Positions 1 to 64,000 of a DNA stretch of 64,000 nt are shown here, piece after piece. A model generated the notes under the pieces. The model was given only the letters and a program-made list of their open reading frames with translations. It made no database searches and had not been told where the DNA came from. The translations under genes and the position numbers were made by a program. This DNA is from Actinomycetota bacterium (lineage in GTDB: Bacteria; Actinomycetota; Aquicultoria; Aquicultorales; Aquicultoraceae), in the NCBI GenBank assembly GCA_018333515.1, contig JAGXSZ010000005.1, forward strand, positions 62,001 through 126,000. Direction: 5' to 3'. How positions within the stretch are numbered: position 1 is the first letter of the stretch; the number at the start of each line of letters is the position of its first letter.

Positions 1-156
1 CATGCTTAGTATCGCGGGAGCATAGGTGGGCATCAAGTCAATGGCTTGCTGCAAACATTCGATAGACCCTTCAAAATCACCGAGCGCCGACCGGAATATG
101 CTGTCCGCGTATGCTGCTTCTGCATTGAACTCGATCCATTTCTCGTCGCTTGTCAT
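1..156 (-). CDS. TPR-like protein, N-terminal fragment (cut by window edge)
   Basis: An open frame of 52 codons starts at an ATG at 156 and runs off the left edge. An AAGAGAG-like Shine-Dalgarno sequence lies just upstream. The residues follow the tetratricopeptide pattern: small residues at A20/A21, the run GDFEGSIECLQQAIDLMPTY, then AP-A. TPR repeats are protein-protein interaction scaffolds. Only about one and a half repeats are visible, so the partner and role cannot be told. Confidence 0.55.
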   Translation of the reverse strand, partial: MTSDEKWIEFNAEAAYADSIFRSALGDFEGSIECLQQAIDLMPTYAPAILSM

Positions 157-305
157 CTCTCTTCTTTTCTTTTTGCTTATGATGGATAGCCTCCTTTGAG
201 CATCCCGAGATCTCAGGCGCATAGCGGTTGGGTTGGACGGCGGCGTTTACGCGCTCCGCTGCAGTGAACTCTTCGGATGATCAATGGTTTTGGTTAGCCC
301 TGACA

Positions 306-572
306 CTATTTGACGATAAGCTTGTCGCCCTCCTGCTCAATTTGTAATAGTGGAAGAAATATCTCACGCCAATCCTCAATCGAACCGTTCACACCATTTA
401 TTTCAAGTCCCTCGTCGTCATAGTATATTTCTAACTTCTGGTCGCAACAACCACATTTTAAAAGGTATCGCGGCACTTTCTTCCCTGAACCCTTTTTGTG
501 GTAGATCCTGATTTGAGGGTAACCGTCTGGTCTTGTGTAATAAAGGCGATTGACTCTTTTCAGTATTTTCAT
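306..572 (-). CDS. Small hypothetical protein with a CxCC motif
   Basis: This 88-residue protein is not recognised. The ATG at 572 is preferred over an upstream in-frame start because GGAGG lies six bases before it. The protein is basic at the N-terminus (MKILKRVNRLYYTRPDGYPQ). It has a CGCCDQ cluster near residue 41 that could bind metal or be redox active, and an acidic C-terminal half. It lies downstream of the mazEF-type pair on the same strand, 78 bases away. A KGSGK-containing stretch near residue 30 is too short to be a nucleotide-binding loop. Function unknown. Confidence 0.6.
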   Translation of the reverse strand: MKILKRVNRLYYTRPDGYPQIRIYHKKGSGKKVPRYLLKCGCCDQKLEIYYDDEGLEINGVNGSIEDWREIFLPLLQIEQEGDKLIVK

Positions 573-650
573 TTGCGCCTCCCATAAGAATACTAAACAG
601 GTAACACACGACGACGGCAATAATAAACGGAAACTAATACTGGACGCTCT

Positions 651-974
651 CTAAAACATATCTAATTGTATTTTGATAGCCTCACCAATCCTGAGCATAT
701 CTTCTTTTGATAAGAGACCGGCGCGCTTAAATAATCTCAACTTACTTACTGTAACGAATTGATCGGCCATTGCCTTGCTTTCTTTTCCATCTAAAGTGAC
801 TAGCGCCTCGCTAGGGTACAGACAATCCGCTTTGCCGGCCAGAGGAACAACCTGGACTCGATTGAGGTATTTGTTCGATACATCATTGCTAACAATCACG
901 GCCGGACGCTTTTTTTTGATCTCTTCGCCAATCGCAGGGTCAAAATTGACCCACCAAACCTCACCTCTTGTCAT
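651..974 (-). CDS. mazF: MazF/PemK-family endoribonuclease toxin
   Basis: This 107-residue protein matches the MazF/PemK toxin family, which are ribosome-independent mRNA interferases. The N-terminus has the family hallmark TRGEVWWVNFDPAIGEE followed by KKRPAVIVSND, which forms the beta-barrel core with the conserved Arg. The ATG at 974 is preferred over an in-frame TTG at 980 because AGGGA lies eight bases before it. The start overlaps the last 14 bases of the antitoxin gene, as is usual for translationally coupled TA pairs. Length is normal and no key residue is obviously missing. RNA cleavage specificity cannot be read from the sequence. Confidence 0.9.
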   Translation of the reverse strand: MTRGEVWWVNFDPAIGEEIKKKRPAVIVSNDVSNKYLNRVQVVPLAGKADCLYPSEALVTLDGKESKAMADQFVTVSKLRLFKRAGLLSKEDMLRIGEAIKIQLDMF

Positions 975-1191
975 CGGCAATATCCCTGAACGTTGTATCC
1001 GCCCAATCCAGGGCTTCTTCTTCTCGCTTTTTGTCTTTTGCCATTTGAGAGTATGCCGGCTCCAGGTTTGAACGAACTACATGCGGACGCACCAACGCCT
1101 CAACAAACTTGCTGATTTTTCGAGCGCCGATGGTTTTATGAAGACCTTCGTATACTTCTTCATCTATGGTTATGGTCAACTTCTTTTGCAT
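961..1191 (-). CDS. Ribbon-helix-helix-type antitoxin of MazF pair
   Basis: This 76-residue protein has an N-terminal beta strand, KKLTITIDEEVYEGL, typical of ribbon-helix-helix DNA-binding antitoxins. Its acidic, probably unstructured tail (EEEALDWADTTFRDIADDKR) is of the kind that occludes MazF. The start at 1191 follows a run of six G residues. It overlaps mazF by 14 bases. A perfect inverted repeat and a promoter lie immediately upstream at 1208-1245, consistent with autoregulation. Confidence 0.85.
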   Translation of the reverse strand: MQKKLTITIDEEVYEGLHKTIGARKISKFVEALVRPHVVRSNLEPAYSQMAKDKKREEEALDWADTTFRDIADDKR

Positions 1192-1207
1192 TAAAATCCC
1201 CCCTTGC

Positions 1208-1245
1208 TAATACGTATAGTACACGTATTATTCTATTTAAGTCAA
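1208..1245 (-). promoter_or_regulatory. Promoter and operator palindrome of the mazEF-type operon
   Basis: Reading the minus strand, TTGACT (1245-1240) and TACTAT (1221-1216) are separated by 18 bases. The -10 box sits inside a perfect 8-bp inverted repeat: TAATACGT at 1208-1215 and ACGTATTA at 1223-1230, seven bases apart. Promoter and palindrome lie 17-54 bases upstream of the antitoxin ATG. This arrangement suggests that the ribbon-helix-helix antitoxin represses its own operon here. Binding is inferred. Confidence 0.7.
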
Positions 1246-1300
1246 TCGCAGAATTTCTACCAAAACCTGAAAAAGCATACCGCTTTTCGGCGGGCTGGGT

Positions 1301-1375
1301 TGCGCATGACGGGCTCGAACCAGTGACTACCTGCGTGCGAGGCAAGCGCTCTAGCGGCGGTCCGCTAAACACGTC
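1301..1375 (-). pseudogene. Degraded tRNA-Ala-like sequence (anticodon CGC)
   Basis: On the minus strand an anticodon arm CTTGC-CTCGCAC-GCAGG is intact and would give anticodon CGC. The T-loop GGTTCGAGCC is also present. The region from the T-loop to the D-stem aligns closely with the tRNA-Ala(TGC)-like sequence at 4143-4215. The T-stem and acceptor stem no longer pair properly. The D-arm is replaced by a perfect hairpin, TAGCGG-ACCG-CCGCTA. It is probably a relic of a tRNA gene at an integration hot spot. Confidence 0.55.
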
Positions 1376-1489
1376 CCGGCAAATAGCTATAAAGCTACTG
1401 CTTGAACATCCGCTATCTACCTGTCAATTGCGCGCGTGAACCGAAATCAATAGCCATCGCGAGTGCGTTAAGAGTTCAAACGGCGTCAG

Positions 1490-1530
1490 TTGGTGCTATT
1501 ATTGACACCAATTCTAGATATCTATATGAT
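1490..1530 (+). promoter_or_regulatory. Near-consensus promoter with operator, vapBC
   Basis: TTGACA (1502-1507) and TATGAT (1525-1530) are spaced by 17 bases, an almost perfect sigma-70-type promoter. An inverted repeat, TTGGTG at 1490-1495 and CACCAA at 1506-1511, overlaps the -35 box. A 12-base direct repeat, GTGCGTTAAGAG, occurs at 1463-1474 and 1531-1542, flanking the promoter. Together they look like an autoregulated TA promoter. Repression by VapBC is inferred from the family. Confidence 0.75.
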
Positions 1531-1551
1531 GTGCGTTAAGAGGTGCTTAAT

Positions 1552-1755
1552 ATGAGACTCACAGTTTCAATTGATCCGAATTTGGTTGAACAGGCTAAGC
1601 GTATAAGCGGAGCCAAAACAAAAAAAGAGACTATTGAGTTGGCCTTAAAAGAGTTAGTGCGTAAGCACCGATTAAGAGAAGCCGCTTCTCACGCCGGCAA
1701 AATCGATATTGCCATAACTTTAGAGGATCTGGAAAAATCAAGGGCAGAGGAATAA
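1552..1755 (+). CDS. vapB: VapB-family antitoxin
   Basis: This 67-residue protein starts MRLTVSIDPNLVEQAKRISG. It has a ribbon-helix-helix N-terminus followed by the KTKKETIELALKELVRKHR helix typical of type II VapB antitoxins with the VapB_antitoxin (DUF2191) fold. The C-terminal tail is acidic and should wrap the VapC active site. The ATG at 1552 is chosen over GTG at 1543 because AGAGG lies eight bases before it. Its stop codon TAA is immediately followed by the ATG of vapC. Confidence 0.88.
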   Translation: MRLTVSIDPNLVEQAKRISGAKTKKETIELALKELVRKHRLREAASHAGKIDIAITLEDLEKSRAEE

Positions 1756-2163
1756 ATGGAGCGCGTGCTTATTGATAGCTCTGTCTGGATAGACTTCTAC
1801 CGTCCCGAAAGAGCCCAAGACCTAAAATCTTCGGTAACAGAAGCGATCGAACTAGACATCGTTTCCGTTAATGGCACCATTGCCATGGAGGTACTCCAGG
1901 GTACAGCCAACGAATTTGGTTTTAAGAAAATTTTAGCCGATATGTGCGCTTTTAATAACCTACCGATAGATTGGGTTATTTACATGAAATCCGCGCGCCT
2001 TGGTTTTGAGCTTAGGCGTCAAGGCGTTACCGTGCCGACAATCGACATCTTGATAGCGACGACTGCAATGGAAAACAGCTGCATCCTCTGGCATCAAGAC
2101 AAACACTTCGAGCTAATAGCTCAAAAAACATCGCTAAAAACTAAGAGCTTCTCGACCTCATAA
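1756..2163 (+). CDS. vapC: VapC-family PIN-domain ribonuclease toxin
   Basis: This 135-residue PIN-domain protein has the four acidic residues expected for Mg-dependent RNA cleavage: D7 (VLIDSSVWIDF), E45 (AMEVLQG), D97 (TIDILIA) and D115 (HQDKHF). Length and motif spacing are normal for VapC. It begins on the base after the vapB stop codon, so the two are translationally coupled. The pair lies between the degraded tRNA-like sequence at 1301-1375 and the tRNA-derived repeat at 2317-2345, which suggests it arrived with an integrating element. Confidence 0.92.
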   Translation: MERVLIDSSVWIDFYRPERAQDLKSSVTEAIELDIVSVNGTIAMEVLQGTANEFGFKKILADMCAFNNLPIDWVIYMKSARLGFELRRQGVTVPTIDILIATTAMENSCILWHQDKHFELIAQKTSLKTKSFSTS

Positions 2164-2299
2164 GCTATTATTTACTTTCGCCAAAGCCCGGAATCTAAGC
2201 AACACTCGTATTCCGTACAAGTATTTCCTTTGCTATAAGTAAATAGACCGGTATATTCTTTCACTTAAACAAAAAGCCCGGCATTTCCCGCAAGCTTCT

Positions 2300-2327
2300 C
2301 TTTAAACAAACCGCCCTTAGGCGGTTT
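2300..2327 (-). terminator. Probable intrinsic terminator of the DUF429-RlmJ-like gene
   Basis: On the minus strand a perfect 8-bp stem, AAACCGCC/GGCGGTTT (2327-2320 with 2315-2308), closes a four-base loop. It is followed by TGTTTAAA rather than a clean T-run. It lies about 150 bases past the stop codon of the minus-strand gene. Half of the stem falls inside the 29-bp direct repeat. The other half lies outside it, so the hairpin exists only in this repeat copy. Confidence 0.45.
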
Positions 2328-2345
2328 CGGAGCGGAGGATAACGG
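2317..2345. repeat. Direct repeat, left attachment-site-like copy
   Basis: This 29-bp sequence is identical to 4127-4155 and includes the core AGCGGAGGATAACGG. After the repeat the two copies diverge at once (ACGAT here, GCTCG at the tRNA). This is what a recombination junction at a tRNA 3' end produces. Confidence 0.8.
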
Positions 2346-2478
2346 ACGATCTTCGAACATTTGCTAACAGTGGGCTTAAATCTTAAAAGAATAATAAGTA
2401 TTTGCCATAGTGCGCCCCTGTCGAACGTTGGCCTTAATCAGCGGGGGCAATCAGGCCGACATGAAAAACAAACCAGCG

Positions 2479-3978
2479 CTATTCCCCGTTTTGCTGAAGG
2501 CCGAGTTCCGTGTTTATTCGGCTGTGATATTTGATTTGGCAACCTATTGCTTCTGTAAGATTTATTGAAAAGTCCTCGACTGCTTGATGTAATTCAGCTA
2601 AGCCCTGTTCCTGATAATGTTTATGAGTATAGAGCGAAATATATGAATGGTATTTTGACTCACCATTTATTGTCGAGTTATCAATCACCTTGCATTTCAA
2701 TGAGACATAATTAACAGATCCTGCTAGTGTTAATGAATCTTGCATTTTCTTGAAGGTATTCCAATATTCTATTTCAGAATCGGCGTACAGGATATATAGT
2801 GCTACTGAAACTTTGCCACTCGCTACTTTCTTAATAACCTTTTCTAATACGCTCTTGTTTATATTCGCAAGGTCGTAAAATGGGTCTATCAAGTGCAAAG
2901 TGTCCTCATTGTCTGAGAACTTGCAATCGAGAATAGAATACCCGTCGCTATGGTCAAACCCGGTCAGTGAGATTGGTTCTAAGCCTGTGTTTATAAGGTC
3001 ATTTCGTGCTTCTGTGTCTTTGTCAGATGAGTATATACGGACCTTGTTATTATTTGTCGCGCTGATTTGAGCAACCAAATGACCGCTGCCATAGTACCCT
3101 TGAATGCATTCTTGTTGGGCGCTTTTTAGTGGGCAAGGACTGAGCTTTTCTATTCTTTCTGCCACTGTTTCGTGAGTCGGTTCTTGCCAAGGACGCCCGC
3201 CAAAAGGATCATAAAATGCTAAGCGCTCATTCGTAGTCCGGCAATGCCAATTTATAAATTCTGCTAACAGGCCATGCTTTATTAGATCGCCTGCATTCCC
3301 CATTGTGTATGGTAATGGTTTGGATTCTAATTCAACCGGCCAATAATAGTACGTTTTGCCGCATGGCTTTACGATACGTTCATTCTCTCTAATCTGTAAT
3401 TTGTGCAGATCAAGTTTCCATGCGCCTGTCACTCCCATCAGGAGAGTGTAGGCGGAAATAACAGCATCCCACTCGTGTTCATTAGAGGTTTTTATCTTTA
3501 TGCCTAATTTATCTGACATAAAACGATCCATAGCTTCACTGTCATTAGCATAGTCATGCTTTTTTTGAGTTAAAGCATAATAAAGAACTTTCGGATGGGT
3601 TTCTACCAAAAAAATATCGTTTAAATTCTTTGCGACTTCAATTAGTACCGACATGCCGTTTATGCCCATAGCGCCAGAAAGTTTATTTGGTGTCATTACG
3701 CTTTTTTGAACCATGGGATATTTATTTCTTAACCATTTATCGGCAGGTCTCCAACCACTGTTGCCCGTGCTCCAACAAGATAATGTATCAACGCCTAACC
3801 CAATAATATTTTCATTTTTTAATATTTTGCAGATAACAGCTTCAGAGTTTTTCGTTGTCTCGATTCTAATATCCATAGGCTTGCTCTTTTCGATTTTTAG
3901 GATGGCAAGACCATTTGTATTATTACCGCCGGGGTCATAACCAACAATCGAAGCATTTATTTGATATGTCTCATTCAT
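2479..3978 (-). CDS. DUF429/RNase H-like nuclease fused to RlmJ-like methyltransferase domain
   Basis: This 499-residue protein appears to be a two-domain fusion. Residues about 10-190 look like the DUF429 RNase H-like predicted nuclease fold: candidate acids are D15 (GYDPGG), D64 (GVDTL), E126 (VETHPKVLYYAL) and D171 (EHEWDAVISAY). Residues about 225-485 resemble RlmJ/DUF519, the 23S rRNA A2030 N6-methyltransferase: GNAGDLIKHGLLAEF, then FYDPFGG, YYGSGHLVA, and LIDPFYD where RlmJ has DPPY. The altered motif IV leaves methylation uncertain. The gene is lower in GC than the core genes and is the sole occupant of a repeat-bounded islet with its own promoter. A defence or anti-mobile-element role is inferred. 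Both domain assignments rest on visible motifs only. Confidence 0.7.
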   Translation of the reverse strand: MNETYQINASIVGYDPGGNNTNGLAILKIEKSKPMDIRIETTKNSEAVICKILKNENIIGLGVDTLSCWSTGNSGWRPADKWLRNKYPMVQKSVMTPNKLSGAMGINGMSVLIEVAKNLNDIFLVETHPKVLYYALTQKKHDYANDSEAMDRFMSDKLGIKIKTSNEHEWDAVISAYTLLMGVTGAWKLDLHKLQIRENERIVKPCGKTYYYWPVELESKPLPYTMGNAGDLIKHGLLAEFINWHCRTTNERLAFYDPFGGRPWQEPTHETVAERIEKLSPCPLKSAQQECIQGYYGSGHLVAQISATNNNKVRIYSSDKDTEARNDLINTGLEPISLTGFDHSDGYSILDCKFSDNEDTLHLIDPFYDLANINKSVLEKVIKKVASGKVSVALYILYADSEIEYWNTFKKMQDSLTLAGSVNYVSLKCKVIDNSTINGESKYHSYISLYTHKHYQEQGLAELHQAVEDFSINLTEAIGCQIKYHSRINTELGLQQNGE

Positions 3979-3997
3979 GTTGCCTGTTAATTCCTTT

Positions 3998-4026
3998 CAT
4001 ATATAACCAGTGTGTGTATTGATCAA
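3998..4026 (-). promoter_or_regulatory. Candidate promoter of the DUF429-RlmJ-like gene
   Basis: On the minus strand TTGATC (4026-4021) and TATATG (4003-3998) are 17 bases apart and lie about 20 bases upstream of the start codon. The Shine-Dalgarno candidate AAAGGA lies rather far from the ATG, about 13 bases. Weakly supported. Confidence 0.4.
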
Positions 4027-4126
4027 TATAATACTCCAAACTTGCTTTTTCTGGCCATGAAGTAATACCCCTGCGTATCCATATATGAGACATTATGGAT
4101 CGCGCCACATACTAAAAGAACACTTA

Positions 4127-4155
4127 TTAGGCGGTTTCGGAGCGGAGGATAACGG
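4127..4155. repeat. Direct repeat, right copy at tRNA 3' end
   Basis: Identical to 2317-2345 over 29 bp. The first 16 bases lie downstream of the tRNA-like gene, including its discriminator position. The last 13 correspond to the 3' acceptor strand and part of the T-stem of the tRNA-Ala-like gene on the minus strand. Confidence 0.8.
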
Positions 4156-4215
4156 GCTCGAACCGATGACCCCCTGCGTGCAAGGCAGGCGCTCTCCCAA
4201 CCGAGTTAATCCCCT
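4143..4215 (-). tRNA. tRNA-Ala(TGC)-like gene, possibly degenerate
   Basis: This 73-base cloverleaf on the minus strand has anticodon stem CCTGC/GCAGG with loop CTTGCAC (anticodon TGC), D-loop GGTTGGGA, T-loop TTCGAGC and a seven-base acceptor stem. The alanine identity pair G3-U70 is kept. Defects are A1-C72, A10-C25, T50-T64, G14 in place of A14 and discriminator G73. CCA is not encoded. It may be a weakly scoring but functional tRNA or a decayed copy left by integration. The 29-bp repeat overlaps its 3' end. Confidence 0.6.
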
Positions 4216-4258
4216 CCAAAATACAGTCTGACGCGCACCCCATCCGATACTTCCCGCC

Positions 4259-4501
4259 CTACCACGAATCCTTCTCAATCTCTGATAACGTCTTTATACA
4301 ATCCTTGGCTCTCTCCAAATCATCGCTGTGGACGTAGAACTCTATCGGGCCGCCGTCAAATGCTATCCCGCCAAAGTCCATTTTTGCGGGCATTGAGTTG
4401 CGCATGATGTATTCGATACCTTCACCCTGGAGCAACGATATTATAACAAGCGCCTCGGGCCCCGATTCGGCATAATGGACAAGAACAATTTCATCGGCCA
4501 T
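4259..4501 (-). CDS. DUF2007 family small protein
   Basis: This 80-residue protein resembles DUF2007 (putative signal-transducing) proteins: an alpha/beta fold of the pattern VLVHYAESGPEALVIISLLQ, then GIEYIMRN, and IEFYVHSDDLERAKDCIKTL. These domains resemble ACT/PII-like folds but have no established ligand. AGGAG lies six bases before the ATG. It lies 27 bases past cobK on the same strand and is the last gene of the cobalamin transcription unit before the accessory region. A direct role in cobalamin synthesis is not supported. Confidence 0.75.
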   Translation of the reverse strand: MADEIVLVHYAESGPEALVIISLLQGEGIEYIMRNSMPAKMDFGGIAFDGGPIEFYVHSDDLERAKDCIKTLSEIEKDSW

Positions 4502-4528
4502 CGCAGGCTCCTAACTCATCAGCCATTA

Positions 4529-5569
4529 TTAACCACCCGTCTTCTCTAAGACTCGCCGCACAGCCGCCATCGCCGCGTCAACTCCTAACGCCTCGACCAC
4601 GCCGGCCGCGCCCCCGCCGTCGACACCGGAACCGTCTTCACCACAAGATTCGCTACCGGCATCACTGCCCGCAAGACCCTCCTCTGTCGCAACACCCTTT
4701 TCCGCCACAACGCACTCATTGGCCCCAACGTCCAAGACATGACCAACCTTACTATCATCTTCACCCACAACACCAGGCCGCCTAAGAACGACCAGCGCAA
4801 TGCCCAGCCGCTTCGCCGCCTCGACCTTCTCGGGAAACCCCCCTTCGCGCCCGCTCTCTTTGGTGACGACGACAGTAACGCCGAGGCTCCTCCACAGCCG
4901 CTCGTTCTCCTCGACGCTGAACGGGCCGACGCCGGTTATGATATGCTCGGGCGCAAAGCCCGCATCAAGGCACTTGGCGACCGACTCGTCGCCCGGCAAA
5001 ACTCGGATATAAACACGATGCGATACCATGTCGATTACCTTGGCAAACAAGCCGGCCTGGTTACTGCCGGTCGCGATAAATATCGCCGCGCCCGGCCCCT
5101 GTGCTTGCGCCTGCGATTGCACTTGTAATTGTCTCTGCGCCAGTCCCTCTGCGATACGCGCCGCATCTTCCATCGACTCGACGTACTCAATATTTTCGTA
5201 ATCGGGGTTCCCTGCGACCGCCCTGCCAACCCTCAAATAAGGAACACCTGCAATCTCGCTCGCCGCGAGCGCATTTTCGGTAACTCCCATCGCGAACGGG
5301 TGGGTCGCGTCGACGACAAGCGCTATCTTCTCGCTATCGATAAGCACGACCATCGCATCTGCGTCGAGCTTGCCGGCGATGTGCTTGACTAGTGGGTTTT
5401 CGGCGGCGAGCGAGTCGATAAACTCGGCGGCGAAATCGTAGGCGGTGCTGAATATGACGGGGATGCGCTCATTAATAAGTTGTTCCAGCAGCAGGCGGGC
5501 CTCGGTGGTGCCCCCTAAGAGCAGGATCACACCCGGCAACCCCTTTGCATACGGTCTGCTAAATGACAT
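4529..5569 (-). CDS. cobK: Precorrin-6A/cobalt-precorrin-6A reductase with low-complexity extension
   Basis: This protein reduces (cobalt-)precorrin-6A with NAD(P)H in corrin ring synthesis. Family hallmarks are GVILLLGGTTEARLLLEQL near the N-terminus, DATHPFAMGVTENA, IFIATGSNQAG, IITGVGPFSVEEN and VVTKESGREGGFPEK. At 346 residues it is about 90 longer than usual. The excess is a Gly/Ala/Glu-rich C-terminal tail from about residue 260 and a Gln-rich linker (QVQSQAQAQGP) near residue 160, both probably disordered. No clear Shine-Dalgarno precedes the ATG. The 5' coding region is partly duplicated just upstream, across the cobJ stop codon. Confidence 0.9.
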   Translation of the reverse strand: MSFSRPYAKGLPGVILLLGGTTEARLLLEQLINERIPVIFSTAYDFAAEFIDSLAAENPLVKHIAGKLDADAMVVLIDSEKIALVVDATHPFAMGVTENALAASEIAGVPYLRVGRAVAGNPDYENIEYVESMEDAARIAEGLAQRQLQVQSQAQAQGPGAAIFIATGSNQAGLFAKVIDMVSHRVYIRVLPGDESVAKCLDAGFAPEHIITGVGPFSVEENERLWRSLGVTVVVTKESGREGGFPEKVEAAKRLGIALVVLRRPGVVGEDDSKVGHVLDVGANECVVAEKGVATEEGLAGSDAGSESCGEDGSGVDGGGAAGVVEALGVDAAMAAVRRVLEKTGG

Positions 5570-5617
5570 CGTAGTACCGGTCGTGTCCCGAGCAGCAGAA
5601 TCACACCCGGTAACCCC
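5519..5617. repeat. Short duplication of the cobK 5' coding region over the cobJ stop
   Basis: On the minus strand the bases that encode GLPGVILLLG near the cobK start are repeated about 70 bases upstream with a few mismatches. There they would read GLPGVILLLGT in another frame, and the TGA inside the copy is the stop codon of cobJ. It looks like a small duplication that separated once-overlapping genes. Confidence 0.6.
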
Positions 5618-6410
5618 TCGGTGTTATTATGCGCCCGTCCGATACATAGGTCTGGCTATTTCCGATGATTATGGTGGTGTTCATGTCTATCGGTAAATCC
5701 AAGAACGATGAGATGTCGCTGATGTAGCAATTCTGCGCGCCGTTCGATTTGATGTAGATTCCGACCGGGGTCTTCGCGTCTCTGTGCTGCATGAATATAT
5801 CCTGGGCGGTCTTAATCTGCCAGTTTCGCTTGATGCTTTTGGGGTTATATAGGGCCGTTACGAAATCGGCCGTCGCGGCGGCGCGCAGGCGTTTTTCAAT
5901 CTTCTCCCAGGGGGTAAGCAAATCGCTCAGGCTGATGACCGCGAAGTCGTGCATGAGCGGCGCCCCGAGCGCGGATGCCGCGGCGTTGACCGCGCTTACG
6001 CCCGGCATTATCTCGATATCGATGTCGGTATCGGCGGCCAGCTCGAGAACGAGCCCGGCCATACCGTAGATGCCGGGGTCACCGCTGCTGATAAGGGCGA
6101 CCGTCTTTCCGGCCTGCGCGAGTTCGATGGCTTTCTTGCACCGCTCTATCTCTTTGCGCATCGCAAACCGGTGGACCTCTTTGCCCTGGGCATACTTCTC
6201 GATTGTCTTTACGTAGCTCTTATATCCGACGATGACGTCGCATTCCCTGAGCGCGTCGCGCGCGCCTATCGTCATATCGGCTTCGTCGCCCGGACCGATG
6301 CCGACTACTATTATCCCTGCTCGGCCAGTGCGACCGTTACTTTTCCATGCACAGTCTTCGGTAGTATCAGGGTTCCGCCCTCCGAGACTAGAATCGCCGC
6401 TGGTTCGCAT
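5601..6410 (-). CDS. cobJ: Precorrin-3B C17-methyltransferase
   Basis: The protein contracts and methylates the corrin ring at C17 using S-adenosylmethionine. The tetrapyrrole-methylase signature is clear: IIVVGIGPGDEADMT, VIVGYKSYV, LISSGDPGIYGMAG, IMPGVSAVNAAAS, and a C-terminal ALYNPKSIKRNWQI typical of CobJ/CbiH. The family start should be near GIIVVGIG, but no standard start codon lies there. The only in-frame ATG is at 6410, which adds about 32 residues and overlaps cbiG by 100 bases. Fusion to CbiG by frameshifting, or an unusual start, are alternatives. CbiG-CbiH fusions occur in other bacteria. Confidence 0.9.
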   Translation of the reverse strand: MRTSGDSSLGGRNPDTTEDCAWKSNGRTGRAGIIVVGIGPGDEADMTIGARDALRECDVIVGYKSYVKTIEKYAQGKEVHRFAMRKEIERCKKAIELAQAGKTVALISSGDPGIYGMAGLVLELAADTDIDIEIMPGVSAVNAAASALGAPLMHDFAVISLSDLLTPWEKIEKRLRAAATADFVTALYNPKSIKRNWQIKTAQDIFMQHRDAKTPVGIYIKSNGAQNCYISDISSFLDLPIDMNTTIIIGNSQTYVSDGRIITPRGYRV

Positions 6411-7336
6411 ACGCCATCAGCACCCACTTTCTCTTTCACAAAATCCGATTTATTGACGGCGACAGCATCGAGCTTGTCCGCCGGATATAGCTTTACTTCG
6501 ACGCCGAAATGTTCGGCCGCCTCGTAAAACGCCTTTTCCTCGTTTTTAATATCGATACTCGCGATGCCTTTCAAGTTATGGAGGTGTAAGCCCTGGCTGC
6601 CCAGAGCGCTCCGAATCGCATCGCGCACCTCGTCCAGGGTGACGCCTTTTCGCGAGCCGATACCGGCATATACGCGCCGGATCTTCAGTATCAAGGTTCC
6701 GGGCCGCACCTGCGGCACCTCCTCGTCTACGACAATGACCACGTGCTCGTAGGCGCTCCCATATCGTTTAAGCTGGTCGAGCGGGCGGACGCTGTACACC
6801 GCCCTCACCCGGTCACCCCAGCGCCCCAGGCCGATATCGGCGAAAATACACGCCGACTCGCCCCTAAGGATGCCCGATGAAACACGCGTCAGGCGCGGCA
6901 TATCGTCGGTCGTGAGGCCTAACTCTTTCATAAACAGGTCGAGCGCCGGTTTTCCGTGGATATCGGTAGCCGTCGTGATTACCGGAACCGCGCCGACCGC
7001 GTCGGATACTTTTATGGCGAGGTCGTTGGCGCCGCCGATGTGACCCGAAACGAGACTGACCGAAAACGCCCCGGCCTCATCGACGACTACGATAGCCGGG
7101 TCGACGGTCTTATCCCTGAGGTGCGGGGCTACCGCGCGAACCGCGATACCGACCGCCGAGATAAAGACCAGGCCGTCAAAGTCTAAAAATATCTCGCTCA
7201 CTAAGTCCAAGAGCCACGGTTTGTCGCGACCGATCTCCGGCGGCGTGAATATCTCCAACTCGTCATCGAATCGGGCTTTCATCCGGTCTGCGATTATCAG
7301 GCCGTTCTCGGTAACGGCTAAAACGGCGATTTTCAC
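6311..7336 (-). CDS. cbiG: Cobalt-precorrin-5A hydrolase
   Basis: CbiG opens the delta-lactone of cobalt-precorrin-5A and releases acetaldehyde, a step specific to the anaerobic pathway. This 341-residue protein has the CbiG N-terminal domain (FISAVGIAVRAVAPHLRDK, ALVSGHIGGAN-like SLVSGHIGGANDLA) and C-terminal domain (VYAGIGSRKGVT, LASIDIK-like IASIDIKNEEKAF). The start lies 86 bases past cbiF. Its 3' end overlaps the cobJ frame. Confidence 0.93.
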   Translation of the reverse strand: MKIAVLAVTENGLIIADRMKARFDDELEIFTPPEIGRDKPWLLDLVSEIFLDFDGLVFISAVGIAVRAVAPHLRDKTVDPAIVVVDEAGAFSVSLVSGHIGGANDLAIKVSDAVGAVPVITTATDIHGKPALDLFMKELGLTTDDMPRLTRVSSGILRGESACIFADIGLGRWGDRVRAVYSVRPLDQLKRYGSAYEHVVIVVDEEVPQVRPGTLILKIRRVYAGIGSRKGVTLDEVRDAIRSALGSQGLHLHNLKGIASIDIKNEEKAFYEAAEHFGVEVKLYPADKLDAVAVNKSDFVKEKVGADGVCEPAAILVSEGGTLILPKTVHGKVTVALAEQG

Positions 7337-7390
7337 TTTATGTCGCCTCCATATATATCATGGCCCGCCCTTTTAAACCTTCTCTGCCCT

Positions 7391-7447
7391 TTTCTAACCT
7401 TTGCCTGCGCGATACTCGTAATCTAACCTTCGCTTACGCGATACTCG
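7391..7447. repeat. 29-bp tandem duplication at the cbiF 3' end
   Basis: Two copies of a 28-base unit (7391-7418 and 7420-7447) match at 24 positions. The second copy encodes the last residues and stop codon of cbiF on the minus strand. The first is the same sequence repeated after the stop, still able to encode YEYRAGKG and another stop. A replication-slippage product. Confidence 0.8.
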
Positions 7448-8178
7448 TGACTGAACGCCGGGTCGTAGAGTTTCGAACGCTCGTACTCGCCGGCGAGAAC
7501 GCCTCCGACGATTATCATCGCGGTCTTCGTTATACCCGCTTCGCCGACTTTCGAGGTGATGTCGGCGAGCGTACCTTTGATTACGCGCTCATCCGGCCAA
7601 GACGCTTTCTCGACCACGGCGACGGGCGTATCATTCGGATATCCCTGCTTAAGCTCGCCCACGAGTGAGTCTATCATTTGCACGCTTAAAAATATGCACA
7701 TCGTCGGCTTGTGCTCCGCCAAGGCATGGATTTCCTGGCCTTGTGGAACCGGCGTGCGCCCCGCCATCCTAGTGATGACGACCGTTTGCGAGATGCCCGG
7801 CAACGTCAACTCCGCGCTGAGCGCCGCGGCCGCGGCCGCGAACGAGCTGACACCCGGTACAATCGCGTACTCTATCCCATTGGCGACGAGCCAATCTATC
7901 TGCTCTTTTATAGCTCCGTAAATACTGGGCTCGCCGGAATGGAGACGAACCACGGTCTTTCCGGTACCTTTGGCCGCCGCATAAACGGCGGTTACTTCAT
8001 CGAGGTTGAGCGCCGCGCTGTCATGGAATTCGCAGCCTTCCTTGCACGATTCAAGGAGCCGCCCGTTGATGAGCGAACCCGCGTAAACAACGATATCCGC
8101 CCGCTCAAGCACGCTTTTTCCTTTTACCGTTATAAGGTCGGGGTCGCCCGGACCCGCGCCGACAAAATATACCTTCAT
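7423..8178 (-). CDS. cbiF: Cobalt-precorrin-4 C11-methyltransferase
   Basis: This SAM-dependent methylase acts on C11 of cobalt-precorrin-4. The 251 residues contain VYFVGAGPGDPDLITVKG, VVYAGSLIN, VVRLHSGEPSIYGAI, IVPGVSSFAAAAAAL and ITRMAGRTPVP, all characteristic of CbiF/CobM rather than its paralogues. Length is normal. The 3' end carries a tandem duplication immediately downstream. The upstream gap to cbiL is 192 bases and contains a palindromic repeat. Confidence 0.95.
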   Translation of the reverse strand: MKVYFVGAGPGDPDLITVKGKSVLERADIVVYAGSLINGRLLESCKEGCEFHDSAALNLDEVTAVYAAAKGTGKTVVRLHSGEPSIYGAIKEQIDWLVANGIEYAIVPGVSSFAAAAAALSAELTLPGISQTVVITRMAGRTPVPQGQEIHALAEHKPTMCIFLSVQMIDSLVGELKQGYPNDTPVAVVEKASWPDERVIKGTLADITSKVGEAGITKTAMIIVGGVLAGEYERSKLYDPAFSHEYRVSEG

Positions 8179-8293
8179 GATCCATATTACCTTTATTCCA
8201 ATAAAGACGCGGAAGTTTTCGAGTTACAGACGCGTTTGCGCATCTCGCTCGCGCTTCACACCCATAACCCAGGGCGCGTAGCCCTCTCCTCGT

Positions 8294-8313
8294 TCAGGGC
8301 TTTAGCCCTGATA
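8294..8313. repeat. Interspersed palindrome, copy 1
   Basis: The 20-base sequence TCAGGGCTTTAGCCCTGATA is identical to 13415-13434. Its centre AGGGCTTTAGCCCT is self-complementary except for one central position. It lies in the cbiF-cbiL gap and looks like a REP-type element. It could stabilise or attenuate the operon mRNA. Confidence 0.7.
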
Positions 8314-8370
8314 AACAACGCATAGCCCACATCCAACCAAAGGGTCGGCCATGAAGGGCTTAAGCTACAG

Positions 8371-9114
8371 TCAAGCGAACTCCACATCGCGCTTGACGAT
8401 GACGGTCGACAGATACCCGGCATTGTCCAACGTTTCGTCATCGAGCGCGGACAAACCCATGACGACATTCTCTTCCGCGTCATGAGAAGCTTTTTGGACC
8501 AGAACGGCGTTGTTCAAAAGGCCGAAGCCGCTCAACACTTTGACCAGCGCGCGCAGTCGCTCGCCGACTTTTAAGATGACGACCGTATCGAAGGTCTCCA
8601 GGTAGTGCCATATCTCACCTATTACCTCCGGTAGCGGCAAGATGGCGACCTTCTCGTCTCCGACGGCTATCGGTATGCCCGCAGCGGCCGCGGCCGCGAA
8701 TGGCGAACTCACGCCCGGCAACGTTACAACCTCGATTTCAGGATGTTCTTCCTTCAGTTTTCTATAGAGGTAGATATATGTGCTGTAAAAGAACGGGTCG
8801 CCGAGGGTAATAAAGGCTCCGCTCTTGCCCTCGCTCAATGCCTTCGCGACCTCGTCCGCCGCTTCCGACCAATGTTTTTCAAGCTCGTTCCTGTCTTTGG
8901 TCATTGGAAATATAAGTTCCCTGAACTCGGCATTGCCGTCTAACACCGGCTCGACGATTCTCTTTGCGATGCTCTCCCGTTTAGGGGCCGAGCGCGGCGA
9001 GAATATGATATCGACCGATTTAAGGACGTTTACGGCCTTGATCGTGAGTAGCTCGGTATCGCCGGGCCCGATGCCTACTCCAAATAGTCTTCCTCGGTCA
9101 GCCAATCTAATCAC
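8371..9114 (-). CDS. cbiL: Precorrin-2/cobalt-factor-II C20-methyltransferase
   Basis: This 247-residue tetrapyrrole methylase methylates C20 of (cobalt-)precorrin-2. Motifs: GRLFGVGIGPGDTELLTIKA, DIIFSPRS, FPMTKD, ALSEGKSGAFITLGDP, YSTYIYLYRKL, and VTLPGVSSPFAAAAAAG. The YSTY stretch is typical of the CobI/CbiL subgroup. It lies 61 bases past cbiE on the same strand. Confidence 0.94.
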   Translation of the reverse strand: MIRLADRGRLFGVGIGPGDTELLTIKAVNVLKSVDIIFSPRSAPKRESIAKRIVEPVLDGNAEFRELIFPMTKDRNELEKHWSEAADEVAKALSEGKSGAFITLGDPFFYSTYIYLYRKLKEEHPEIEVVTLPGVSSPFAAAAAAGIPIAVGDEKVAILPLPEVIGEIWHYLETFDTVVILKVGERLRALVKVLSGFGLLNNAVLVQKASHDAEENVVMGLSALDDETLDNAGYLSTVIVKRDVEFA

Positions 9115-9175
9115 CCTATCCGTTTCGATTTATCCGCGGCCGCCAACCCACGAAGGCGCTCGCCGTCCCAACGAT

Positions 9176-9790
9176 TTAACTCTCTATCTCTATATATACC
9201 ACGCTTGACTCGAATCCTTCCAGTTTTGCCAATTCCGCAAGCGTGGTATCGACTATCCTCTCATCATCATACGAGAGATTGGCCCCGGCTACCACCCGGC
9301 CGGTTATTCCCTTGTCCGCGAGATAGCGCGCAATCGCCGGCGCGCTGTGGACATTATCCGTCAAGATGCAGAAACGCTTGTGCGTTTTTATCACGGTATC
9401 GAGCGCATCCAGCGAGCGCCCGTGGACCGACGCGAGCGCCGTGCCCTGCCACTCCTCGCCGATTCGCCCGAAGAGCATTTGCATCGAGTTCACGCCCGGA
9501 ACCGCGTCGAGCGCGATTTCGGGGAGCCGGTCGCGAATGGTCTTGAGCAAGCTATAGAAACCAGGGTCGCCGCTGACTACGACGACGGTGTTGCGCTCTT
9601 TGTTCTTGTCTATCGCCGCTATCGCCGCCGAAATATCGGCTGTGACCTCGATGACTTCCTTTTGCGCGACATCGATGGCGTCGAGCACCCGTCTGGCCCC
9701 GATTACCACCTCGGCCGCGCCGATTCTTTTGACGGCGGCGGGCGTTATATAGTCCGGATGGCCCGGGCCGATACCGACTACCGTCACCAT
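9176..9790 (-). CDS. cbiE: Cobalt-precorrin-7 C5-methyltransferase (CbiE domain only)
   Basis: This 204-residue protein has the CbiE methylase signature: VTVVGIGPGHPDYITPAA, VVIGARRVLDAI, VVVSGDPGFYSLL, DAVPGVNSMQMLFGRIG, ALASVHGR. In many bacteria CbiE is fused or adjacent to CbiT, which methylates C15 and decarboxylates. Here the protein ends after the CbiE domain and no CbiT is found in the window. Its ATG overlaps the cbiD stop codon by seven bases. Confidence 0.94.
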   Translation of the reverse strand: MVTVVGIGPGHPDYITPAAVKRIGAAEVVIGARRVLDAIDVAQKEVIEVTADISAAIAAIDKNKERNTVVVVSGDPGFYSLLKTIRDRLPEIALDAVPGVNSMQMLFGRIGEEWQGTALASVHGRSLDALDTVIKTHKRFCILTDNVHSAPAIARYLADKGITGRVVAGANLSYDDERIVDTTLAELAKLEGFESSVVYIEIES

Positions 9791-10902
9791 GCCGCATCCT
9801 TTACTATCTTGCGCGACGCGCTATCGGACGCGACAATCTCGCCCGATAGCACCGTTATCGCCGTGCCAATCTCCAGGTTACCGTCGACGTAGGCGCGCGC
9901 CTGCGCGCTCGCCGCCTGCGCTATTTTATCGAGCATACGGCTGTATCCCAACTTCGCGAGGCCTAACGCCGCGTCTTCGGCGGTGTTCACTTTTATCATA
10001 TACGTCATCGGCGCGATATCTTTCGTCTCGTTCCGGATTAGTCTCTTCATTATCTCGACCGGGTCGTCGGTCTTTCCGCTGTGTGTGTCGAAGTGGCCCG
10101 CCGCGACCTTGACGAGCTTACCGATATGCCCGAGCAGAACTACTCTTTCGACTCCCGCTTTGACGCAATAATCGAGCATATAGCCGACGAAATTGCTCAT
10201 CTGGACTATCGCGTCGGGCGGAAACTTTAACCTCGACTCCGCCGCTTTGGCGCCCATGTTCCCCGGCACCAGCGCTATCGTCTTATAGCCGAGCGCGAGC
10301 GCGATGTCGACCTGCGGGGTGAGCGAGGCCTTAAGGCTATCGAGCGACATCGGCCGCACGATTCCCGTCGTCCCTAAAATCGATATGCCGCCGACAATTC
10401 CGAGCCGCGCGTTAAAGGTCTTCTTGGCGCGTTCGGTTCCTTCGGGCGCAAAAATCGTTACTTCGACACCGGCTCCATCCGGGATATTTCGCGATACGTT
10501 AGCGGTTATCATCGCTCTGGGTACCGGGTTTATCGCCGGCTCACCGACCGCGACCGCCAGGCCGGGCTTGGTCACCGTCCCGATGCCTTCGCCGCCCCTA
10601 ATCGTTATCCCGGCGTCCGCGCGGGCGACCCGCGCGCAAATCTTCATCCCATCGGTCACATCCGGGTCGTCGCCTGCGTCTTTTACGATGCAACAGCCGA
10701 CGTTCTCGGCGGTCTTCTCGATATCGACGACGTCGAACTCGACGCGGCGGCCTCCGGGCAGCTCGACTTCGATGCGCGAAACAACCTCGCCGCCAAAGAG
10801 CATCTTTGCGGCCGCGGCCGAAGCCGCCGCCGCGCATGTGCCCGTCGTATAGCCCTTCTTCAACCTCTTATTTATGACACTGACTCTACTTACACTCCTC
10901 AT
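9784..10902 (-). CDS. cbiD: Cobalt-precorrin-5B C1-methyltransferase
   Basis: CbiD methylates C1 in the anaerobic pathway and is a marker for it. The N-terminal hallmark KKGYTTGTCAAAASAAAA and the later EVTIFAPEGTERAKKTFN, GGISILGTTGIVRPMS, LVPGNMGAKAA and LLGHIGKLVKVAAGHFDTHSG are all present. The ATG at 10902 gives 372 residues. A TTG three codons earlier is possible. The start overlaps the end of the cbiX-cbiC gene by 17 bases and its stop overlaps cbiE. Confidence 0.95.
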   Translation of the reverse strand: MRSVSRVSVINKRLKKGYTTGTCAAAASAAAAKMLFGGEVVSRIEVELPGGRRVEFDVVDIEKTAENVGCCIVKDAGDDPDVTDGMKICARVARADAGITIRGGEGIGTVTKPGLAVAVGEPAINPVPRAMITANVSRNIPDGAGVEVTIFAPEGTERAKKTFNARLGIVGGISILGTTGIVRPMSLDSLKASLTPQVDIALALGYKTIALVPGNMGAKAAESRLKFPPDAIVQMSNFVGYMLDYCVKAGVERVVLLGHIGKLVKVAAGHFDTHSGKTDDPVEIMKRLIRNETKDIAPMTYMIKVNTAEDAALGLAKLGYSRMLDKIAQAASAQARAYVDGNLEIGTAITVLSGEIVASDSASRKIVKDAAW

Positions 10903-11911
10903 TACACGCAATCATCAATAAAGCGTTGATCGCGGAGGCGGCCAACGCACTTCCGCCCCGCGTTCCCCGCACGGTTATATAATTAAGCCCGGCCCTCATC
11001 AGAGCCTCTTTCGACTCCGCGGCCCCAACGAACCCGACCGGCGCGCCGACGACGAGCGCCGGCCTCACCACGCCTTCTTTCGCTATATCGAGCAGCTCGA
11101 AGAGGGCGGTCGGCGCGTTTCCGATAGCGATGACCGCGCCATCGGCATGGTTCGAGAGCGAGCGTATCGCCATCGCGCTTCTGGTCTTCCCGGCGCGCCT
11201 AGCATCGTCCTCGACAGCCTTGTCGTCTATCCTGCAGAGCACGTTGTTGTCGTGTATGCAAGTCCGGCGGTCGCTGATGCCCACCGCGACCATGCGCACA
11301 TCGGTTATTATCGGACAGCAGCTTCTCAGCGCATCGACCCCGGCCTCGACGGCGCCGTCCGACATCGCCACCACGCCCGAGAGCGTAAGGTCGCCGCTCG
11401 CGTGTATCATGCGTTTTACGACCGACCGCTCCATATCCGAAAAGCCGTTTAAATCCGCGACCGCCTCGATTATACGGAAGCTCTCCCGCTCGATTTTTGC
11501 GGGGTCACCGATTTTCATGCCGTTCCCGTCGGCGTCAAAGCCGCCTGCCAGCAGCTCGTTGGCGCGCTCAATCAAGATGTCGGCGATTCTAACATCCGGC
11601 CCGATATGCTCGGCGACCTTTATCTTGAGTAAAGGGTATTTCACTTCCTCATCCCTTATAATCTCGGGAATATCCTGCCTTATGTGGTTGCCGTCGACCA
11701 TAAAGAGCGGCATGATGATTAACTCGGTCACGCCTTCGTCGGCCAGCGATTCTATGACTTCCGGCAGGTCGGGCTCGTTAAATTGGAGCGCCGCATAACG
11801 CACGAACTCCGATTGGAGCCGACTCCTGAGCGTCGCCGCTATTTCTTCGAGTATCTCCTTGGTCTCCTCGACCTTGCTCCCGTGCCCCAGCACGATAAAG
11901 CCAGTGCTCAT
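10886..11911 (-). CDS. cbiXC: CbiX sirohydrochlorin cobaltochelatase fused to CbiC precorrin-8X methylmutase
   Basis: Residues 1 to about 125 form a small CbiX-type chelatase that inserts cobalt into sirohydrochlorin, with active-site histidines H10 (VLGHGSK) and H76 (GNHIRQDIP). Residues about 130-341 form CbiC, which moves the C11 methyl group to C12, with the catalytic H170 in KRMIHASGD and the C-terminal GAPVGFVGAAESKEAL, RGTRGGSALAASA. This joins the entry step and a late ring step in one chain. Lone genes are commoner, but fused arrangements exist. It heads the cbiDELFGHJ run. Confidence 0.95.
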   Translation of the reverse strand: MSTGFIVLGHGSKVEETKEILEEIAATLRSRLQSEFVRYAALQFNEPDLPEVIESLADEGVTELIIMPLFMVDGNHIRQDIPEIIRDEEVKYPLLKIKVAEHIGPDVRIADILIERANELLAGGFDADGNGMKIGDPAKIERESFRIIEAVADLNGFSDMERSVVKRMIHASGDLTLSGVVAMSDGAVEAGVDALRSCCPIITDVRMVAVGISDRRTCIHDNNVLCRIDDKAVEDDARRAGKTRSAMAIRSLSNHADGAVIAIGNAPTALFELLDIAKEGVVRPALVVGAPVGFVGAAESKEALMRAGLNYITVRGTRGGSALAASAINALLMIACNEECK

Positions 11912-11999
11912 TCAATCACCCCTACTAAACTTGTCAGAACTCTATCCCATGCTCCCAAATTACAAGTAACACTAAAGTAAACATTCAAGTAAAATCGCT

Positions 12000-13394
12000 C
12001 TAAATACTGCCCATACGGCTCGAGTTTGCCCGGCATGACGCCAGAAAACGCTCGACTACCCGCGGGTATCCCGCGAAATGGAGGTGTATATAGGACGCTA
12101 ACGTATTATTATATATGAAACCTTCGTGTTCCGTGACGCCGACTTCGTACGCCCGCTCCAGGTCGTTCGCGGATTCCGTAATCTCCGAGTAATGGAACTC
12201 GTGGCCCCTCAAGAGAGAGCCTTGTTCGGCGATTATGGAATCGGCTGCCGCAACCGCCACGCGATAGCCGAGGGTAGCGCGGCTTTTCATCTTGCACGCT
12301 ATGGGGAGCGCGCCGCTCATCCGATAGCGGTTACCGGCGAAATCGACTACCGCTTCCGAGAGATAGATTAAACCGCCGCACTCCGCGTAGACCGCCATAC
12401 CGTCCTCGACCGCCCGCTTTATGTCGGCCGCCATCGATAGGTTGGCCGCGAGCGCCGCGGCATGGACTTCGGGATACCCGCCACCGAGATAGAGACCTTC
12501 GATGTCTTCCGGCAAACGCTCATCCTCCAATGGGCTAAAGAAGACCAGCTCGGCCCCGGCTTCGCGCAACATATCGAAGTTGTCGCGATAATAGAAACTG
12601 AACGCTTTATCGAAGGCGACGCCTATCTTTACGTCGGCTCTCGCATTACCGGCAGTCTTTGCGGGTGGGTTCGATTTCGCCGATGTCACCGGATACGGTG
12701 TTGACGCGGCAATCTCTAACAGCAACTTCAAATCGATATAGCTCTCCGCCAGCTCGACCAGGGCGTCTACATAATCTCCGGCGGGTCCCAGCTCCACCCG
12801 CGTTACCAGACCGAGATGCCGCTCGGGGACGACGACGGCCGCGTCTCGCCGCACGACGCCGACGACCGGCAACCCGGTCGCAGCCTCAACCGAACTCTTG
12901 ACCATTTTCTCATGGCGGTCGCTTCCGACATTGTTTAGAAGAAACCCCTGTATGCCGGCGGCTTCATCGTAGGCGCGATAGCCGAGCGCCATAGCGCCCG
13001 CGCTCCCGCCCGTCTTGGCGCAGTCTATCGTCAGCAACACCGGGGCCCGTACCGTCTTGGCGACATCGGCGGTACTCCCCTCGACCAGGCCGTTTTTGCC
13101 GTCGTAAAAACCCATCACGCCTTCGACTATCGAGATACCCGCCCGGAGCGCCGCGTTTTCAAAAAGGCTTCGCGCGGTGTCCCGCCCGGTCATCCAGATA
13201 TCGAGATTGCGCCCGGGTCGGCCTGTGACCATCTCGTAGTAGCCGGGGTCTATAAAGTCCGGGCCGACTTTGAAGCCCTGCACGCCCAAGCCGCGCCTGG
13301 TCAGCGCCGCCATAATCGCGAGCGCCAGAGTCGTCTTCCCGACCCCGCTCGACGTCCCAGCTATGACTATCCTCGAAAGCGTCTTAATTTCCAT
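12000..13394 (-). CDS. cbiA: Cobyrinate a,c-diamide synthase
   Basis: CbiA amidates the a and c acetate side chains using glutamine and ATP. The 464-residue protein (from ATG 13394) has an ATP-binding P-loop G13-T22 (GTSSGVGKTT), VGPDFIDPGYYEMVTGRPGR-type substrate residues, VMGFYDG, and a C-terminal class I amidotransferase domain with nucleophile C339 (VYAECGGLIYL). A longer in-frame extension upstream reads through a palindromic repeat and is not expected to be translated. A gap of 88 bases separates it from cbiXC. Confidence 0.95.
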   Translation of the reverse strand: MEIKTLSRIVIAGTSSGVGKTTLALAIMAALTRRGLGVQGFKVGPDFIDPGYYEMVTGRPGRNLDIWMTGRDTARSLFENAALRAGISIVEGVMGFYDGKNGLVEGSTADVAKTVRAPVLLTIDCAKTGGSAGAMALGYRAYDEAAGIQGFLLNNVGSDRHEKMVKSSVEAATGLPVVGVVRRDAAVVVPERHLGLVTRVELGPAGDYVDALVELAESYIDLKLLLEIAASTPYPVTSAKSNPPAKTAGNARADVKIGVAFDKAFSFYYRDNFDMLREAGAELVFFSPLEDERLPEDIEGLYLGGGYPEVHAAALAANLSMAADIKRAVEDGMAVYAECGGLIYLSEAVVDFAGNRYRMSGALPIACKMKSRATLGYRVAVAAADSIIAEQGSLLRGHEFHYSEITESANDLERAYEVGVTEHEGFIYNNTLASYIHLHFAGYPRVVERFLASCRANSSRMGSI

Positions 13395-13409
13395 GATATT
13401 CTCACACTC

Positions 13410-13486
13410 GTAGCTCAGGGCTTTAGCCCTGATATTGCTCAACGTTCCGCTTGCTGCTACTCAATCAGCCCTAAAGGGCTGAGCTA
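13410..13486. repeat. Paired palindromes forming a large inverted repeat, copies 2 and 3
   Basis: At 13415-13434 is an exact copy of the 20-base palindrome at 8294-8313. At 13465-13482 is a related palindrome with core CAGCCCTAAAGGGCTG. The flanks CGTAGCTCAG and CTGAGCTACG are themselves complementary. The pair can therefore fold as one long imperfect hairpin between cobD and cbiA. This is REP-like and of unknown function. Confidence 0.7.
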
Positions 13487-14626
13487 CGGTAAACACACTC
13501 TCAGCGCGGCGAGCAACCTATCGTTGTCCCGGGGGCGTTTGACCGCCACCCTGAAGTAGCGCTCGTCTAAACCGGTGTATGAGCCGCAATCGCGAATCGC
13601 TATCCCGCGCCGCAACATCTCTACCTGCAACTTAGCCGATGTCATCGACCGCTCGCCGTCTTCGATTTCGACCAATATATAATTGGTCGACGGCTCATAA
13701 ACTCTCAACCCCGCGACACCCGAGATTTCCAGAGAGAGCCGACGCGCTTCCGCTGCCAGCGACGCGGCGCTCGACTCCGCGAAATCGCCCGCCCCAAGCG
13801 CGGCGATACCGGCTTCGAGGGCGATATTGTTGACGCTCCAGGGATGCTTTTCGGCGCGCACCTTCCGCGCCAAGGCGGTTGACCCTATCATATAGCCAAG
13901 CCTTAAACCCGCAATACCGTACATCTTCGTCAGCGACCTCAAGACCACCACATTCTCGCGCGCTATAGCGTCGTTGGCGAGCGTAGCCCGCTCCGGCGCC
14001 TCGACAAAATCGATAAACGCTTCATCGATTACCCAGAGACAACCCGGCCGCTCATCGATAAGGTCGAGTAAGTCACCGCGCCCAATTGCGTACCCGCAAG
14101 GGTTGTTGGGGTTGCCGATAATCGCCATATCCGTCTCGCGCGACGCCTCTTCGAGCCGCTCCAGCGCGGTTGCGGCATCGAGTGCTTTCTCGTAGGCTAT
14201 CTCGGCTCCCGTTTTCTTTAGCGCGATTTTCTTTAGCGCGATCTCGTATTCGGTAAAACTCGGCACCAGCAACAGAGTCCGCCGCGCATCCCACGCCCGC
14301 GGAATTATATATATCAGCTCGATGCTCCCGTTGCTTGCGACTATATTTTCCGGGTCGACCCGCAAGGCATCGGCCGCCGCCGCAACGAAGCTCTCCGCCT
14401 GCTGCTCGGGATACTCGCTAATGCTCTCGACCGCGCGCCTAACAGCGGCCATTACATTCTCGGGCGGCCCGTATGGGTTGATGTTGGAGCTAAAATCGAC
14501 CAATTCGCCACCGTCGATTCCCAGCCGCTCCGCCAGCCGTTTTATGTTGCCCCCGTGCTCACTTAGTCTATCCGTTTCGTCACTCCCCGTTATCCCGTCC
14601 CAATATCCAATTATCGCGGCTGTCAA
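13484..14626 (-). CDS. cobD: L-threonine-O-3-phosphate decarboxylase-like PLP enzyme
   Basis: This PLP-dependent fold-type I enzyme resembles histidinol-phosphate aminotransferase and CobD. In a cobalamin operon next to an L-threonine kinase, it most likely makes the aminopropanol phosphate linker. Visible motifs: HGGNIKRLAERLG and VDFSSNINPYGPP at the N-terminus, IGNPNNPCGY, VIDEAFIDF, and the PLP lysine in RSLTKMYGIAGLRLGYM. The start is a TTG without a strong Shine-Dalgarno sequence. The family start could be a few codons later. It lies 20 bases past pduX. Confidence 0.88.
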   Translation of the reverse strand: MTAAIIGYWDGITGSDETDRLSEHGGNIKRLAERLGIDGGELVDFSSNINPYGPPENVMAAVRRAVESISEYPEQQAESFVAAAADALRVDPENIVASNGSIELIYIIPRAWDARRTLLLVPSFTEYEIALKKIALKKTGAEIAYEKALDAATALERLEEASRETDMAIIGNPNNPCGYAIGRGDLLDLIDERPGCLWVIDEAFIDFVEAPERATLANDAIARENVVVLRSLTKMYGIAGLRLGYMIGSTALARKVRAEKHPWSVNNIALEAGIAALGAGDFAESSAASLAAEARRLSLEISGVAGLRVYEPSTNYILVEIEDGERSMTSAKLQVEMLRRGIAIRDCGSYTGLDERYFRVAVKRPRDNDRLLAALRVCLP

Positions 14627-14646
14627 AAGCCGCGCCCCCGACTCTC

Positions 14647-15528
14647 CTACGCGGTCACAATAAAGGCCCGGTCATCGGCATAGCGTACGCCGCCATCGAC
14701 GAGCCTTACCAGATAAGCGTTGCATGCGCGCGGTATCAAATGCGAGACCCGCTCGAACAACCGCTGCCCGTAGCCCGCCTCCGCGAGCATCCCCATCACG
14801 CTCCCGCTGTGCGCCACATTGACGCCGACGCCGCCCTTTCGCCTGCAAACATCTATTACGTCGGGCAAGACCGGCTTCATCAACAGCTTCTGATTGAGAA
14901 GCGCGCTCATCGAGGCCGCCTCCCCCAAAAGCCGTATATCCCAGGATTTGATGGCGGTGACCGCCATATCCAATGCTTCGCCTATTAGGTGCTCGTCGAC
15001 CGAATGCGACGAGAGTTTGTTCTTATTAAAAACGACCGTATCCACCTCTTCGGGCGGCTCGAGAACGAGTATGTCGAGCGGCGGCGCGGCCCCTATCGGC
15101 TCGAACCTTAAGCCCTTCCGGTGGTCGTAGATGACGATGCCGTCGAAGAAGATGCCGTCGGTGGGCTCGATTGAGAGCGCTATCTTAGCAAGCTCCTCGG
15201 TGGAGGCGGCTTGCCCGAGGGCGAGACGCGTTGCCGTTACGGCGGCCGCGATATCGGCGGTGCTCGACGCCATGCCCTTGCCGTGCGGGATGTCACTAAC
15301 GATATCGATGCTCACCCCGGCCGGGATGCCGCTCCGCTCAATCGTCAGACGGACCGCCTCGGCTGTTTTATCGAGTCCGTCCGCGACGATAACCCGGCCA
15401 TTGCGCTCTACCGTCGCCGTCGCCGTCGAAAACCTATCTATCGGGCATGTGACGTGAAAATCGACGCCGCCAATCGTCCCCTGGACCAGCTCGCCGCAGC
15501 TCCCCGGCACCATCACTCTTATAGCCAT
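14647..15528 (-). CDS. pduX: PduX-type L-threonine kinase (GHMP kinase)
   Basis: This 293-residue GHMP-family kinase has the ATP motif DIPHGKGMASSTADIAAA near residue 85 and VPGSCGELVQGTIGG at the N-terminus, typical of PduX. PduX phosphorylates L-threonine to supply CobD. Its stop lies 20 bases before cobD, and its ATG directly abuts the cobO stop codon. This context supports the PduX call over other GHMP kinases. Confidence 0.88.
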   Translation of the reverse strand: MAIRVMVPGSCGELVQGTIGGVDFHVTCPIDRFSTATATVERNGRVIVADGLDKTAEAVRLTIERSGIPAGVSIDIVSDIPHGKGMASSTADIAAAVTATRLALGQAASTEELAKIALSIEPTDGIFFDGIVIYDHRKGLRFEPIGAAPPLDILVLEPPEEVDTVVFNKNKLSSHSVDEHLIGEALDMAVTAIKSWDIRLLGEAASMSALLNQKLLMKPVLPDVIDVCRRKGGVGVNVAHSGSVMGMLAEAGYGQRLFERVSHLIPRACNAYLVRLVDGGVRYADDRAFIVTA

Positions 15529-16065
15529 TTAATATTCTATCCCCCAGCGAGCTGGAATCCCCTCATCAAAGGGGTGCTTTAACATCTTAAACTCGGTAAC
15601 GTAATCGGCGATATCCATTAAGTCGCGGGGGGCGTTGCGCCCGGTCATCACCAGCTCTGTCTTGCCCTTGCAGAGCCGCGCCAGCTCGAGCACCTCGCCT
15701 AAATCGGCAAGGCCCGTCGAGAGCGCGACATTTATCTCGTCTAGAATGAGCAGCTCGCAGGAGCCGCCCTCAACCAAGTCCCGTGCTTTTTGCAGGCCCG
15801 CCGAGATATCCGCCTTTATCGTCTCGACCGGTGGATGGTCCTTTTTGAGCAAGTTCCCTCCGAAGCGCGATACCGAGACCGAATCGAAGCCCTTAATCGT
15901 CGTTATCTCACCCGACTCTTCGCTCTCGCCCTTCATAAATTGGATGATACAGACGCGAAAACCGCTCCCGACGGCGCGCACCGCAAGCCCGACGGAGGCC
16001 GTCGTCTTTCCTTTGCCGTCACCAGTATATATATGGATTAAACCGAGTTCTTTCTTCTGGTCCAT
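15529..16065 (-). CDS. cobO: Corrinoid adenosyltransferase (CobO/BtuR type)
   Basis: This ATP:cob(I)alamin adenosyltransferase attaches the upper ligand. The 178 residues contain the P-loop HIYTGDGKGKTTASVGLA, VCIIQFMKG, and LLILDEINVALSTGL, and end with PFDEGIPARWGIEY. Homologues end similarly. No truncation. It sits between pduX and cbiB in the operon. Confidence 0.95.
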   Translation of the reverse strand: MDQKKELGLIHIYTGDGKGKTTASVGLAVRAVGSGFRVCIIQFMKGESEESGEITTIKGFDSVSVSRFGGNLLKKDHPPVETIKADISAGLQKARDLVEGGSCELLILDEINVALSTGLADLGEVLELARLCKGKTELVMTGRNAPRDLMDIADYVTEFKMLKHPFDEGIPARWGIEY

Positions 16066-16126
16066 CGATGTCTTTCCTAGTAGTTCACTGATAAAGATTT
16101 ATACGCAATCTGCTTGCTTCAACAAT

Positions 16127-17113
16127 TTAACCGCCAAACAATTTAACCAACTGCCCGAAGTCCGCGCCGATTAAGAAATATACCGCGCGCCCGATAAGCA
16201 CGGTAATCGCCGATGCGACAAAGACGAGCCAGGCGACCTCGTTGATGTTCTTCTGGGTGAGCGCTCCTTTGGCGTCGCCCAAGAAACCGCTCGTTCTAGC
16301 TACACCGTCATAGCGGTTCGTCCCACCGAGGCGCACGCCCATTGCTCCGGCTACCGCCGCCTCGGGGTAGCCGCTGTTGACGCTGGCGTGTTTGCGCCCG
16401 TCGCGTACCGCGACCGTCAGGGCTTTTAGAGCATCCCGGCGTATCAACAGTGCGGAAATCGACAATATCAAGACCGAAACGCGAGCCGGGATGTAGTTGA
16501 CGATATCGTCGAGGCGCGCGGCGGCCCATCCGAAATCCTCATACCGCTCGTTTTTGTACCCGAGCATCGAATCGAGCGTGTTGACCGCTTTATACGCCAT
16601 CGCCAGCGGCGCTCCGCCTATCATGGCGAAGATTAGCGGCGCTATGACGCCGTCGACCGCGTTTTCGGAGACCGACTCTATCGTCGCGCGTACCACGTCC
16701 TTGCGCTTCATAGTCTTAGTGTCGCGCCCGACTATCTCGGCGACCTTCAACTTCGCCTCGCTCAAATCGTCGCTATCTAGCGCGCGTGCCACGTCCTTCG
16801 CGCTATCGAGAAGGCCGCGCGTCGCAATGGTCGTCGATATCAGCCAAATCGAGACGATAAACCCTAATGTAAAGTGGACCTGGTATGCAAAGTATATGAT
16901 TGCCCAGGTTGTGCCCGCGCTTAACGCTACGACCACGGCGACGACCAGCGCGCCCGCAACCCGCTTCGCCGCCGCGCTCAACTCGCGGGCCAACACCCGG
17001 CCTTCGAGATAAGCGATAAAGCGGCCTATCAGGACGACCGGATGCGGTATCATCCTCGGGTCACCGATGGCAAGGTCGACCACGTAAGCAATGGCCACTT
17101 GAACCCACAACAC
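16127..17113 (-). CDS. cbiB: Adenosylcobinamide-phosphate synthase, membrane protein
   Basis: CbiB condenses adenosylcobyrate with aminopropanol (phosphate). The 328-residue protein has several hydrophobic segments and the family motifs LAIGDPRMIPHPVVLIG, ATIESVSENAVDGVIAPL, YKAVNTLDSMLGYKNERYEDFGWAAARLDDIVNYIPAR and GYPEAAVAGAMGVRLGG (each only partly quoted). The start is GTG at 17113 with GGAG six bases upstream, inside the end of cbiP. Confidence 0.94.
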   Translation of the reverse strand: MLWVQVAIAYVVDLAIGDPRMIPHPVVLIGRFIAYLEGRVLARELSAAAKRVAGALVVAVVVALSAGTTWAIIYFAYQVHFTLGFIVSIWLISTTIATRGLLDSAKDVARALDSDDLSEAKLKVAEIVGRDTKTMKRKDVVRATIESVSENAVDGVIAPLIFAMIGGAPLAMAYKAVNTLDSMLGYKNERYEDFGWAAARLDDIVNYIPARVSVLILSISALLIRRDALKALTVAVRDGRKHASVNSGYPEAAVAGAMGVRLGGTNRYDGVARTSGFLGDAKGALTQKNINEVAWLVFVASAITVLIGRAVYFLIGADFGQLVKLFGG

Positions 17114-17114
17114 A

Positions 17115-18638
17115 TTAAACTCCTATCAAACTAAAGATATAATCCATATCGAGGCTCGACTCGACGACGCCGGCCAGCCTATCGAGTTCTTTATCCCGAT
17201 AGACCCGGTAATCGACACCCAGGCTGTCTTTCACCAGCCCTTTGCGCTCTTTCAAATAGTCGAGAACCGACTTCCTGAAAAGGCCGTTGTCGAAGAGGCC
17301 GTGTATGTATGTGCCGAGCACCAGCCCGTCGTCCGAGACGCAACCGTCGCTGATATCTTCAGCTCCGGCGCCCCTTTTGACTATCCTGAAGGCGTCGTCG
17401 GCTCCGTTGAGCCGGTGCGTGACGCCCATATGTATCTCATAACCTGTTATTTTACCACCAGTCGCGCCGTTAAGCATCTTGCCGCCGCCCCTAACCTCGG
17501 CTTCGACCTGCACGGTGACCTTCTCGCGCGACATCCGGGTGCCGCAACTCAAGAGCCCGATACCCTCGATAGCCTTGCGGTCGCTCTCGATTCCGAACTC
17601 GTCCTCGATAAACTCGCCGAGCATCTGGTAGCCGCCGCAAATGCCGATGACCGGCGTCCCGGCGAGCCTGCTCTCCCGTATGCGGGCGGCCATGCCGGTC
17701 TCGTGGAGCGCCGCCATGTCCTCGACGGTATTCTTCGACCCCGGTATGATGATGAGGTCGGTCTCGCCAATCGGCTCCCCCGGAAAGACATAGCGCAGGT
17801 TGACGCCCGGCTCGTGCCCGAAGGTGTCGAGGTCGGTAAAGTTCGCGATGCGCGGCAGTCGAATGACCGCGATATCGACGGCGGCCCCGTTTGCGGTTAC
17901 GCGGTTGGCCCGATCGAGCGCGAGCGAATCCTCGCTGTCTATCTTGAGGTCGAGCACATACGGGACGGTACCGAGCACCCTGACTCCCGTTCTTTCTTCT
18001 ATGAAATCGATTCCCGGCGTCAGCAGGCTCACATCGCCGCGGAACTTGTTGATTATCAAGCCCTTCACCAAGTCGCGCTCGTCTTCGTCGAGCAGCTCGA
18101 GGGTGCCGACGAGTGAGGCGAAGACCCCGCCCCGGTCGATATCTCCAACGAGCATCACCGGAGCGCCCGCCATCTTGGCGATTCTCATGTTCGAGATATC
18201 CTCTTTTTTCAGGTTTATCTCGGCCGGGCTGCCCGCGCCCTCGATTACCACGACATCGTTGTGCGCGCGCAATATCCCCAACGATTCCTCGACCAACCCC
18301 AGGAGGCCCGCCTTTTCTTCGTGATATTCACGCGCCGAAAGGTTTTTATAGACCTTGCCGCGCACGATTACTTGAGCGCGCCGGTTGTCCGTCGGTTTTA
18401 AGAGGATTGGATTCATGTGGACGGACGGCTCGATTCGCGCCGCCATCGCCTGCAACGCCTGCGCCCGCCCTATTTCACAGCCGTCCACAGTGGGATACGA
18501 GTTTAGCGCCATGTTCTGGCTCTTAAACGGCGCCGTTTTGACGCCTTTATTAACGAGTATGCGACAGAGCGCCGCCGCCAACAGACTTTTTCCCGCGTCA
18601 GAGGAGGTCCCCTGAAACATTATGGTCTTTGCGTTCAT
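17115..18638 (-). CDS. cbiP: Cobyric acid synthase (glutamine-hydrolysing)
   Basis: CbiP amidates the b, d, e and g side chains. The 507-residue protein (ATG at 18638) carries KTIMFQGTSSDAGKSLLAA, FKSQNMALNSY, GSPAEINLK, DIDRGGVFASLVGTL, and the amidotransferase motif VIGICGGYQMLGE. A much longer frame extends upstream over cobU and encodes Arg/Gly-rich nonsense, so it is rejected. The ATG overlaps the cobU stop codon as ATGA, an expected translational coupling. Confidence 0.96.
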   Translation of the reverse strand: MNAKTIMFQGTSSDAGKSLLAAALCRILVNKGVKTAPFKSQNMALNSYPTVDGCEIGRAQALQAMAARIEPSVHMNPILLKPTDNRRAQVIVRGKVYKNLSAREYHEEKAGLLGLVEESLGILRAHNDVVVIEGAGSPAEINLKKEDISNMRIAKMAGAPVMLVGDIDRGGVFASLVGTLELLDEDERDLVKGLIINKFRGDVSLLTPGIDFIEERTGVRVLGTVPYVLDLKIDSEDSLALDRANRVTANGAAVDIAVIRLPRIANFTDLDTFGHEPGVNLRYVFPGEPIGETDLIIIPGSKNTVEDMAALHETGMAARIRESRLAGTPVIGICGGYQMLGEFIEDEFGIESDRKAIEGIGLLSCGTRMSREKVTVQVEAEVRGGGKMLNGATGGKITGYEIHMGVTHRLNGADDAFRIVKRGAGAEDISDGCVSDDGLVLGTYIHGLFDNGLFRKSVLDYLKERKGLVKDSLGVDYRVYRDKELDRLAGVVESSLDMDYIFSLIGV

Positions 18639-19201
18639 GCTAGACCCGTGTATTCGGCGTCCGCTATCCCGAGCGCCTTGATGTCGACCGGGACGCCGGC
18701 TATCGTCAAAATCACCTTGTCCGAGAGCGCGGCGATGCGCTGGTTGATAATCCCCAGCAAGTCGCGATACCTGCGCCCCACCGGATACTCCGGCACCACG
18801 CCCATACCCACCTCGTTCGAGACGATAAGGACCGTCTTTCCCGAGACGCTTGCGGCCTTTATGACATCGACAATCTCCTCGACAATCTCCAGGTCGTTGG
18901 CTATCTTGTGCATCCGTCGCCCGACATACACCGTCACGCAATCGATGATTACCGCGTCGGCACCGTCGGCCGCCTTCTCAAAGGTCTCGGATAGCCCCCC
19001 GTCGACCTCGTAGGTGGCCCAGTTGCTCGGCCTCACGCTCCGGTGTTGTTCGATGCGCTCGATCATCTCGTCGTCTATCCCCTCGGCGGTGGCGATATAC
19101 GCCACCTTGTCAAATCCCGACGCGATATTCTCGGCTAGCGCGCTCTTGCCGCTGCGCGCCCCGCCCAAAAACAAGATTACCGACCCGTTGTCTTTTTCCA
19201 T
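18635..19201 (-). CDS. cobU: Adenosylcobinamide kinase / phosphate guanylyltransferase
   Basis: CobU phosphorylates adenosylcobinamide and transfers GMP to it. From ATG 19201 it is 188 residues. It has P-loop ILFLGGARSGKSALAEN, AYIATAEGIDDEMIERI, QHRSVRPSNW, IIDCVTVYVGR and SNEVGMGVVPEYPVGRRYRD. A longer in-frame reading translates a riboswitch-like sequence and is not used. This start has GGGGAG only two bases upstream, so exact initiation is uncertain. It is the first gene of the cobalamin operon. Confidence 0.93.
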   Translation of the reverse strand: MEKDNGSVILFLGGARSGKSALAENIASGFDKVAYIATAEGIDDEMIERIEQHRSVRPSNWATYEVDGGLSETFEKAADGADAVIIDCVTVYVGRRMHKIANDLEIVEEIVDVIKAASVSGKTVLIVSNEVGMGVVPEYPVGRRYRDLLGIINQRIAALSDKVILTIAGVPVDIKALGIADAEYTGLA

Positions 19202-19206
19202 AACTC

Positions 19207-19259
19207 CCCGCGCCGGATTCTCACCGGCTTCCCTATTCTCCGCCCAAAGCGGCGCCTGG
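19207..19259 (-). promoter_or_regulatory. Partial cobalamin-riboswitch-like element
   Basis: On the minus strand, just before cobU, stretches AGGCGCCGCTTTGGGCGG and AATAGGGAAGCCGGTGAGAA followed by TCCGGCGCGG match the 5' half of the B12 riboswitch consensus (AATAGGGAA, GGTG-AA, TCCGG-GCGG). The expected following CCCGCCACTGT and the rest of the aptamer are absent because cobU begins there. It may be a truncated relic or a shortened variant. Confidence 0.6.
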
Positions 19260-19413
19260 ATATCCATATGCTCTTCGATTATATGCATAAATACCTGACC
19301 ATACAACCAATAGCGCGGCTCACTGCCGGTAAGTCTCTTGGCGCACCCGCCTCCGTATTCGCGGACAATAGCGGCGAGTCCCATGCATTTATCATGCGTA
19401 CGCGCGGTTTCTT

Positions 19414-19422
19414 TGCTATAAT
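19414..19422 (+). promoter_or_regulatory. Extended -10 promoter of rluB
   Basis: TGCTATAAT at 19414-19422 is a perfect extended -10 box on the plus strand, 38 bases before the rluB ATG. No convincing -35 hexamer is seen, as is common for extended -10 promoters. Confidence 0.6.
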
Positions 19423-19459
19423 CATAAGCGACTCGCAAACTATAGAAGCGGTGGGACAG

Positions 19460-20185
19460 ATGGAAGAGCGCTTACAAAAATTCATGGCACGCGCCGGAGC
19501 GGGGTCGCGCAGGCAGTGCGAAAAATATATCACCGACGGCAGGGTAAAGGTCAACGGCGAGGTCGTCGCCGAACTGGGTACGAAGGTCAATCCTACCACC
19601 GACCGGGTAGAACTCGACGACAAACTGCTCCGCCTTAAAGAAGCCCATATCTACCTGGCGCTCAACAAGCCCCCCGGCTTCTTGACGAGCGTTACCGATA
19701 ATTTCGGACGCCCCACGGTCATCGACCTTCTCGGCGGCATCAGCGACCGGGTTTTCCCCGTGGGCCGACTTGATTTAGACACCGAGGGTCTCCTGCTCCT
19801 GACCAACGACGGGGAGCTTGCCTTCCGGCTCACCCACCCCCGCTATAAAGTAAAGAAGCGCTATATCACCGAGGTCGAAGGCCATCCCGCCGACAGCGAC
19901 CTCGCGATGCTCCGCCAAGGCATCATGCTGGAGGACGGCATAACGGCCCCCGCCGAAGTCACCATCCTCAACCGCACCAAGGCCACATCGATAGTCGAGA
20001 TAACCATCCACGAAGGCCGAAAACGCCAAATACGCCGCATGTTCCAAACCGTCGGCCACGACGTCGTCATGCTAAAACGCATAGCCATCGACAACATAAT
20101 CCTCGGCGACATCCCCATAGGTGACTGCCGCCACTTGACCGAGGCGGAGATAGACAAACTTTATCGGGAGGTTAGGTTGAAGTAG
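19460..20185 (+). CDS. rluB: 23S rRNA pseudouridine synthase RluB-type
   Basis: This RsuA/RluB-family pseudouridine synthase has 241 residues. An S4 RNA-binding domain at the N-terminus (ERLQKFMARAGAGSRRQCEKYI, in two parts) precedes the catalytic domain with GRLDLDTEGLLLLTNDG, which contains the active-site Asp, and HEGRKRQIRRMF. The ATG at 19460 has GGTGGG upstream. A longer upstream reading is rejected on family length. It is divergent from cobU. In other Actinobacteria rluB usually follows scpB on the same strand, so it has been separated and flipped here. Confidence 0.94.
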   Translation: MEERLQKFMARAGAGSRRQCEKYITDGRVKVNGEVVAELGTKVNPTTDRVELDDKLLRLKEAHIYLALNKPPGFLTSVTDNFGRPTVIDLLGGISDRVFPVGRLDLDTEGLLLLTNDGELAFRLTHPRYKVKKRYITEVEGHPADSDLAMLRQGIMLEDGITAPAEVTILNRTKATSIVEITIHEGRKRQIRRMFQTVGHDVVMLKRIAIDNIILGDIPIGDCRHLTEAEIDKLYREVRLK

Positions 20186-20532
20186 GGTTGTGTTTTTTGG
20201 GGGTGGTTGTTTTGATAGGACCGCCCCTTGACCGTACCTGGATGAGGGGCATGTTTTCCCAAAAGGGGAAGATACTCTTGAGGGACATCAAACACGGGTT
20301 CAGGTGGAGCAATAGTTTGCGCCCGCTCCACCTCTAAATTGTAGCGTCCACTAAAGCTCTTTCCAGTAACTTGACTCACAATTTCTCTAGCCAACGCTTC
20401 CGCTAGAAGCGATGGAACAGCATTTCCAATTTGACGCTGGATTTCAACACGAGGGCCATCGATGCGAAAGGAGCGGGGGAAGGTTTTCAAAAACCGTAAA
20501 ATCGACAAGCGTGTGGCCGCTGAAACGTTCAT
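20161..20532 (-). pseudogene. C-terminal remnant of a DNA (cytosine-5) methyltransferase
   Basis: This 123-residue frame contains LRFLKTFPRSFRIDG followed by QRQIGNAVPSLLAEALAREI. The latter is motif X and the C-terminal end of C5-cytosine DNA methyltransferases. The catalytic PC motif IV, ENV motif VI and all upstream motifs are absent, and no methyltransferase sequence continues upstream. It is therefore a leftover 3' fragment, probably of a restriction-modification methylase. Its end overlaps the rluB 3' end by 25 bases on the opposite strand. Confidence 0.8.
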
Positions 20533-20821
20533 CTCTTTCGGCTTTCATCTACGAATTGCTCTCCTTAGGTGCCCAACATTGTTTATGCTAATCCATATAA
20601 TATTGCAAATCCGTTGATTTTGCCATATAACATACCGGTGATAATATATCGCGCCCTGACATTACCGCAGATTAATCAAGCTGTGAATCGATTTGTATTC
20701 TTGACATAAGTTGACCTCCGGCGTACAGGGCGGACGCTTTAGTCTCGGAGCGTTAAGCCGGCCCCGTGAAAATCGCTATAGCTCTATCGCTTGAGTAGAT
20801 ATTTACCGTTATAATAGAAAC
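20533..20821. other. Gap upstream of the HEPN-MNT pair
   Basis: An AT-rich 289-base gap between the methyltransferase remnant and the HEPN gene. TATAAT at 20810-20815 ends six bases before the HEPN ATG, with no Shine-Dalgarno between, so the HEPN message could be leaderless. A TTGACA at 20701-20706 has only a poor -10 partner (TACAGG). Nothing else recognised. Confidence 0.5.
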
Positions 20822-21202
20822 ATGAGGCCGGAAACAGAACTTTGGTGGAAGCAAGCAAATGAAGACTTAGTAACGGCGCGGGTTAACCTGTACGCCCGGC
20901 GCTATTATGCGTGCGTGTTTTTCGCGCATCAAGCCGCTGAAAAAGCATTAAAAGCGCTTTTTATTGAAACGATGAGAGAACTGCCCACAAAAACGCATAA
21001 TCTGATTGCGCTAGGGACAGCCCTAGAATCACCGGAGGAAATTATGACAAGTGTTCGAGATTTAGGACCCGAATACATAACCAGCAGATATCCGGATGCC
21101 GCCTATGGAGCGCCCGCCGAACTTTATGACGAAAAACTGGCAAGCGTACATCTTGTCCAAGCTGAGGAGATAGTTGCATGGGTCAAGCAGAAGTTAAAGT
21201 AG
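20822..21202 (+). CDS. HEPN-domain toxin of a HEPN-MNT pair
   Basis: This 126-residue all-alpha protein has the HEPN pattern WWKQANEDLVTARVNL, YYACVFFAHQAAEKALKAL and a putative active-site R-x6-H (R52 to H59, RELPTKTH), followed by TSRYPDAAYG. HEPN proteins of this type are RNases paired with a minimal nucleotidyltransferase antitoxin that may modify or AMPylate them. No Shine-Dalgarno is visible, and the close -10 box suggests a leaderless message. It overlaps the MNT gene by 25 bases. Confidence 0.9.
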   Translation: MRPETELWWKQANEDLVTARVNLYARRYYACVFFAHQAAEKALKALFIETMRELPTKTHNLIALGTALESPEEIMTSVRDLGPEYITSRYPDAAYGAPAELYDEKLASVHLVQAEEIVAWVKQKLK

Positions 21203-21507
21203 ACAAAGAAGTGTTACGGTTTATACAGAATATTAAAAGTAATTTTAATATAGTTCGAGTTATCCTTTTTGGATCAAGAGCCGGGAATGCGGCTCTTAAA
21301 GATAGCGACTATGACTTTGTAGTCGTTTCGCCGGATTTTGAAGGAATCTTCTTTACCGCTCGCACTAAAATGCTTTATAACTACTGGCGCTTACCCCAAG
21401 CATTAGAAGCCCTGTGTTATACACCTGCCGAATTTAATGAGAAGGCCGGCCAAATTACTATTGTTCGCGAGGCCGTACGTGAGGGCATCGACTTAACGGC
21501 CGCTTGA
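21178..21507 (+). CDS. Minimal nucleotidyltransferase (MNT) antitoxin
   Basis: This 109-residue protein has the nucleotidyltransferase motif G32-S33-x10-D44-x-D46 (LFGSRAGNAALKDSDYDF). It is short, as MNT antitoxins are. GAGGAG lies eight bases before the ATG. It follows the HEPN gene with a 25-base overlap, which marks the pair as a HEPN-MNT module. Known partners neutralise the HEPN RNase by covalent nucleotide transfer. Whether this pair does so is inferred. Confidence 0.9.
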   Translation: MGQAEVKVDKEVLRFIQNIKSNFNIVRVILFGSRAGNAALKDSDYDFVVVSPDFEGIFFTARTKMLYNYWRLPQALEALCYTPAEFNEKAGQITIVREAVREGIDLTAA

Positions 21508-21561
21508 AATCATCTCTCTCATGGTCTAGCCGTTCCCTAAATGATTTCCGCTGATTTCGCT

Positions 21562-21882
21562 CTATGGATGAGACAATTTCAACCCGACAATCCCGACGAC
21601 GATGAATGTTACTGAGACAATCCGAAAGATGGTCGCGGGGTCTTTGAAGAGCAGTATCCCTATGACAAACGCCCCGACGGCTCCGATCCCCGTCCACACC
21701 GCATAGGCTGTCCCCATCGGTATTTGCTTTTGGGCCAGCCAGAGGAATAAGCCGCTAACGCCCATAGAGACAACAGCGAAGAGTATCCACGAGACCTTGT
21801 TGTTTGTCGTTTGCGAGAGTTTTAGCCCCAGGGGCCAGCCAATCTCAAAGAGACCGGCGATTATCAGATTAATCCAAGCCAT
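21562..21882 (-). CDS. gdx: SMR-family guanidinium exporter (Gdx/SugE)
   Basis: A four-helix small multidrug resistance protein of 106 residues. The Gdx/SugE subgroup is marked by MAWINLIIAGLFEIGWPLGL with E13 and W16, MGTAYAVWTGIGAVGA, and VGLKLS at the end. These proteins export guanidinium in exchange for protons. AAGGAG is five bases before the ATG at 21882. It lies 33 bases downstream of mazF on the same strand, probably co-transcribed. There is no room for a guanidine riboswitch directly upstream. Confidence 0.9.
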   Translation of the reverse strand: MAWINLIIAGLFEIGWPLGLKLSQTTNNKVSWILFAVVSMGVSGLFLWLAQKQIPMGTAYAVWTGIGAVGAFVIGILLFKDPATIFRIVSVTFIVVGIVGLKLSHP

Positions 21883-21915
21883 TGTCACTCCTTAGCCATG
21901 CGCCGACGTGATTTA

Positions 21916-22251
21916 TTAGGCAATTATTTCATTCAAGCCATCGATGACTTGCGCCATTTCTTCTTGGGACGCCCTGCCCATGAGCTTGCCGATTCGCTCG
22001 ATTGAAAGTGTGCGAACTTGGCTAATCTTAGCCCGGGATTGCTTTGGCAAATTACCGGCGACTAATTCAAGGGTTAGCGGAAATCCGGCTTTTTGCGGCT
22101 GACTTGTAATCGCAACCGCGATAACGGTACCCGAGCGCTCATTGAAAACATCATTGCTTAAGATTAACACCGGTCTTAATCCCGCCTGCTCACGGCCTCG
22201 AACAGGATTTAGATCAGCCCAGCGAACCTCGCCCCTTAATATTCGGGCCAT
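21916..22251 (-). CDS. mazF: MazF/PemK-family toxin, second copy
   Basis: This 111-residue MazF-family RNase starts [22 protein letters not shown], then [26 protein letters not shown]. It is only distantly similar to the toxin at 651-974. It overlaps its antitoxin by 16 bases and is followed by gdx. No residue loss evident. Confidence 0.92.
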
Positions 22252-22478
22252 TCGCTTATATCCTCGTTCATGCCTTCTTCGGCCATTGCTTTTTCAAAAG
22301 CCGGATCAAGTTTTGCGCATTCCGTCGAAAGTCGACTGCGTTTCATTCGCCGCAATTTCTCGGACACCGCTTCCTGAACCGCCTGGCTGCGATTTTGGAA
22401 GACGCGCTCACTAACAAGCCTGTCAATCTGTTCAACATATCCCTCATCTAAAGTGATGGCAATCTTTGCTTTTCCCAT
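22236..22478 (-). CDS. Ribbon-helix-helix antitoxin of second MazF pair
   Basis: This 80-residue protein has an RHH N-terminus, [18 protein letters not shown], and a helix [18 protein letters not shown] of the CopG/MazE-like type, then an acidic tail ending SEWPEY. GGGAGGTG lies before the ATG. A 6-bp inverted repeat is found 16 bases upstream of the start. Confidence 0.9.
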
Positions 22479-22493
22479 GAACAGGCACCTCCC

Positions 22494-22516
22494 TGGTATT
22501 ACCTTATATCATACCA
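22494..22516 (-). promoter_or_regulatory. Operator palindrome and extended -10 of second mazEF
   Basis: TGGTAT (22494-22499) and ATACCA (22511-22516) form a perfect inverted repeat with 11 bases between. On the minus strand the sequence TGGTATGAT inside it is an extended -10 box. Repression by the RHH antitoxin is inferred. Confidence 0.6.
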
Positions 22517-22612
22517 CTATATTTATTTCGTGCGTAATGTGTTGAGAGTAAGTTCAGCGCGGTAGAACGTCTGTGCTATTCTCGTGTATTGCATATCCGC
22601 AGCCCAATCGCC

Positions 22613-23194
22613 CTACTCCACAACCGCCTGTGTCCGCAGGTTATCCTCGATTTGGCGCCTGATGTCTTCGTCGGGGTTGAATTCGTCGAGTGGCGGCAGC
22701 TCGGCGAGGCTGCGCATGCCAAACGACTCCATGAAACGCGTCGACGTTCCGTAGAGTATCGGTTGGCCCGGCGTGTCCTGCTTGCCTTCCTCTTTTATCA
22801 AGTCGCGGTTGAGCAGCGTGTTTATGACGCCGTCTGAATTGACGCCGCGGATAGCGCCGATATCGGCCTTTGTGACCGGCTGTTTGTAGGCGATAATCGA
22901 GAGCGTCTCCAGCGCCGCCTGGGTGAGCCTGCGGTGGTCGAAAGAGATGAGGAGTTTCTCGATGTACGGACTGTATGCCGGGTGGCTATTCATCCGAAAA
23001 CCACCCGCAACCTCCCTTAGCTGATAACCGCGGTCGGCGCGCTTGTATTCGTTCTCGAGGTCTTCGAGTACTTTTTTGATTTCCTCCCCGTCTACCTCGA
23101 CAATCTCCGATATCTTCTCCACTGAGAGCGGTTGGTCGCTCACGAACAGCAGCGACTCGACTATCCCGCGCAATCTCACATTAGTATCGCTCAC
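22613..23194 (-). CDS. scpB: Segregation and condensation protein B
   Basis: ScpB is the winged-helix kleisin partner of SMC-ScpA in chromosome condensation. The 193 residues show the paired winged-helix pattern: RGIVESLLFVSDQPLS, LTQAALETLSIIAYKQPVTKADI, IRGVNSDGVINTLL and GQPILYGTSTRFMESFG. The start overlaps the scpA stop by four bases. Confidence 0.95.
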   Translation of the reverse strand: MSDTNVRLRGIVESLLFVSDQPLSVEKISEIVEVDGEEIKKVLEDLENEYKRADRGYQLREVAGGFRMNSHPAYSPYIEKLLISFDHRRLTQAALETLSIIAYKQPVTKADIGAIRGVNSDGVINTLLNRDLIKEEGKQDTPGQPILYGTSTRFMESFGMRSLAELPPLDEFNPDEDIRRQIEDNLRTQAVVE

Positions 23195-23937
23195 GCTATC
23201 ACTCCCGATTTATCCGCTACTATGACCATGATATCCCCAAAGGTCTCCGCCTGCCCGATGTCGACGATACCCTGCTTATAAAGCTCGAGTACGGCAAGAA
23301 ACGCCGTTATGAGTTCGACCTTTTCGGTGCAGTCCGCCGTCAACTCGCGGAAACTTCTCGACTTCACTCCGCGCAGCCGCTCTTTTACCCTGTCGATAAA
23401 GGTCTCGACGCTCAGCGGTTTCGGGGTGATGTGGTCGGCTTGGGTTAAACCTATCTCTTTCTTCTCGTTAATCGCAAGATAGAGTTTGCGCATCCGCTCG
23501 CGCGAGACGCCCGCAAGAAAATCGGGTATGAGGTTTTTGAACTCCTCTTCGACGCCGACATCACGGAGGTGGTATTTGCTTTCGGCGTCGTATCTCGCGG
23601 CAAGCTCCGCCGCCACGTTCTTGAATTTCTTATACTCCAGCAGCCGCGCGATTAGAATCTCGCGGGCTTCTTGCGGCGATATCTCGTCCTCCTCGGACGC
23701 CTCTTCCTTCTTCGGAAGCAGGCTCGCGGCTTTAATATCCAAAAGGGTCGCCGCTACCAGCAAAAACTCAGTGCTTATATCGAGGTCGAGGTCTTGCATC
23801 GAATCGATATGCTCGAGGTACTCATCGGCTATCCCCGCAAGCGAAATATCGTAAATGTCTATCTTCCGGCGCGAAACCAGACTTAAGAGGAGGTCAAAAG
23901 GCCCTTCATACATCTCTGATTTAATCTGATACGCCAT
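23191..23937 (-). CDS. scpA: Segregation and condensation protein A
   Basis: ScpA is the kleisin that bridges SMC heads. This 248-residue protein starts with the conserved YEGPFDLLLSLVSRRKIDIYDI and ends with a winged-helix segment (ELITAFLAVLELYKQGIVDI). A GGGGCGGG sequence precedes the ATG. The pair follows trpS on the minus strand, matching the usual actinobacterial placement downstream of xerD. Confidence 0.95.
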   Translation of the reverse strand: MAYQIKSEMYEGPFDLLLSLVSRRKIDIYDISLAGIADEYLEHIDSMQDLDLDISTEFLLVAATLLDIKAASLLPKKEEASEEDEISPQEAREILIARLLEYKKFKNVAAELAARYDAESKYHLRDVGVEEEFKNLIPDFLAGVSRERMRKLYLAINEKKEIGLTQADHITPKPLSVETFIDRVKERLRGVKSRSFRELTADCTEKVELITAFLAVLELYKQGIVDIGQAETFGDIMVIVADKSGVIA

Positions 23938-23958
23938 TGTCCCGCCCCTCTTTTACCA

Positions 23959-24945
23959 TCATCTAATGTTGAGCCTTTCGCGCACGTCTTTGATTGTCGC
24001 GCGGCAAATCGGCCTCACCTGGTGCAATCCTTCTCTTAACACCTCATCGACTATGCCCGGCGCGCGCTCTATTTCGGCGCGTTTCTCCCTGAACCCGGTG
24101 AGCGAGTCGACAATCCTATCGGCCAACTCGCGCTTGCACGCCATACATCCCCACGCGGCCTCGCGGCACTTTACCTCTATCTCCTCAAGCTCCGCCGACG
24201 GCGTATAAACCTGGTGCATCGGATAGACGACCATGCACACATCCGGGCTGCCCGGGTCGGTCTTTTTGATGCGCGCCGGGTCGGTTATCATCTGGTTAAC
24301 CTTCGTGCGAATCGTATCGGGCTCGTCCGAGAGGTAAATCGAATTATTATAGCTCTTACTCATCTTGCGGCCATCTATGCCTAGAAGCCGTTTGACAGGC
24401 GACAGCATCGACTGCGGCTCCGCAAAATAATCCCCGTATAGGAAGTTGAATCGTCTTACTATCTCGCGGCCAAGCTCCAGGTGCGGTAGTTGGTCTTCGC
24501 CGACGGGCACCACTTCGCCCCGTGGCAGGATGATGTCGGCGGCCTGCAATATCGGGTAGCTCAAAAAGCCCGACGTTGAAATATCTTTCCCGGTCAGCTC
24601 CTGGACGACCTCTTTATAGGTCGGATTCCGCTCCAGCCACGAAACCGGCGTTATCATCGATAGATAGAGGTATAACTCCGCTACCTCCGGAATCTCGGAT
24701 TGCTTATACATAAAGCACTTCTTCGGGTCGAGACCGACCGCCAGCCAATCGATGACCATCTCACGGGTATCGTTGGCTATCTCGCCGACGTCATCGTATT
24801 TGGTGGTCAGCGCGTGCCAATCCGCCACAAAAAAGAGGCAATCATAATCATCCTGCAGGCTCACCCATTTTTGCAGCGTCCCGAAGTAGTGCCCCAGATG
24901 GAGTCTTCCGGTCGGCCGCTGCCCGCTTACAACTCGTTTAGCCAA
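23959..24945 (-). CDS. trpS: Tryptophanyl-tRNA synthetase
   Basis: A class I synthetase of 328 residues charges tRNA-Trp. The HIGH-type motif is at residues 14-20 (RLHLGHY) and KMSKS at 194-198 (DGRKMSKSYN). The catalytic core motifs VPVGEDQLPHLEL and SYPILQAADIIL are present. Complete length. It lies 21 bases before scpA. Confidence 0.96.
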   Translation of the reverse strand: MAKRVVSGQRPTGRLHLGHYFGTLQKWVSLQDDYDCLFFVADWHALTTKYDDVGEIANDTREMVIDWLAVGLDPKKCFMYKQSEIPEVAELYLYLSMITPVSWLERNPTYKEVVQELTGKDISTSGFLSYPILQAADIILPRGEVVPVGEDQLPHLELGREIVRRFNFLYGDYFAEPQSMLSPVKRLLGIDGRKMSKSYNNSIYLSDEPDTIRTKVNQMITDPARIKKTDPGSPDVCMVVYPMHQVYTPSAELEEIEVKCREAAWGCMACKRELADRIVDSLTGFREKRAEIERAPGIVDEVLREGLHQVRPICRATIKDVRERLNIR

Positions 24946-24993
24946 ATAATATTCATCTCCTTGTTTGTCAGCTTACAGCTTATCTTCTCGGGT

Positions 24994-25593
24994 CTACGCG
25001 GGCAACCCCGCGTAGACAAACCGCAACATAAACTCGATTGGCGGGCCCAGAACCGTGCTTAAGAATCCCGGCACGAGAAAGACGAGGCCCAGGAGGATGA
25101 TAAACCCGTACTGCTCGAAACCGTACCAGGCGTCCTGCATACTCTCGGGTAAGAAATAGGGGATTATTTTCGAGCCGTCGAGCGGCGGAATAGGCAACAG
25201 GTTAAAGATGCCGAGCATCACGTTTATCCATATCGTAACGCCCAGAAGCGTTGAAACGACCTCCGGCATCGGCAGATAAAAGAGCCTCGCCAAAAGGTAT
25301 GCCGCCGTAAAGTTGGCGAGCGGCCCCGCCAGGCCTACCAGCATCATGTGTTTGCGCGGGTCTTGGAACCGGTGCGGATTGACCGGAACCGGTTTAGCCC
25401 AGCCGAAGCCCGCGACGATTATCATGAGCGTACCCAAGGGATCGAGGTGTTTAAGCGGGTTGAGCGTCAATCGTCCCTGGTCTTTGGCGGTCGAATCTCC
25501 GTATAGGTGCGCTATCTTTCCGTGCATAAATTCGTGGACCGTAACGGCGATAAGCAGCGCCGGTATTCTAAAAAGCATACTCTCTAAATTCAA
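24994..25593 (-). CDS. Site-2 protease family (M50) membrane metalloprotease
   Basis: A 199-residue polytopic membrane protein with HEXXH zinc motif H20-E21-F-M-H24 (VTVHEFMHGKIAHLYGD) and the third ligand region NLLPIPPLDGSKI. These mark the short S2P/M50B group. No PDZ domain. A stretch YGDSTAKDQGRLTLNPLKH is typical. The most upstream start is TTG, three bases after GGAG at the end of the preceding gene; ATG at 25578 is possible. Substrate unknown. Confidence 0.9.
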   Translation of the reverse strand: MNLESMLFRIPALLIAVTVHEFMHGKIAHLYGDSTAKDQGRLTLNPLKHLDPLGTLMIIVAGFGWAKPVPVNPHRFQDPRKHMMLVGLAGPLANFTAAYLLARLFYLPMPEVVSTLLGVTIWINVMLGIFNLLPIPPLDGSKIIPYFLPESMQDAWYGFEQYGFIILLGLVFLVPGFLSTVLGPPIEFMLRFVYAGLPA

Positions 25594-28236
25594 TTACTCC
25601 ATACTCTCCTTATCGAGCCGGTCGAACCGGCCGGCTACGTATTCCAGTTCTTCTTCGGGCGTGTTGATTTTTCCGTCTAGTTTTGCGGCCAACAGCTCTC
25701 TCAAAACAATATTATACACCGGTGAGGGCGGAAATCCCATTTTCCGCAGGGCCCGTCCATCGACCGATACTTTGACGCCGCGCAGGCTCGAAAGATAGTA
25801 ATGGATGCGCCGTCGCGCCGCGAGGCTCTTGGTCAGCGCATGCGCAAAGACCAGCGCCTCCGGGGATAGCGGGTTGAGCATTTTGTAGATATCGCTGTTC
25901 TTGGGCCGCTCGCTCCCCTCCAACCCCTTCAAGACCTTGGGGACTTCGAGTATCAGCTCCTCCAACCGCGCCTTGTCGGATTTCTTTATTTTCATGCGGC
26001 TGAGCCATGCTTCCAGCTCTTTTTTATTTAGATGTCTGAGAAGTCCGGCCCGATAGGGCATCAGCTTCTTTACCTCATGGGCGAAATGATGGTCGAGTTC
26101 GCGCACCGCGTCGCCGATGCGGCCAAAGAGCGCTTTGAGTTCGGTATCGATTACGATTTTTGGGTGCAGGATGGAGAGCGCTCCCAGCTCCTGAAGCCGT
26201 TTCAAGGTCTTAAACGGCGCCGCCTCGGAGAGAATCAGCAACATCTCGTCCCTGACGCGCGCATCCGATAGGTGTCCGATTAAATCCATCTCAATCGCCT
26301 TGCGGAGCTGCTCTTCGGTCTCGGAATCGAGCTTGAAGCCGAACCGCTGCTCGAACCGGACGCCGCGAAAGATTCTCGTCGGGTCCTCGATGAAGCTCAA
26401 GTTGTGCAATATGCGGACGCGCCCGTTTTTTAAATCTCGTTGCCCGTTGAAATAGTCGAGGAGTTTGCCGAAGGTCTTGGCGTTCAAGCTCACCGCCATC
26501 GCGTTTATCGTAAAGTCGCGGCGCGCCAGGTCGTGGCGGAGCGAGGTCGGCTCTACCTGCGGCAACGCGCCCGGCCTCTCGTAGAACTCAGCCCTTGCCG
26601 ACGCGAAATCGACCCTGAACCCATTGGGCATAATGACGACCGCCGTGCCGAACTTGCGATGAGGCCGCATCCGGGCGCCTATCCCGACATGCGCGGTGAA
26701 AAGGTTGGCGAATTCGATTGCGTCACCTTCGACGACGATATCCACGTCCAGGTTTCTGTGGTCGAGCAAGAGGTCGCGGACGATACCGCCGACGAGGTAG
26801 ACCGTGTAGCCGGTTTCGTCGGCCAAATCCCCGATGTCGCGCAAGAGCTTCTGGACGTCCCCCGGCAGCAGCGTCTTTATCTTCTGGGCTATCTCACCTC
26901 GACTATACTCGGCTTTGGCGTGGAGCGCCCCTTTCGGGCCGCTGAAATACTCACTTCCCCCGAGCGCTTTGAGGATATCGGTACGGCTCACGATGCCGAT
27001 TACCTTGCCTTTATCGACAACCGGTATCCGCCCCAGACTCTCGTCGCTCAACAGGCGCCGTATGTCGGGGAGCGGTGTGTCCGGCGCGACCGGCTCTATC
27101 CTTCGCATCATAAAGCCCTTGACCGGCGCGTGGCTCAAACCGTGATGGGCGGCCTTGTCTATCTCGCGCCGTCCGATAATACCGACCAACTTGCCGTCCT
27201 CGACGACGGGTAGCCCGTTATATCCATAACTCATCATCAATTTATTGGCGTCTTTTATGCTGATATCCGCGTTAATCGTGCGCACCGGCGCCGACATTAT
27301 CTCACGCGCCGTCAACGGTTCTTTTACATGCGCTCGTATAGCTCGTTCAAGCTTGGCCTCGACTATCGCGGCGTCTTTCTCTTTTACCGACGCGGAGGCC
27401 GCCTGGGCATGGCCTCCCCCTCCCATATCCTCAAGAATCTTTCCGACATCGACGACCTCGGTGCGGCTGCGCCCTATGATATAGACCCTATCGTCGTGTT
27501 CGAGCAGGACGAATAGGACATCGATATTTTCGATGTCGGCTATCTTCGAGGCGACGACCGAGCCGCCCTCGATATATTCGTCAACGACCGCTCTCGTCAC
27601 CATAATGGGAGTGCCGCTAACGTCGATGACGCGCGACGCGTGGAGCAGCCTGTCCAACAGGTCGTGCTGTTCCGGCTCGAGCACCGGGTTGAGAAACCGG
27701 TTGATGACGTCGATGTTGGCGCCCTTGCCCATCAGATATGCCAGCGCTTCCGCGTCATCATAGGTGGTCGTTCTAAACGTCAGCGAGCCGGTGTCCTCGT
27801 GTATGCCGAGCGCGAAGAGCGTCGCCTCGAACGGCGTAAGCTTAATCCCTTTGTCCCTGATTATTTTTGTCAGAATCGTCGTCGTCGAGCCGACGTTTTC
27901 CGAGAAATCCCTGGTAATTGGAACGTCCTCGTTGGTCGAAGGGTGGTGGTCGAAGGTGAAGACCTCGATTCCCGGCTTGTAGGCGAGGTCTTGGAGTTCG
28001 CCGAGGCGCCGGCCTATCTTAGTATCCACAATGATAAGGCGCGAGACCGTCTTCTTATCGAGATGCTTAAGCTCCAGCGTGTCGATTACGTCATCATGGA
28101 GCGCCAAAAACTCCCGGACGTTCTTGTTCTGCGCCCCGGCCAAGACTATCTTGGCGTCCGGATATATTTTTTGCGCCGCCACCGTCGACGCGAACGCGTC
28201 GAAATCGGCGTTTATGTGCGCGGTTATTACTTCCAT
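25594..28236 (-). CDS. DHH-CBS-polyA polymerase/CCA-type nucleotidyltransferase fusion
   Basis: An 880-residue multidomain protein. Residues 1-310: DHH/DHHA1 phosphoesterase-like domain (HINADFDAFAS; DHH at 96-98; later GGGGHAQAAS). Residues about 315-430: two CBS domains (MSAPVRTINADISI and RRIEPVAPDTPLPDI). From about 460: class II polyA polymerase/CCA-adding nucleotidyltransferase with VYLVGGIVRDLLLDH, LDVDIVVEGDA and RDFTINAMAVSLN, then an RNA-binding C-terminus. Homologues in Aquifex and Actinobacteria are A-adding or CCA-adding enzymes. The DHH part suggests an added phosphodiesterase or exonuclease activity. Confidence 0.93.
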   Translation of the reverse strand: MEVITAHINADFDAFASTVAAQKIYPDAKIVLAGAQNKNVREFLALHDDVIDTLELKHLDKKTVSRLIIVDTKIGRRLGELQDLAYKPGIEVFTFDHHPSTNEDVPITRDFSENVGSTTTILTKIIRDKGIKLTPFEATLFALGIHEDTGSLTFRTTTYDDAEALAYLMGKGANIDVINRFLNPVLEPEQHDLLDRLLHASRVIDVSGTPIMVTRAVVDEYIEGGSVVASKIADIENIDVLFVLLEHDDRVYIIGRSRTEVVDVGKILEDMGGGGHAQAASASVKEKDAAIVEAKLERAIRAHVKEPLTAREIMSAPVRTINADISIKDANKLMMSYGYNGLPVVEDGKLVGIIGRREIDKAAHHGLSHAPVKGFMMRRIEPVAPDTPLPDIRRLLSDESLGRIPVVDKGKVIGIVSRTDILKALGGSEYFSGPKGALHAKAEYSRGEIAQKIKTLLPGDVQKLLRDIGDLADETGYTVYLVGGIVRDLLLDHRNLDVDIVVEGDAIEFANLFTAHVGIGARMRPHRKFGTAVVIMPNGFRVDFASARAEFYERPGALPQVEPTSLRHDLARRDFTINAMAVSLNAKTFGKLLDYFNGQRDLKNGRVRILHNLSFIEDPTRIFRGVRFEQRFGFKLDSETEEQLRKAIEMDLIGHLSDARVRDEMLLILSEAAPFKTLKRLQELGALSILHPKIVIDTELKALFGRIGDAVRELDHHFAHEVKKLMPYRAGLLRHLNKKELEAWLSRMKIKKSDKARLEELILEVPKVLKGLEGSERPKNSDIYKMLNPLSPEALVFAHALTKSLAARRRIHYYLSSLRGVKVSVDGRALRKMGFPPSPVYNIVLRELLAAKLDGKINTPEEELEYVAGRFDRLDKESME

Positions 28237-28363
28237 GTCGTTGCCTGCTCTTTACCAGAAAAACCGTTTGGCTAAAGTTCAAACGGTTTGTTCTATCCAT
28301 TATGCCCGATATATGTAAAAGTTTTTTAAGGCATGGTAATCGCCGTTTATCGCGTCGCAAATC

Positions 28364-29671
28364 TCAATCAATAATATCATAAATGAGCGCCTTAGCTTCC
28401 GGCGGGTTTGGCGATAGGGTGAACGCCTCATAGACCAAACTGCTCACCGCCGCCGGCGAATGCGCGTCGCCGCTTCGCATCTGCGCGACGGTCTCGCCCG
28501 CGTTGATATAATCGCCGACCTTTTTCGCGACGACGATTCCCGCCGTATGGTCGATGACGTCGTCTTTGGTCTTTCGCCCCGCGCCCAGGATGCGCGCCGC
28601 GACGCCGAGTTCCTCGGCGTTGACACCGACCACATAGCCGCTATCCGCGATAATCAAATCCTCTACATATTTGGCGTGCGGCAAGACCCGCCTCGGGTCG
28701 TCGACGACGCTCCCGTCGCCGCCTTGCGCTTCTATGAACTCCCTGAATTTCTCTAAAGCCTTGCCGCTTTCCAGAACCTCGCTGAGCGCCTCAACGGCCT
28801 CCCGCGGGCTCGCCGCCAGGCCCGCTTTCATCATCAACTGCGCACCCAACTCTGTGCAAAGCTCGAGCAAGTCGGGCGAGCCGAAGCCCTTCATCGTATC
28901 TATCGCCTCTTCAACTTCGAGCGCGTTTCCGATGGTGATTCCGAGGGGTTGGCTCATGTCGCTTATGACCGCAACGGACTGCTTCCCGAAGCGCTTGCCA
29001 AGCGACACCAGCGTTTGCGCCAGCTCTTTAGCCTCGTCGAGCGTCTTCATGAACGCGCCCGTCCCCACCTTGACATCGAGGAGTATCACATCGGCTCCGC
29101 CCGCTATCTTCTTACTCATTATGCTGCTCGCTATCAGCGGAATGTTCGGCACCGTCGCCGTCACATCACGCAAAGCATATATCTTCTTATCCGCCGGGCA
29201 GATCTCATCGGTCTGTCCGATTAGGGCGATTCCGATTTCAGCTACCTGCTCGATAAACCGGCCCCGGCCGAGGTCGCTGTGGAAGCCGGGTATCGACTCG
29301 AGCTTATCGATAGTGCCGCCCGTGTGCCCGAGCCCGCGCCCCGACATCTTGGCGACATTCGCGCCTACCGCCGCCATCATCGGCGCCAGAACCAGCGTCA
29401 CCTTGTCGCCCACCCCGCCGGTACTGTGCTTGTCTACTTTAACCCCGCCGATGGAGCTTAAGTCAATGGTTTCACCGCTCTCGGCCATCGCCCCGGTCAA
29501 CGAAAAGGTCTCATCCTCGTCGAGTCCCCGGATGAAGGCCGCCATCAAAAACGCCGACATCTGATAATCGGGAATCTCGCCGGCGACATAGCCGCCGACT
29601 AAAAACCGTATCTCGCTATCGGTCAGGGCTTTACCGTCGCGCTTCTTGGCCAGCAACCGCGTAATGCTCAT
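28364..29671 (-). CDS. pdp: Pyrimidine-nucleoside phosphorylase
   Basis: This enzyme splits thymidine/uridine with phosphate in nucleoside salvage. The family signature SGRGLGHTGGTIDKLE, preceded by KHSTGGVGDKVTL and MSAFLMAAFIRGLDEDE, is present. From ATG 29671 it is 435 residues. GGAGG lies eight bases before the ATG, inside a 7-residue longer reading that is rejected. A gap of 127 bases follows to the DHH gene. DeoB, which processes the pentose phosphate product, is encoded at 33021. Confidence 0.95.
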   Translation of the reverse strand: MSITRLLAKKRDGKALTDSEIRFLVGGYVAGEIPDYQMSAFLMAAFIRGLDEDETFSLTGAMAESGETIDLSSIGGVKVDKHSTGGVGDKVTLVLAPMMAAVGANVAKMSGRGLGHTGGTIDKLESIPGFHSDLGRGRFIEQVAEIGIALIGQTDEICPADKKIYALRDVTATVPNIPLIASSIMSKKIAGGADVILLDVKVGTGAFMKTLDEAKELAQTLVSLGKRFGKQSVAVISDMSQPLGITIGNALEVEEAIDTMKGFGSPDLLELCTELGAQLMMKAGLAASPREAVEALSEVLESGKALEKFREFIEAQGGDGSVVDDPRRVLPHAKYVEDLIIADSGYVVGVNAEELGVAARILGAGRKTKDDVIDHTAGIVVAKKVGDYINAGETVAQMRSGDAHSPAAVSSLVYEAFTLSPNPPEAKALIYDIID

Positions 29672-29743
29672 CGTATCCGCCTCCTCTTCCACCGCGCGCC
29701 ATATCCTCTTCTTCCACCGCTCTCACCGTCCCTAAACCGCGCT

Positions 29744-29774
29744 TTGCACAGTCTTTGCGGCTATCGTGTATAAT
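29744..29774 (+). promoter_or_regulatory. Candidate promoter of the 29855 gene
   Basis: TTGCAC (29744-29749) and TATAAT (29769-29774) are 19 bases apart on the plus strand, followed by a short palindromic stretch AGGGCTTGCCCT before the gene. The -10 box is perfect, the spacing long. Confidence 0.45.
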
Positions 29775-29854
29775 GTCTATATATATTATCAGGGCTTGCC
29801 CTAAAAAGGCACGTAAAACAATCGGCTCGTCGAGCCGTGTCTTTATTTTCAATT

Positions 29855-30613
29855 ATGAGCGGCAAAAAAACAAAACCTAGGACAACTGAAGATAAGTCTT
29901 TTTTCGCGCGGATTAAAGACGAGAAACCGGGGGCGCTCCCCGCAATCGTCATTTTGGTGATGCTCGCCGCCGCCCTCGTCCTGTTCGAGGTCGCGGGGCA
30001 AGTCGATGAGCCGGCTCTGGAGACCGTCCAAAACAATACCGCCGAAAACAACTCACTCATGCCGCTTACCCCCGAAGATCACTTGCGTGAGCAGCTCGAA
30101 CTAGTTATTACCTCGGCCCGAAAGAGACCATTCAGGGCGAAAGTCTCGACCGAAAAAGGCTTCGAGGGACTTTGGACGCAGGACGGTTTGAACTACCGTT
30201 TCGAAAATTCCACCAAGAGCAAGGTGCTCATTGTCAACGCCGCGCAAAAGAAGCTCTGGGTGATAGACGTGCCGACCCGAATAGCGCACGAAACACCGTT
30301 CGACCCGACTAATATGCCCGCGTTTAACGAACTTATCGCGACGATGTTTTTGGAGGGCCTCTCAACAGCGACGGCGTCGGGGACGCACAGCCTGCTCGAC
30401 ATCTTACCCTCCGGCGAGAACGCCGCGCTCACCTTCACCGAAGACGACCTTCCCGCCCGCTGGGAGGGCGACAAAAGCGGCGGCGCCGTCCGCTTTATCG
30501 ATTGGGATTACTTGAGAATCGGCGCTGTCGCCCCGAGCGATTTCGAACTCTGGAAGGGAATACGGGTGAGCCGGCCGGCACCCGCGACGACTACCACGAC
30601 CGCCAAGAAATAG
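29855..30613 (+). CDS. Hypothetical membrane-anchored protein
   Basis: Not recognised. The 252-residue protein has a short charged cytoplasmic N-terminus (SGKKTKPRTTEDKSFF), one transmembrane segment about residues 28-48 (LPAIVILVMLAAALVLFEVA) and a C-terminal domain that would be extracytoplasmic. That domain contains an Arg/Lys stretch, strands such as GLWTQDGLNYRFEN and KKLWVIDVP, and a Thr-rich tail. No cysteine for lipidation. Starts at ATG 29855 or GTG 29837; neither has a good Shine-Dalgarno sequence. It is divergent from pdp. Confidence 0.55.
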   Translation: MSGKKTKPRTTEDKSFFARIKDEKPGALPAIVILVMLAAALVLFEVAGQVDEPALETVQNNTAENNSLMPLTPEDHLREQLELVITSARKRPFRAKVSTEKGFEGLWTQDGLNYRFENSTKSKVLIVNAAQKKLWVIDVPTRIAHETPFDPTNMPAFNELIATMFLEGLSTATASGTHSLLDILPSGENAALTFTEDDLPARWEGDKSGGAVRFIDWDYLRIGAVAPSDFELWKGIRVSRPAPATTTTTAKK

Positions 30614-30749
30614 CAGACAAGCGCCGTAAATAAGTTCGACGCCAAATACTATACTTACGACCGGTATGCGCCCCCAAGCCCTTCATTTTCCGGATTCAAT
30701 CGCCGACCGCCCCTCGTCGTTTATCCATCTTTGTTTAAGTTGAACATGT

Positions 30750-30821
30750 GCTGGAGCATGAATACAATGTATAATACTGTAATTCCAGCCATTGCCTCGT
30801 TCGTGCGGCATGCTGGAGCAT
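30750..30821 (+). promoter_or_regulatory. Paired TGCTGGAGCAT sites around a TATAAT box
   Basis: The 11-base sequence TGCTGGAGCAT (core ATGCT-GG-AGCAT in the second copy) is found at 30750-30760 and 30811-30821, 61 bases apart. Between them TATAAT lies at 30771-30776. The gene at 30892 follows. Two near-palindromic sites spaced by about six helical turns look like operator sites. No regulator is identified. Confidence 0.45.
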
Positions 30822-30891
30822 ATATTAAACGAGTTCCTGTTGGTGTCGCCGCGATAAATGAAGAACGAATCTTTCTAAATAGGGGATTGGC

Positions 30892-31773
30892 GTGCAAGAC
30901 GACCAAGAATTGGGTAGAGAACTCTTTGGTTATAAAAAAGACGACGTCGATAGATTCCTGGCGAAACTCCATCTCGACTTGCGGATCGCTAAGGATGAAA
31001 TCGAGCGTCTAAAGACAGAACTGGGCGCTACGGAAGAGATACTCTCCGACTTTAGGGAACTCGTCGACGAGGCCGCGGTCCCCGAAGATGACTTCGGTAA
31101 ACGCGCCGCTGAAATTGTCGATAAAGCGACCGATGAAACGGCCTCGATAATTGCGAGAGCCTCGGATGAAGCACGCGAGCCGATAGAAGCGGCAGGCGCC
31201 GAGCGCGATGCTTTTCTAAACGAACACGAGGAACTTGTCATCTCGAAGCAGGAGCTTCATTCGAAAGTAAAGTCGATTCTCGACCACTACACGAGCCTCT
31301 TTGCCGAAGCCCAATGTGCCGATGAAAGCGGCGCTAAACGGCGCACCTACGGCCCGACGGCCGCGCCCGAGCCGCGCCTGGAACGCAAACGCCCGCTAGC
31401 GACGGACCTCTCTACCGAGAAGTTGCTGCTCGAAAGACTTACCCGCCTCGGCGACATCCAAGGCGTCAGCACAGTTTGGCTGTTTACCGTCACCGGTAAC
31501 GTCGTTTCGTCCTTCAACCGGCTCAGAATCGACCTTCCCGACGTAACCTCTGCGCTCGTATCGTTGGAAAAGAGCGCCGAAGATCTTGAGATAGGCCTTC
31601 AAGACGGACACGTTCGGATGCTCTTCCTTCAGCTAGATAAACTCGTCGTCATCCTTAACCCCGTTACCGAGTCGGTAATGCTCGGAATCATCGCATCGGC
31701 CGGCTCGCCAATCGGACAGATCTTCTGGTATCTCGATAAAGAAATACCCGAGTTTAGAAAGCTCTTGAGCTAA
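30892..31773 (+). CDS. DivIVA-like N-terminus plus coiled coil plus roadblock/LC7-like domain
   Basis: A 293-residue protein of unusual composition. Residues 7-45 resemble the DivIVA membrane-binding N-terminus (LGRELFGYKKDDVDRFLAKL). Residues about 46-140 are a long helical, probably coiled-coil, acidic segment. After a Pro/Arg linker, residues 176-290 resemble a roadblock/LC7 fold (TEKLLLERLTRLGDIQGVST, then VWLFTVTGNVVSSFN). Roadblock domains regulate small GTPases. DivIVA proteins mark curved membranes at poles and septa. A polarity or septum role is inferred. Start is GTG with AGGGG upstream. Confidence 0.65.
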   Translation: MQDDQELGRELFGYKKDDVDRFLAKLHLDLRIAKDEIERLKTELGATEEILSDFRELVDEAAVPEDDFGKRAAEIVDKATDETASIIARASDEAREPIEAAGAERDAFLNEHEELVISKQELHSKVKSILDHYTSLFAEAQCADESGAKRRTYGPTAAPEPRLERKRPLATDLSTEKLLLERLTRLGDIQGVSTVWLFTVTGNVVSSFNRLRIDLPDVTSALVSLEKSAEDLEIGLQDGHVRMLFLQLDKLVVILNPVTESVMLGIIASAGSPIGQIFWYLDKEIPEFRKLLS

Positions 31774-31906
31774 AGCCTTCTTATCTCCAAATCCGCACAC
31801 CCCAATAATCTTCAATAATAACGGGTAAATACCGAGTAAATACGCGCGCATAAAGTATGGCCTAGAGCATTTGACTCTGGACCAGCGGAGTAGAAAGGGA
31901 GGAGAC

Positions 31907-33016
31907 ATGGCTGATAATAGACTGACGGTCAGCATCATCAAGGCGGATGTCGGCGGGTTCGTTGGGCATAGCGACGTCCACCCGGCGCTTCTCGACAAAG
32001 CGGGTGAGCGGCTGGCGAAGATAAAAGCGGACGGCCTTATCGTCGATTACCATGTCGGTCAGGTCGGGGACGATACCTCGTTGATAATGACCCACCACAA
32101 CGGCATCGACGCCGAGCCGATACACCGTTTCGCTTGGGAGACCTTCGAGGAGATGACCGAGGTCGCGAGGGAATACGCGCAATACGGCGCGGGGCAAGAC
32201 CTGCTGGCCGAAGCGTTCTCCGGCAATGTTCGAGGGATGGGTCCGGGTGTCGCGGAAATGGACATCGAGGAGCGCCCGAGCGAGCCGATAATCTGCTTCC
32301 TCGCGGACAAGACCGAGCCGGGCGCCTGGAACTATCCCCTGTTTAAGATGTTCGGCGACCCGTTCAATACGGCGGGCCTCGTCATCGACCCCAACATGAC
32401 GACGGGTTTCAGTTTCGAGATTCACGACCTCATTAACAAGCGGAAGCTGCTGCTCAAACTGCCGGAGGATTATTACTCGCTGCTGATGTTCATCGGCGCG
32501 CCCGGGCGCTACGTTATCAAACATGTCTTCAGAAACTCCGACAACATGATCGCGGCCGTAACCTCGACGCAGAAACTCAGCTTGATAGCCGGCAGATATG
32601 TCGGCAAAGACGACCCGGTTATGATAGTGCGCTGCCAGAGCGGGCTTCCGGCGGTCGGCGAAGTTCTCGAGCCGTTCTCGATGCCGTATATGGTCGCGGG
32701 CTGGATGCGCGGCTCCCATCATGGGCCTATAATGCCGACATCCTTTGCCGACTGCCACCCCTCCAGGTTCGATGGCCCACCCAGAGTCGTAGCCTACGGC
32801 TTCCAGCTCGCTCACGGCAAGCTTATCGGCCCCCGTGACATGTTCGAGGACATCGCCTTCGACGGGGCTCGTCGGCAATGCCTCGAGGTAGCCGATTATA
32901 TCCGCCGTCATGGGCCATTCGAGCCGCACCGGCTCGGCCACGAAGACATGGAGTACACGACAATGCCGCAGTTAATGGAGAAATTCGAAAGCAAATTCGA
33001 ACCATCCGAGGATTAA
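31907..33016 (+). CDS. fbp: Fructose-1,6-bisphosphate aldolase/phosphatase (archaeal type)
   Basis: This bifunctional gluconeogenic enzyme makes and dephosphorylates fructose-1,6-bisphosphate. The 369-residue protein has the family start LTVSIIKADVGGFVGHSDVHP, MGPGVAEMDIEERPSEPIICF, and MTTGFSFEIHDL. Start at ATG 31907, with GGGAGGAGA before it; a 12-residue extension is rejected. It is found in archaea and deep-branching bacteria, often anaerobes. A long frame on the opposite strand is a shadow. Confidence 0.94.
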   Translation: MADNRLTVSIIKADVGGFVGHSDVHPALLDKAGERLAKIKADGLIVDYHVGQVGDDTSLIMTHHNGIDAEPIHRFAWETFEEMTEVAREYAQYGAGQDLLAEAFSGNVRGMGPGVAEMDIEERPSEPIICFLADKTEPGAWNYPLFKMFGDPFNTAGLVIDPNMTTGFSFEIHDLINKRKLLLKLPEDYYSLLMFIGAPGRYVIKHVFRNSDNMIAAVTSTQKLSLIAGRYVGKDDPVMIVRCQSGLPAVGEVLEPFSMPYMVAGWMRGSHHGPIMPTSFADCHPSRFDGPPRVVAYGFQLAHGKLIGPRDMFEDIAFDGARRQCLEVADYIRRHGPFEPHRLGHEDMEYTTMPQLMEKFESKFEPSED

Positions 33017-33020
33017 GCCG

Positions 33021-34199
33021 TTAAGGTAACAACTCGCTCTTCATACTGGTCCCGCGGACCGGCGCCTCGAAACCGAGCAGGTCGGCGATGGTCTTCCCTA
33101 TATCCGCAAAGGTCGACCGCACGCCGAGACTCCTGCCTGGGCCTAACGAGCGCCCATAGATAAGGTAGGGCACGTATTCGCGGGAGTGGTCGGTGCTCGG
33201 GGTTGTCGGGTCGCAGCCATGGTCGGCGGTGATTATCAAGACATCGTCACTCTCTAGCGCTTCGACAATCTCGGGTAGGCGGGCATCGGCCGCGGCCAGC
33301 CCCCGCGCGTAACCCTCGGGGTTATTCCGGTGTCCCCACTCACTGTCGAAATCGACGAGGTTCGTAAATACGATGCCCGTTTTGCGCTCGCGCATTGCCT
33401 TGAGGGTCTCGTCTAGGCCGTGCATGTTGCCCTCCGTGTGGATTCCTTCCGGGACGCCCATGTCCGCGAATATCTCCCGTATCTTGCCGACGCCGTAGAC
33501 GGGGACACCCGCCTCCCGCGCGTAGTCCAAAACGGTCTTCGCCGGCGGTTTCAAGGAGAAGTCTTTTCGCCGGTGAGTCCGCGCGAAACTCCCCGGCTCC
33601 CCTATAAACGGCCGTGCGATAACCCGGCCCACCGCGTGCTCACCAGTTAGAATCTTGCGCGCCGCCTCGCACATCCAATAGAGTTCGGCTATCGGGACTA
33701 TCTCCTCGTGAGTCGTGATTTGAAAGACGCTATCGGCCGAGGTGTAAATAATCGGCTTGCCCGTCTTCATGTGTTCCTCACCGAGTTCTTCCATGATACC
33801 GGTGCCGGAGGCCGTTTTGTTGCCGAGAGTTCCCCGCCCTATCGCTTTCTCGAAGGCATCGATGACCTCCGCCGGAAAACCGTTCGGATAGGTCGGGAAC
33901 AAGGTCTCGAGCGCTAAGCCCATCATCTCCCAATGCCCGGTCGTAGTGTCTTTACCCGGGGACGCCTCGGCCATCTTGCCGAAGAACGCAAGCGGCTGCT
34001 CCGCCGGCTCGACCCCTTCTATCTCTATGATATTGCCGAGCCCCAAGGCGCCGAGGTTGGGAACGGCCAGCCCGCCTACCGCTTTCGCGGTATTGCCGAG
34101 CGTGTTGCTCCCCTCATCCCCGTATTTGGCGGCATCGGGCAGAGCGCCCGCGCCGACGCTATCGAAAACTATCAGTAATACCCTTTTTATCTGAGACAT
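33021..34199 (-). CDS. deoB: Phosphopentomutase
   Basis: This 392-residue alkaline-phosphatase-superfamily metalloenzyme interconverts (deoxy)ribose 1- and 5-phosphate. Motifs: [37 protein letters not shown] (metal and phospho-Thr region), [16 protein letters not shown] and [25 protein letters not shown] precedes the ATG. With pdp it completes nucleoside breakdown. Confidence 0.96.
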
Positions 34200-34226
34200 A
34201 TCTCTCCTGTAAGTCGCAGTCGTTCG

Positions 34227-35120
34227 TTATCCCTTAGACCCCTTCGGGTGCGCGCGCTCGTAAACCGCCCGCAGTTTTTCTTTGGTGACGTGCGTATATA
34301 TCTGCGTCGTCGAGATATTGGCGTGCCCGAGCAATTCCTGCACCACCCTGAGGTCCGCTCCGTTAGCGAGCAGGTGCGTGGCGAACGAATGTCGCAGCGA
34401 GTGCGGATACATATCTCCGATTTCGGCTTTCTCCGCGTATTTCTTTACCGCTTTCCAACAGCTCTGCCTCGACAGGCGCTCGCCTCTAACATTCAGAAAG
34501 AGCGCCGTCGGGCGGTACTTACCCGCTAATTGGGGCCTCGATTTGTTGATATACTCGGTCACCGCCTCCGACGCGTGGCTGCCCAGGGGAACGATGCGCT
34601 CTTTGGAAGCCTTGCCCAAACAGCGCAGATAGCCGTTGCGCAGGTCCACATCCTCGGCATCGAGGGCGACCAATTCCGAGACCCGCAAACCGCTGCTGTA
34701 CAGCAGCTCCAGTATCGCCCGGTCTCGCATAACACCCGGACTAGCCCCTAAAGGCTGCTCCAGAAGTTTGCCGACCTGGGCCACCGAGAGCACTTTCGGC
34801 AATTTTCGCGCCTTCTTGGGCGCCCTGATGTCGGCGGTAGGAAAGTTCTCGGTCACGCCGTCACGGACGAGAAATTTGTGGAACGCTTTGAGCGACGCGA
34901 CCTTCCTGGCCACCGAAGCGTCGCCATACTCTTCGCGCAGCCTCTTCAGGTACGCCAGGACCAGGTCGTATGTGACCGTGTCAAAAGAAGCGATACCGGC
35001 CTCGTCCAGGTAGTCGAGGTATCGGCGGAGGTCCAACTCGTACGCGTCGATACTATTCTTGGCCAGCCCTTTCTCTACGGACAAATAGTTCAAGAAATCG
35101 AGCAGATAATCGCGTATCAT
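34227..35120 (-). CDS. xerD: Site-specific tyrosine recombinase XerD
   Basis: XerD resolves chromosome dimers at dif with XerC. The 297-residue protein has a SAM-like core-binding N-terminus (LSVEKGLAKNSIDAYELDLR), and all catalytic residues: R in SSGLRVSELVAL, K in GKASKERIVPLG, HxxR in PHSLRHSFATHLL, H in LLGHANIST, and Y in TTQIYTHV. Its place between NUDIX and scpA matches actinobacterial xerD. No link with the accessory islets is apparent. Confidence 0.95.
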   Translation of the reverse strand: MIRDYLLDFLNYLSVEKGLAKNSIDAYELDLRRYLDYLDEAGIASFDTVTYDLVLAYLKRLREEYGDASVARKVASLKAFHKFLVRDGVTENFPTADIRAPKKARKLPKVLSVAQVGKLLEQPLGASPGVMRDRAILELLYSSGLRVSELVALDAEDVDLRNGYLRCLGKASKERIVPLGSHASEAVTEYINKSRPQLAGKYRPTALFLNVRGERLSRQSCWKAVKKYAEKAEIGDMYPHSLRHSFATHLLANGADLRVVQELLGHANISTTQIYTHVTKEKLRAVYERAHPKGSKG

Positions 35121-35128
35121 ATCGCCGC

Positions 35129-35680
35129 CTACAATCCTATCCGGCCTACTTTTTGCGCCGCCATCAGTATTGCCGTCAGTGTTTTGGCGTCCTCTATTTC
35201 GCCGCGCGAAACCATCTCCAGCGCCTGCCCCAGAGGGATCAACACCAGCTCGATATCGTCCTCGCCCGGCTCGAGTTCCGGCTCACCCTCCTCGAGGTCA
35301 TCCGAGAAAAACAAGTAAAATCGCTCATCGGTAAAGCCGGCCGAGGTGTAAAACGCCGCCAGTTTCTCGATCTTCTTAACCGTATAGCCGGTCTCCTCTT
35401 TCAACTCTCTTAACGCGCAATCCGCCGGGTCCTCGCCCTCCGAAAGCAGGCCCGCCGGAATCTCGAGAAGGTCCCTTTTGAGCGGGTGCCGGTACTGATT
35501 GACCAGGACGATGTTGTTGTGGGCGTCCAGCGCCGCGATTCCGACCGCGTCGAGATGTTCGACGACCTCCCGCTTTAATATCCTTCCCTCGATGTTTTTG
35601 ACCTTATCGACATGGAGCCTTATTATCGCCCCGTTGTAGATAAGATTCGACTCCACCACCGTAAACTTCTTCTCTTTCAA
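35129..35680 (-). CDS. NUDIX hydrolase, ADP-ribose pyrophosphatase type
   Basis: This 183-residue NUDIX protein has the box GLLSEGEDPADCALRELKEE followed by TGY, and the strand VVEHLDAVGIAALD. The lack of insertion and the KREVVEH start are typical of ADP-ribose diphosphatases. It overlaps the DUF3866 gene stop and lies 8 bases before xerD. The same gene neighbours xerD and pyrG in Mycobacterium. Confidence 0.92.
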   Translation of the reverse strand: MKEKKFTVVESNLIYNGAIIRLHVDKVKNIEGRILKREVVEHLDAVGIAALDAHNNIVLVNQYRHPLKRDLLEIPAGLLSEGEDPADCALRELKEETGYTVKKIEKLAAFYTSAGFTDERFYLFFSDDLEEGEPELEPGEDDIELVLIPLGQALEMVSRGEIEDAKTLTAILMAAQKVGRIGL

Positions 35681-36762
35681 CTCTCATCCCCTACTAAAAT
35701 GCGCGCCGCGAAAATCGCGGCCGCTCCCGCGGCCATAAAAAATTCCGGCTCTTCCTCGATGCCCCTCCCCATCGTAGTCGGGCGTATCTCGGCGGCATCA
35801 AGCGCCGCTCGCGTCTCGCTCGCGTCGAGCGTCTCAATACGATGCATGCGGCCGATTTCCGCGCGCGCGACCTGTCCTTCGATAATCGATCTCTTCGCCC
35901 CTTCGACCACCGGAAACGTCACTACGGCGGGGGTTGTCGCCGCTATTTTGAGCGCCGTTATCGTGTGGTGGCTCAAGCCCTGGTGCCGCCCCCTCTTGTC
36001 CGCGAAACTTATGCGCGGCACGGCTATCGCGACACCGCCCAGGCTGTTTACCGCGTTTACTATCTGGCCCTGCTCGATCCCGGTATAGCCGAGTTTGGTG
36101 CCGGTCCCGACAATCCCCGGGCCCATGGAGACGATGGCGGCGTCCGCTTCCGCCGCGTATTTCGCCGCCGCCAAGCCGCTATAGATATTTATCGCTTCGA
36201 GGTCTCCGCCGAACGCATGGCCAATAGTTATCGTGGCATCTAAGAAGTTGCCCTCTTTGAGACGGGCGACCGTCTCGCTCAACGCTAAAGGCAGCGCCGC
36301 GCCGTCGGTCATAATATAAGCGATTTTCGCCTCGGGCATCAGCTTTCTGAGCATCACCGCCGCGGCCGGCAGCTGGCTATGGAGCGTCCCTATAATAACG
36401 GGCAAGCCGTCGATGTTCGACGCGTCACGCAATACTTCATGGTGGGGGCTTTCCCGCTCCTCAGCGGCTAGACACTTTATCTGAAGCGGCGTATAGCGAA
36501 GCTTCATAATGTGGCCCGGCGCCGGGACCTCCAGCGAGCGCCGCGCCAAATTCCAGAGAATATAGTGGCTGCCTCCGGTTCCCAGGCCGACATCGACGGC
36601 GGTCGTGTTTAAAACGACTTCATCGCCGGGCGAAATCTCCCCGACCAGGGCCGGGTAAGATATCGCGCGGCCGTTTTCGCCGTCGATTTCGACGTTTACC
36701 TCGATATATCCCGGACGCGTTCTGACGACTTCCAGCACACGCGCGTGTCTTAACGTAAGCAT
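35677..36762 (-). CDS. DUF3866 family protein
   Basis: DUF3866 proteins are found almost only in Actinobacteria and relatives and have no known function. This 361-residue protein starts MLTLRHARVLEVVRTRPGYI, with VVLNTTAVDVGLGTGGSHYI, then VIIGTLHSQLPAAAVML and a C-terminal run HQGLSHHTITAL. GGAG lies six bases upstream. The C-terminal overlap with the NUDIX gene suggests coupling. The role is unknown. Confidence 0.9.
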   Translation of the reverse strand: MLTLRHARVLEVVRTRPGYIEVNVEIDGENGRAISYPALVGEISPGDEVVLNTTAVDVGLGTGGSHYILWNLARRSLEVPAPGHIMKLRYTPLQIKCLAAEERESPHHEVLRDASNIDGLPVIIGTLHSQLPAAAVMLRKLMPEAKIAYIMTDGAALPLALSETVARLKEGNFLDATITIGHAFGGDLEAINIYSGLAAAKYAAEADAAIVSMGPGIVGTGTKLGYTGIEQGQIVNAVNSLGGVAIAVPRISFADKRGRHQGLSHHTITALKIAATTPAVVTFPVVEGAKRSIIEGQVARAEIGRMHRIETLDASETRAALDAAEIRPTTMGRGIEEEPEFFMAAGAAAIFAARILVGDES

Positions 36763-36886
36763 CGTCGCTCCATTTTCAAAGGATTCCAATATTTCGCGCT
36801 CTTAGGCACAGAGTATACCATGAAATAAAACGGCGGAGCGGACGACCCGCTTGTAATGGATTATAGTCAGCTCGGACGCAAAGTCG

Positions 36887-37996
36887 CTATGGCGACCTTA
36901 TCAGCTCGAGCAGTAGCTCCGACAGCTTGACCAGCTCCGCCACGGGTAAGAACTCGTCTTTGCCGTGGACATTTTCGGCGCCCATGCTAAGATTGACGGC
37001 AACCACGCCTTTCGCGTTGAAGACATTGGTGTCGCTTCCGCCCCCGGTATGCGTGATAACCGGTTCGATGCCGATACTCTTCATCGCGCTTATCGCCCTG
37101 GCCACAATCGGCTCGTCCTCGGTTAGAGAATACCCCTCGTAAGGCCGGTACCGGACGATGTTTACACTCGCGCCGGTCTCTTCCGCCGCCGCGTTGAAGC
37201 ACTCGACCATGTGTCTCGATTGCTCCCGCAGTTTTTCGATGTCGATACTCCTGGACTCCGCGAAGACTTTGGCGCGCTCGGCGACGATATTGCCGGCTAT
37301 ACCCCCCTCTACGGTGCCCACATTGGCCGTAGTCTCACTGTCTATCCTGCCGAGCCTCATCATGCTTATCGCTTTCGACGCCGCGACGATTGCGTTGATG
37401 CCTGTTTCGGGAGCGATTCCCGCATGCGCCGCCCTGCCTGTAAACTCGACCTCGAAGGAATCCTGATACGGTGCTTTTACGTTTATCAGGCCGACCTTCC
37501 CGTTCGCGTCGAGAACATAAGCGTAATCGAGACTTTTATCGTCGAGGTCGAGGTGTTTCGCGCCTTTGAGACCGACCTCTTCGGCTACGGTGAAGACAAG
37601 GTGAACAGGCCCGTGCGCGAAGGTGGTTGCCGCTAGAACCGTAGCCAGCTCGAGCATGGCGGCGACTCCCGCTTTGTCGTCCGCCCCCAATATAGTGTCG
37701 CCCCGGCTTTTGATGAGGCCGTCTTCGACCAAGACTTTCACGCCTTGCGCGGGCTCGACAGTATCGATGTGCGCCGCGAATAAAATACAGGGGCCGTCGG
37801 CGGTGCCGGGTATGGTGACATGAATGTTCCCGGTGTTGCCGCTTATAGAAGGGCCGGTCTCGTCTTCATAGGTCAAGTAGCCAAGCGCGGTTAGATAGCT
37901 CGTGATATGGTCGGCAATCGCCCGCTCGTTATAGCTCGGGCTGTAAATACTCACCAGGTTTTCGAAGATTCTTAAGACTCGCCCCTCGTCTACCAT
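36887..37996 (-). CDS. M20-family metallopeptidase (PepT-like)
   Basis: A 369-residue zinc peptidase. Metal-binding motifs: FAAHIDTVEPAQGV, GADDKAGVAAMLEL, and TVAEEVGLKGAKHLD, with the dimerisation domain from about residue 180 (GRAAHAGIAPETGINA). It resembles PepT/M20 tripeptidases more than DapE. Start at ATG 37996 with GGAGG upstream; an in-frame 26-residue extension is rejected. Substrate not settled. Confidence 0.9.
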   Translation of the reverse strand: MVDEGRVLRIFENLVSIYSPSYNERAIADHITSYLTALGYLTYEDETGPSISGNTGNIHVTIPGTADGPCILFAAHIDTVEPAQGVKVLVEDGLIKSRGDTILGADDKAGVAAMLELATVLAATTFAHGPVHLVFTVAEEVGLKGAKHLDLDDKSLDYAYVLDANGKVGLINVKAPYQDSFEVEFTGRAAHAGIAPETGINAIVAASKAISMMRLGRIDSETTANVGTVEGGIAGNIVAERAKVFAESRSIDIEKLREQSRHMVECFNAAAEETGASVNIVRYRPYEGYSLTEDEPIVARAISAMKSIGIEPVITHTGGGSDTNVFNAKGVVAVNLSMGAENVHGKDEFLPVAELVKLSELLLELIRSP

Positions 37997-38082
37997 ATGC
38001 CCCTCCGACCATCGACTATCCTTCACGACCTTTTCGGCCGTGACTCGTAAACTGATCTCTATTCCCTCACACAACGATCTCC

Positions 38083-39717
38083 CTAATAGTTGTGTATCGA
38101 GGCCGCTTTCCCTCTCCCTGTATGGTAACGGAGCGCCGCCCCTATAAATTCCCTAAACAGCGGATGCGGCCTGGTAGGGCGCGATTTGAACTCGGGGTGA
38201 AACTGCGTTCCTACGAACCAGGGATGGTCGGCTATCTCGACTATCTCGACGAGTTTACCGTCGGGCGACTCTCCGCTCAAGGTGAGCCCGGCTTTTCTAA
38301 GCGCCTCCACAAACTCGTTGCTTACCTCATAGCGGTGACGATGGCGCTCCTGTATTTCGAGCGCGCCGTACGCCTCGTGGGCGAAGGTCTTCTTTGTAAG
38401 CTTGCACGGATACGCGCCGAGGCGCATCGTCCCTCCCATATCTTCGACGCTCTTCTGTTCAGGCAATAAATCGATAACCGGATAATCCGTCGCGGGGTCG
38501 AATTCCGAACTGTTCGCGCCCGCATAGCCGACTACGTTTCGCGCGAACTCGACGACCGCACACTGCATACCGAGGCATATTCCAAAGAACGGAATCTTGT
38601 TTTCACGGGCAAACTTAACGGCGTGAATCTTGCCCTCGATACCCCTTATCCCGAAACCGCCCGGCACTAGAATCCCGTCTACCGCGATGAGTTGACGTTC
38701 GACCTCTTCCTGGCTGACCGTTTCGGCGTCGACCCAGACAATCTCGACATCGGTGTTGTTGTAGAAGCCGCCGTGTTTAAGCGCTTCGACCACGCTTAAA
38801 TAAGCGTCGGGAAGCTGAACGTATTTACCGACCAGCCCGATCCGAATCTTCTTTTCGAGCCTGCGAATCCTCTCCACGAGGCTGTTCCACTCCGAGAGGT
38901 CGGCCTTGCCGTTGCCGAGCTTCAGGTGCTCGACGACGATATCGTCGAGCCCTTCCTCGTGCAACCTCAACGGTATTACATAAAGATTATCGACGTCGAC
39001 GGCGGTTATTACCGAAGAAGGCTCGGTGTCGCAGAAGAGTCCTATCTTGCGTTTTATCGACACGTCGATTGCGCGGTCGCACCGCGCCACTATGATATCG
39101 GGCTGAATGCCGATACTGCGCAGCTCCTTTACGCTATGCTGCGTAGGCTTCGTCTTAAGTTCCGATGAAGATACGAGATGCGGCACGAGGGTCACATGTA
39201 TATAAAGGACGTTGCTCTTTCCGGCGTCTTTCTTGAATTGACGAATCGCCTCCAGAAAGGGAAGGCTCTCGATATCGCCGACGGTTCCGCCGACCTCCGT
39301 TATGACGATATGCTTCTCATCATCACTGCCCAAACTAAGTATGCGCTGTTTTATCTCGTTGGTCACGTGGGGGATTACTTGGACGGTTCCGCCCAGAAAT
39401 TCGCCCCGGCGCTCTTTGGCAATTATCGACGAGTATATTTGCCCGGCGGTCACATTGCTGTCCTTGCCGAGGTTCTCATCGATGAAACGCTCGTAATGCC
39501 CGAGATCCAGGTCGGTTTCGGTGCCGTCCTCGGTGACGAAGACCTCACCGTGCTGGAAAGGGCTCATCGTTCCGGGGTCGACGTTGAGGTAGGGGTCGAG
39601 TTTTTGAATCGTCACCTTGAATCCCCTGGTCTTCAAGAGTCTTCCGAGCGAAGCCGCCGTGATCCCCTTTCCCAGTGACGATACGACTCCACCGGTTACG
39701 AAGATATATTTAGCCAA
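38083..39717 (-). CDS. pyrG: CTP synthase
   Basis: CTP synthase amidates UTP using glutamine. The 544-residue protein has the N-terminal synthase domain with [19 protein letters not shown] and [20 protein letters not shown], and the C-terminal class I amidotransferase with [16 protein letters not shown] and [12 protein letters not shown]. Complete length. The M20 peptidase frame begins close downstream. Confidence 0.97.
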
Positions 39718-39846
39718 TCGTCTCTCCCCTTTTGTTTGCCATACCGATAATAAAGTCTACAATAACGGCAACTTAACCGCAAAACATCCAGCCATCAAAA
39801 CGCCAACTTTTGAATTGTAACATGAAACCGGCGTCCGTGCGGGCTA

Positions 39847-40719
39847 CTATATATTTCTACCCAAACGGTCGAATTCCCGCAAAACCGGCGTATTCTCGAT
39901 TATCCCGGTAAGCGAATACCTCTCGGTTAAGACCTGTAACGCGACAAGAACAATGATCAGCGGCAGCTTCACGCCCCAGCCGAAGGTTATCACAAAGCTG
40001 AAGCCGAGAACCGCCCCGAGAACGTTCGACCCGACATCTCCAAGCATTATCTCCTCTCTTAAGTCCGCCCTCAACAGAACGAGCGCGACCCCGAGGAGCG
40101 CCGCCGTCGCTAGCCCATACGATGAGGGCGCGTAGAGCAAAAATATCGAAAGGAGCGGAATAAAGAACTTGAGCGCCCTGCCCGGCCTCAAATCCAGCAA
40201 ATTAAGCGTGTTGACGAACAAAGCTATGAGCAGCGCATCCCCAAAAGCTTCGAGCGGTCCGATCGAGAGCTGATATATTGCGAAAAACGCAACGGCGGGA
40301 ATTCCCAGCGCTTTGAGCGCGCCCGTCGTCAGACGACCTTTGAGTAATTGCCCTATGTGCCCCCGGAACCCGGTAGACTCCCGACTTCCCAACAGATCAT
40401 CGATAAGCCCGAAGATCCCGACCCCCAGGATAAGAATGGTAAGCGGCATGGAGATGTCGGGCGTAAATTGAAATCGCTCCGGAACCGGCAGGCCGACGAT
40501 ATCCCGCGCAAAGCCAAACGCGGCCGCGACCGCCATCATGGCGAGCCAAACCAATATAAGGCTCAACCCCATCATGTTTACCACATCTCGGCGGCGATAG
40601 TTCTGTTTTAGCGCGCCCGAATCGTGGAGCAGACGCTTGAGCGCGCCGCCTATAATAGCGGCGAGTATCACTCCGGTTATAAAGTGCGCGATAGTCCAAA
40701 GGACAGTAAAGATCGACAT
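39847..40719 (-). CDS. Glycosyltransferase family 4-like prenyl-phosphate sugar transferase
   Basis: A 290-residue polytopic membrane protein of the MraY/WecA superfamily. Diagnostic acidic motifs: GLIDDLLGS (Mg), NTLNLLDLRPGRALK, and MLGDVGSNVLG. Around nine or ten membrane helices. Enzymes of this type transfer a sugar-1-phosphate onto an isoprenoid phosphate and start a cell-surface glycan. Donor unknown. Lies 31 bases downstream of the giant membrane protein gene. Confidence 0.82.
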   Translation of the reverse strand: MSIFTVLWTIAHFITGVILAAIIGGALKRLLHDSGALKQNYRRRDVVNMMGLSLILVWLAMMAVAAAFGFARDIVGLPVPERFQFTPDISMPLTILILGVGIFGLIDDLLGSRESTGFRGHIGQLLKGRLTTGALKALGIPAVAFFAIYQLSIGPLEAFGDALLIALFVNTLNLLDLRPGRALKFFIPLLSIFLLYAPSSYGLATAALLGVALVLLRADLREEIMLGDVGSNVLGAVLGFSFVITFGWGVKLPLIIVLVALQVLTERYSLTGIIENTPVLREFDRLGRNI

Positions 40720-40750
40720 CGCTCCTCGAATAAATCTGGATCAACTAGCT

Positions 40751-42985
40751 TTATAATTCTCGCCCGCTCATATCATACCGCTCCCAAAGCATCAGGTAGG
40801 CGATGGACGGAAATATGTATGACATTATAATCGCGGGTATTAATATTCCTGAATCGTTAACCGCGAAACCGACTATCGACCCGACGACCGCTCCCGTCAC
40901 GCTGGCTGTAAGTCCTTTGTGTCTGGCGAAAAGCTTCTTCAGGAGCCCGACCGGGCGATAACTTAAAGCGACCGTTAGCACCATGATTATTAATAGAAAA
41001 TACGACCAGGTGCTGTAACGCAACACCATGATATTGGTCGCCAGCTTCCGGCTCACAATGGTCACAAGGCCCGAAACTCCCCCCTCGGCTATCAACTCGA
41101 TGGTGCGGCCCATATGCGTACCGGAGCCGTCTAGAACATCATATGCGACGAACGCGAACAACGCCAACCCGATGAGCACGACGCCCAGCAAAATGGTCTT
41201 GTAGTTAAGTTTGACTTCATGGAGATGAAGCCCCATCGCGGTAAACGCGGCCGTAATCGCTATTATGCCGCCGACATCCGCGCCAAACGCCGGAAATCCG
41301 TCGACGATAAGAACTGTGAGAGCCACTACCGCCCCCGCCGCCAGCGCAACGCCGCGCCGCCACCTTTCGAGGATCAACCCGACGGTCAAGAGGGCGCTGG
41401 CGAGCAGAATAGAGAAGGCTTCGTTTCCGATACCAAAGAACCGGCTCCCGCGAATCGGGTCGTAACCGAATATCGAATTTAGCTGAAGATTAGCACCGAG
41501 AACGACATCGGCCAGAATAGTAAACATCGTGGCACAACTAATAACCGCGAGCGGAAAGAGTTTGTTTACTTTGAGCGCGGCAAGAATCGCGGCCAACGAT
41601 AACGACACGGCAAGCGCGGCGACTATCAACAAAACACCGTTGACCGCAAAAAATTGTACCTTCGAGGCGAAGAAAGTAAAGAGCGGGAACCCCATCGACG
41701 TCAGAATCAGCGTCTTCATAAAACCAATATAGCGCCGGTTTGCCTTGCGGACGTAATACAGAAGGAGCGCCGCGACGACATAGAGCGCCACTTGTAGGTA
41801 TATAAAGGTCAACACCGCTGTCCGTCGCGCCGATTTTATACCGACCGCGCTCGCGTTAAACGCGTTCATCCGCTCGATAGAGAGCTTCTCGGAACCGACT
41901 GTCGCCTCGCTCCCGACCATCGAGTAATGGGGCGTGACGCCGAGTATATCCAATATCGTCGTGGTGATGTCGGTGTTGTTTATGATTCCCGCGCGCCTGG
42001 TCGCGGCCGAGGTCAGACTTCCCGATTCAAAACCCGGGCCGCTGATGATCACGGTAGTAAGCTGTTCCTCGTCGCCTGAAATCGCCGTCGCGCTTGCGCC
42101 CGGCGGCGATAGGCTCGCAATTATAAAGACCGTATCATCGCCGGCGACCTCCATCGCTCGCTCCAAGAACGCGCCGGCGCGCTTTAAGGCGGCTGTCTTT
42201 AAACTCTCGGCGCGCTCTTCAAGAACGTTGGTCGAGTATAAATCGGCTCTCGTCGTATCGCCGTAGTCGATCGCTATGAAGTCGGCGACTTTTAATAGTT
42301 CTTGAAGTCGCTCCAGATAAACCGTATCGTTCGCCCTGATGCCATACGGCGCTTTGCGGTCTTTGACTAGAACCGCCTTGCTTACGTCTCCATAATCGAC
42401 GATGCCGGACGAGTTCATCGCCAGGGCGACGATTTCCCGGTTGTCCGACTCCCGGTCGGATTCGTATGAGGTATCCGAATTGCCCAAAACCGCTGTTTTT
42501 AAATGGTTATCGTTTAGGAGCTGCCCCATCGCCCCAGGCACAATATCCTGATGAATATAGGAATTATCGGCGATGATCGCCGGCAAGCCGAGTTCGACGA
42601 CATTGCCGGGCTTCGCCCTCTTGCCGGTTCTTACAAACAGCGCATCGCCGGCTTCGACACCGTCAAACTCCTCGGTCGCATTATAACCGTCGGCGCTGTT
42701 GAAAAGCGCATTCGCCCGCACACCCGACCCGACGGAAACCGTCGCGCGCGGGCGCGAAGGCCTGCCGTATGTCCGGTTGTTCAAGAGCGCGGCGGAATTA
42801 TTTTCAACTAAATCATTGATGAACGGGTCGTTCGCCTTAGCGATATCGTCCCAGGTGATATTATCGATTAAGACAAAAACGACTTTTGGTTTACCTTTCG
42901 CGGACGCGGCTTGCGGCAAAAAACTTATGAGCGCGAAGGTCGCGAGAATCAGAAATACGGTCAAGTATTTCCTCTTCAGGCTCAT
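40751..42985 (-). CDS. Large membrane protein with alkaline-phosphatase-like extracytoplasmic domain
   Basis: A 744-residue protein. A signal peptide (MSLKRKYLTVFLILATFA) precedes an exported domain that starts KPKVVFVLIDNITWDDIAK and contains TTVIISGPGF, resembling alkaline-phosphatase-superfamily hydrolases without all metal ligands evident. From about residue 385 there are about ten membrane helices. Such proteins are common beside surface-glycan genes in Actinobacteria. Its ATG overlaps the GT4 stop by four bases. Function not established. Confidence 0.75.
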   Translation of the reverse strand: MSLKRKYLTVFLILATFALISFLPQAASAKGKPKVVFVLIDNITWDDIAKANDPFINDLVENNSAALLNNRTYGRPSRPRATVSVGSGVRANALFNSADGYNATEEFDGVEAGDALFVRTGKRAKPGNVVELGLPAIIADNSYIHQDIVPGAMGQLLNDNHLKTAVLGNSDTSYESDRESDNREIVALAMNSSGIVDYGDVSKAVLVKDRKAPYGIRANDTVYLERLQELLKVADFIAIDYGDTTRADLYSTNVLEERAESLKTAALKRAGAFLERAMEVAGDDTVFIIASLSPPGASATAISGDEEQLTTVIISGPGFESGSLTSAATRRAGIINNTDITTTILDILGVTPHYSMVGSEATVGSEKLSIERMNAFNASAVGIKSARRTAVLTFIYLQVALYVVAALLLYYVRKANRRYIGFMKTLILTSMGFPLFTFFASKVQFFAVNGVLLIVAALAVSLSLAAILAALKVNKLFPLAVISCATMFTILADVVLGANLQLNSIFGYDPIRGSRFFGIGNEAFSILLASALLTVGLILERWRRGVALAAGAVVALTVLIVDGFPAFGADVGGIIAITAAFTAMGLHLHEVKLNYKTILLGVVLIGLALFAFVAYDVLDGSGTHMGRTIELIAEGGVSGLVTIVSRKLATNIMVLRYSTWSYFLLIIMVLTVALSYRPVGLLKKLFARHKGLTASVTGAVVGSIVGFAVNDSGILIPAIIMSYIFPSIAYLMLWERYDMSGREL

Positions 42986-44094
42986 CGAGCGACCTCCAGG
43001 TAAATCGATTCGGTAGGCTTCATCATGTGCAAAACGGTAAACTTATCCTGGACCAATTTCTGTCCGGTCTGTACCTTTGACATCGATCTCAACTTGCTCG
43101 CCAAAACCGCCTCGACGGCGGACGCGAGCGCTCCGCTGTCGCCCGGTTTTACTAAATCGACACAACTCTCGCCGGCGACTTCCCTCACTCCCGCCACATC
43201 GGTTACCACGACCGGACGCTTACACGCCAGCGCCTCGAGTAATACCATAGGAATATTCGAAGCGAGATTGGGTATGACGACTACCTCTAGACTCTTGAGG
43301 ATGTGCGCGACGTCGCGCCTGAATCCCAAAAAATGAAAGCGCTGTGTCAAGCCGTGGCTTGCCACTTGTTTTTTGAGTTTTTCACCATCATCGCCGTCGC
43401 CGGTGATGATAAAATGCATATCCGGGAATTTGTTTGCCAAGACGGCGGCGGCATCTATAAAGACACTATTGCCTTTCTCCGGCGACAAGCGGGTCACGAC
43501 CCCTACCAGCTTGTTCTCTTTGGAAACGTCGAGTTCCCTAAACAAGTGCTCGGTATCGAGGGTCTCTCCGAACCTATCCGCCTCGATGCCGCTGTGTATG
43601 ATTTGGACTTTATTAAAAGCGGCTACGCTCCGCTCGATCGCTTCCGATACCGCAATAAGCATGTCCGGCATAGCGGCTATCTTATCATTAGCAACCGAAA
43701 GCAAGCCCTTTTTCTTTTTTGAATAGGCGTTTTCGAGCGTGTGCACCGTGCAGATATGCGGTACGTTAAGTAATTTGGCGACCTGATCGCCGACAAAACA
43801 CGCCTGATAGTCGTGGCTATGTATCAAATTGATGACGCGCTCTTTGTCTCGGGCAAACGCCGCGATCTTCTTGGCGACCCCTCCCACGCCAAGCTTATTA
43901 GCCGTGGCGAGTTCCGGCACGACCACATATTCGACGTTGAGCCTGTCGAGGTGTTCGATCATATAGGGGTCGTGAGATACGGCGAGATACGGTTTATATC
44001 GAGCCCGGTTCAAGTATTTGATTAAAATCAAGAGGTGCTGCTTCATGCTGTTCGTAGCAGGATGCGCAATATATAGTATTCCTCTTTCAATCAC
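42982..44094 (-). CDS. GT4-type glycosyltransferase
   Basis: A retaining GT-B enzyme of 370 residues. The donor-binding domain has GVVTRLSPEKGNSVFID, FIITGDGDDGEKL, FLGFRRDVAHIL and the EX7E-like region NLASNIPMVLLEALACKRPV. The start is GTG at 44094 with GGGGGA seven bases upstream. An earlier ATG would add 51 residues of non-family sequence. It is coupled to the large membrane protein and probably builds a surface polysaccharide. Confidence 0.88.
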   Translation of the reverse strand: MIERGILYIAHPATNSMKQHLLILIKYLNRARYKPYLAVSHDPYMIEHLDRLNVEYVVVPELATANKLGVGGVAKKIAAFARDKERVINLIHSHDYQACFVGDQVAKLLNVPHICTVHTLENAYSKKKKGLLSVANDKIAAMPDMLIAVSEAIERSVAAFNKVQIIHSGIEADRFGETLDTEHLFRELDVSKENKLVGVVTRLSPEKGNSVFIDAAAVLANKFPDMHFIITGDGDDGEKLKKQVASHGLTQRFHFLGFRRDVAHILKSLEVVVIPNLASNIPMVLLEALACKRPVVVTDVAGVREVAGESCVDLVKPGDSGALASAVEAVLASKLRSMSKVQTGQKLVQDKFTVLHMMKPTESIYLEVAR

Positions 44095-44114
44095 GGCTTT
44101 TCCCCCTGTCGCGA

Positions 44115-44789
44115 TTAGTGCCTCAAAAATCGTTTGAATATTACGCTTAGTATATCGACAAATTGACGCCCGCGATGAATAACTCCCGCTAAATCTCGTC
44201 CCGTTTCGCGATGGGTCATCTTTACGGGCACCTCTATTACTCGACAACCCTGCCTCAATATATCTATGCTTAGGCCGACCTCCAGGCCGTAGCCGGATTC
44301 GAATGACAAATTCTTCACCAGTACCGACCTGACGGCACGCTGTCCGGATAGCGGCTCTCGCATAGTCTGCCCGGTAAAGCGCTTTATCCCCCAGCGGCCC
44401 AAACCCTTAGCCAAACCTATTCCGCCGGCCTTTTCGGGTTTTGGGAAATCCGCTATGGCCATGTCGGCCGTGCCTTTGAGTACCGGTTCCAGGATTAACG
44501 CCGCCTCCCCGGCACACTCCCCTAAATCCCCATCGAGAAAAAGAATGATGTCCTCGGTCACATCGGGCATAGCGCTCTCAAGGGCCTTGCCTTTTCCGAG
44601 GTTTCGCTCGAGGCCGAGCACATCGGCGCCGGCCTCGGCGGCGACCCTCGCGGTACCATCGATAGAGCCGTCATCGACGACCAAAACCCGGGTCACTTCG
44701 CCAATCTTTTTAGTCGCTCGCACGGTCGCCGCAATGCGGTCGGCTTCATTGTAGGCGGCTATAACCGCTACTACGGATATCTCAACCAT
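44115..44789 (-). CDS. GT2-type glycosyltransferase
   Basis: A GT-A enzyme of 224 residues. AVIAAYNEADRIAATVRA, LVVDDGSIDGTARVA and the metal motif LFLDGDLGE are characteristic of family 2. The C-terminal part (REPLSGQRAVRS, VPVKMTHRETGRD) resembles glucosyl-3-phosphoglycerate synthase/dolichyl-phosphate transferase relatives. ATG 44789 has AGGA five bases upstream. An earlier ATG is rejected. Follows mctB-like. Confidence 0.88.
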   Translation of the reverse strand: MVEISVVAVIAAYNEADRIAATVRATKKIGEVTRVLVVDDGSIDGTARVAAEAGADVLGLERNLGKGKALESAMPDVTEDIILFLDGDLGECAGEAALILEPVLKGTADMAIADFPKPEKAGGIGLAKGLGRWGIKRFTGQTMREPLSGQRAVRSVLVKNLSFESGYGLEVGLSIDILRQGCRVIEVPVKMTHRETGRDLAGVIHRGRQFVDILSVIFKRFLRH

Positions 44790-44893
44790 GAATTCCTGTT
44801 CTTCAAGCGCTTGTGCGGCACTTACTCCACGTAACCCTGGAATACCGACGTACTCTCCCTGTCGGCGCCGGGGCATCACTCGGCGCCGGAGCG

Positions 44894-45766
44894 TTAAACC
44901 TTCGGCACCAACTGGTCTGCCGTCGCCTTGACTCCGAAATTACCATTCGCCTCCCTTAGGGCGAAAACGGCCGATACGATGCCCGCCTGGGTGTCTATAT
45001 TATCGACGGTGGGTATGCCGGTTTGCTGATATGCTTTCATATATGATTTCTTACACTCTCTGTTCTCGGCCCCGACCACCCGAATTCCCATCCCCTTTAA
45101 GGCTGCTATAATGTGAACGTCGGTCGTTTTCGGATTTAAATCCCCATCGGTGCCGCCGAGTATGAGCGCCGCTGTAATCGGCTTCAAAGCGTCGGTCTCG
45201 GCCACGATAAAACCGAACTCGCTCAGCCTGTTAAGGTATGGAACGACCGGGCCGGTCGTGGTCGTCGCGGCGGTTGCGGTATCTGTTGCGACCAGCTCTT
45301 CGACCAGTTTCTTAAGGATCATTTCGCGGACGTTATCATCGTTCATCTCTTGTGGCAGGTATGCCGCGAGTTCCCGTTTGACCTCGTCGGTCAGCTCGAA
45401 GTCTTCCTTGATTTTGACCGTGCCGACAACGGCTCCCGCCGCGCTCAGACCATCGACCACCTCGGAGAGCATCTCGTCCTGCTTCTTCGAAGTTGCCAGT
45501 ACAACCACATTCCGGCCGGCGAGCCTTCCCGTAATCGAGAGCGGATAGACGCCGCGCGTTAACTTCTTTTCTTCGTCGAGTTCGACTTTGAGCGACTTAT
45601 TCTCGTCCCTGAGCGTGTTAAAATTCGTTTCTATCCTCTTGACCAGCGATTGCTGTTGCTGGAGAAGCATCCCTTTGTCGTCGATGACCGTTCCTAAAAG
45701 AATACCGATCGCAAGCGCGATAAATACCGCGACCAGCGACGCTATGTGATAGCGCATATCAAACAT
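44894..45766 (-). CDS. Copper transporter MctB-like protein (DUF3186)
   Basis: A 290-residue protein that starts MFDMRYHIASLVAVFIALAI with one membrane helix, followed by a coiled coil of about 40 residues and a soluble domain. The MRYH start and the helix are diagnostic of the MctB family, named from Mycobacterium, where it limits copper in the cell. It is coupled to steA-like (9 bases apart), as in Mycobacterium. Copper function here is by homology only. Confidence 0.9.
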   Translation of the reverse strand: MFDMRYHIASLVAVFIALAIGILLGTVIDDKGMLLQQQQSLVKRIETNFNTLRDENKSLKVELDEEKKLTRGVYPLSITGRLAGRNVVVLATSKKQDEMLSEVVDGLSAAGAVVGTVKIKEDFELTDEVKRELAAYLPQEMNDDNVREMILKKLVEELVATDTATAATTTTGPVVPYLNRLSEFGFIVAETDALKPITAALILGGTDGDLNPKTTDVHIIAALKGMGIRVVGAENRECKKSYMKAYQQTGIPTVDNIDTQAGIVSAVFALREANGNFGVKATADQLVPKV

Positions 45767-45775
45767 GAATTTCTC

Positions 45776-47056
45776 CTAAAGGCCTAATATTAGCTTCACT
45801 TGTACGAGCATAAGACGCATCGACTGCCTAATGGCCGGTGCCGCGATTATTATCGCTATAATAGCGGTCAATCCGGCTAAAAATAATACCCCGAGGTGGC
45901 TTACTTTTACGCTGGAGCGGTAGAGCTTGTTGACGCCTTTCGCATCGACCAACTTACCGCCGACCTTCAACCGCACAAGAAAAGTACTCGACATCCCTTG
46001 TCGGCCCTTATCCAGAAATTCGACGAGATTGGCGTGCGTCCCTACCGCCACGATAAGTTCCGCGCTCTTTTCATAAGCCAGAACCATCGCGATATCCTCA
46101 CTGGTGCCCGCCGCCTCAAAGACTATCGCCGACAGACCTAGTTTTTGGAGCCGGCTCAAACCCGGTGCGCGCCCGCCGTCATACGCGTGGACTATGAGTT
46201 CCGCTCCGCATTTAAGCGTCGCGTCGGCCACGCTATCCATATCGCCGATGATAATGTCGGGCTTGTAACCCTCCTCCACCAGCGCGTCGGCGCCGCCGTC
46301 GACGCCGATTAAAATCGGCTTCATCTCACGTATGTAAGCGCGCAAAGCCTTTAGGTCGGCCTTATAATCATATCCTCTGACCACAATCAACGCGTGTTTG
46401 CCGTTAAAATCTATACTCGTCTCCGGAACTCTCGACCCGTCGAGTATCAACGCTTTCTCTTTTTGCATATATTCGAGCGTGTTCACCGCGAATTTTTCCA
46501 GCTCTTCGCCTATCCGGCCTTGCGCCTTTTCCAGTTCGTTTTCGAGCATCATATATGTCAATTTCTTTCCGTTGGCCACTGTTCGGTCGCCCAGGCAAAT
46601 GTCCTCACCTTTGACGGTAAGCGGGCTACCCTCTTTGACAAGGTCGAAAATCTCGGGTCCGACGTTGTCGAGCAGGTGAATCCCGGCCGAGCAAAGAACG
46701 AGCGGACCCGCATTCGGATATTTACCCGATGTAAAACAGCTCGCATTTATGACTACCTCGACGCCCGTCTCGACTAGAGCCTCGGCCGTTACGCGATCGA
46801 GGTCTTCGTGGTCGATAATGGCTATATCACTCGGCTTAAGGCGCTTTACAAGCCTCTTTGTCCGCCTGTCCAGCCTCGCCATTCCATCGAAATACATGTT
46901 GCCGGTCTTTCCTTTCGTAAGCAATTTAGGGGGCGCCCTTTTGCCGTCGACTTCGAAGGATTCGACGGCCGACCTATCATCAAAGCTTACCGGTTTTCTA
47001 ATATGATTGCCGGAAACGCGCCTCGCGCCCTTTGCGGCTTTTCTATCTTTAGACAC
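45776..47056 (-). CDS. steA: SteA-like cytokinetic-ring-associated protein
   Basis: A 426-residue protein of the SteA family. Motifs: GMARLDRRTKRLVKRLKPSD, ASCFTSGKYPNAGPL, LIGVDGGADALVEEGYKPDI and IIGDMDSVAD, followed by one C-terminal membrane helix (LGVLFLAGLTAIIAIIIAAP). The GVDGGAD/GDMDS pattern recalls thiamine-pyrophosphokinase folds. In Corynebacterium SteA recruits the septal peptidoglycan factor SteB. The mctB-like neighbour supports assignment. Confidence 0.9.
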   Translation of the reverse strand: MSKDRKAAKGARRVSGNHIRKPVSFDDRSAVESFEVDGKRAPPKLLTKGKTGNMYFDGMARLDRRTKRLVKRLKPSDIAIIDHEDLDRVTAEALVETGVEVVINASCFTSGKYPNAGPLVLCSAGIHLLDNVGPEIFDLVKEGSPLTVKGEDICLGDRTVANGKKLTYMMLENELEKAQGRIGEELEKFAVNTLEYMQKEKALILDGSRVPETSIDFNGKHALIVVRGYDYKADLKALRAYIREMKPILIGVDGGADALVEEGYKPDIIIGDMDSVADATLKCGAELIVHAYDGGRAPGLSRLQKLGLSAIVFEAAGTSEDIAMVLAYEKSAELIVAVGTHANLVEFLDKGRQGMSSTFLVRLKVGGKLVDAKGVNKLYRSSVKVSHLGVLFLAGLTAIIAIIIAAPAIRQSMRLMLVQVKLILGL

Positions 47057-47105
47057 AATAAAGCCTTCTTCACTCGATTACCCATAGCCGCTTTCGCATA
47101 GCGGT

Positions 47106-47969
47106 CTACGAGCCCAGACTGCCCTCTGTCGCCGCGGGATTGACCTGCATATGAACATGGTCCGTAAGTTCCGGCAGATACCTGTTTATCTGGCTGTTTA
47201 TCTCCGGCAAAGGCCTGAGCACGCCGATGACGGTCTCTCCTTTTTCGAGACGTTGCCCGACACCGACCCGAACATCGTCGATGTGAATTATCGCGACCCG
47301 CAAGTCAGGATACCCATCGGGCTGTATTTCGACGTGATAATCGGTTATTTTACGGTAAAGGTCATAGGTCTTGACGACGGTTACAACGCCGTTTACCGGA
47401 CTGAGCACTTCCGAATTGGGGGCCAGCGCGATATCCGTAGCCGAAGTCGGCGCGCTTCCCCTGCCCCTCGACTCCATGATGAAGAGTACCGGTTGCTCCG
47501 CGCCCATAACCGCGTTTCGAACGGTGGCGGTCGCCTCCCTGTCATAGCACTCCGGCGCGGGCACCATCGCGATCGCCTCGCGACTCTGCGCTTGATGAAA
47601 TCCCACGCCGACGACGCTCCCCCGCCGCGCGGGTAGCGCCAAGCCCAAACTAGACGTGCCCACGGTCGCAAAGCTCTCATACAGCGGGCTGGTTTCTTCC
47701 GCGGACTCGGTAGCGCTCGCCGCCCCGCCCGATTTGAAACTGAAAATGTTTGTCTCCGAGACGATATATATCGATAGCCCTACGGACAAGACGAGTGACA
47801 TTGCCATTAAAACCTGTTTTGCCCTGAGCATCGCGTTCAGCCGCCGCCGCCGCCGTTTAGCTTCTATGCGAGCGGCACTGAATTCGCTCTCTAGGCCTGC
47901 TTTTTTCAACAGGATATCTCTCGGCTGAGCACCCTTTACTCCGTCTTTGACATCAGTTGGTTCTTCCAC
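47106..47969 (-). CDS. Membrane-anchored LytM/M23-like protein
   Basis: A 287-residue protein with an Arg-rich cytoplasmic start (EAKRRRRRLNAMLRAK), one membrane helix (VLMAMSLVLSVGLSIYIVSE), and a C-terminal beta-rich domain: VLSPVNGVVTVVKTY, KGETVIG, and DHVHMQVNP. The last two resemble the M23/LytM fold, but the first zinc ligand is not obvious, so it may be an inactive activator of septal hydrolases. The GTG at 47969 has GAGG nearby; longer starts run into recN. It replaces SteB in position, but no orthology is claimed. Confidence 0.65.
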   Translation of the reverse strand: MEEPTDVKDGVKGAQPRDILLKKAGLESEFSAARIEAKRRRRRLNAMLRAKQVLMAMSLVLSVGLSIYIVSETNIFSFKSGGAASATESAEETSPLYESFATVGTSSLGLALPARRGSVVGVGFHQAQSREAIAMVPAPECYDREATATVRNAVMGAEQPVLFIMESRGRGSAPTSATDIALAPNSEVLSPVNGVVTVVKTYDLYRKITDYHVEIQPDGYPDLRVAIIHIDDVRVGVGQRLEKGETVIGVLRPLPEINSQINRYLPELTDHVHMQVNPAATEGSLGS

Positions 47970-49695
47970 GCACCTCGCTCGCTTTCTTCCCCTCGGCTTC
48001 AAAAAGCAATTCTTCGGCATGCTTAAGCGACAGTTCCGAATCGACTTTGCCGCTTAATAGCCGTGCTATCTCGCGTATCCTGTCTTCGTCAAAAAGTTCG
48101 TCTATTTCGGTTATGGACTTCTCGTCGCGCTCCCTTTTTTCAATCGAAAAGTGGCTGTCCGCAAAGCTCGCTATCTGTGATAAGTGAGTGACGGCCATGA
48201 CCTGATGTTCCCGGCTGAGCAGCGACATCTTTTTGCCGACCGCCATCGCGGTCTTGCCCCCTATCCCGACGTCTATCTCATCGAAAATGAGCGTCGGAGT
48301 CTCATCCGCATCCGCCAAGACTATCTTTAAAGCCAGCATAATCCTGGAGACCTCTCCGCCGGACGCTATCTTCGCGAGCGGCCGCGGGGGTTCTCCCTTG
48401 TTGGCCGAGACGAGGAACTCGACCCTATCGATGCCGTGCGCATTCACCTTGAAACACCCGTTTTCGACGGGCAAGCCGTCGATATCGTCCTCACTGATTA
48501 ATAATACTTTAAAATCGGCGTTTACCATATTTAAATCCGCCAATTCTTGCGCGACCTCGAAAGAAAATTTATCTACCGCTTCTTTGCGCATAAGGCTCAG
48601 CTTCATCGCGGTTCCGGCGAGCCTTCGCTCGAATTCGGCTACCTCTCCTTCCAGCCAAGCTATCCGTTCGCCGGATGTGTCGCACAGCGACAATTCCCGC
48701 ACCGCCGAATCGCGGTATTTCAAAATCTCTTCGATGCTCGCCCCGTATTTTTTCTTCAATAACGCCAGCAATGAAAGCCTGTCCTCGACTTCCTGTAAGC
48801 GCCCCGGAGGAAAATCGAGGCTAGTCACGTAGTCTTTAAGCGACGCCGCGCAATCTTCGAGTTCGATAGTGAGGCTGTTGAGCCTCTCCGCTATCTCGTC
48901 GAGCGCCGCGTCGATATTGGCTATGGTGCGCAAATCTTCGGCCGCGCGCGCGACAAGGTCGACCGCCGGCGTAAAATCGCCGCTATCCGAAATCGAGTTG
49001 ACCGAGTTCGCGGCGAACTCACACAACTTCCGCGCATTTCGCAATATCTCGCGCTCGCGCATAAGCTCTTCATCCTCGCCGATTACCGGAGCCGCCCGCT
49101 CTATCTCGTTGCTTTGAAACTGTAGAAGGTCTTTCTTCGCGGGCAGTTCGCGTTCCGCGTTTTGAATGGCCGCCAATTCACTCCGCCGTTCTCGCAATCT
49201 TTTGAGGTCGTCCCGAAAAATATCGCGAAGTCGCAGTAGTTCGACACCGCCATATTTGTCCAGAAAGTCAATGTGTGTCGAGGGCCTAAAGAGAGACTGG
49301 TGCTCATGTTGGCCGTGGAGGTCTATGAGTCTTCTGCCTACCTCGGCCAGGGTCTTGACCGTAACGATGCTGTCGTTTATGTAGCACTTGTTCTTGCCGT
49401 CCGCCGAGATGACCCGGCGAATTATCAACTCGCCATCATCCGCGAGAAGGTTGTCCCGCGCGAAATCGGGCTTCATCGCCGGCGGTACCGAAAACAATCC
49501 CTGTACCTCCGCACGGTCGCACCCGCGCCGAATCATGGAGTTGTCCGCCCTGCCGCCGAGCAACAAGTTGACCGCTCCGACCACAACCGTCTTACCGGCT
49601 CCGGTCTCACCGGTCAAGACATTAAGGCCGCCCCCAAACTCAACGCGTGCTTTAGTGATAAGGGCTAAATCCCTTATGAATAGCTCGTGTAACAT
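47953..49695 (-). CDS. recN: DNA repair protein RecN
   Basis: An SMC-like ATPase for double-strand-break repair. The 580-residue protein has Walker A GGLNVLTGETGAGKTVVVG, central coiled-coil arms, ABC signature KIASGGEVSRIMLALK and Walker B LIFDEIDVGIGGKTA. Full length. Precedes the LytM-like gene and follows nadK, the actinobacterial order. Confidence 0.96.
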   Translation of the reverse strand: MLHELFIRDLALITKARVEFGGGLNVLTGETGAGKTVVVGAVNLLLGGRADNSMIRRGCDRAEVQGLFSVPPAMKPDFARDNLLADDGELIIRRVISADGKNKCYINDSIVTVKTLAEVGRRLIDLHGQHEHQSLFRPSTHIDFLDKYGGVELLRLRDIFRDDLKRLRERRSELAAIQNAERELPAKKDLLQFQSNEIERAAPVIGEDEELMREREILRNARKLCEFAANSVNSISDSGDFTPAVDLVARAAEDLRTIANIDAALDEIAERLNSLTIELEDCAASLKDYVTSLDFPPGRLQEVEDRLSLLALLKKKYGASIEEILKYRDSAVRELSLCDTSGERIAWLEGEVAEFERRLAGTAMKLSLMRKEAVDKFSFEVAQELADLNMVNADFKVLLISEDDIDGLPVENGCFKVNAHGIDRVEFLVSANKGEPPRPLAKIASGGEVSRIMLALKIVLADADETPTLIFDEIDVGIGGKTAMAVGKKMSLLSREHQVMAVTHLSQIASFADSHFSIEKRERDEKSITEIDELFDEDRIREIARLLSGKVDSELSLKHAEELLFEAEGKKASEVRGRTN

Positions 49696-49704
49696 ATATG
49701 CCGC

Positions 49705-50583
49705 CTATCGAAGCCAGGAATCCCAGACACGCAGCTTAATCTTGAAGAGCGTATAGAAACTCTGCTCCTTAAGTTTTATCAGCTGAGCCTTCGAATCGGC
49801 CCGCCTTATCTCCACCGAGTCGAAGATGGCGCAGAACTCGAGACAACCATCTACCCCTACTATTACCTCGAGGTCCTTGGCAAGCTCGACGCGCGCCGTA
49901 TCGTTGGCGCTGAGCGCCATCGTCCTACCAAAAAGGGAGTGCGGGTTGACGGGCGCTAATAAAATCAGCTCGTTTTCCGGCGAAACCACAGGTCCGCCGG
50001 CGGAAAACGAATAAGCCGTCGAGCCGGTCGGCGTCGCGAAAATCAGCCCGTTCGCGGTGTATTTGCTGAACATTATATCGTTGATGTAAACGTCCATTTC
50101 GAGCATGCGCTGGTGATGGCCGCGCTCTATAGCGATTTCATTGAGCGCAAGATAAGTGTTTTCGCAATCGCCCGCGCGTACTTTACACTCGAGCATCATG
50201 CGCTCGTCGACGATATAGTCCCCTGAGAGCAGCCGCTCCATAGCGGGATAAAGCTCATCGGGCTCGACTTCGGACAAAAACCCGACCCGCCCCATATTGA
50301 CGCCGATAACCGGAATCTCCGCTCCTTTTAGCATTCGTACCGCACGAAGAATCGTGCCGTCGCCCCCGAGCGCGACCACGGCGTCACTCGTCAAAATCTC
50401 GTCGAGACCGGCGCCGAGCGCGTCCAAGCCGAGCCTTCCCGCATCCTCGGTCAATAACAGGACTTCCACTCGTTTCGCCTTAAACCACGAAATCAGCTCC
50501 AACGTCATCTTCGGGACTTCGCTTTTGTCGAGGTTCGGCAGTATCACTATTTTGCCCGTCGCTTTGCCCTCAATATATGCCAT
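49705..50583 (-). CDS. nadK: NAD kinase
   Basis: The enzyme phosphorylates NAD to NADP. The 292 residues include AVVALGGDGTILRAVRML (catalytic GGDG) and ANGLIFATPTGSTAYSFSAGGPVV, both family hallmarks. It lies nine bases before recN. Confidence 0.96.
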   Translation of the reverse strand: MAYIEGKATGKIVILPNLDKSEVPKMTLELISWFKAKRVEVLLLTEDAGRLGLDALGAGLDEILTSDAVVALGGDGTILRAVRMLKGAEIPVIGVNMGRVGFLSEVEPDELYPAMERLLSGDYIVDERMMLECKVRAGDCENTYLALNEIAIERGHHQRMLEMDVYINDIMFSKYTANGLIFATPTGSTAYSFSAGGPVVSPENELILLAPVNPHSLFGRTMALSANDTARVELAKDLEVIVGVDGCLEFCAIFDSVEIRRADSKAQLIKLKEQSFYTLFKIKLRVWDSWLR

Positions 50584-50667
50584 CAGACTCCCACACCGTT
50601 TATGAACAAACTTATTATATTATAAGGCAACCGAACTCGATTGGCACGTTTCGCGAAGATTCAAAGC

Positions 50668-51498
50668 CTATGCACCGGAAGCGGAAGCTATGCCCCACAG
50701 CGCTTCATGGGCTTTTTCGACGACCGCATCGATAATCCTTTTTCTCTCGCTCTCACCGACAGGCGCACCATCGCCCGCGGCGTAGAGCAAGAACTCGAGA
50801 TTTCCTTCCGGCCCTTTTATCGGCGAGAATGAAATCCCTTTAATCCGCATGCCGTTTTTCTCAAAGAATTCCCAGGTCTCGTTTAAGACATCCTTGTGCA
50901 CGGTCGGGTCTTTTACCACACCTTTCTTGCCGACCCTCGCGCGTCCCGCTTCAAACTGCGGCTTCACGAGCGCTACAATCTCACCGTCCGGCGCCAGCAG
51001 CGCTAAAACGCTCGATAAAATCTTTTGAAGAGATATGAAAGAGACATCGATGGTGATAAGGTCGGCGAGGTAGGGAAGATCATCGGGTTTTACGTGGCGG
51101 ATGTTGGTCCGCTCCAAAACTATGACTCGCGGATCTTGGCGCAGGGACCAAGCTAGCTGGCCATAACCGACATCTACGGCGACCACCTGCTTGACGCCTT
51201 TACTCAACAGACAGTCGGTAAAGCCGCCGGTCGATGCCCCTATATCGATTGCCGCCTTGCCCGTGGGGTCGATCGAGAACTCTCGAAGCGCTTTTTCTAG
51301 TTTCAGCCCGCCTCGGGATACGTACGAGTCGTCCCGATCGATTGTTATATGGCCACCCTCATCGACCAGGCTGGAGGGTTTCTCGATGGGCTTAGCGTCG
51401 ACATAAACCTTCCGAGCGATAATCAGCCGCCGAGCTTGCTCGCGGCTTTCCACCAGGCCTGATTCAACTAGATATACGTCGGCTCGTTTTCTGCCCAT
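50668..51498 (-). CDS. tlyA: TlyA-family rRNA 2'-O-methyltransferase
   Basis: A 276-residue protein with an N-terminal S4 RNA-binding domain (RADVYLVESGLVESREQARRL) and an FtsJ-type methyltransferase domain with KAAIDIGASTGGFTDCLL and a K-D-K-E pattern. TlyA methylates 16S/23S rRNA riboses in Mycobacterium and is a capreomycin susceptibility factor. Follows dxs. Confidence 0.94.
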   Translation of the reverse strand: MGRKRADVYLVESGLVESREQARRLIIARKVYVDAKPIEKPSSLVDEGGHITIDRDDSYVSRGGLKLEKALREFSIDPTGKAAIDIGASTGGFTDCLLSKGVKQVVAVDVGYGQLAWSLRQDPRVIVLERTNIRHVKPDDLPYLADLITIDVSFISLQKILSSVLALLAPDGEIVALVKPQFEAGRARVGKKGVVKDPTVHKDVLNETWEFFEKNGMRIKGISFSPIKGPEGNLEFLLYAAGDGAPVGESERKRIIDAVVEKAHEALWGIASASGA

Positions 51499-51549
51499 AA
51501 AATAATCTAGACTGGATGGTTTGTTGAACGCGCCGCGTCATCGAGCCTA

Positions 51550-53496
51550 CTACTCGAAGATCGTGGGGTGGGTACCGAAGGGCGCGCGCCCGGCGGAATC
51601 GCCCGGTTTCTTGCCGCTCTTCAGTTCGTCCAGCTTACGGTTGACACTATACGCGATGCCGTTAGCGTCGAGACCGGCCTCCGCGAGAAGGCGTTTCATC
51701 GACCCGTGGGACATAAACCTATCGGGCAGCCCCAGCCTGAGAAACGGCATGTGATACCCCATCTCCACCAACGATTCCAGAACCGCTGAGCCGAAGCCTC
51801 CCGCGACCGTATTCTCCTCGATGCTGACGAGTAGTTTGTGTTTCTCGGCCGCCCGGCTTATCAGCTCCTCGTCTATCGGCTTAATGAAGCGCATATTTAC
51901 AACGGACGCGGATACGCCGCGCTCCCGCAGTATCTTGGCCGCCTCCAGCGCGGAATTGACCATTCGCCCGACCGCGAGCAGGCAGATTTCCGTTCCTTCT
52001 TCGAGAATCTCGCCCTTACCCAAAGGCATAATGCGGTAGTCCTCTGAAACAGGGACCCCGCGACCCAGGTCGCGTGGATAACGTATCGCCACCGGCTGAC
52101 CGATTTCCGTAGCCGTAAAGAGCATGTGCCGCAGTTCGTCTTCGTCTTTCGGGGCCATTATGGCAAGGCCCGGAACGCTTCGCAGATATGTAAGGTCGAA
52201 CGCCCCGTGGTGGGTCGGCCCGTCTTCGCCTACAAGTCCCGCCCGGTCTATCGCAAAGACCACCGGCAGCTCTTGGAGGCTGACATCCTGCATTATCTGG
52301 TCGAACGCCCGCTGCAAGAACGTCGAGTATATCGCCACTACCGGATGGAAACCCTGGGTCGCCATGCCCGCGGCGAACGTCACCGCGTGAGCCTCCGCGA
52401 TACCGACGTCATAGAATCTGTCCGGCAGCTCCAGCGCGAATTCGTCCAGGCCCGTACCGCTGGTCATAGCCGCCGTTATCGCAACTATCCTATCGTTCTT
52501 CTTCGCTAAATCCACGAGCGTATTACCGAACACCTCGGTATAGGTCGCGGCGCTACTCGACGACTTGGGCTCGCCCGTCCTTTGCACAAAAGGAGCGATT
52601 CCATGCCATTTCTCCGGCCTTTCGACCGCCGGTATGTAGCCCAGCCCCTTCTTGGTGATTACATGAATCAATACAGGCCCTCCGACCTGCTTAGCAAGCG
52701 CGATGTTCTTCTCTAAATCTTTGATGTCGTGACCGTCGAACGGTCCCATATATGTAAATCCCAGCTCTTCGAAGAGCATGCCCGGAACGAGCAGCGCTTT
52801 GACGCTCTCTTTAATATGCATCCCGATATCGTAAACGAACTCTCCGATGGCGGGGAGCTTCTTGATTCGCGACTCTATCTCGCGGCGCAGCTTGGTGTGG
52901 CCCGGGTCGAGGCGGAGCTGTGTAAGATAGCTGCTCATCGCGCCGACATTCGGCGATATCGACATCTCATTGTCGTTGAGGACAACGATAAGGCTCGTCC
53001 CCAAATGCCCGGCCTGGTTGAGCGCTTCATAGGCCATGCCGCCGGTGAGCGACCCGTCGCCTATGACCGCTACGACATGCTCGTCTCCCCCCTTCATATC
53101 TCGCGCCTCGGCGATGCCGAGCGCCACGCTTATCGAGTTGCTCGCATGTCCCGTATCGAACACGTCGTGCGCGCTCTCCGCTCTCTTCGGAAAACCGGCC
53201 AACCCTCCGTACTGACGCAGGGTCGTAAAGGTCTCATTCCTGCCGGTTATAAGCTTGTGAACGTAGCTCTGGTGTCCCACATCCCATACGATCTTGTCTT
53301 TGGGACTATTGAGCGACCGGTGGAGAGCGAGTGTGAACTCGACCGCTCCCAGATTGGACCCGAGATGCCCGCCCGTTTCCGAGACAGCCTCGATCAGCCG
53401 CGTCCTCAACTCTTGCGCGAGCCGCGCCAGCTCGCCATGGGACATCCGCTTCAAGTCTTTTGGGCCGTCTATCGTACTTAAGATCTTGTAATCCAT
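51550..53496 (-). CDS. dxs: 1-deoxy-D-xylulose-5-phosphate synthase
   Basis: First enzyme of the MEP isoprenoid pathway, joining pyruvate and glyceraldehyde-3-phosphate with thiamine diphosphate. The 648 residues show VIGDGSLTGGMAYEALNQAG, GGHLGSNLG, and the C-terminal DRAGLVGEDGPTHHGAFDL. Upstream is polyprenyl synthase, which uses the pathway product. Confidence 0.97.
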   Translation of the reverse strand: MDYKILSTIDGPKDLKRMSHGELARLAQELRTRLIEAVSETGGHLGSNLGAVEFTLALHRSLNSPKDKIVWDVGHQSYVHKLITGRNETFTTLRQYGGLAGFPKRAESAHDVFDTGHASNSISVALGIAEARDMKGGDEHVVAVIGDGSLTGGMAYEALNQAGHLGTSLIVVLNDNEMSISPNVGAMSSYLTQLRLDPGHTKLRREIESRIKKLPAIGEFVYDIGMHIKESVKALLVPGMLFEELGFTYMGPFDGHDIKDLEKNIALAKQVGGPVLIHVITKKGLGYIPAVERPEKWHGIAPFVQRTGEPKSSSSAATYTEVFGNTLVDLAKKNDRIVAITAAMTSGTGLDEFALELPDRFYDVGIAEAHAVTFAAGMATQGFHPVVAIYSTFLQRAFDQIMQDVSLQELPVVFAIDRAGLVGEDGPTHHGAFDLTYLRSVPGLAIMAPKDEDELRHMLFTATEIGQPVAIRYPRDLGRGVPVSEDYRIMPLGKGEILEEGTEICLLAVGRMVNSALEAAKILRERGVSASVVNMRFIKPIDEELISRAAEKHKLLVSIEENTVAGGFGSAVLESLVEMGYHMPFLRLGLPDRFMSHGSMKRLLAEAGLDANGIAYSVNRKLDELKSGKKPGDSAGRAPFGTHPTIFE

Positions 53497-53630
53497 ACTA
53501 TCCTTCTTTTCCCGTAATGGACGGGCCTAACTCATTCATCCCCCATCATAGCCCAAACGACAACATCCATACAATCGCCATCGCATCGAACGCGACCTTG
53601 AAAACCGCCGCACCGGATCTTTCAGACAGA

Positions 53631-54509
53631 CTAGAACTGTCGCTCATAAACAAAATCCGCCAAGTTTCTCAAGACCGTCGTATCGCCCGCCACTCCATCG
53701 AGCGCCTCTTTTGCGCGGCCGACAACCGACTCGGCCATCGCTTTGGCCTCCTCGAGCCCATAGACCGACGGATAGGTCGCCTTCCCTAATCTCGCGTCGC
53801 TCCCCGACATCTTACCCAAAACCTCGGTCTCCCCGACCACGTCGAGCACATCGTCGGTTATTTGAAACGCCAACCCCAGATATCCCGCATACGAACTCAA
53901 TCCGGTCAGCTCGGACGGCGATGCCCCGGCTAAAATCGAGCCGGCCCTGACTGAGGCTTTTATCAACGCGCCCGTCTTGTTTTCGTGAATAAACTCGAGC
54001 GTCGACGCGTCTATATCCCGGCCCTGTGAGATAATATCCACGACCTGGCCGCCGACCATCCCGGCAACCCCGGCCGCCGAGGATAATTCGCGCATCACAT
54101 CTACTATGCGGCCCCGGTCACCCGCTCTCTGCGCGCCCGCAATAAGGCTAAACGCCTCTGAAAAGAGCGCATCACCGGCGAGAATCGCCATGGCTTCTCC
54201 AAAGAGAATATGACAGGTAGGTTTGCCCCGGCGCAACTCATCGTCGTCGATCGCGGGAAGGTCGTCGTGGATCAGGGAGTAAGTGTGGATGTATTCGACG
54301 GCGCAAGCGGTGGGCATTACCTCATCGGCGGTCGCCCCGAACAACTTCGCGGCTTCGATGACGAGTATGGCCCTGAACCGCTTGCCGCCCGAGAAAAGGC
54401 TGTGGCTCATCGCCTCGTAGACAACTTCGGGGTTACGTTTCTTTGGAAAATACTCTCTCAGGCCGGCTTCGATTAAAAGCCTGGTATCATCCGGATATTT
54501 AGCGGTCAA
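53631..54509 (-). CDS. Polyprenyl (farnesyl/geranylgeranyl-type) diphosphate synthase
   Basis: A trans-prenyltransferase of 292 residues. The first aspartate motif is HDDLPAIDDDELRRGKPTCH and the second is FQITDDVLDVVGETE. FGA instead of bulky residues before the first motif cannot be used to set the chain length. Overlaps xseB by 11 bases. Probably farnesyl-type by position between xseB and dxs. Confidence 0.92.
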   Translation of the reverse strand: MTAKYPDDTRLLIEAGLREYFPKKRNPEVVYEAMSHSLFSGGKRFRAILVIEAAKLFGATADEVMPTACAVEYIHTYSLIHDDLPAIDDDELRRGKPTCHILFGEAMAILAGDALFSEAFSLIAGAQRAGDRGRIVDVMRELSSAAGVAGMVGGQVVDIISQGRDIDASTLEFIHENKTGALIKASVRAGSILAGASPSELTGLSSYAGYLGLAFQITDDVLDVVGETEVLGKMSGSDARLGKATYPSVYGLEEAKAMAESVVGRAKEALDGVAGDTTVLRNLADFVYERQF

Positions 54510-54720
54510 CTATATCTTCCCCCGGGGAATCTTCTTCGTTCTGAGGAATCCAGGCTGTATAGTCTATCTGCTGATTGCACAAGGTAGCAAGTTGGATACT
54601 CTCTTCGAGAAGGTCGAGTGAGGCTTCCAGGCTTATCTCTTTCTTTCTTACCTGCTCGGCAATGTCTTCGAGCCGTTCCAAAGCATGGTCGTAGTTTAAT
54701 TTCTCCAATTGTCCCACCAT
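54499..54720 (-). CDS. xseB: Exodeoxyribonuclease VII small subunit
   Basis: A 73-residue helical protein with the family pattern LNYDHALERLEDIAEQVRKK followed by SLEASLDLLEESIQLA. It is the small subunit of exonuclease VII. The large-subunit gene xseA, usually adjacent, is not in this window between nusB and xseB. Confidence 0.88.
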   Translation of the reverse strand: MVGQLEKLNYDHALERLEDIAEQVRKKEISLEASLDLLEESIQLATLCNQQIDYTAWIPQNEEDSPGEDIVDR

Positions 54721-54731
54721 CTTCTTCTGTT

Positions 54732-55151
54732 TTAGCTGCTTTGTTTTGATTGCTTCAACTCTGTCGCGATCCTGCCGAGAATGCCGTTGACGAACTTGCT
54801 CGATTCCTCCATCCCGTAGACTTTAGCCAATTCAACGACTTCGTTGATTGAAACGCTAACCGGTATATCTTCCTCGTACACCATCTCGTATAGGCCGATT
54901 CTGATGAGGTTGCGGTCGACTATCGGCATACGCTCAAGCGCCCAGTTATCGGTATGCGAAGTTATCGCTTCATCGATTGCCCGACGATTTTTATCGACAC
55001 CATATATCAAGGTGATGGTAAAATCGCTTGGCGCTTCTTCCCTGGCAAGAATCCTATTTTTAATTATTTCGCCGAAAGGCTGCCCGGTAATCTCGTTCTC
55101 GTAGAGAATTTCCAATGCGTCTTTCCGCGCTTTTCGACGTTCAGACATCAT
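54732..55151 (-). CDS. nusB: Transcription antitermination factor NusB
   Basis: NusB binds boxA RNA with NusE in rRNA antitermination. The 139-residue helical protein starts RRKARKDALEILYENEITGQ and ends with ESSKFVNGILGRIATEL, a family hallmark. Starts close to the accC-side gap of 80 bases, and lies 11 bases before xseB. Confidence 0.93.
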   Translation of the reverse strand: MMSERRKARKDALEILYENEITGQPFGEIIKNRILAREEAPSDFTITLIYGVDKNRRAIDEAITSHTDNWALERMPIVDRNLIRIGLYEMVYEEDIPVSVSINEVVELAKVYGMEESSKFVNGILGRIATELKQSKQSS

Positions 55152-55231
55152 ATATCCAGATTTCCGCCTGTAATCTTGCCGGTCTTAGCCCGCACACGGC
55201 GTTACGGCCACATTCGCGCGGCTCGCTAACT

Positions 55232-56581
55232 TTATTGGTCGTTCAATATCCACTGGGCGATAAAATCCGTGTAGACCTCGCCCTTCCTGAAAATCGCGTT
55301 GTCGAGAACTTTTAAGTGAAACGGTATCGTTGTCGCTAAGCCCATGATAACACATTCTTCCAGCGCTCTTCTGCCCCTATCTATCGCCTCGTTCCTGTCG
55401 TTGCCCCAAACAACGAGCTTCGCCAGGAGCGAGTCGTAATAACTGGGCACTTCATAGCCTGTATACAGGTGGCTGTCGATGCGCACTCCGGGTCCTCCGG
55501 GTGGGTTATATAGCGATACTTTGCCGCCCGCCGGCATAAAATTCTTATCCGGGTCCTCCGCGTTAATTCTGAACTCGATGGCATGCCCGTTGGCTTTGAT
55601 ATCATCCTGCGTAAAACCGAGGGCTTCACCGGCCGCGACTCTGATTTGTTCTTTAATAAGATCCACGCCGGTCACCATCTCGGTAACCGGATGCTCGACC
55701 TGAATTCGCGTATTCATCTCCATGAAGTAATAGCTGCCGTCCGGTTCGACCAGAAACTCGATCGTACCGGCGTTGACGTAATCGACGGCTTTCGCGGCCC
55801 GCACCGCCACCTCGCCCATCTCGGCGCGCTGCGCGGCCGATATCGACGGCGACGGAGACTCCTCGACCAACTTCTGGTGCCGGCGCTGTATCGAGCAGTC
55901 ACGCTCTCCGAGGTGGACTACGTTTCCAAAGGAATCGGCGATTATTTGAAACTCGATATGGCGCGGTTTTTCGACGAACTTCTCCATGTAGACTTCGTCG
56001 TTTCCGAATGCCGCTTTCGCTTCGGCTTGCGCCATTTGAAGAAACTTGACGACTTCTTTCTCGTTCTGGGCTACTCTCATTCCCCGGCCTCCGCCTCCGG
56101 CGGAGGCCTTTATCATTACCGGGTAACCTATCTCCTTAGCGGCGCTTACCGCTTCCTTCTCGCCCGAGACCGACCCCTGTGTTCCGGGCGTTACCGGTAT
56201 TCCCGCCGCCGTCATGCGGCGTCTCGCTTCCGATTTATGCCCCATCGCCTCTATCGCCTCGGACGACGGCCCGATAAAAGTTATGTGGCACGATTTACAT
56301 ATATCGGCAAACTGGTGGTTCTCCGCTAGAAACCCGTAACCCGGATGAATCGCGTCCGCGCCCGTAACTTCGGCCGCGCTGATAATATTCGGGATACTAA
56401 GGTAGCTGCGGTGCGTTTGCGCCGGGCCGACACAGACCGCTTCGTCGGCCAATTTTGTATGTAACGCCTCCGCGTCCGCCTCCGAATAAATTGCTACGGT
56501 CGGGACCCCCAACTCTTTGCACGCCCTTATCACCCGTACCGCGATTTCACCCCTGTTTGCTATTAATACTTTACGAAACAA
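55232..56581 (-). CDS. accC: Biotin carboxylase subunit (AccC/PycA type)
   Basis: The ATP-grasp enzyme carboxylates biotin. The 449-residue protein has [55 protein letters not shown] and [18 protein letters not shown]. Because the next gene upstream (56651) is a pyruvate carboxylase B-like chain with its own biotinyl domain, this chain could serve pyruvate carboxylase, acetyl-CoA carboxylase, or both. Confidence 0.94.
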
Positions 56582-56650
56582 TATATTCTCCCTTACGCCT
56601 TCAAACCCAACCTTGACCGCGACTTAGCCATTATCCTTATCGTCTGCTTC

Positions 56651-58495
56651 CTAAGCGCTAGGCTCGTACACAAACATGACTTGGCCGTACTCGACCGCAT
56701 CGCCGTTTTCGACCGCTATCGCCCGGACTATACCCTTTTCTTCCGCTGCTATCTCGTTCATCAATTTCATCGCCTCGACGATGCAGAGCGTTTGGCCTTC
56801 CGATACCTCATCGCCCACATCGACGAACGGGTCCGCCCCCGGAGAGCCCGAACTGTAGAAAGTTCCGACCATCGGCGCTACTATCTTTTTCCAGTGCCCC
56901 GGGTAGTCGCCGTCTTTCTTCTCCTCTTTCGGAGCCGTCTTTTCTCCGCCGCCGATCGATACCGCGGGTGCTTCGACCGCCGCTGTCACGCCGCCCTTGC
57001 GTACCGCTATCTTTACCCCGTTTTCCTCGATGATCACTTCCGAGACGCCACTCTCGTCTACCAGCTTTATGAGTTCTTTGATCTGGTTTATATCCATAAC
57101 CCCATCCTCCCCGGCGGACCCTATTTCTTCGCTCATCATGAATACCGCTTTTTCCGCACCGTCCACATGAGACTCGAGATATTTTCTCGCCTCGTTCGGG
57201 AATAATGCGTATGTCAATACGTCCTCTTCGCTCTTGGCCAAGTCTCCTATAGCCTTCGCGTAATCTTCGAATGTCTCGGTAATCAAATCGGCCGGCCTGC
57301 ACGTCAAGACCTCGTCGTCACCGAGAATCCGCGAGGCTATATCCTTGTCCATAGGCCCCGGCGCACGACCGTAAAGCCCTCTGATGTACTGTTTCATCTC
57401 GTCCGGAATAATCGCCCAGCGTTTTCCGGTGAGAACATTTAGTACGGCTTGCGTACCGACGATCTGGCTCATCGGCGTCACCAGCGGCGGGTACCCCACC
57501 TCGGCGCGTACTTTAGGAATCTCCTCGAGCACCTCGTCGAGCCGGTCCGCCGATTTTTGTTGCTCAAGCTGGCTTTCGAGGTTCGATATCATGCCGCCGG
57601 GAACCTGGTGCGCAAAGACCTGCATATTCGCGAGCGACGTCACTCCTCTCTGGAAGCCCCGCTTAACTCTAATGTCCTCCCAGTATTTCGCGATATGGAA
57701 AAGCTCGTCCAGGTCAAAGCCGGTGTCATACGGCGTATCTTTGAGCGCGGCCACAATCATCTCGACCGCCGGCTGTGAGTTGCCGAATGCGAGAGGCACA
57801 GTCGCCGTATCGATTATATCCACACCGGCTTCGATTGCTTTCAGGTAATTCATCGGTGCCATACCGCCGATGTAATGGCAGTGTAAATCGATCGGCACCT
57901 CGACCTCCCTGCGCAGGCGCTCTATTAGTTTTTGCGTCCTGTAGGGGGTAAGCAGCGCCGCCATATCCTTGATACAAATCGAGTCGACACCCATCTCCAC
58001 CAGCTCGATCGCGGTTTCTATGTAGTGCTCCAACGTGTGGACGGGGCTTATTGTGTAACAGACTGCGCCCTGAGCGTGGGCGCCCGCTTCTTTGACCGCT
58101 TCTATCGATACCTTCAGGTTCCTCGTATCGTTGAGCGCGTCGAAGCACCTAAAGATATCCATGCCGTTCTTGGCCGACGCATGGATGAACCGGCGCACGA
58201 TATCGTCGGGATACTGACGATATCCGACGAGATTCTGCCCTCGCAACAACATCTGCAGCGGGGTGCGGGGGGCGTGCTTCTTGATGACCCTCAACCTGTC
58301 CCAGGGATTCTCATCTAGAAAACGGAGTGTCGCGTCGAACGTGGCGCCGCCCCAAACTTCCAGCGAATAATAGCCGATGCGGTCGTGATGTTCCAAAACC
58401 CTTAGCATATCGTCGGTACGCATACGAGTCGCCCAAAGTGACTGGTGCGCATCGCGTAATGTCGTATCGGTTATCTTGACCGGCCTATTCTTCAT
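56651..58495 (-). CDS. Pyruvate carboxylase subunit B-like carboxyltransferase fused to AccB-like biotin carrier
   Basis: A 614-residue protein. Residues 1 to about 460 are a carboxyltransferase of the pyruvate carboxylase/oxaloacetate decarboxylase alpha/transcarboxylase 5S family (ITDTTLRDAHQSLWATRMRT; IKDMAALLTPY; DLHCHYIGGMAP). Residues about 490-614 look like a complete AccB: DINQIKELIKLVDESGVSEV then a biotinyl domain with the biotin Lys in VEAMKLMNEI. Two-subunit pyruvate carboxylase with AccC is most likely; decarboxylase is less likely since no membrane subunits are nearby. Confidence 0.9.
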   Translation of the reverse strand: MKNRPVKITDTTLRDAHQSLWATRMRTDDMLRVLEHHDRIGYYSLEVWGGATFDATLRFLDENPWDRLRVIKKHAPRTPLQMLLRGQNLVGYRQYPDDIVRRFIHASAKNGMDIFRCFDALNDTRNLKVSIEAVKEAGAHAQGAVCYTISPVHTLEHYIETAIELVEMGVDSICIKDMAALLTPYRTQKLIERLRREVEVPIDLHCHYIGGMAPMNYLKAIEAGVDIIDTATVPLAFGNSQPAVEMIVAALKDTPYDTGFDLDELFHIAKYWEDIRVKRGFQRGVTSLANMQVFAHQVPGGMISNLESQLEQQKSADRLDEVLEEIPKVRAEVGYPPLVTPMSQIVGTQAVLNVLTGKRWAIIPDEMKQYIRGLYGRAPGPMDKDIASRILGDDEVLTCRPADLITETFEDYAKAIGDLAKSEEDVLTYALFPNEARKYLESHVDGAEKAVFMMSEEIGSAGEDGVMDINQIKELIKLVDESGVSEVIIEENGVKIAVRKGGVTAAVEAPAVSIGGGEKTAPKEEKKDGDYPGHWKKIVAPMVGTFYSSGSPGADPFVDVGDEVSEGQTLCIVEAMKLMNEIAAEEKGIVRAIAVENGDAVEYGQVMFVYEPSA

Positions 58496-59021
58496 ACAAC
58501 ACCCACTTCATCGTTGACAATTTTTACCTTCCATACTCCGCAATCAAGCACTATAGGAGGGTGCGCTCGATTGGCCGTTGCGGCGAAACGCTCGTTGAAC
58601 AACCTTAAATAGCGCTTTGGTATGCTGCGGTTAGATCCAACCTCGAAACCGTTATCTCACTCGAATAACGGCCTTTAACATCATTAAATCGCTCGGTCTT
58701 CAGCATCCGAACCGTGTTGCGAAATAAGTTTTGCCGCCTCGCGCGCGTTCCGGCGCCGACACGGATTCCCCTTCGCACCCGGCTTCTCCGGAGACCGCAA
58801 TCCCTTGTTCAGGTATTGTAACACACTCCGAGTTACAATATACCCCGTCCAGCTTTCAGAACGGGGTATCACCTGTATTTAATCTATGTTATTATACTCT
58901 ATTTTCACCCAGCGGTGAAGATTTTGCTCAATTTATGTATACGCGTTCGCCTGATATCGAATGACGCTCCTCGTCACTCCGTTAAACCCGGCTAATAGGC
59001 ACGCGTAACAGAACAGCCCGG
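58496..59021. other. 526-base structured intergenic region between efp and the carboxylase
   Basis: No convincing gene. It contains a minus-strand promoter (58891-58919) and, downstream of it in the transcript, two adjacent perfect hairpins: TATTGTAAC/GTTACAATA at 58814-58822 and 58832-58840, and ATACCCCGT/ACGGGGTAT at 58840-58848 and 58861-58869. A weak 62-codon frame at 58684-58872 has no Shine-Dalgarno and includes the hairpins. A leader about 380 bases long before the carboxylase ATG would result. Confidence 0.6.
58891..58919 (-). promoter_or_regulatory. Promoter with operator-like palindrome upstream of the carboxylase gene
   Basis: On the minus strand TATAAT (58896-58891) lies 17 bases after TTCACC (58919-58914). 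TTCACC-GCTG-GGTGAA is a perfect inverted repeat spanning the -35 region. This suggests a regulated promoter for the carboxylase transcript. The regulator is unknown. Confidence 0.65.
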
Positions 59022-59579
59022 CTAGGCTCTGGTGATGTAGTCGCCTGTTCTGGTGTCGACCTTGACTATGTCGCCTATCTTAATAAAAAGCGGTACCTGC
59101 ACGAGCGCGCCCGTTTCGAGCGTGGCGGGCTTAGTGGCGCCGCTCGCGGTGTCACCCTTCAAGCCGGGATCGGTCTCCGTTACCTCAAGCTCCACGGTTA
59201 TCGGCAACTCTATGGCTATCGCTTGCCCCTCATGCATTGCGATAAGAACATTCATGTTTTCTTTTAGAAAGTTCGTCTCACTACTTAGAAACGCCGCCGG
59301 CAGACCTATCTGCTCATAAGTTTCGGTGTCCATAAACATATATTCGCTGCCGTCGTTGTAGAGATATTGCATGGAGCGTCTGTTCACGACGGCTTGGTCA
59401 AATTTCTCGCCGGCCCTGAATGTTCTGTCCACCACAGCGCCGGTCTTGAAATTCTTTAGTTTCGTGCGAACGAACGCCCCGCCCTTACCCGGTTTGACAT
59501 GTTGAAAATCAACAATCTGATAGAGAACACCGTCTACATAGATGGTCATCCCGTTCTTAAACTCATTCGTCGAAATCAT
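59022..59579 (-). CDS. efp: Elongation factor P
   Basis: EF-P relieves ribosome stalling at polyproline. The 185-residue protein from ATG 59579 has the tip loop [15 protein letters not shown] with K32 as the possible modification site, and three OB-like domains ending [19 protein letters not shown] lies six bases upstream; a 9-residue longer reading is rejected. Modification enzymes are not in the window. Last gene of the aro-pepP-efp run. Confidence 0.96.
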
Positions 59580-59627
59580 TAAAACCTCCGTATCGCCTCC
59601 GCCCAAAATCCCTTTTTCCTAGTAATT

Positions 59628-60770
59628 CTACAACTCCAGCAGCTCTTTCGTCGAGTGCGTCAATATTTTATTGCCTGTCTCGGTCACGACGACAAGGTCT
59701 TCTATACGGACGCCTCCGAAGCCGCTTATATATATTCCCGGCTCCACCGTAACGACCATCTGCGGCTTCAACAAACTCTTGCTCCCCGCGCCCAGCACCG
59801 GCGACTCATGGACATTAAGTCCGACGCCATGACCTACGTTATGCGTAAAATACTCGCCGAGGCCGGCCTCGGCGATAATGCGCCTGCCCGCGGCGTCTAT
59901 CTCTTCGCCGCTTTTGTCGGGGGCGACCGCCGCCAGCGCGGCGAGCTGGGCTTCTCTTACTTTTTCATATATCTCGCGTTTGCGGCTACTAGCCTCGCCC
60001 ACAACGACCGTTCGCGTCATATCGGAGTGATAGCCCTCGATAACCGCGCCGAAATCGAGTTTTACGAAATCACCCGGCTCGATTCTTTTCTCTGAGGGCA
60101 CGGCATGCGGTATCGCCGAATTCGCACCCGAAGCGACTATCGTCTCGAAACTCGGCTTCCGCGCACCGTTTCTCAACATAAAATAGTCTAGCTCGATCGC
60201 GATGTCTCGCTCGCTCGTGCCCGGTTTTATAAAATCGATGATATGGTCGAAGGCGCGATCCGCGAGAGCCGCGGCGGCGGCGATGTTAGCAATCTCATAC
60301 TCGTCTTTTACTTCACGTAAAGGTTCGACCAGGTTAGAGAGACCGACCAATTGAACCTCTCCAAACTCCTCGACCAGCCGCTCGAATTGTCTAACAGTAA
60401 CGTGCGTAGCCTCGAAGCCCGCCCTTTTCGCCCCGTTTTGTCGGGCAACCGCCACTATCTCTTCCATCGACGGTTTGGCCCAGGGCGCAATCTCATCGGC
60501 ATTCGCCGACTTGAGCGCTTCGTCATAATAGCGGTGGTCTATGATGAGCGTTGATTTTTGACTGTCTACGATAAGGCGCACCCTCGCGCCGGTCATCCCG
60601 CCCGCGCAACCGCTTAGATAGAAAATATTATGCGGCTCACTGACGAGTAAGACGTCGATCTCAGCCGCTCTAATGCGTTCTCTAAGTTTGTTAAGACGTT
60701 CGCTGTAGTTTATCCCAAATCCCCCGTCATCCGCGATGCGACAGACCCTGTTCGGATAGAGTCTAACCAT
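59628..60770 (-). CDS. pepP: M24-family Xaa-Pro aminopeptidase/dipeptidase
   Basis: A 380-residue metallopeptidase. Metal ligands lie in [45 protein letters not shown] and [11 protein letters not shown]. The N-terminal creatinase-like domain begins after an unusual 20-residue extension; no other in-frame start is clear. The efp-pepP pairing is very common in Firmicutes and Actinobacteria. Confidence 0.93.
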
Positions 60771-60803
60771 AAAGGGTCGCCCGCATGGGGCCGTCGCGAC
60801 CTC

Positions 60804-61241
60804 TTACTCGACCAGCTCCGCCGCCGCCCTCACCGCCACGACATAGCTATGCGCGCCAAATCCGGAAATCTGGCCGACGACCACCGGCGCTATCACGGAT
60901 TTATGCCTAAACTCTTCGCGCGTGTATATGTTGGTAATATGGACCTCTATGACCGGTATGGCGATACCCGCGATAGCATCCCTGATGGCGATGGAATAGT
61001 GCGTGAAGGCTCCCGGGTTTATGATGATACAATCGAACCCGCCGGCGTCCGCCTGCTGCACGCGGTCGATTATCGCGCCCTCATGGTTCGACTGGAAGAA
61101 TTCCGCCTCCAGCCCTTCCTTGGCGGCCTCCGCCGCTATCATCCGATCTATCGCTTCAAGGGTGTTTTCCCCGTAGAGACCGGTCTCTCTGGTGCCCAAC
61201 ATATTAAGGTTGGGACCGTGAATCACCAGTATGCGACCCAT
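60804..61241 (-). CDS. aroQ: 3-dehydroquinate dehydratase, type II
   Basis: Third step of the shikimate pathway. The 145 residues have LVIHGPNLNMLGTRETGLYG, QSNHEGAIIDRVQQA, and INPGAFTHYSIAIRDA with conserved catalytic Tyr and His. It is two bases past aroB. Confidence 0.96.
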   Translation of the reverse strand: MGRILVIHGPNLNMLGTRETGLYGENTLEAIDRMIAAEAAKEGLEAEFFQSNHEGAIIDRVQQADAGGFDCIIINPGAFTHYSIAIRDAIAGIAIPVIEVHITNIYTREEFRHKSVIAPVVVGQISGFGAHSYVVAVRAAAELVE

Positions 61242-61243
61242 TC

Positions 61244-62362
61244 TTACCCCTCCTTCAGAAATCCTTCGAGCGCCGCAATCAAATCATTATCGTCTACCCT
61301 GCGAACAACGGGATTGCCTACCCCGTCCAGCAGGATGAATACATGCCCGCCCATCGACCGCTTTTTGTCTCTCTCCATGACTTTCATAAACTCATCTATG
61401 CTCGACGCATGCATCGAGGTGGGAAGCGCGTACAGGTCGATGATCCGCCTGTGCAGCTCCACGTCTTTCTTTTCCAACAAGCCCAAGCGTTCGCTCAACT
61501 CGGCGGCGAAGACCATGCCGATAGCTACGGCCTCACCATGGTTGTACCGGTACCCACTGACCGATTCTATGGCGTGACCCAGCGTGTGACCGTAGTTCAA
61601 GACCGCCCGCATACCCAAATCCCGTTCGTCCGCTTCGACGATCTCCGCCTTAATCGAGCAGCTCATCATAACAATCTGTGATAACACATCGACTTCCCGC
61701 GCTTCAATCTCATCCTTTCGCGCCCGCAGCAAACTCAAGAGCGGTTCACCCTTTATGAACGCGTATTTGATTACTTCAGCCATTCCGCACGCGTAATCCC
61801 GCTCGGAGAGCGTGCCCAGTGTGGCAACGTCGATATAGACGAGAGAGGGCTGATAGAACGTGCCTATCATGTTCTTACCGAGCGGGTGGTTTACGGCAAC
61901 CTTCCCACCCACACTACTATCTACCTGCGCTAAAAGCGTGGTCGGCACTTGAACATATGCAATCCCGCGCTCATACGTAGAAGCGACGAACCCCGCGAGG
62001 TCTCCGACGACGCCGCCGCCGAGCGCTATTATCGCGTCCTTGCGCTCGAACCCCTTCTCGATTAACTCGCCATATACCTTCTCGGCCACGCTCAAGGACT
62101 TGGCCTGTTCTCCATCGGGTACCAGAATAAGCTCATAACCGATGCCCTCGACATCGAGCGCCTCTACGACCTGTGAGCCGTAGAAATCCCAAACCTTAGC
62201 GTTGGTAACGAGCGCCGCCCTTACGGGCCCGCATCTCTCTTTTATCGTCTCGGCGATACCGTGCAATATCCGATCGCCGATATATATCTTATAACTTCTG
62301 TCGCCGAGAGTGACGTCGACCACGTTTTTAATCAATTGCCAATCCCCGCACCTCGAACTCAT
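61244..62362 (-). CDS. aroB: 3-dehydroquinate synthase
   Basis: Second step of the shikimate pathway, zinc and NAD dependent. The 372 residues include VPTTLLAQVDSSVGGKVAVN, LGKNMIGTFYQP, GGGVVGDLAGFVAS, and NYGHTLGHAIES. The N-terminus overlaps aroK by 35 bases. A TTG at 62335 with GGGGA upstream or a GTG at 62323 could be the true start. Confidence 0.95.
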   Translation of the reverse strand: MSSRCGDWQLIKNVVDVTLGDRSYKIYIGDRILHGIAETIKERCGPVRAALVTNAKVWDFYGSQVVEALDVEGIGYELILVPDGEQAKSLSVAEKVYGELIEKGFERKDAIIALGGGVVGDLAGFVASTYERGIAYVQVPTTLLAQVDSSVGGKVAVNHPLGKNMIGTFYQPSLVYIDVATLGTLSERDYACGMAEVIKYAFIKGEPLLSLLRARKDEIEAREVDVLSQIVMMSCSIKAEIVEADERDLGMRAVLNYGHTLGHAIESVSGYRYNHGEAVAIGMVFAAELSERLGLLEKKDVELHRRIIDLYALPTSMHASSIDEFMKVMERDKKRSMGGHVFILLDGVGNPVVRRVDDNDLIAALEGFLKEG

Positions 62363-62855
62363 TTAGAATCTCGTCAACGACCGCGTCGATCTCCTTATCC
62401 GTTGTCTCAACGGTCACGTCCGCCACTTCCGTGTAGAACGGCTCCCGTCCGGCTAAGAGGCGTTCTATCTCGGTTAACGGGTCATCCGCTCTTAATAGCG
62501 GTCTCTTGTCCCCCGTATCACCGACCCGCTTCAATATCTCCGACGGTTCCGTCTTCAAATATACGACCGTCGCCGCGTTTTTCAGCCGTTTCCTATTCGC
62601 CTCGGATATGACGACGCCGCCGCCGCATGAGAGGACGACCCTGTCTTCACCCAAAAACTCCGCCAGCACCTCGGCTTCGCTTCCGCGAAATGCCGCTTCG
62701 CCTTCGGCCTCGAAGACCTCGGCGATGCTTCTACCAGCCCTGTCTTCTACAACGCTATCGATATCGACAAACCGGTAGCCGGTTCTTCTCGCTAAATTTC
62801 GCCCGATCGTGGTCTTTCCCGACCCCATAAAACCGACGAGCGCGATGGTCGTCAA
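62328..62855 (-). CDS. aroK: Shikimate kinase
   Basis: A P-loop kinase of 175 residues that phosphorylates shikimate. ATP motif IALVGFMGSGKTTIGRNLAR at residues about 4-23, substrate region DIDSVVEDRAGRSIAEVFE, and VVLSCGGGVV. ATGA overlap with the aroC stop. Confidence 0.95.
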   Translation of the reverse strand: MTTIALVGFMGSGKTTIGRNLARRTGYRFVDIDSVVEDRAGRSIAEVFEAEGEAAFRGSEAEVLAEFLGEDRVVLSCGGGVVISEANRKRLKNAATVVYLKTEPSEILKRVGDTGDKRPLLRADDPLTEIERLLAGREPFYTEVADVTVETTDKEIDAVVDEILNEFEVRGLAID

Positions 62856-64000
62856 CTCTTCAACCTCTTCAAATAGTGTGTATAGGCCGCCTTGGTATCG
62901 ATGAGCGCGTCTCCACCGAATTTCCGCAACAGCGCTTCGGCGATTTCGAACGCGACCACGGCTTCACCGATAACGGCCGCCGCCGGGACCGCGCAGACAT
63001 CCGAGCGCTCCTTAACCGCGTCGACCGCCTCTTTCGAGACGATATCGACCGTCTTAAGCGGCTGCATCAGGGTTGGAATCGGCTTCATCGCCGCCCTGGC
63101 GATGACGACGCCGCCGTTGGTCATGCCGCCCTCGATACCGCCCGCGCGGTTGGTCTTCCTATAATAGCCGCGTTCAGGCTCATAAAATATTTCATCGTGG
63201 GCTTGGGAACCTCGCTTTTGCGCAAGCTCAAAACCCTCGCCAATCTCGACACCCTTTATCGCTTGGACGCCCATGAGCGCGCGCGCCAACCTCGCGTCCA
63301 GCCGCTCTTCCCAGGAGGCATATCCGCCCAATCCGGGAGGACAGCCGTATACGAGCACTTCAAAAACACCGCCAACGGTATCCTTGGTTCTCTTCGCGTC
63401 CTCGATGAGCGCGACCATCCGCGCCTCCGCGCCGGCGTCGACGCAACGCGCCGGCGATTCATCTATGCTCGCGAGATCCCCAGGCTCGGGCAGCTCGTTT
63501 ATGGTCGCCGCCACCTCGCCAATCGAAACGACGTGGCTAAGAACGTCTATTCCGAATTCGCGCAAAAATATTTTGGCGATAGCCCCGGCGGCCACCCTCG
63601 CGGCCGTCTCTCGCGCGCTCGAACGCTCTAATATGTTGCGGATATCGCCCTGCCCGGTCTTAAGGACACCGCTCAAATCGGCATGCCCGGGACGAGGCTG
63701 AGTTACCCTTTCATCTTCGACATCCATATCGACCGGCCCTATCGACATCGTCGTCGTCCAGTTGGCCCGGTCGCGGTTGTCAATCTTGAGCGCTATCGGC
63801 GAGCCGAGCGACAAGCCGAACCGGACGCCGCTCAAAATCTCGGCCACGTCCTTTTCTATCGCCATCCGGCCGCCCCTGCCAAAACCTAATTGCCGGCGGG
63901 CCAACTCCGCATCGATAGATTCTTTTCTTATTTCAACACCCGCCGGAAGCCCTTCGACTATCGCGACAAGCGCCGGCCCATGTGATTCACCGGCGGTAAC
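62852..64000 (-). CDS. aroC: Chorismate synthase (N-terminus cut by window edge)
   Basis: Last shikimate-pathway enzyme, FMN dependent. The coding sequence runs past position 64000. The residues next to the edge are VTAGESHGPALVAIVEGLPA, which follows only about 5 residues after the usual start. RRQLGFGRGGRMAIEKD, RPGHADLSGVLK, SSARETAARVAAGA and GGIEGGMTNGG confirm the family. ATGA overlap with aroK at its stop. Confidence 0.96.
   Translation of the reverse strand, partial: VTAGESHGPALVAIVEGLPAGVEIRKESIDAELARRQLGFGRGGRMAIEKDVAEILSGVRFGLSLGSPIALKIDNRDRANWTTTMSIGPVDMDVEDERVTQPRPGHADLSGVLKTGQGDIRNILERSSARETAARVAAGAIAKIFLREFGIDVLSHVVSIGEVAATINELPEPGDLASIDESPARCVDAGAEARMVALIEDAKRTKDTVGGVFEVLVYGCPPGLGGYASWEERLDARLARALMGVQAIKGVEIGEGFELAQKRGSQAHDEIFYEPERGYYRKTNRAGGIEGGMTNGGVVIARAAMKPIPTLMQPLKTVDIVSKEAVDAVKERSDVCAVPAAAVIGEAVVAFEIAEALLRKFGGDALIDTKAAYTHYLKRLKS

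Follow-up and report, generated by a model that had tools for sequence, protein, structure and literature searches.

Results

The window, i.e., the whole 64,000-nucleotide stretch of Actinomycetota DNA that was analysed, contains a 1.8-kb islet bounded by two copies of the exact 29-nt direct repeat TTAGGCGGTTTCGGAGCGGAGGATAACGG, which a repeat search placed at 2317-2345 and 4127-4155 (100% identical, spacing 1810); an exact 29-mer pair inside 4 kb is negligible by chance. The sole long ORF between the repeats (2479-3978, minus strand) encodes a 499-aa protein, and the GC content of the islet is 39.5% vs 54.9% for the window, as expected from the original prediction of identical 29-bp repeats around one low-GC gene. 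While the cob genes to the right of the islet have a GC content of 56.5%, that of the toxin-antitoxin region to its left is also low (44.1%); Pfam searches identified a VapBC module and a MazF-type pair in this region, which are the toxin-antitoxin pairs that had been proposed to lie nearby. The islet itself, being one 499-aa gene without a partner ORF, does not have the two-gene layout of a type II toxin-antitoxin system. It also has no integrase of its own, as it holds one long gene only, and the integrases of the source genome are located elsewhere. The features of the locus are as follows.

651-1191, minus strand: MazF/PemK toxin at 651-980 with a weak VapB-like antitoxin at 961-1191, by Pfam
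1306-1352, minus strand: diverged tRNA-Ala-like fragment (85% over 47 bp) between the MazF-type and VapBC modules
1543-2163, plus strand: VapB (1543-1755) and VapC PIN (1756-2163) module adjoining the islet, by Pfam
2308-2327, minus strand: terminator hairpin AAACCGCC/GGGCGGTTT, whole at the left repeat and split at the right repeat
2317-2345, no strand: left copy of the 29-bp direct repeat and putative tRNA-distal att site
2346-4126, no strand: islet body between the repeats, low in GC, its gene absent from congeners
2359-2369, minus strand: TGTTAGCAAAT, which may be an arm-type site of an integrase, at a distance of 13 bp from the left repeat; shared with the integrase locus of contig C16
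2479-3978, minus strand: DUF429-RlmJ-like fusion gene, 499 aa (ORF; complete homologues L192 and L193)
4127-4155, no strand: right 29-bp direct repeat, comprising the final 14 nt of the tRNA-Ala copy and 15 nt downstream
4142-4215, minus strand: tRNA-Ala(TGC), divergent second copy, by ARAGORN; the sole tRNA in the window

ARAGORN thus confirmed that the right repeat contains the 3' end of a tRNA-Ala-like gene, although this gene is a second, divergent copy; the possibility that it represents the main tRNA-Ala was ruled out, since the main tRNA-Ala(TGC) is located on another contig (C7). The two copies are 96% identical over 71 bp, and the counterpart of the main copy adjoins a tRNA-Ile in two relatives (G002 and G003). 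At positions 1 and 10, the window copy carries A instead of the main copy's G, and its discriminator base is G; because of these differences in sequence, it may not function. The islet appears to split the terminator of this tRNA. In tRNA orientation, GGGCGGTTTGTTT comes after the left repeat and pairs with AAACCGCC inside the repeat, and joining the flanks restores a terminator hairpin of -15.0 kcal/mol (4 of 200 shuffled sequences folded equally well), compared to only -1.4 kcal/mol for the tRNA-proximal junction. The predicted empty site reads tRNA...CCGCTCCGAAACCGCCTAAGGGCGGTTTGTTT. This exact attB sequence was not found in 10 genomes of the family, congeners included, and the empty site is hence a prediction rather than an observation. 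With a 25-bp core and up to 3 mismatches allowed, the left repeat is one of only two matches among 11 family genomes.

The 11-mer TGTTAGCAAAT occurs five times in the 2.33-Mb source genome, i.e., once in the islet (at one end only), as two copies on contig C16, and as two copies within coding sequences; outside genes, it is therefore found elsewhere only beside the C16 integrase. The C16 pair is in tandem between a tyrosine integrase, which reads as frameshifted, and a tRNA-Arg, and a decayed N-terminal fragment of the islet gene (64% identity, residues 18-76) is located 0.8 kb past TGTTAGCAAAT. Further C16 genes, read by eye, include HsdM, RhuM, and HsdS-like genes as well as a PIN-type toxin-antitoxin module, and this contig likely holds a type I restriction locus. 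Several decayed integrases are present in the source genome.

None of the three congeners has the islet gene, nor do seven further genomes of the family, and it was matched in only two of 396 genomes of the host's phylum, the second in the DUF429 part only. The gene is thus not fixed at this place in related genomes, even though the empty sites that the original prediction would have there were not found as an exact attB. The cobT-cobK interval was variable in all three congeners, where it carried MazF and ParE-type genes (G001), two ParE-type genes (G002), or ParE-type and HicA genes (G003). Mobility, which had been proposed from the repeats, is supported by absence of the gene in congeners, restoration of the terminator, the arm-type motif, the decayed second copy, and a C-terminal relative with 56% identity in another phylum; with considerable confidence, we regard the islet as a mobile cassette.

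The islet protein combines two domains, the features of which are located as follows, all on the minus strand.

3361-3978: DUF429 domain with a predicted RNase H fold, approximately residues 1-206 (Ruegeria match; full-length homologues pass the DUF429 cut-off)
3934-3936: codon of D15, acid 1
3787-3789: codon of D64, acid 2
3601-3603: codon of E126, acid 3
3466-3468: codon of D171, acid 4 (all four acids invariant in a six-sequence alignment)
2479-3336: RlmJ-like methyltransferase domain, approximately residues 215-499 (profile, hhalign, AF2, and Foldseek)
3274-3303: motif X MGNAGDLIKH, residues 226-235, with the equivalents of RlmJ D15, K18, and H19
3196-3210: SAM motif I DPFGG, residues 257-261 (alignments)
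2875-2886: motif IV DPFY, residues 365-368 (alignments)

Scans of the whole window protein against Pfam, NCBIfam, PADLOC, PHROGs, and PDB sequences gave no usable match, with neither domain above threshold; no NCBIfam model, the three-Cys-motif partner TcmP included, was matched at E<=1, and PADLOC did not match the protein to known defence systems. When scanned for exact peptides, viral and genome collections yielded no relative, and while a plasmid search gave one DUF429 match, a phage search gave none.

For the N-terminal domain, a match to a Ruegeria protein with DUF429 annotation covers residues 11-213 (33% identity; tblastn E=4e-11). The window protein remains under the PF04250 gathering cut-off (12.8 bits vs 23), but its full-length homologues L192 and L193, which align with it along their full length, are above this cut-off with 36.5 and 38.1 bits. 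Like the DUF429 family (PF04250; COG2410/4328/4923), the protein has four invariant acids, consistent with the RNase H-fold nuclease domain with four acids that had been predicted, the third and fourth being E126 and D171 in the alignment of six sequences. The N-domain profile had no sequence match in the PDB, and a single-sequence AF2 model reached a pLDDT of 34. DUF429 has been placed in clade D of the RNase H-like proteins together with RuvC and YqgF; a 2014 survey considered its genomic context to be conserved and mobility unlikely, and reported fusions to NUDIX or RelA/SpoT domains and none to an RlmJ-like partner (PMC3985635). DUF429 proteins are mostly single-domain, whereas the window protein is fused to an RlmJ-like domain, a fusion that is not described in the DUF429 literature that we found. 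In a separate genome (G022), a gene at L003:805-1980 (minus strand) encodes a HAD phosphatase joined to a DUF429-like domain, representing another fusion partner for this fold.

Relatives of the C-terminal domain, identified by an IUPAC pattern scan of genome contigs for [FY]xxGNxGDxxKH, were found in Desulfobulbaceae, other deltaproteobacteria, Acidobacteria, and one alphaproteobacterium, with the closest relative (56% identity over 119 aa) in the Desulfobulbaceae, i.e., in a different phylum. A seven-sequence profile of this domain matched RlmJ structures in the PDB (E=2.5e-10) and, by hhalign, the RlmJ profile (98% probability, 3e-13); the window sequence alone scored 27.1 against the RlmJ profile, with a top score of 24.4 among 200 shuffles. 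An AF2 model from the seven-sequence alignment reached a pLDDT of 79 and a pTM of 0.84, and its 14 best Foldseek matches in the PDB were all RlmJ/DUF519 (TM about 0.55). These data bear out the assignment of an RlmJ-like domain, which has the same fold as RlmJ (PF04378/DUF519), the 23S rRNA A2030 m6A methyltransferase. A literature search returned nothing on COG2961 or DUF519.

Motifs X, I, II, III, and IV are collinear between RlmJ and the C-terminal domain, and equivalents of D15, K18, H19, S100, and D164 are kept; among these, the catalytic pair K18/D164 and the counterparts of D15 and S100 are conserved even in distant relatives. By contrast, the domain does not have the Y4/H6 tail or W195, has DPFY for DPPY and a shorter insert after motif I, is attached to a nuclease domain, and is under the Pfam and NCBIfam thresholds. 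Y4, H6, K18, and D164 are essential in E. coli RlmJ (PMC3814359). Since nothing clearly equivalent to Y4, H6, or W195 is found at the aligned positions, methylation by this domain is uncertain; judged from the conserved residues, its chemistry is probably retained and its substrate changed. The DPFY reading of motif IV that had been pointed out is present, but it does not mark a dead or sensor-only enzyme, because DPF[YFD] or DPYD is found throughout the subfamily and K18/D164 are kept. A dead methyltransferase due to DPFY was accordingly rejected.

A profile search of Desulfobacterota identified matches in six of 345 genomes, two of which represent complete DUF429-RlmJ-like fusions (L192 in G441 and L193 in G539; open frames of 465 and 453 aa). 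The composition of the islet protein, which had been thought to be undescribed, is thus not unique. Both fusions have the same domain order and active-site residues as the window protein, but are only 23-25% identical to it and are located in ordinary chromosomal surroundings without tRNA or mobility genes. In G441 the fusion adjoins a radical SAM gene and what reads as trpS, and in G539 it adjoins oxidoreductase genes. In the class that contains these fusions, matches were found in four of six genomes (both fusions, a stand-alone DUF429, and a C-terminal fragment). The ordinary contexts in G441, G539, and G591 argue against a purely mobile defence family. The DUF429 part of both fusions weakly matched PDC-S44 (3e-6 and 8e-5), which is only a PADLOC candidate and was not matched by the window protein itself. 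The G441 fusion with its radical SAM gene (L196:5855-8387) and a homologous C-terminal fragment with a Memo gene in G591 (L211:3566-4662) show a possible link to AmmeMemoRadiSam genes.

By contrast, several stand-alone relatives of the C-terminal domain were found in settings that count in favour of a defence cassette, as does the PDC-S44 match of the fusions. One (L081) is located directly 3' of a tRNA-Ser and has a broken frame, and two (L072 and L141) adjoin a conserved HEPN-like RxxxxH protein that is 48% identical between these loci; L072 is also near a probable relaxase gene, as read by eye. A convergent, conserved RxxxxH HEPN-type neighbour of the RlmJ-like gene, which is absent from Pfam and PADLOC, was observed at L201:6927-7787 and L141:1684-2511 (both minus strand). 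At L093:3644-5305, the closest relative of the C-terminal domain is located downstream of genes for a zinc-ribbon/J-domain protein and for a protein of 209 aa whose similarity to HerA is weak; this group is operon-like in appearance and cut by the contig end.

A search with a tRNA-Ala probe identified many partial tRNA-Ala copies across the family, and such copies are common in the source genome too. Most are chimeric, with a conserved non-tRNA 5' part (GGGGGCGTAGTTYAAGAACGTTCGG...) followed by the tRNA from the D-arm on; approximately ten dispersed chimeric repeats were observed in four genomes (e.g., L213:3521-3602, L212:3641-3721, L007:10470-10540, and L216:5542-5593), mostly next to toxin-antitoxin or restriction genes, and these are possibly att sites of one element family. 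Among 15 tRNA-Ala-like repeats examined in four genomes, approximately 12 were close to toxin-antitoxin, restriction, or other defence genes, which is a raw count rather than a measured enrichment. Their neighbours include BrnTA, MazF-type, VapBC, HicAB, DUF433-DUF5615, and ParE-type modules, as well as a class II pAgo and its SIR2 partner (694 and 413 bits, respectively). This SIR2/pAgo pair (389-3393 of L213, G000:C7:37000-45000) ends approximately 130 bp ahead of a chimeric repeat in the source genome. In two species BrnTA adjoins such repeats, but the locus differs: in G001 it is the main tRNA-Ala, and in G000 the cob locus. Downstream of the G000 main tRNA-Ala, there are genes for a Dam-type methylase and a type II restriction endonuclease. 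In G008, the main tRNA-Ala and a repeat fragment enclose genes for a type II restriction endonuclease and an N6/N4 methylase (2763-5593 of L216, contig C133), and this 2.7-kb restriction-modification islet resembles the window islet. Small integrase-free modules bounded by tRNA repeats recur in the family. The window islet is bounded by the 3' terminus of a complete tRNA copy, which differs from the chimeric repeats at other cassettes, and the islet may therefore depend on another integrase. With regard to the defence cargo that had been suggested, toxin-antitoxin, restriction-modification, and SIR2-Argonaute genes beside most such repeats provide an association, and nothing beyond it.

Discussion

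We propose that the islet represents a non-autonomous integrative cassette with a single cargo gene, which encodes a one-protein module for anti-phage defence or addiction; taken as a whole, this explanation has about even chances of being correct. We infer that insertion would have occurred through site-specific recombination of the tyrosine-recombinase type between the 3' end of the tRNA-Ala copy and its terminator, with an integrase that was provided from elsewhere or has since been lost. The islet would be part of a tRNA-Ala-associated hotspot system, whose cargo in this family consists mostly of toxin-antitoxin, restriction-modification, and SIR2-Argonaute genes. Assuming catalysis by both domains, the protein would combine a metal-dependent RNase H-fold nuclease (DUF429) with a SAM-dependent RlmJ-like adenine-N6 methyltransferase; the latter may recognise a structured nucleic acid, probably RNA, and mark the host's own, while the nuclease domain would cut the unmarked target. 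Some role in defence or addiction is slightly favoured by our analysis, while this modify-or-cut mechanism is put forward tentatively and with considerable doubt. Its most specific form, a one-protein RNA restriction-modification module in which the RlmJ-like domain would mark an adenine in structured host RNA and the RNase H-fold domain would destroy the unmarked form from phages or stressed cells, spreading between tRNA sites as a minimal cassette, seems distinctly unlikely.

The origin of the islet could also be explained in other ways. It might be the remnant of a larger integrative element that lost its integrase and no longer moves, with a gene that served the maintenance of this element or superinfection exclusion; an integrase arm-type motif at a single islet end, several decayed integrases in the genome, and the combination of an integrase remnant, restriction genes, and a decayed gene copy on C16 are consistent with such an origin. 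We nevertheless consider it unlikely, since 29-bp repeats that have stayed identical speak for an insertion that is recent or maintained, and since integrase-free modules bounded by tRNA repeats recur in the family. Partial tRNA-Ala copies are common in the source genome, and the repeat could hence have arisen when the 3' end of the tRNA was partially duplicated, without site-specific insertion of the gene; exact restoration of the terminator by joining of the flanks, as predicted by insertion, along with the foreign composition of the islet and its absence in relatives, makes this highly improbable.

With regard to the function of the gene, the protein may be a housekeeping-type enzyme that modifies or processes RNA, was taken up as cargo, and has no defence role; its RlmJ-like domain would methylate an adenine in rRNA or tRNA, and DUF429 would trim or check the same RNA. 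Such a function would fit the matches in four of six genomes of one Desulfobacterota class, in ordinary contexts by radical SAM or Memo genes, as well as the activity of RlmJ, the nearest characterised relative of the C-terminal domain, on rRNA (PMC3814359); by contrast, the patchy distribution (two of 396 genomes of the host's phylum), the position of the window gene in a toxin-antitoxin array at a tRNA site, and the decayed copy in a second defence-rich island speak against it, and we regard it as possible but doubtful. The protein might also act in abortive infection as a sensor-effector, with a non-methylating RlmJ-like domain that binds SAM or a nucleic-acid end and keeps the RNase H domain inactive until infection. 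While the loss of RlmJ Y4, H6, and W195, which are needed for or contact the target base, with conservation of the SAM-side residues, and the presence of DPF for DPP in motif IV are consistent with a sensor, conservation of the K18/D164 pair and of the D15 and S100 equivalents in distant relatives suggests retained chemistry and renders this explanation quite improbable.

Type IIG restriction-modification enzymes, like the window protein, combine a nuclease and an N6-adenine-type methyltransferase in one chain. The window protein differs from these enzymes in having a predicted RNase H fold where PD-(D/E)XK is usual and an RlmJ-like rather than a DNA-type methyltransferase, as well as in having no recognised target-recognition domain. 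As for the proposed cassette, it shares a direct repeat of the tRNA 3' end, the absence of its own integrase, and defence-type neighbours with tRNA-anchored integrative islands and integrase-dependent hitchers, but is just 1.8 kb in length and contains one gene; our literature search found no report of single-gene tRNA islets like this one.

If the islet gene indeed encodes a defence module, it would represent a single-protein nuclease-methyltransferase whose methyltransferase half is akin to an rRNA enzyme, and the logic of restriction-modification might extend to RNA. Irrespective of this, a compact hotspot system is defined in this family by tRNA-Ala-like repeats next to toxin-antitoxin, restriction, and SIR2-Argonaute genes, and it can be mined for further defence genes.

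Follow-up and report, generated by a model that had tools for sequence, protein, structure and literature searches.

The DNA directly upstream of cobU in this Candidatus Aquicultor genome (Actinomycetota; closest named relatives, Candidatus Aquicultor MAGs) raises the question of what half of a cobalamin riboswitch can be doing in front of a B12-synthesis operon: is it an element with a function of its own, or what is left of a riboswitch that once controlled the genes behind it? Within the window (the whole stretch of 64,000 nucleotides that was analysed), the minus strand carries the motifs AATAGGGAA, GCCGGTGAGAA and TCCGGCGCGG at about 19240-19207, and the sense-strand reading of the locus is TATAATCGAAGAGCATATGGATATCCAGGCGCCGCTTTGGGCGGAGAATAGGGAAGCCGGTGAGAATCCGGCGCGGGGAGTTATGGAAAAAGAC, the last bases of which are the cobU start codon at 19201. 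The first-pass annotation had recognised in these motifs the first half of a B12 aptamer, with cobU beginning where the second half should stand, and had offered two readings: a recent truncation that freed the operon from B12 repression, or a minimal variant aptamer.

The half-aptamer match is real and lies above chance. Scored on its own, the segment 19205-19275 matches the cobalamin riboswitch model RF00174 with 28.1 bits (E 3.4e-6), covering model positions 1-74 of 189 with the 3' side cut off, and with posterior probabilities that are mostly at their maximum. The aligned element (19205..19274, minus strand) comprises the 5' strand of P2, the P3 hairpin, the joining segment J3/4 (AATAGGGAA; AAUAGGGAA in the model alignment) and the P4 hairpin GCCGGTGAGAATCCGGC. 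When the wider region 18900-19460 is scanned, the best fit drops to 23.9 bits (E 4.4e-4), because the 3' half of the model is then forced onto cobU coding sequence; neither score reaches the gathering score of 31.5 bits, and no match at or above that score occurs anywhere in the 64-kb window. On this contig the closest complete aptamer (C5:60157-60338, 132 bits) lies about 21 kb away, just outside the window, and is a separate riboswitch located before cobT-cobS. The second half is indeed absent, as the first-pass annotation had stated: P5/P6, the B12 box (AGCCAGGAGACCUGCC) and the 3' strand of P2, that is, everything from CCCGCCACTGT onward, are missing from the locus, their place being taken by cobU coding sequence, and a scan of 19150-19470 returned no terminator-like site. 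A match of the group II intron model RF02003 over the same bases (20 bits, cut-off 49) was rejected as a chance match to GGTGA...TCC.

Comparison with relatives reveals what the locus looks like when complete. Six genomes of the same family (G002, G005, G006, G007, G008 and G010) have a complete RF00174 match directly before cobU, and P5/P6, the B12 box and the 3' strand of P2 are all present at these orthologous loci. The element of the window thus shares the 5' strand of P2, P3, J3/4 and P4 with the RF00174 family, as well as its position directly before a B12-synthesis operon, and the orthologous full-length copies establish common origin; it differs in lacking the 3' half (P5, P6 and B12 box) and a terminator, and in scoring below the family cut-off. 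Two weaker matches from the family were considered as further partial riboswitches, G004:C212:18178 (23.1 bits) and G008:C25:20253 (15 bits); both were discarded, as on inspection they have the appearance of coding sequence and of chance similarity.

Three of the relatives are particularly informative, with CobU orthologues identical to that of the window at 95% (Aquicultor sp. C1_metabat.bin.19, JAUXNY010000072, hereafter G003), 91% (G002, JASEGT010000001) and 70-71% (G010) of positions. In G002 the cobU leader shares with the window the promoter position, the 5' half of the aptamer, cobU downstream and rluB as divergent upstream neighbour, and the presence of rluB in both identifies the loci as orthologous; the G002 aptamer is complete, however, and is followed before cobU by an intrinsic-terminator-like hairpin (CCTTGGCCCGAGGCCGGGG-TTCTATTTAT, from a terminator scan), and its start lies 224 nt farther from the cobU ATG than in the window. 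G010, the second of the two relatives in which such a hairpin was looked at, likewise has a legible terminator-like hairpin after the aptamer, AAACCTTGGCGAAAGGCTGAGGTTTTT. G003 is the one other Aquicultor species with the deletion: its cobU leader has the same half aptamer, junction and start codon as the window, with 4 substitutions in 62 nt. As two separately assembled species share both the half and the junction, a single assembly error is ruled out.

Other features of this neighbourhood were noted in passing. A short ORF at 20161-20532 (minus strand) contains RQIGNAVP, comparable to the C-terminus of DNA cytosine methyltransferases, and is a putative gene fragment. By eye, two small two-gene modules near cobU/rluB, at 20822-21507 (plus strand) and 21916-22478 (minus strand), resemble a HEPN/MNT pair and a MazEF-type toxin-antitoxin pair.

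The promoter can be traced across the complete and the shortened loci. A probable -10 hexamer, TATAAT (19278..19283, minus strand), is conserved in G003, G002 and G010, and is separated by a 17-nt spacer from a probable -35 hexamer, TTGTAT (19301..19306, minus strand), which aligns with the TTGAAT-17-TATAAT that a promoter scan reported in G002; the scan did not call the -35 of the window because the hexamer matches at only 3/6 positions. Transcription is predicted to start at about 19271. From the aptamer start (GATATCC) to the cobU ATG there are 63 nt in the window, 287 nt in G002 and 279 nt in G010, so that about 216-224 nt are missing relative to these two genomes, with approximate breakpoints. 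These distances and the alignment place the deletion junction (CGGGGAGTT|ATG) at 19202..19211 on the minus strand.

We consider it probable, at roughly 0.88, that the element is what survives of an ordinary cobalamin riboswitch of the transcription-terminating type after a deletion of about 220 nt. Comparison with the complete loci shows that P5 and P6, the B12 box, the 3' strands of both P1 and P2 and the intrinsic terminator were lost, and that P4 now abuts the region immediately ahead of the cobU ATG. The promoter is still in place, as are roughly the first 70 nt of the leader, which now presumably serve as a plain 5' UTR. The truncation named by the first-pass annotation, with loss of the regulatory part, is thereby borne out, but 'recent' holds merely in a relative sense: the genome of the window (G000) and G003, which share the deletion, differ at 23/86 fourfold sites of cobU (27%), so if it was inherited the deletion is older than a substantial split. 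A tree of about 4.5 kb from three Aquicultor genomes places G000 and G003 as sisters with an ultrafast bootstrap of 74 (81 informative sites for this grouping, 71 and 48 for the alternatives). The species order is thus weakly resolved, and both genomes may have inherited the deletion or it may have spread by recombination.

A different fate for the surviving half would be co-option, in which P3 and P4 have been kept by selection as a new, B12-independent leader element controlling the corrin operon, possibly as a hairpin that stabilises the mRNA or controls translation, or as an element sensing another signal, in each case without binding B12. The rate of change bears on this. Between G000 and G003 the remnant differs at 4/62 sites, fewer than the fourfold sites of cobU (nominal P 0.002) and fewer than the upstream intergenic sequence (31/154; nominal P 0.014), and J3/4 and P4 are identical in the two genomes. 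This is slower than free decay predicts and counts against a wholly passive remnant, so that either a leader function or recent recombination may be involved. The slowly diverging stretch is not specific to the hairpins, however, but reaches from the promoter into the first cobU codons; its slow divergence may be due to the promoter and the start of translation, to a recent recombination event or to a function that the hairpins have kept, and the P values are nominal ones from two sequences. Moreover, the predicted folds of the G000 and G003 leaders disagree, with a pairing probability for P4 of just 0.3-0.6. Sequestration of the Shine-Dalgarno (SD) sequence is not consistent between these folds either, the SD being partly unpaired in G000 and more paired in G003. 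We therefore regard co-option as unlikely.

The minimal variant aptamer of the first-pass annotation, which would sense B12 with the 5' half alone, fares considerably worse. What remains of the aptamer is close to the family consensus, as this reading expects, but the B12-binding core of the RF00174 fold needs the half that is missing here: no four-way junction is possible without P5/P6, neither the B12 box nor the 3' strand of P2 has survived, and the terminator has gone as well. In addition, the P2 motif GGU has its U (T in the DNA) in 29/29 complete copies from the family loci, and reads GGC in both remnants, a change that is as expected once the pairing partner of the base has gone. With all of the 3'-half elements absent, and a base that is invariant among complete copies altered in both remnants, it is very unlikely that the remnant still works as a B12 aptamer, and we set the minimal variant aside as highly improbable.

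Less credible still is a circularly permuted aptamer, with its 3' half upstream of the 5' half. A stretch resembling the B12 box, GCCAAGAGACTTACC (about 19345-19331, within about 19400-19320 on the minus strand), matches the box at 12/15 bases, but a cmscan of 19300-19398 gave no RF00174 match at E values up to 10, and G003, which keeps the half aptamer, does not conserve the stretch (its sequence there is CTTTAGAGGCGTACC); G002 lacks any such upstream stretch and has a full aptamer downstream. The comparison with these two genomes refutes the candidate.

Finally, the conserved stretch might be coding. The cobU reading frame of the window stays open through the 79 codons that precede its ATG (19202..19438, minus strand), across both promoter and aptamer remnant, but the idea that these codons form the N-terminus of a longer CobU can be dismissed almost entirely, as in G003 a TAA stop (CTTTAA) inside the remnant closes the frame, the corresponding sequence in G002 and G010 belongs to riboswitch and terminator, the other relatives likewise have non-coding riboswitch sequence here, and the NCBIfam CobU model aligns to the short form only from its residue 7. 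The extension, which the first-pass annotation had also taken for false, is spurious. The gene itself (18635..19201, minus strand), encoding adenosylcobinamide kinase / guanylyltransferase (NCBIfam NF004469, 178.3 bits, above cut-off), starts at the ATG at 19201 (MEKDNGSVILFLGGARSGKS), which aligns with MDNIAGQVILFLGG in G002 and also with the G010 start. Just 2 nt separate an SD-like GGGGAG from this ATG, and the strength of cobU translation is therefore uncertain. More generally, automatic start-site calls can make a false N-terminus out of a riboswitch remnant.

If the element is the remnant of a truncated riboswitch, what of the genes downstream? Beyond cobU the corrin/cobalamin operon continues over 4529..18638 on the minus strand, as judged from ORFs and NCBIfam matches, in the order cbiP, cbiB, cobO/cobA, a GHMP kinase gene, cobD, cbiA/cobB, a cbiX-cbiC fusion, cbiD, cbiE, cbiL, cbiF, cbiG, cbiH and cbiJ. 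The run from cobU to cbiJ covers about 15 kb on one strand, and spacing and strand suggest that it is co-transcribed. Every one of these reading frames is open, which gives no indication that the pathway itself has decayed. Two of the genes merit separate mention: the GHMP kinase (14647-15528, minus strand) sits where PduX (L-threonine kinase) would be expected and has no NCBIfam match above its cut-off, and the ORF at 10886-11911 (minus strand) fuses a sirohydrochlorin cobaltochelatase-like (CbiX) domain to precorrin-8X methylmutase (CbiC).

A scan of the whole genome with RF00174 recovered three complete cobalamin riboswitches, the half aptamer of the window being the fourth match and the only one below threshold. 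Besides the riboswitch before cobT-cobS, complete copies precede a ThiC/BzaB-like gene (C19:29522-29817, 113.9 bits) and the cobalt transporter gene cbiM (C30:174251-174467, 107.3 bits), the latter followed by other ECF-type transporter genes. The C19 aptamer contains an insertion of more than 100 nt, and the gene behind it (L006:1097-2380) scores 588 bits with ThiC and 539 bits, below the cut-off, with the exception model for the lower-ligand protein BzaB; the combination of this gene and its riboswitch suggests anaerobic lower-ligand synthesis. In a third Aquicultor genome the cobT riboswitch (G001:C51:595-777) scores 58 bits, less than it otherwise would, because it includes a run of N from masking or a scaffold gap.

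With neither a B12-binding core nor a terminator, the operon from cobU to cbiJ should no longer be repressible by B12 through the remnant, while the three intact riboswitches should keep cobT-cobS, the ThiC/BzaB-like gene and cbiM cobalt transport under B12 control. The main corrin operon has thus very probably lost a B12 feedback that its close relatives still appear to have. As far as sequence can tell, the loss of riboswitch control would be confined to this operon of about 15 kb, the other three riboswitches being intact in sequence and presumably functional.

We found no description of a natural half-deletion of a cobalamin riboswitch in the open-access full texts searched; most subscription papers fall outside that scope, and we make no claim to priority. 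The locus offers a clean natural example of probable feedback loss: among species of a single genus, one has a full riboswitch ahead of its main corrin operon and two have the 5' half alone, and the other B12 riboswitches of the two half-aptamer genomes stay intact. This makes possible a direct comparison of before and after, through which the cost of B12 feedback, and the relationship of its loss to constitutive or excess B12 production, could be addressed.
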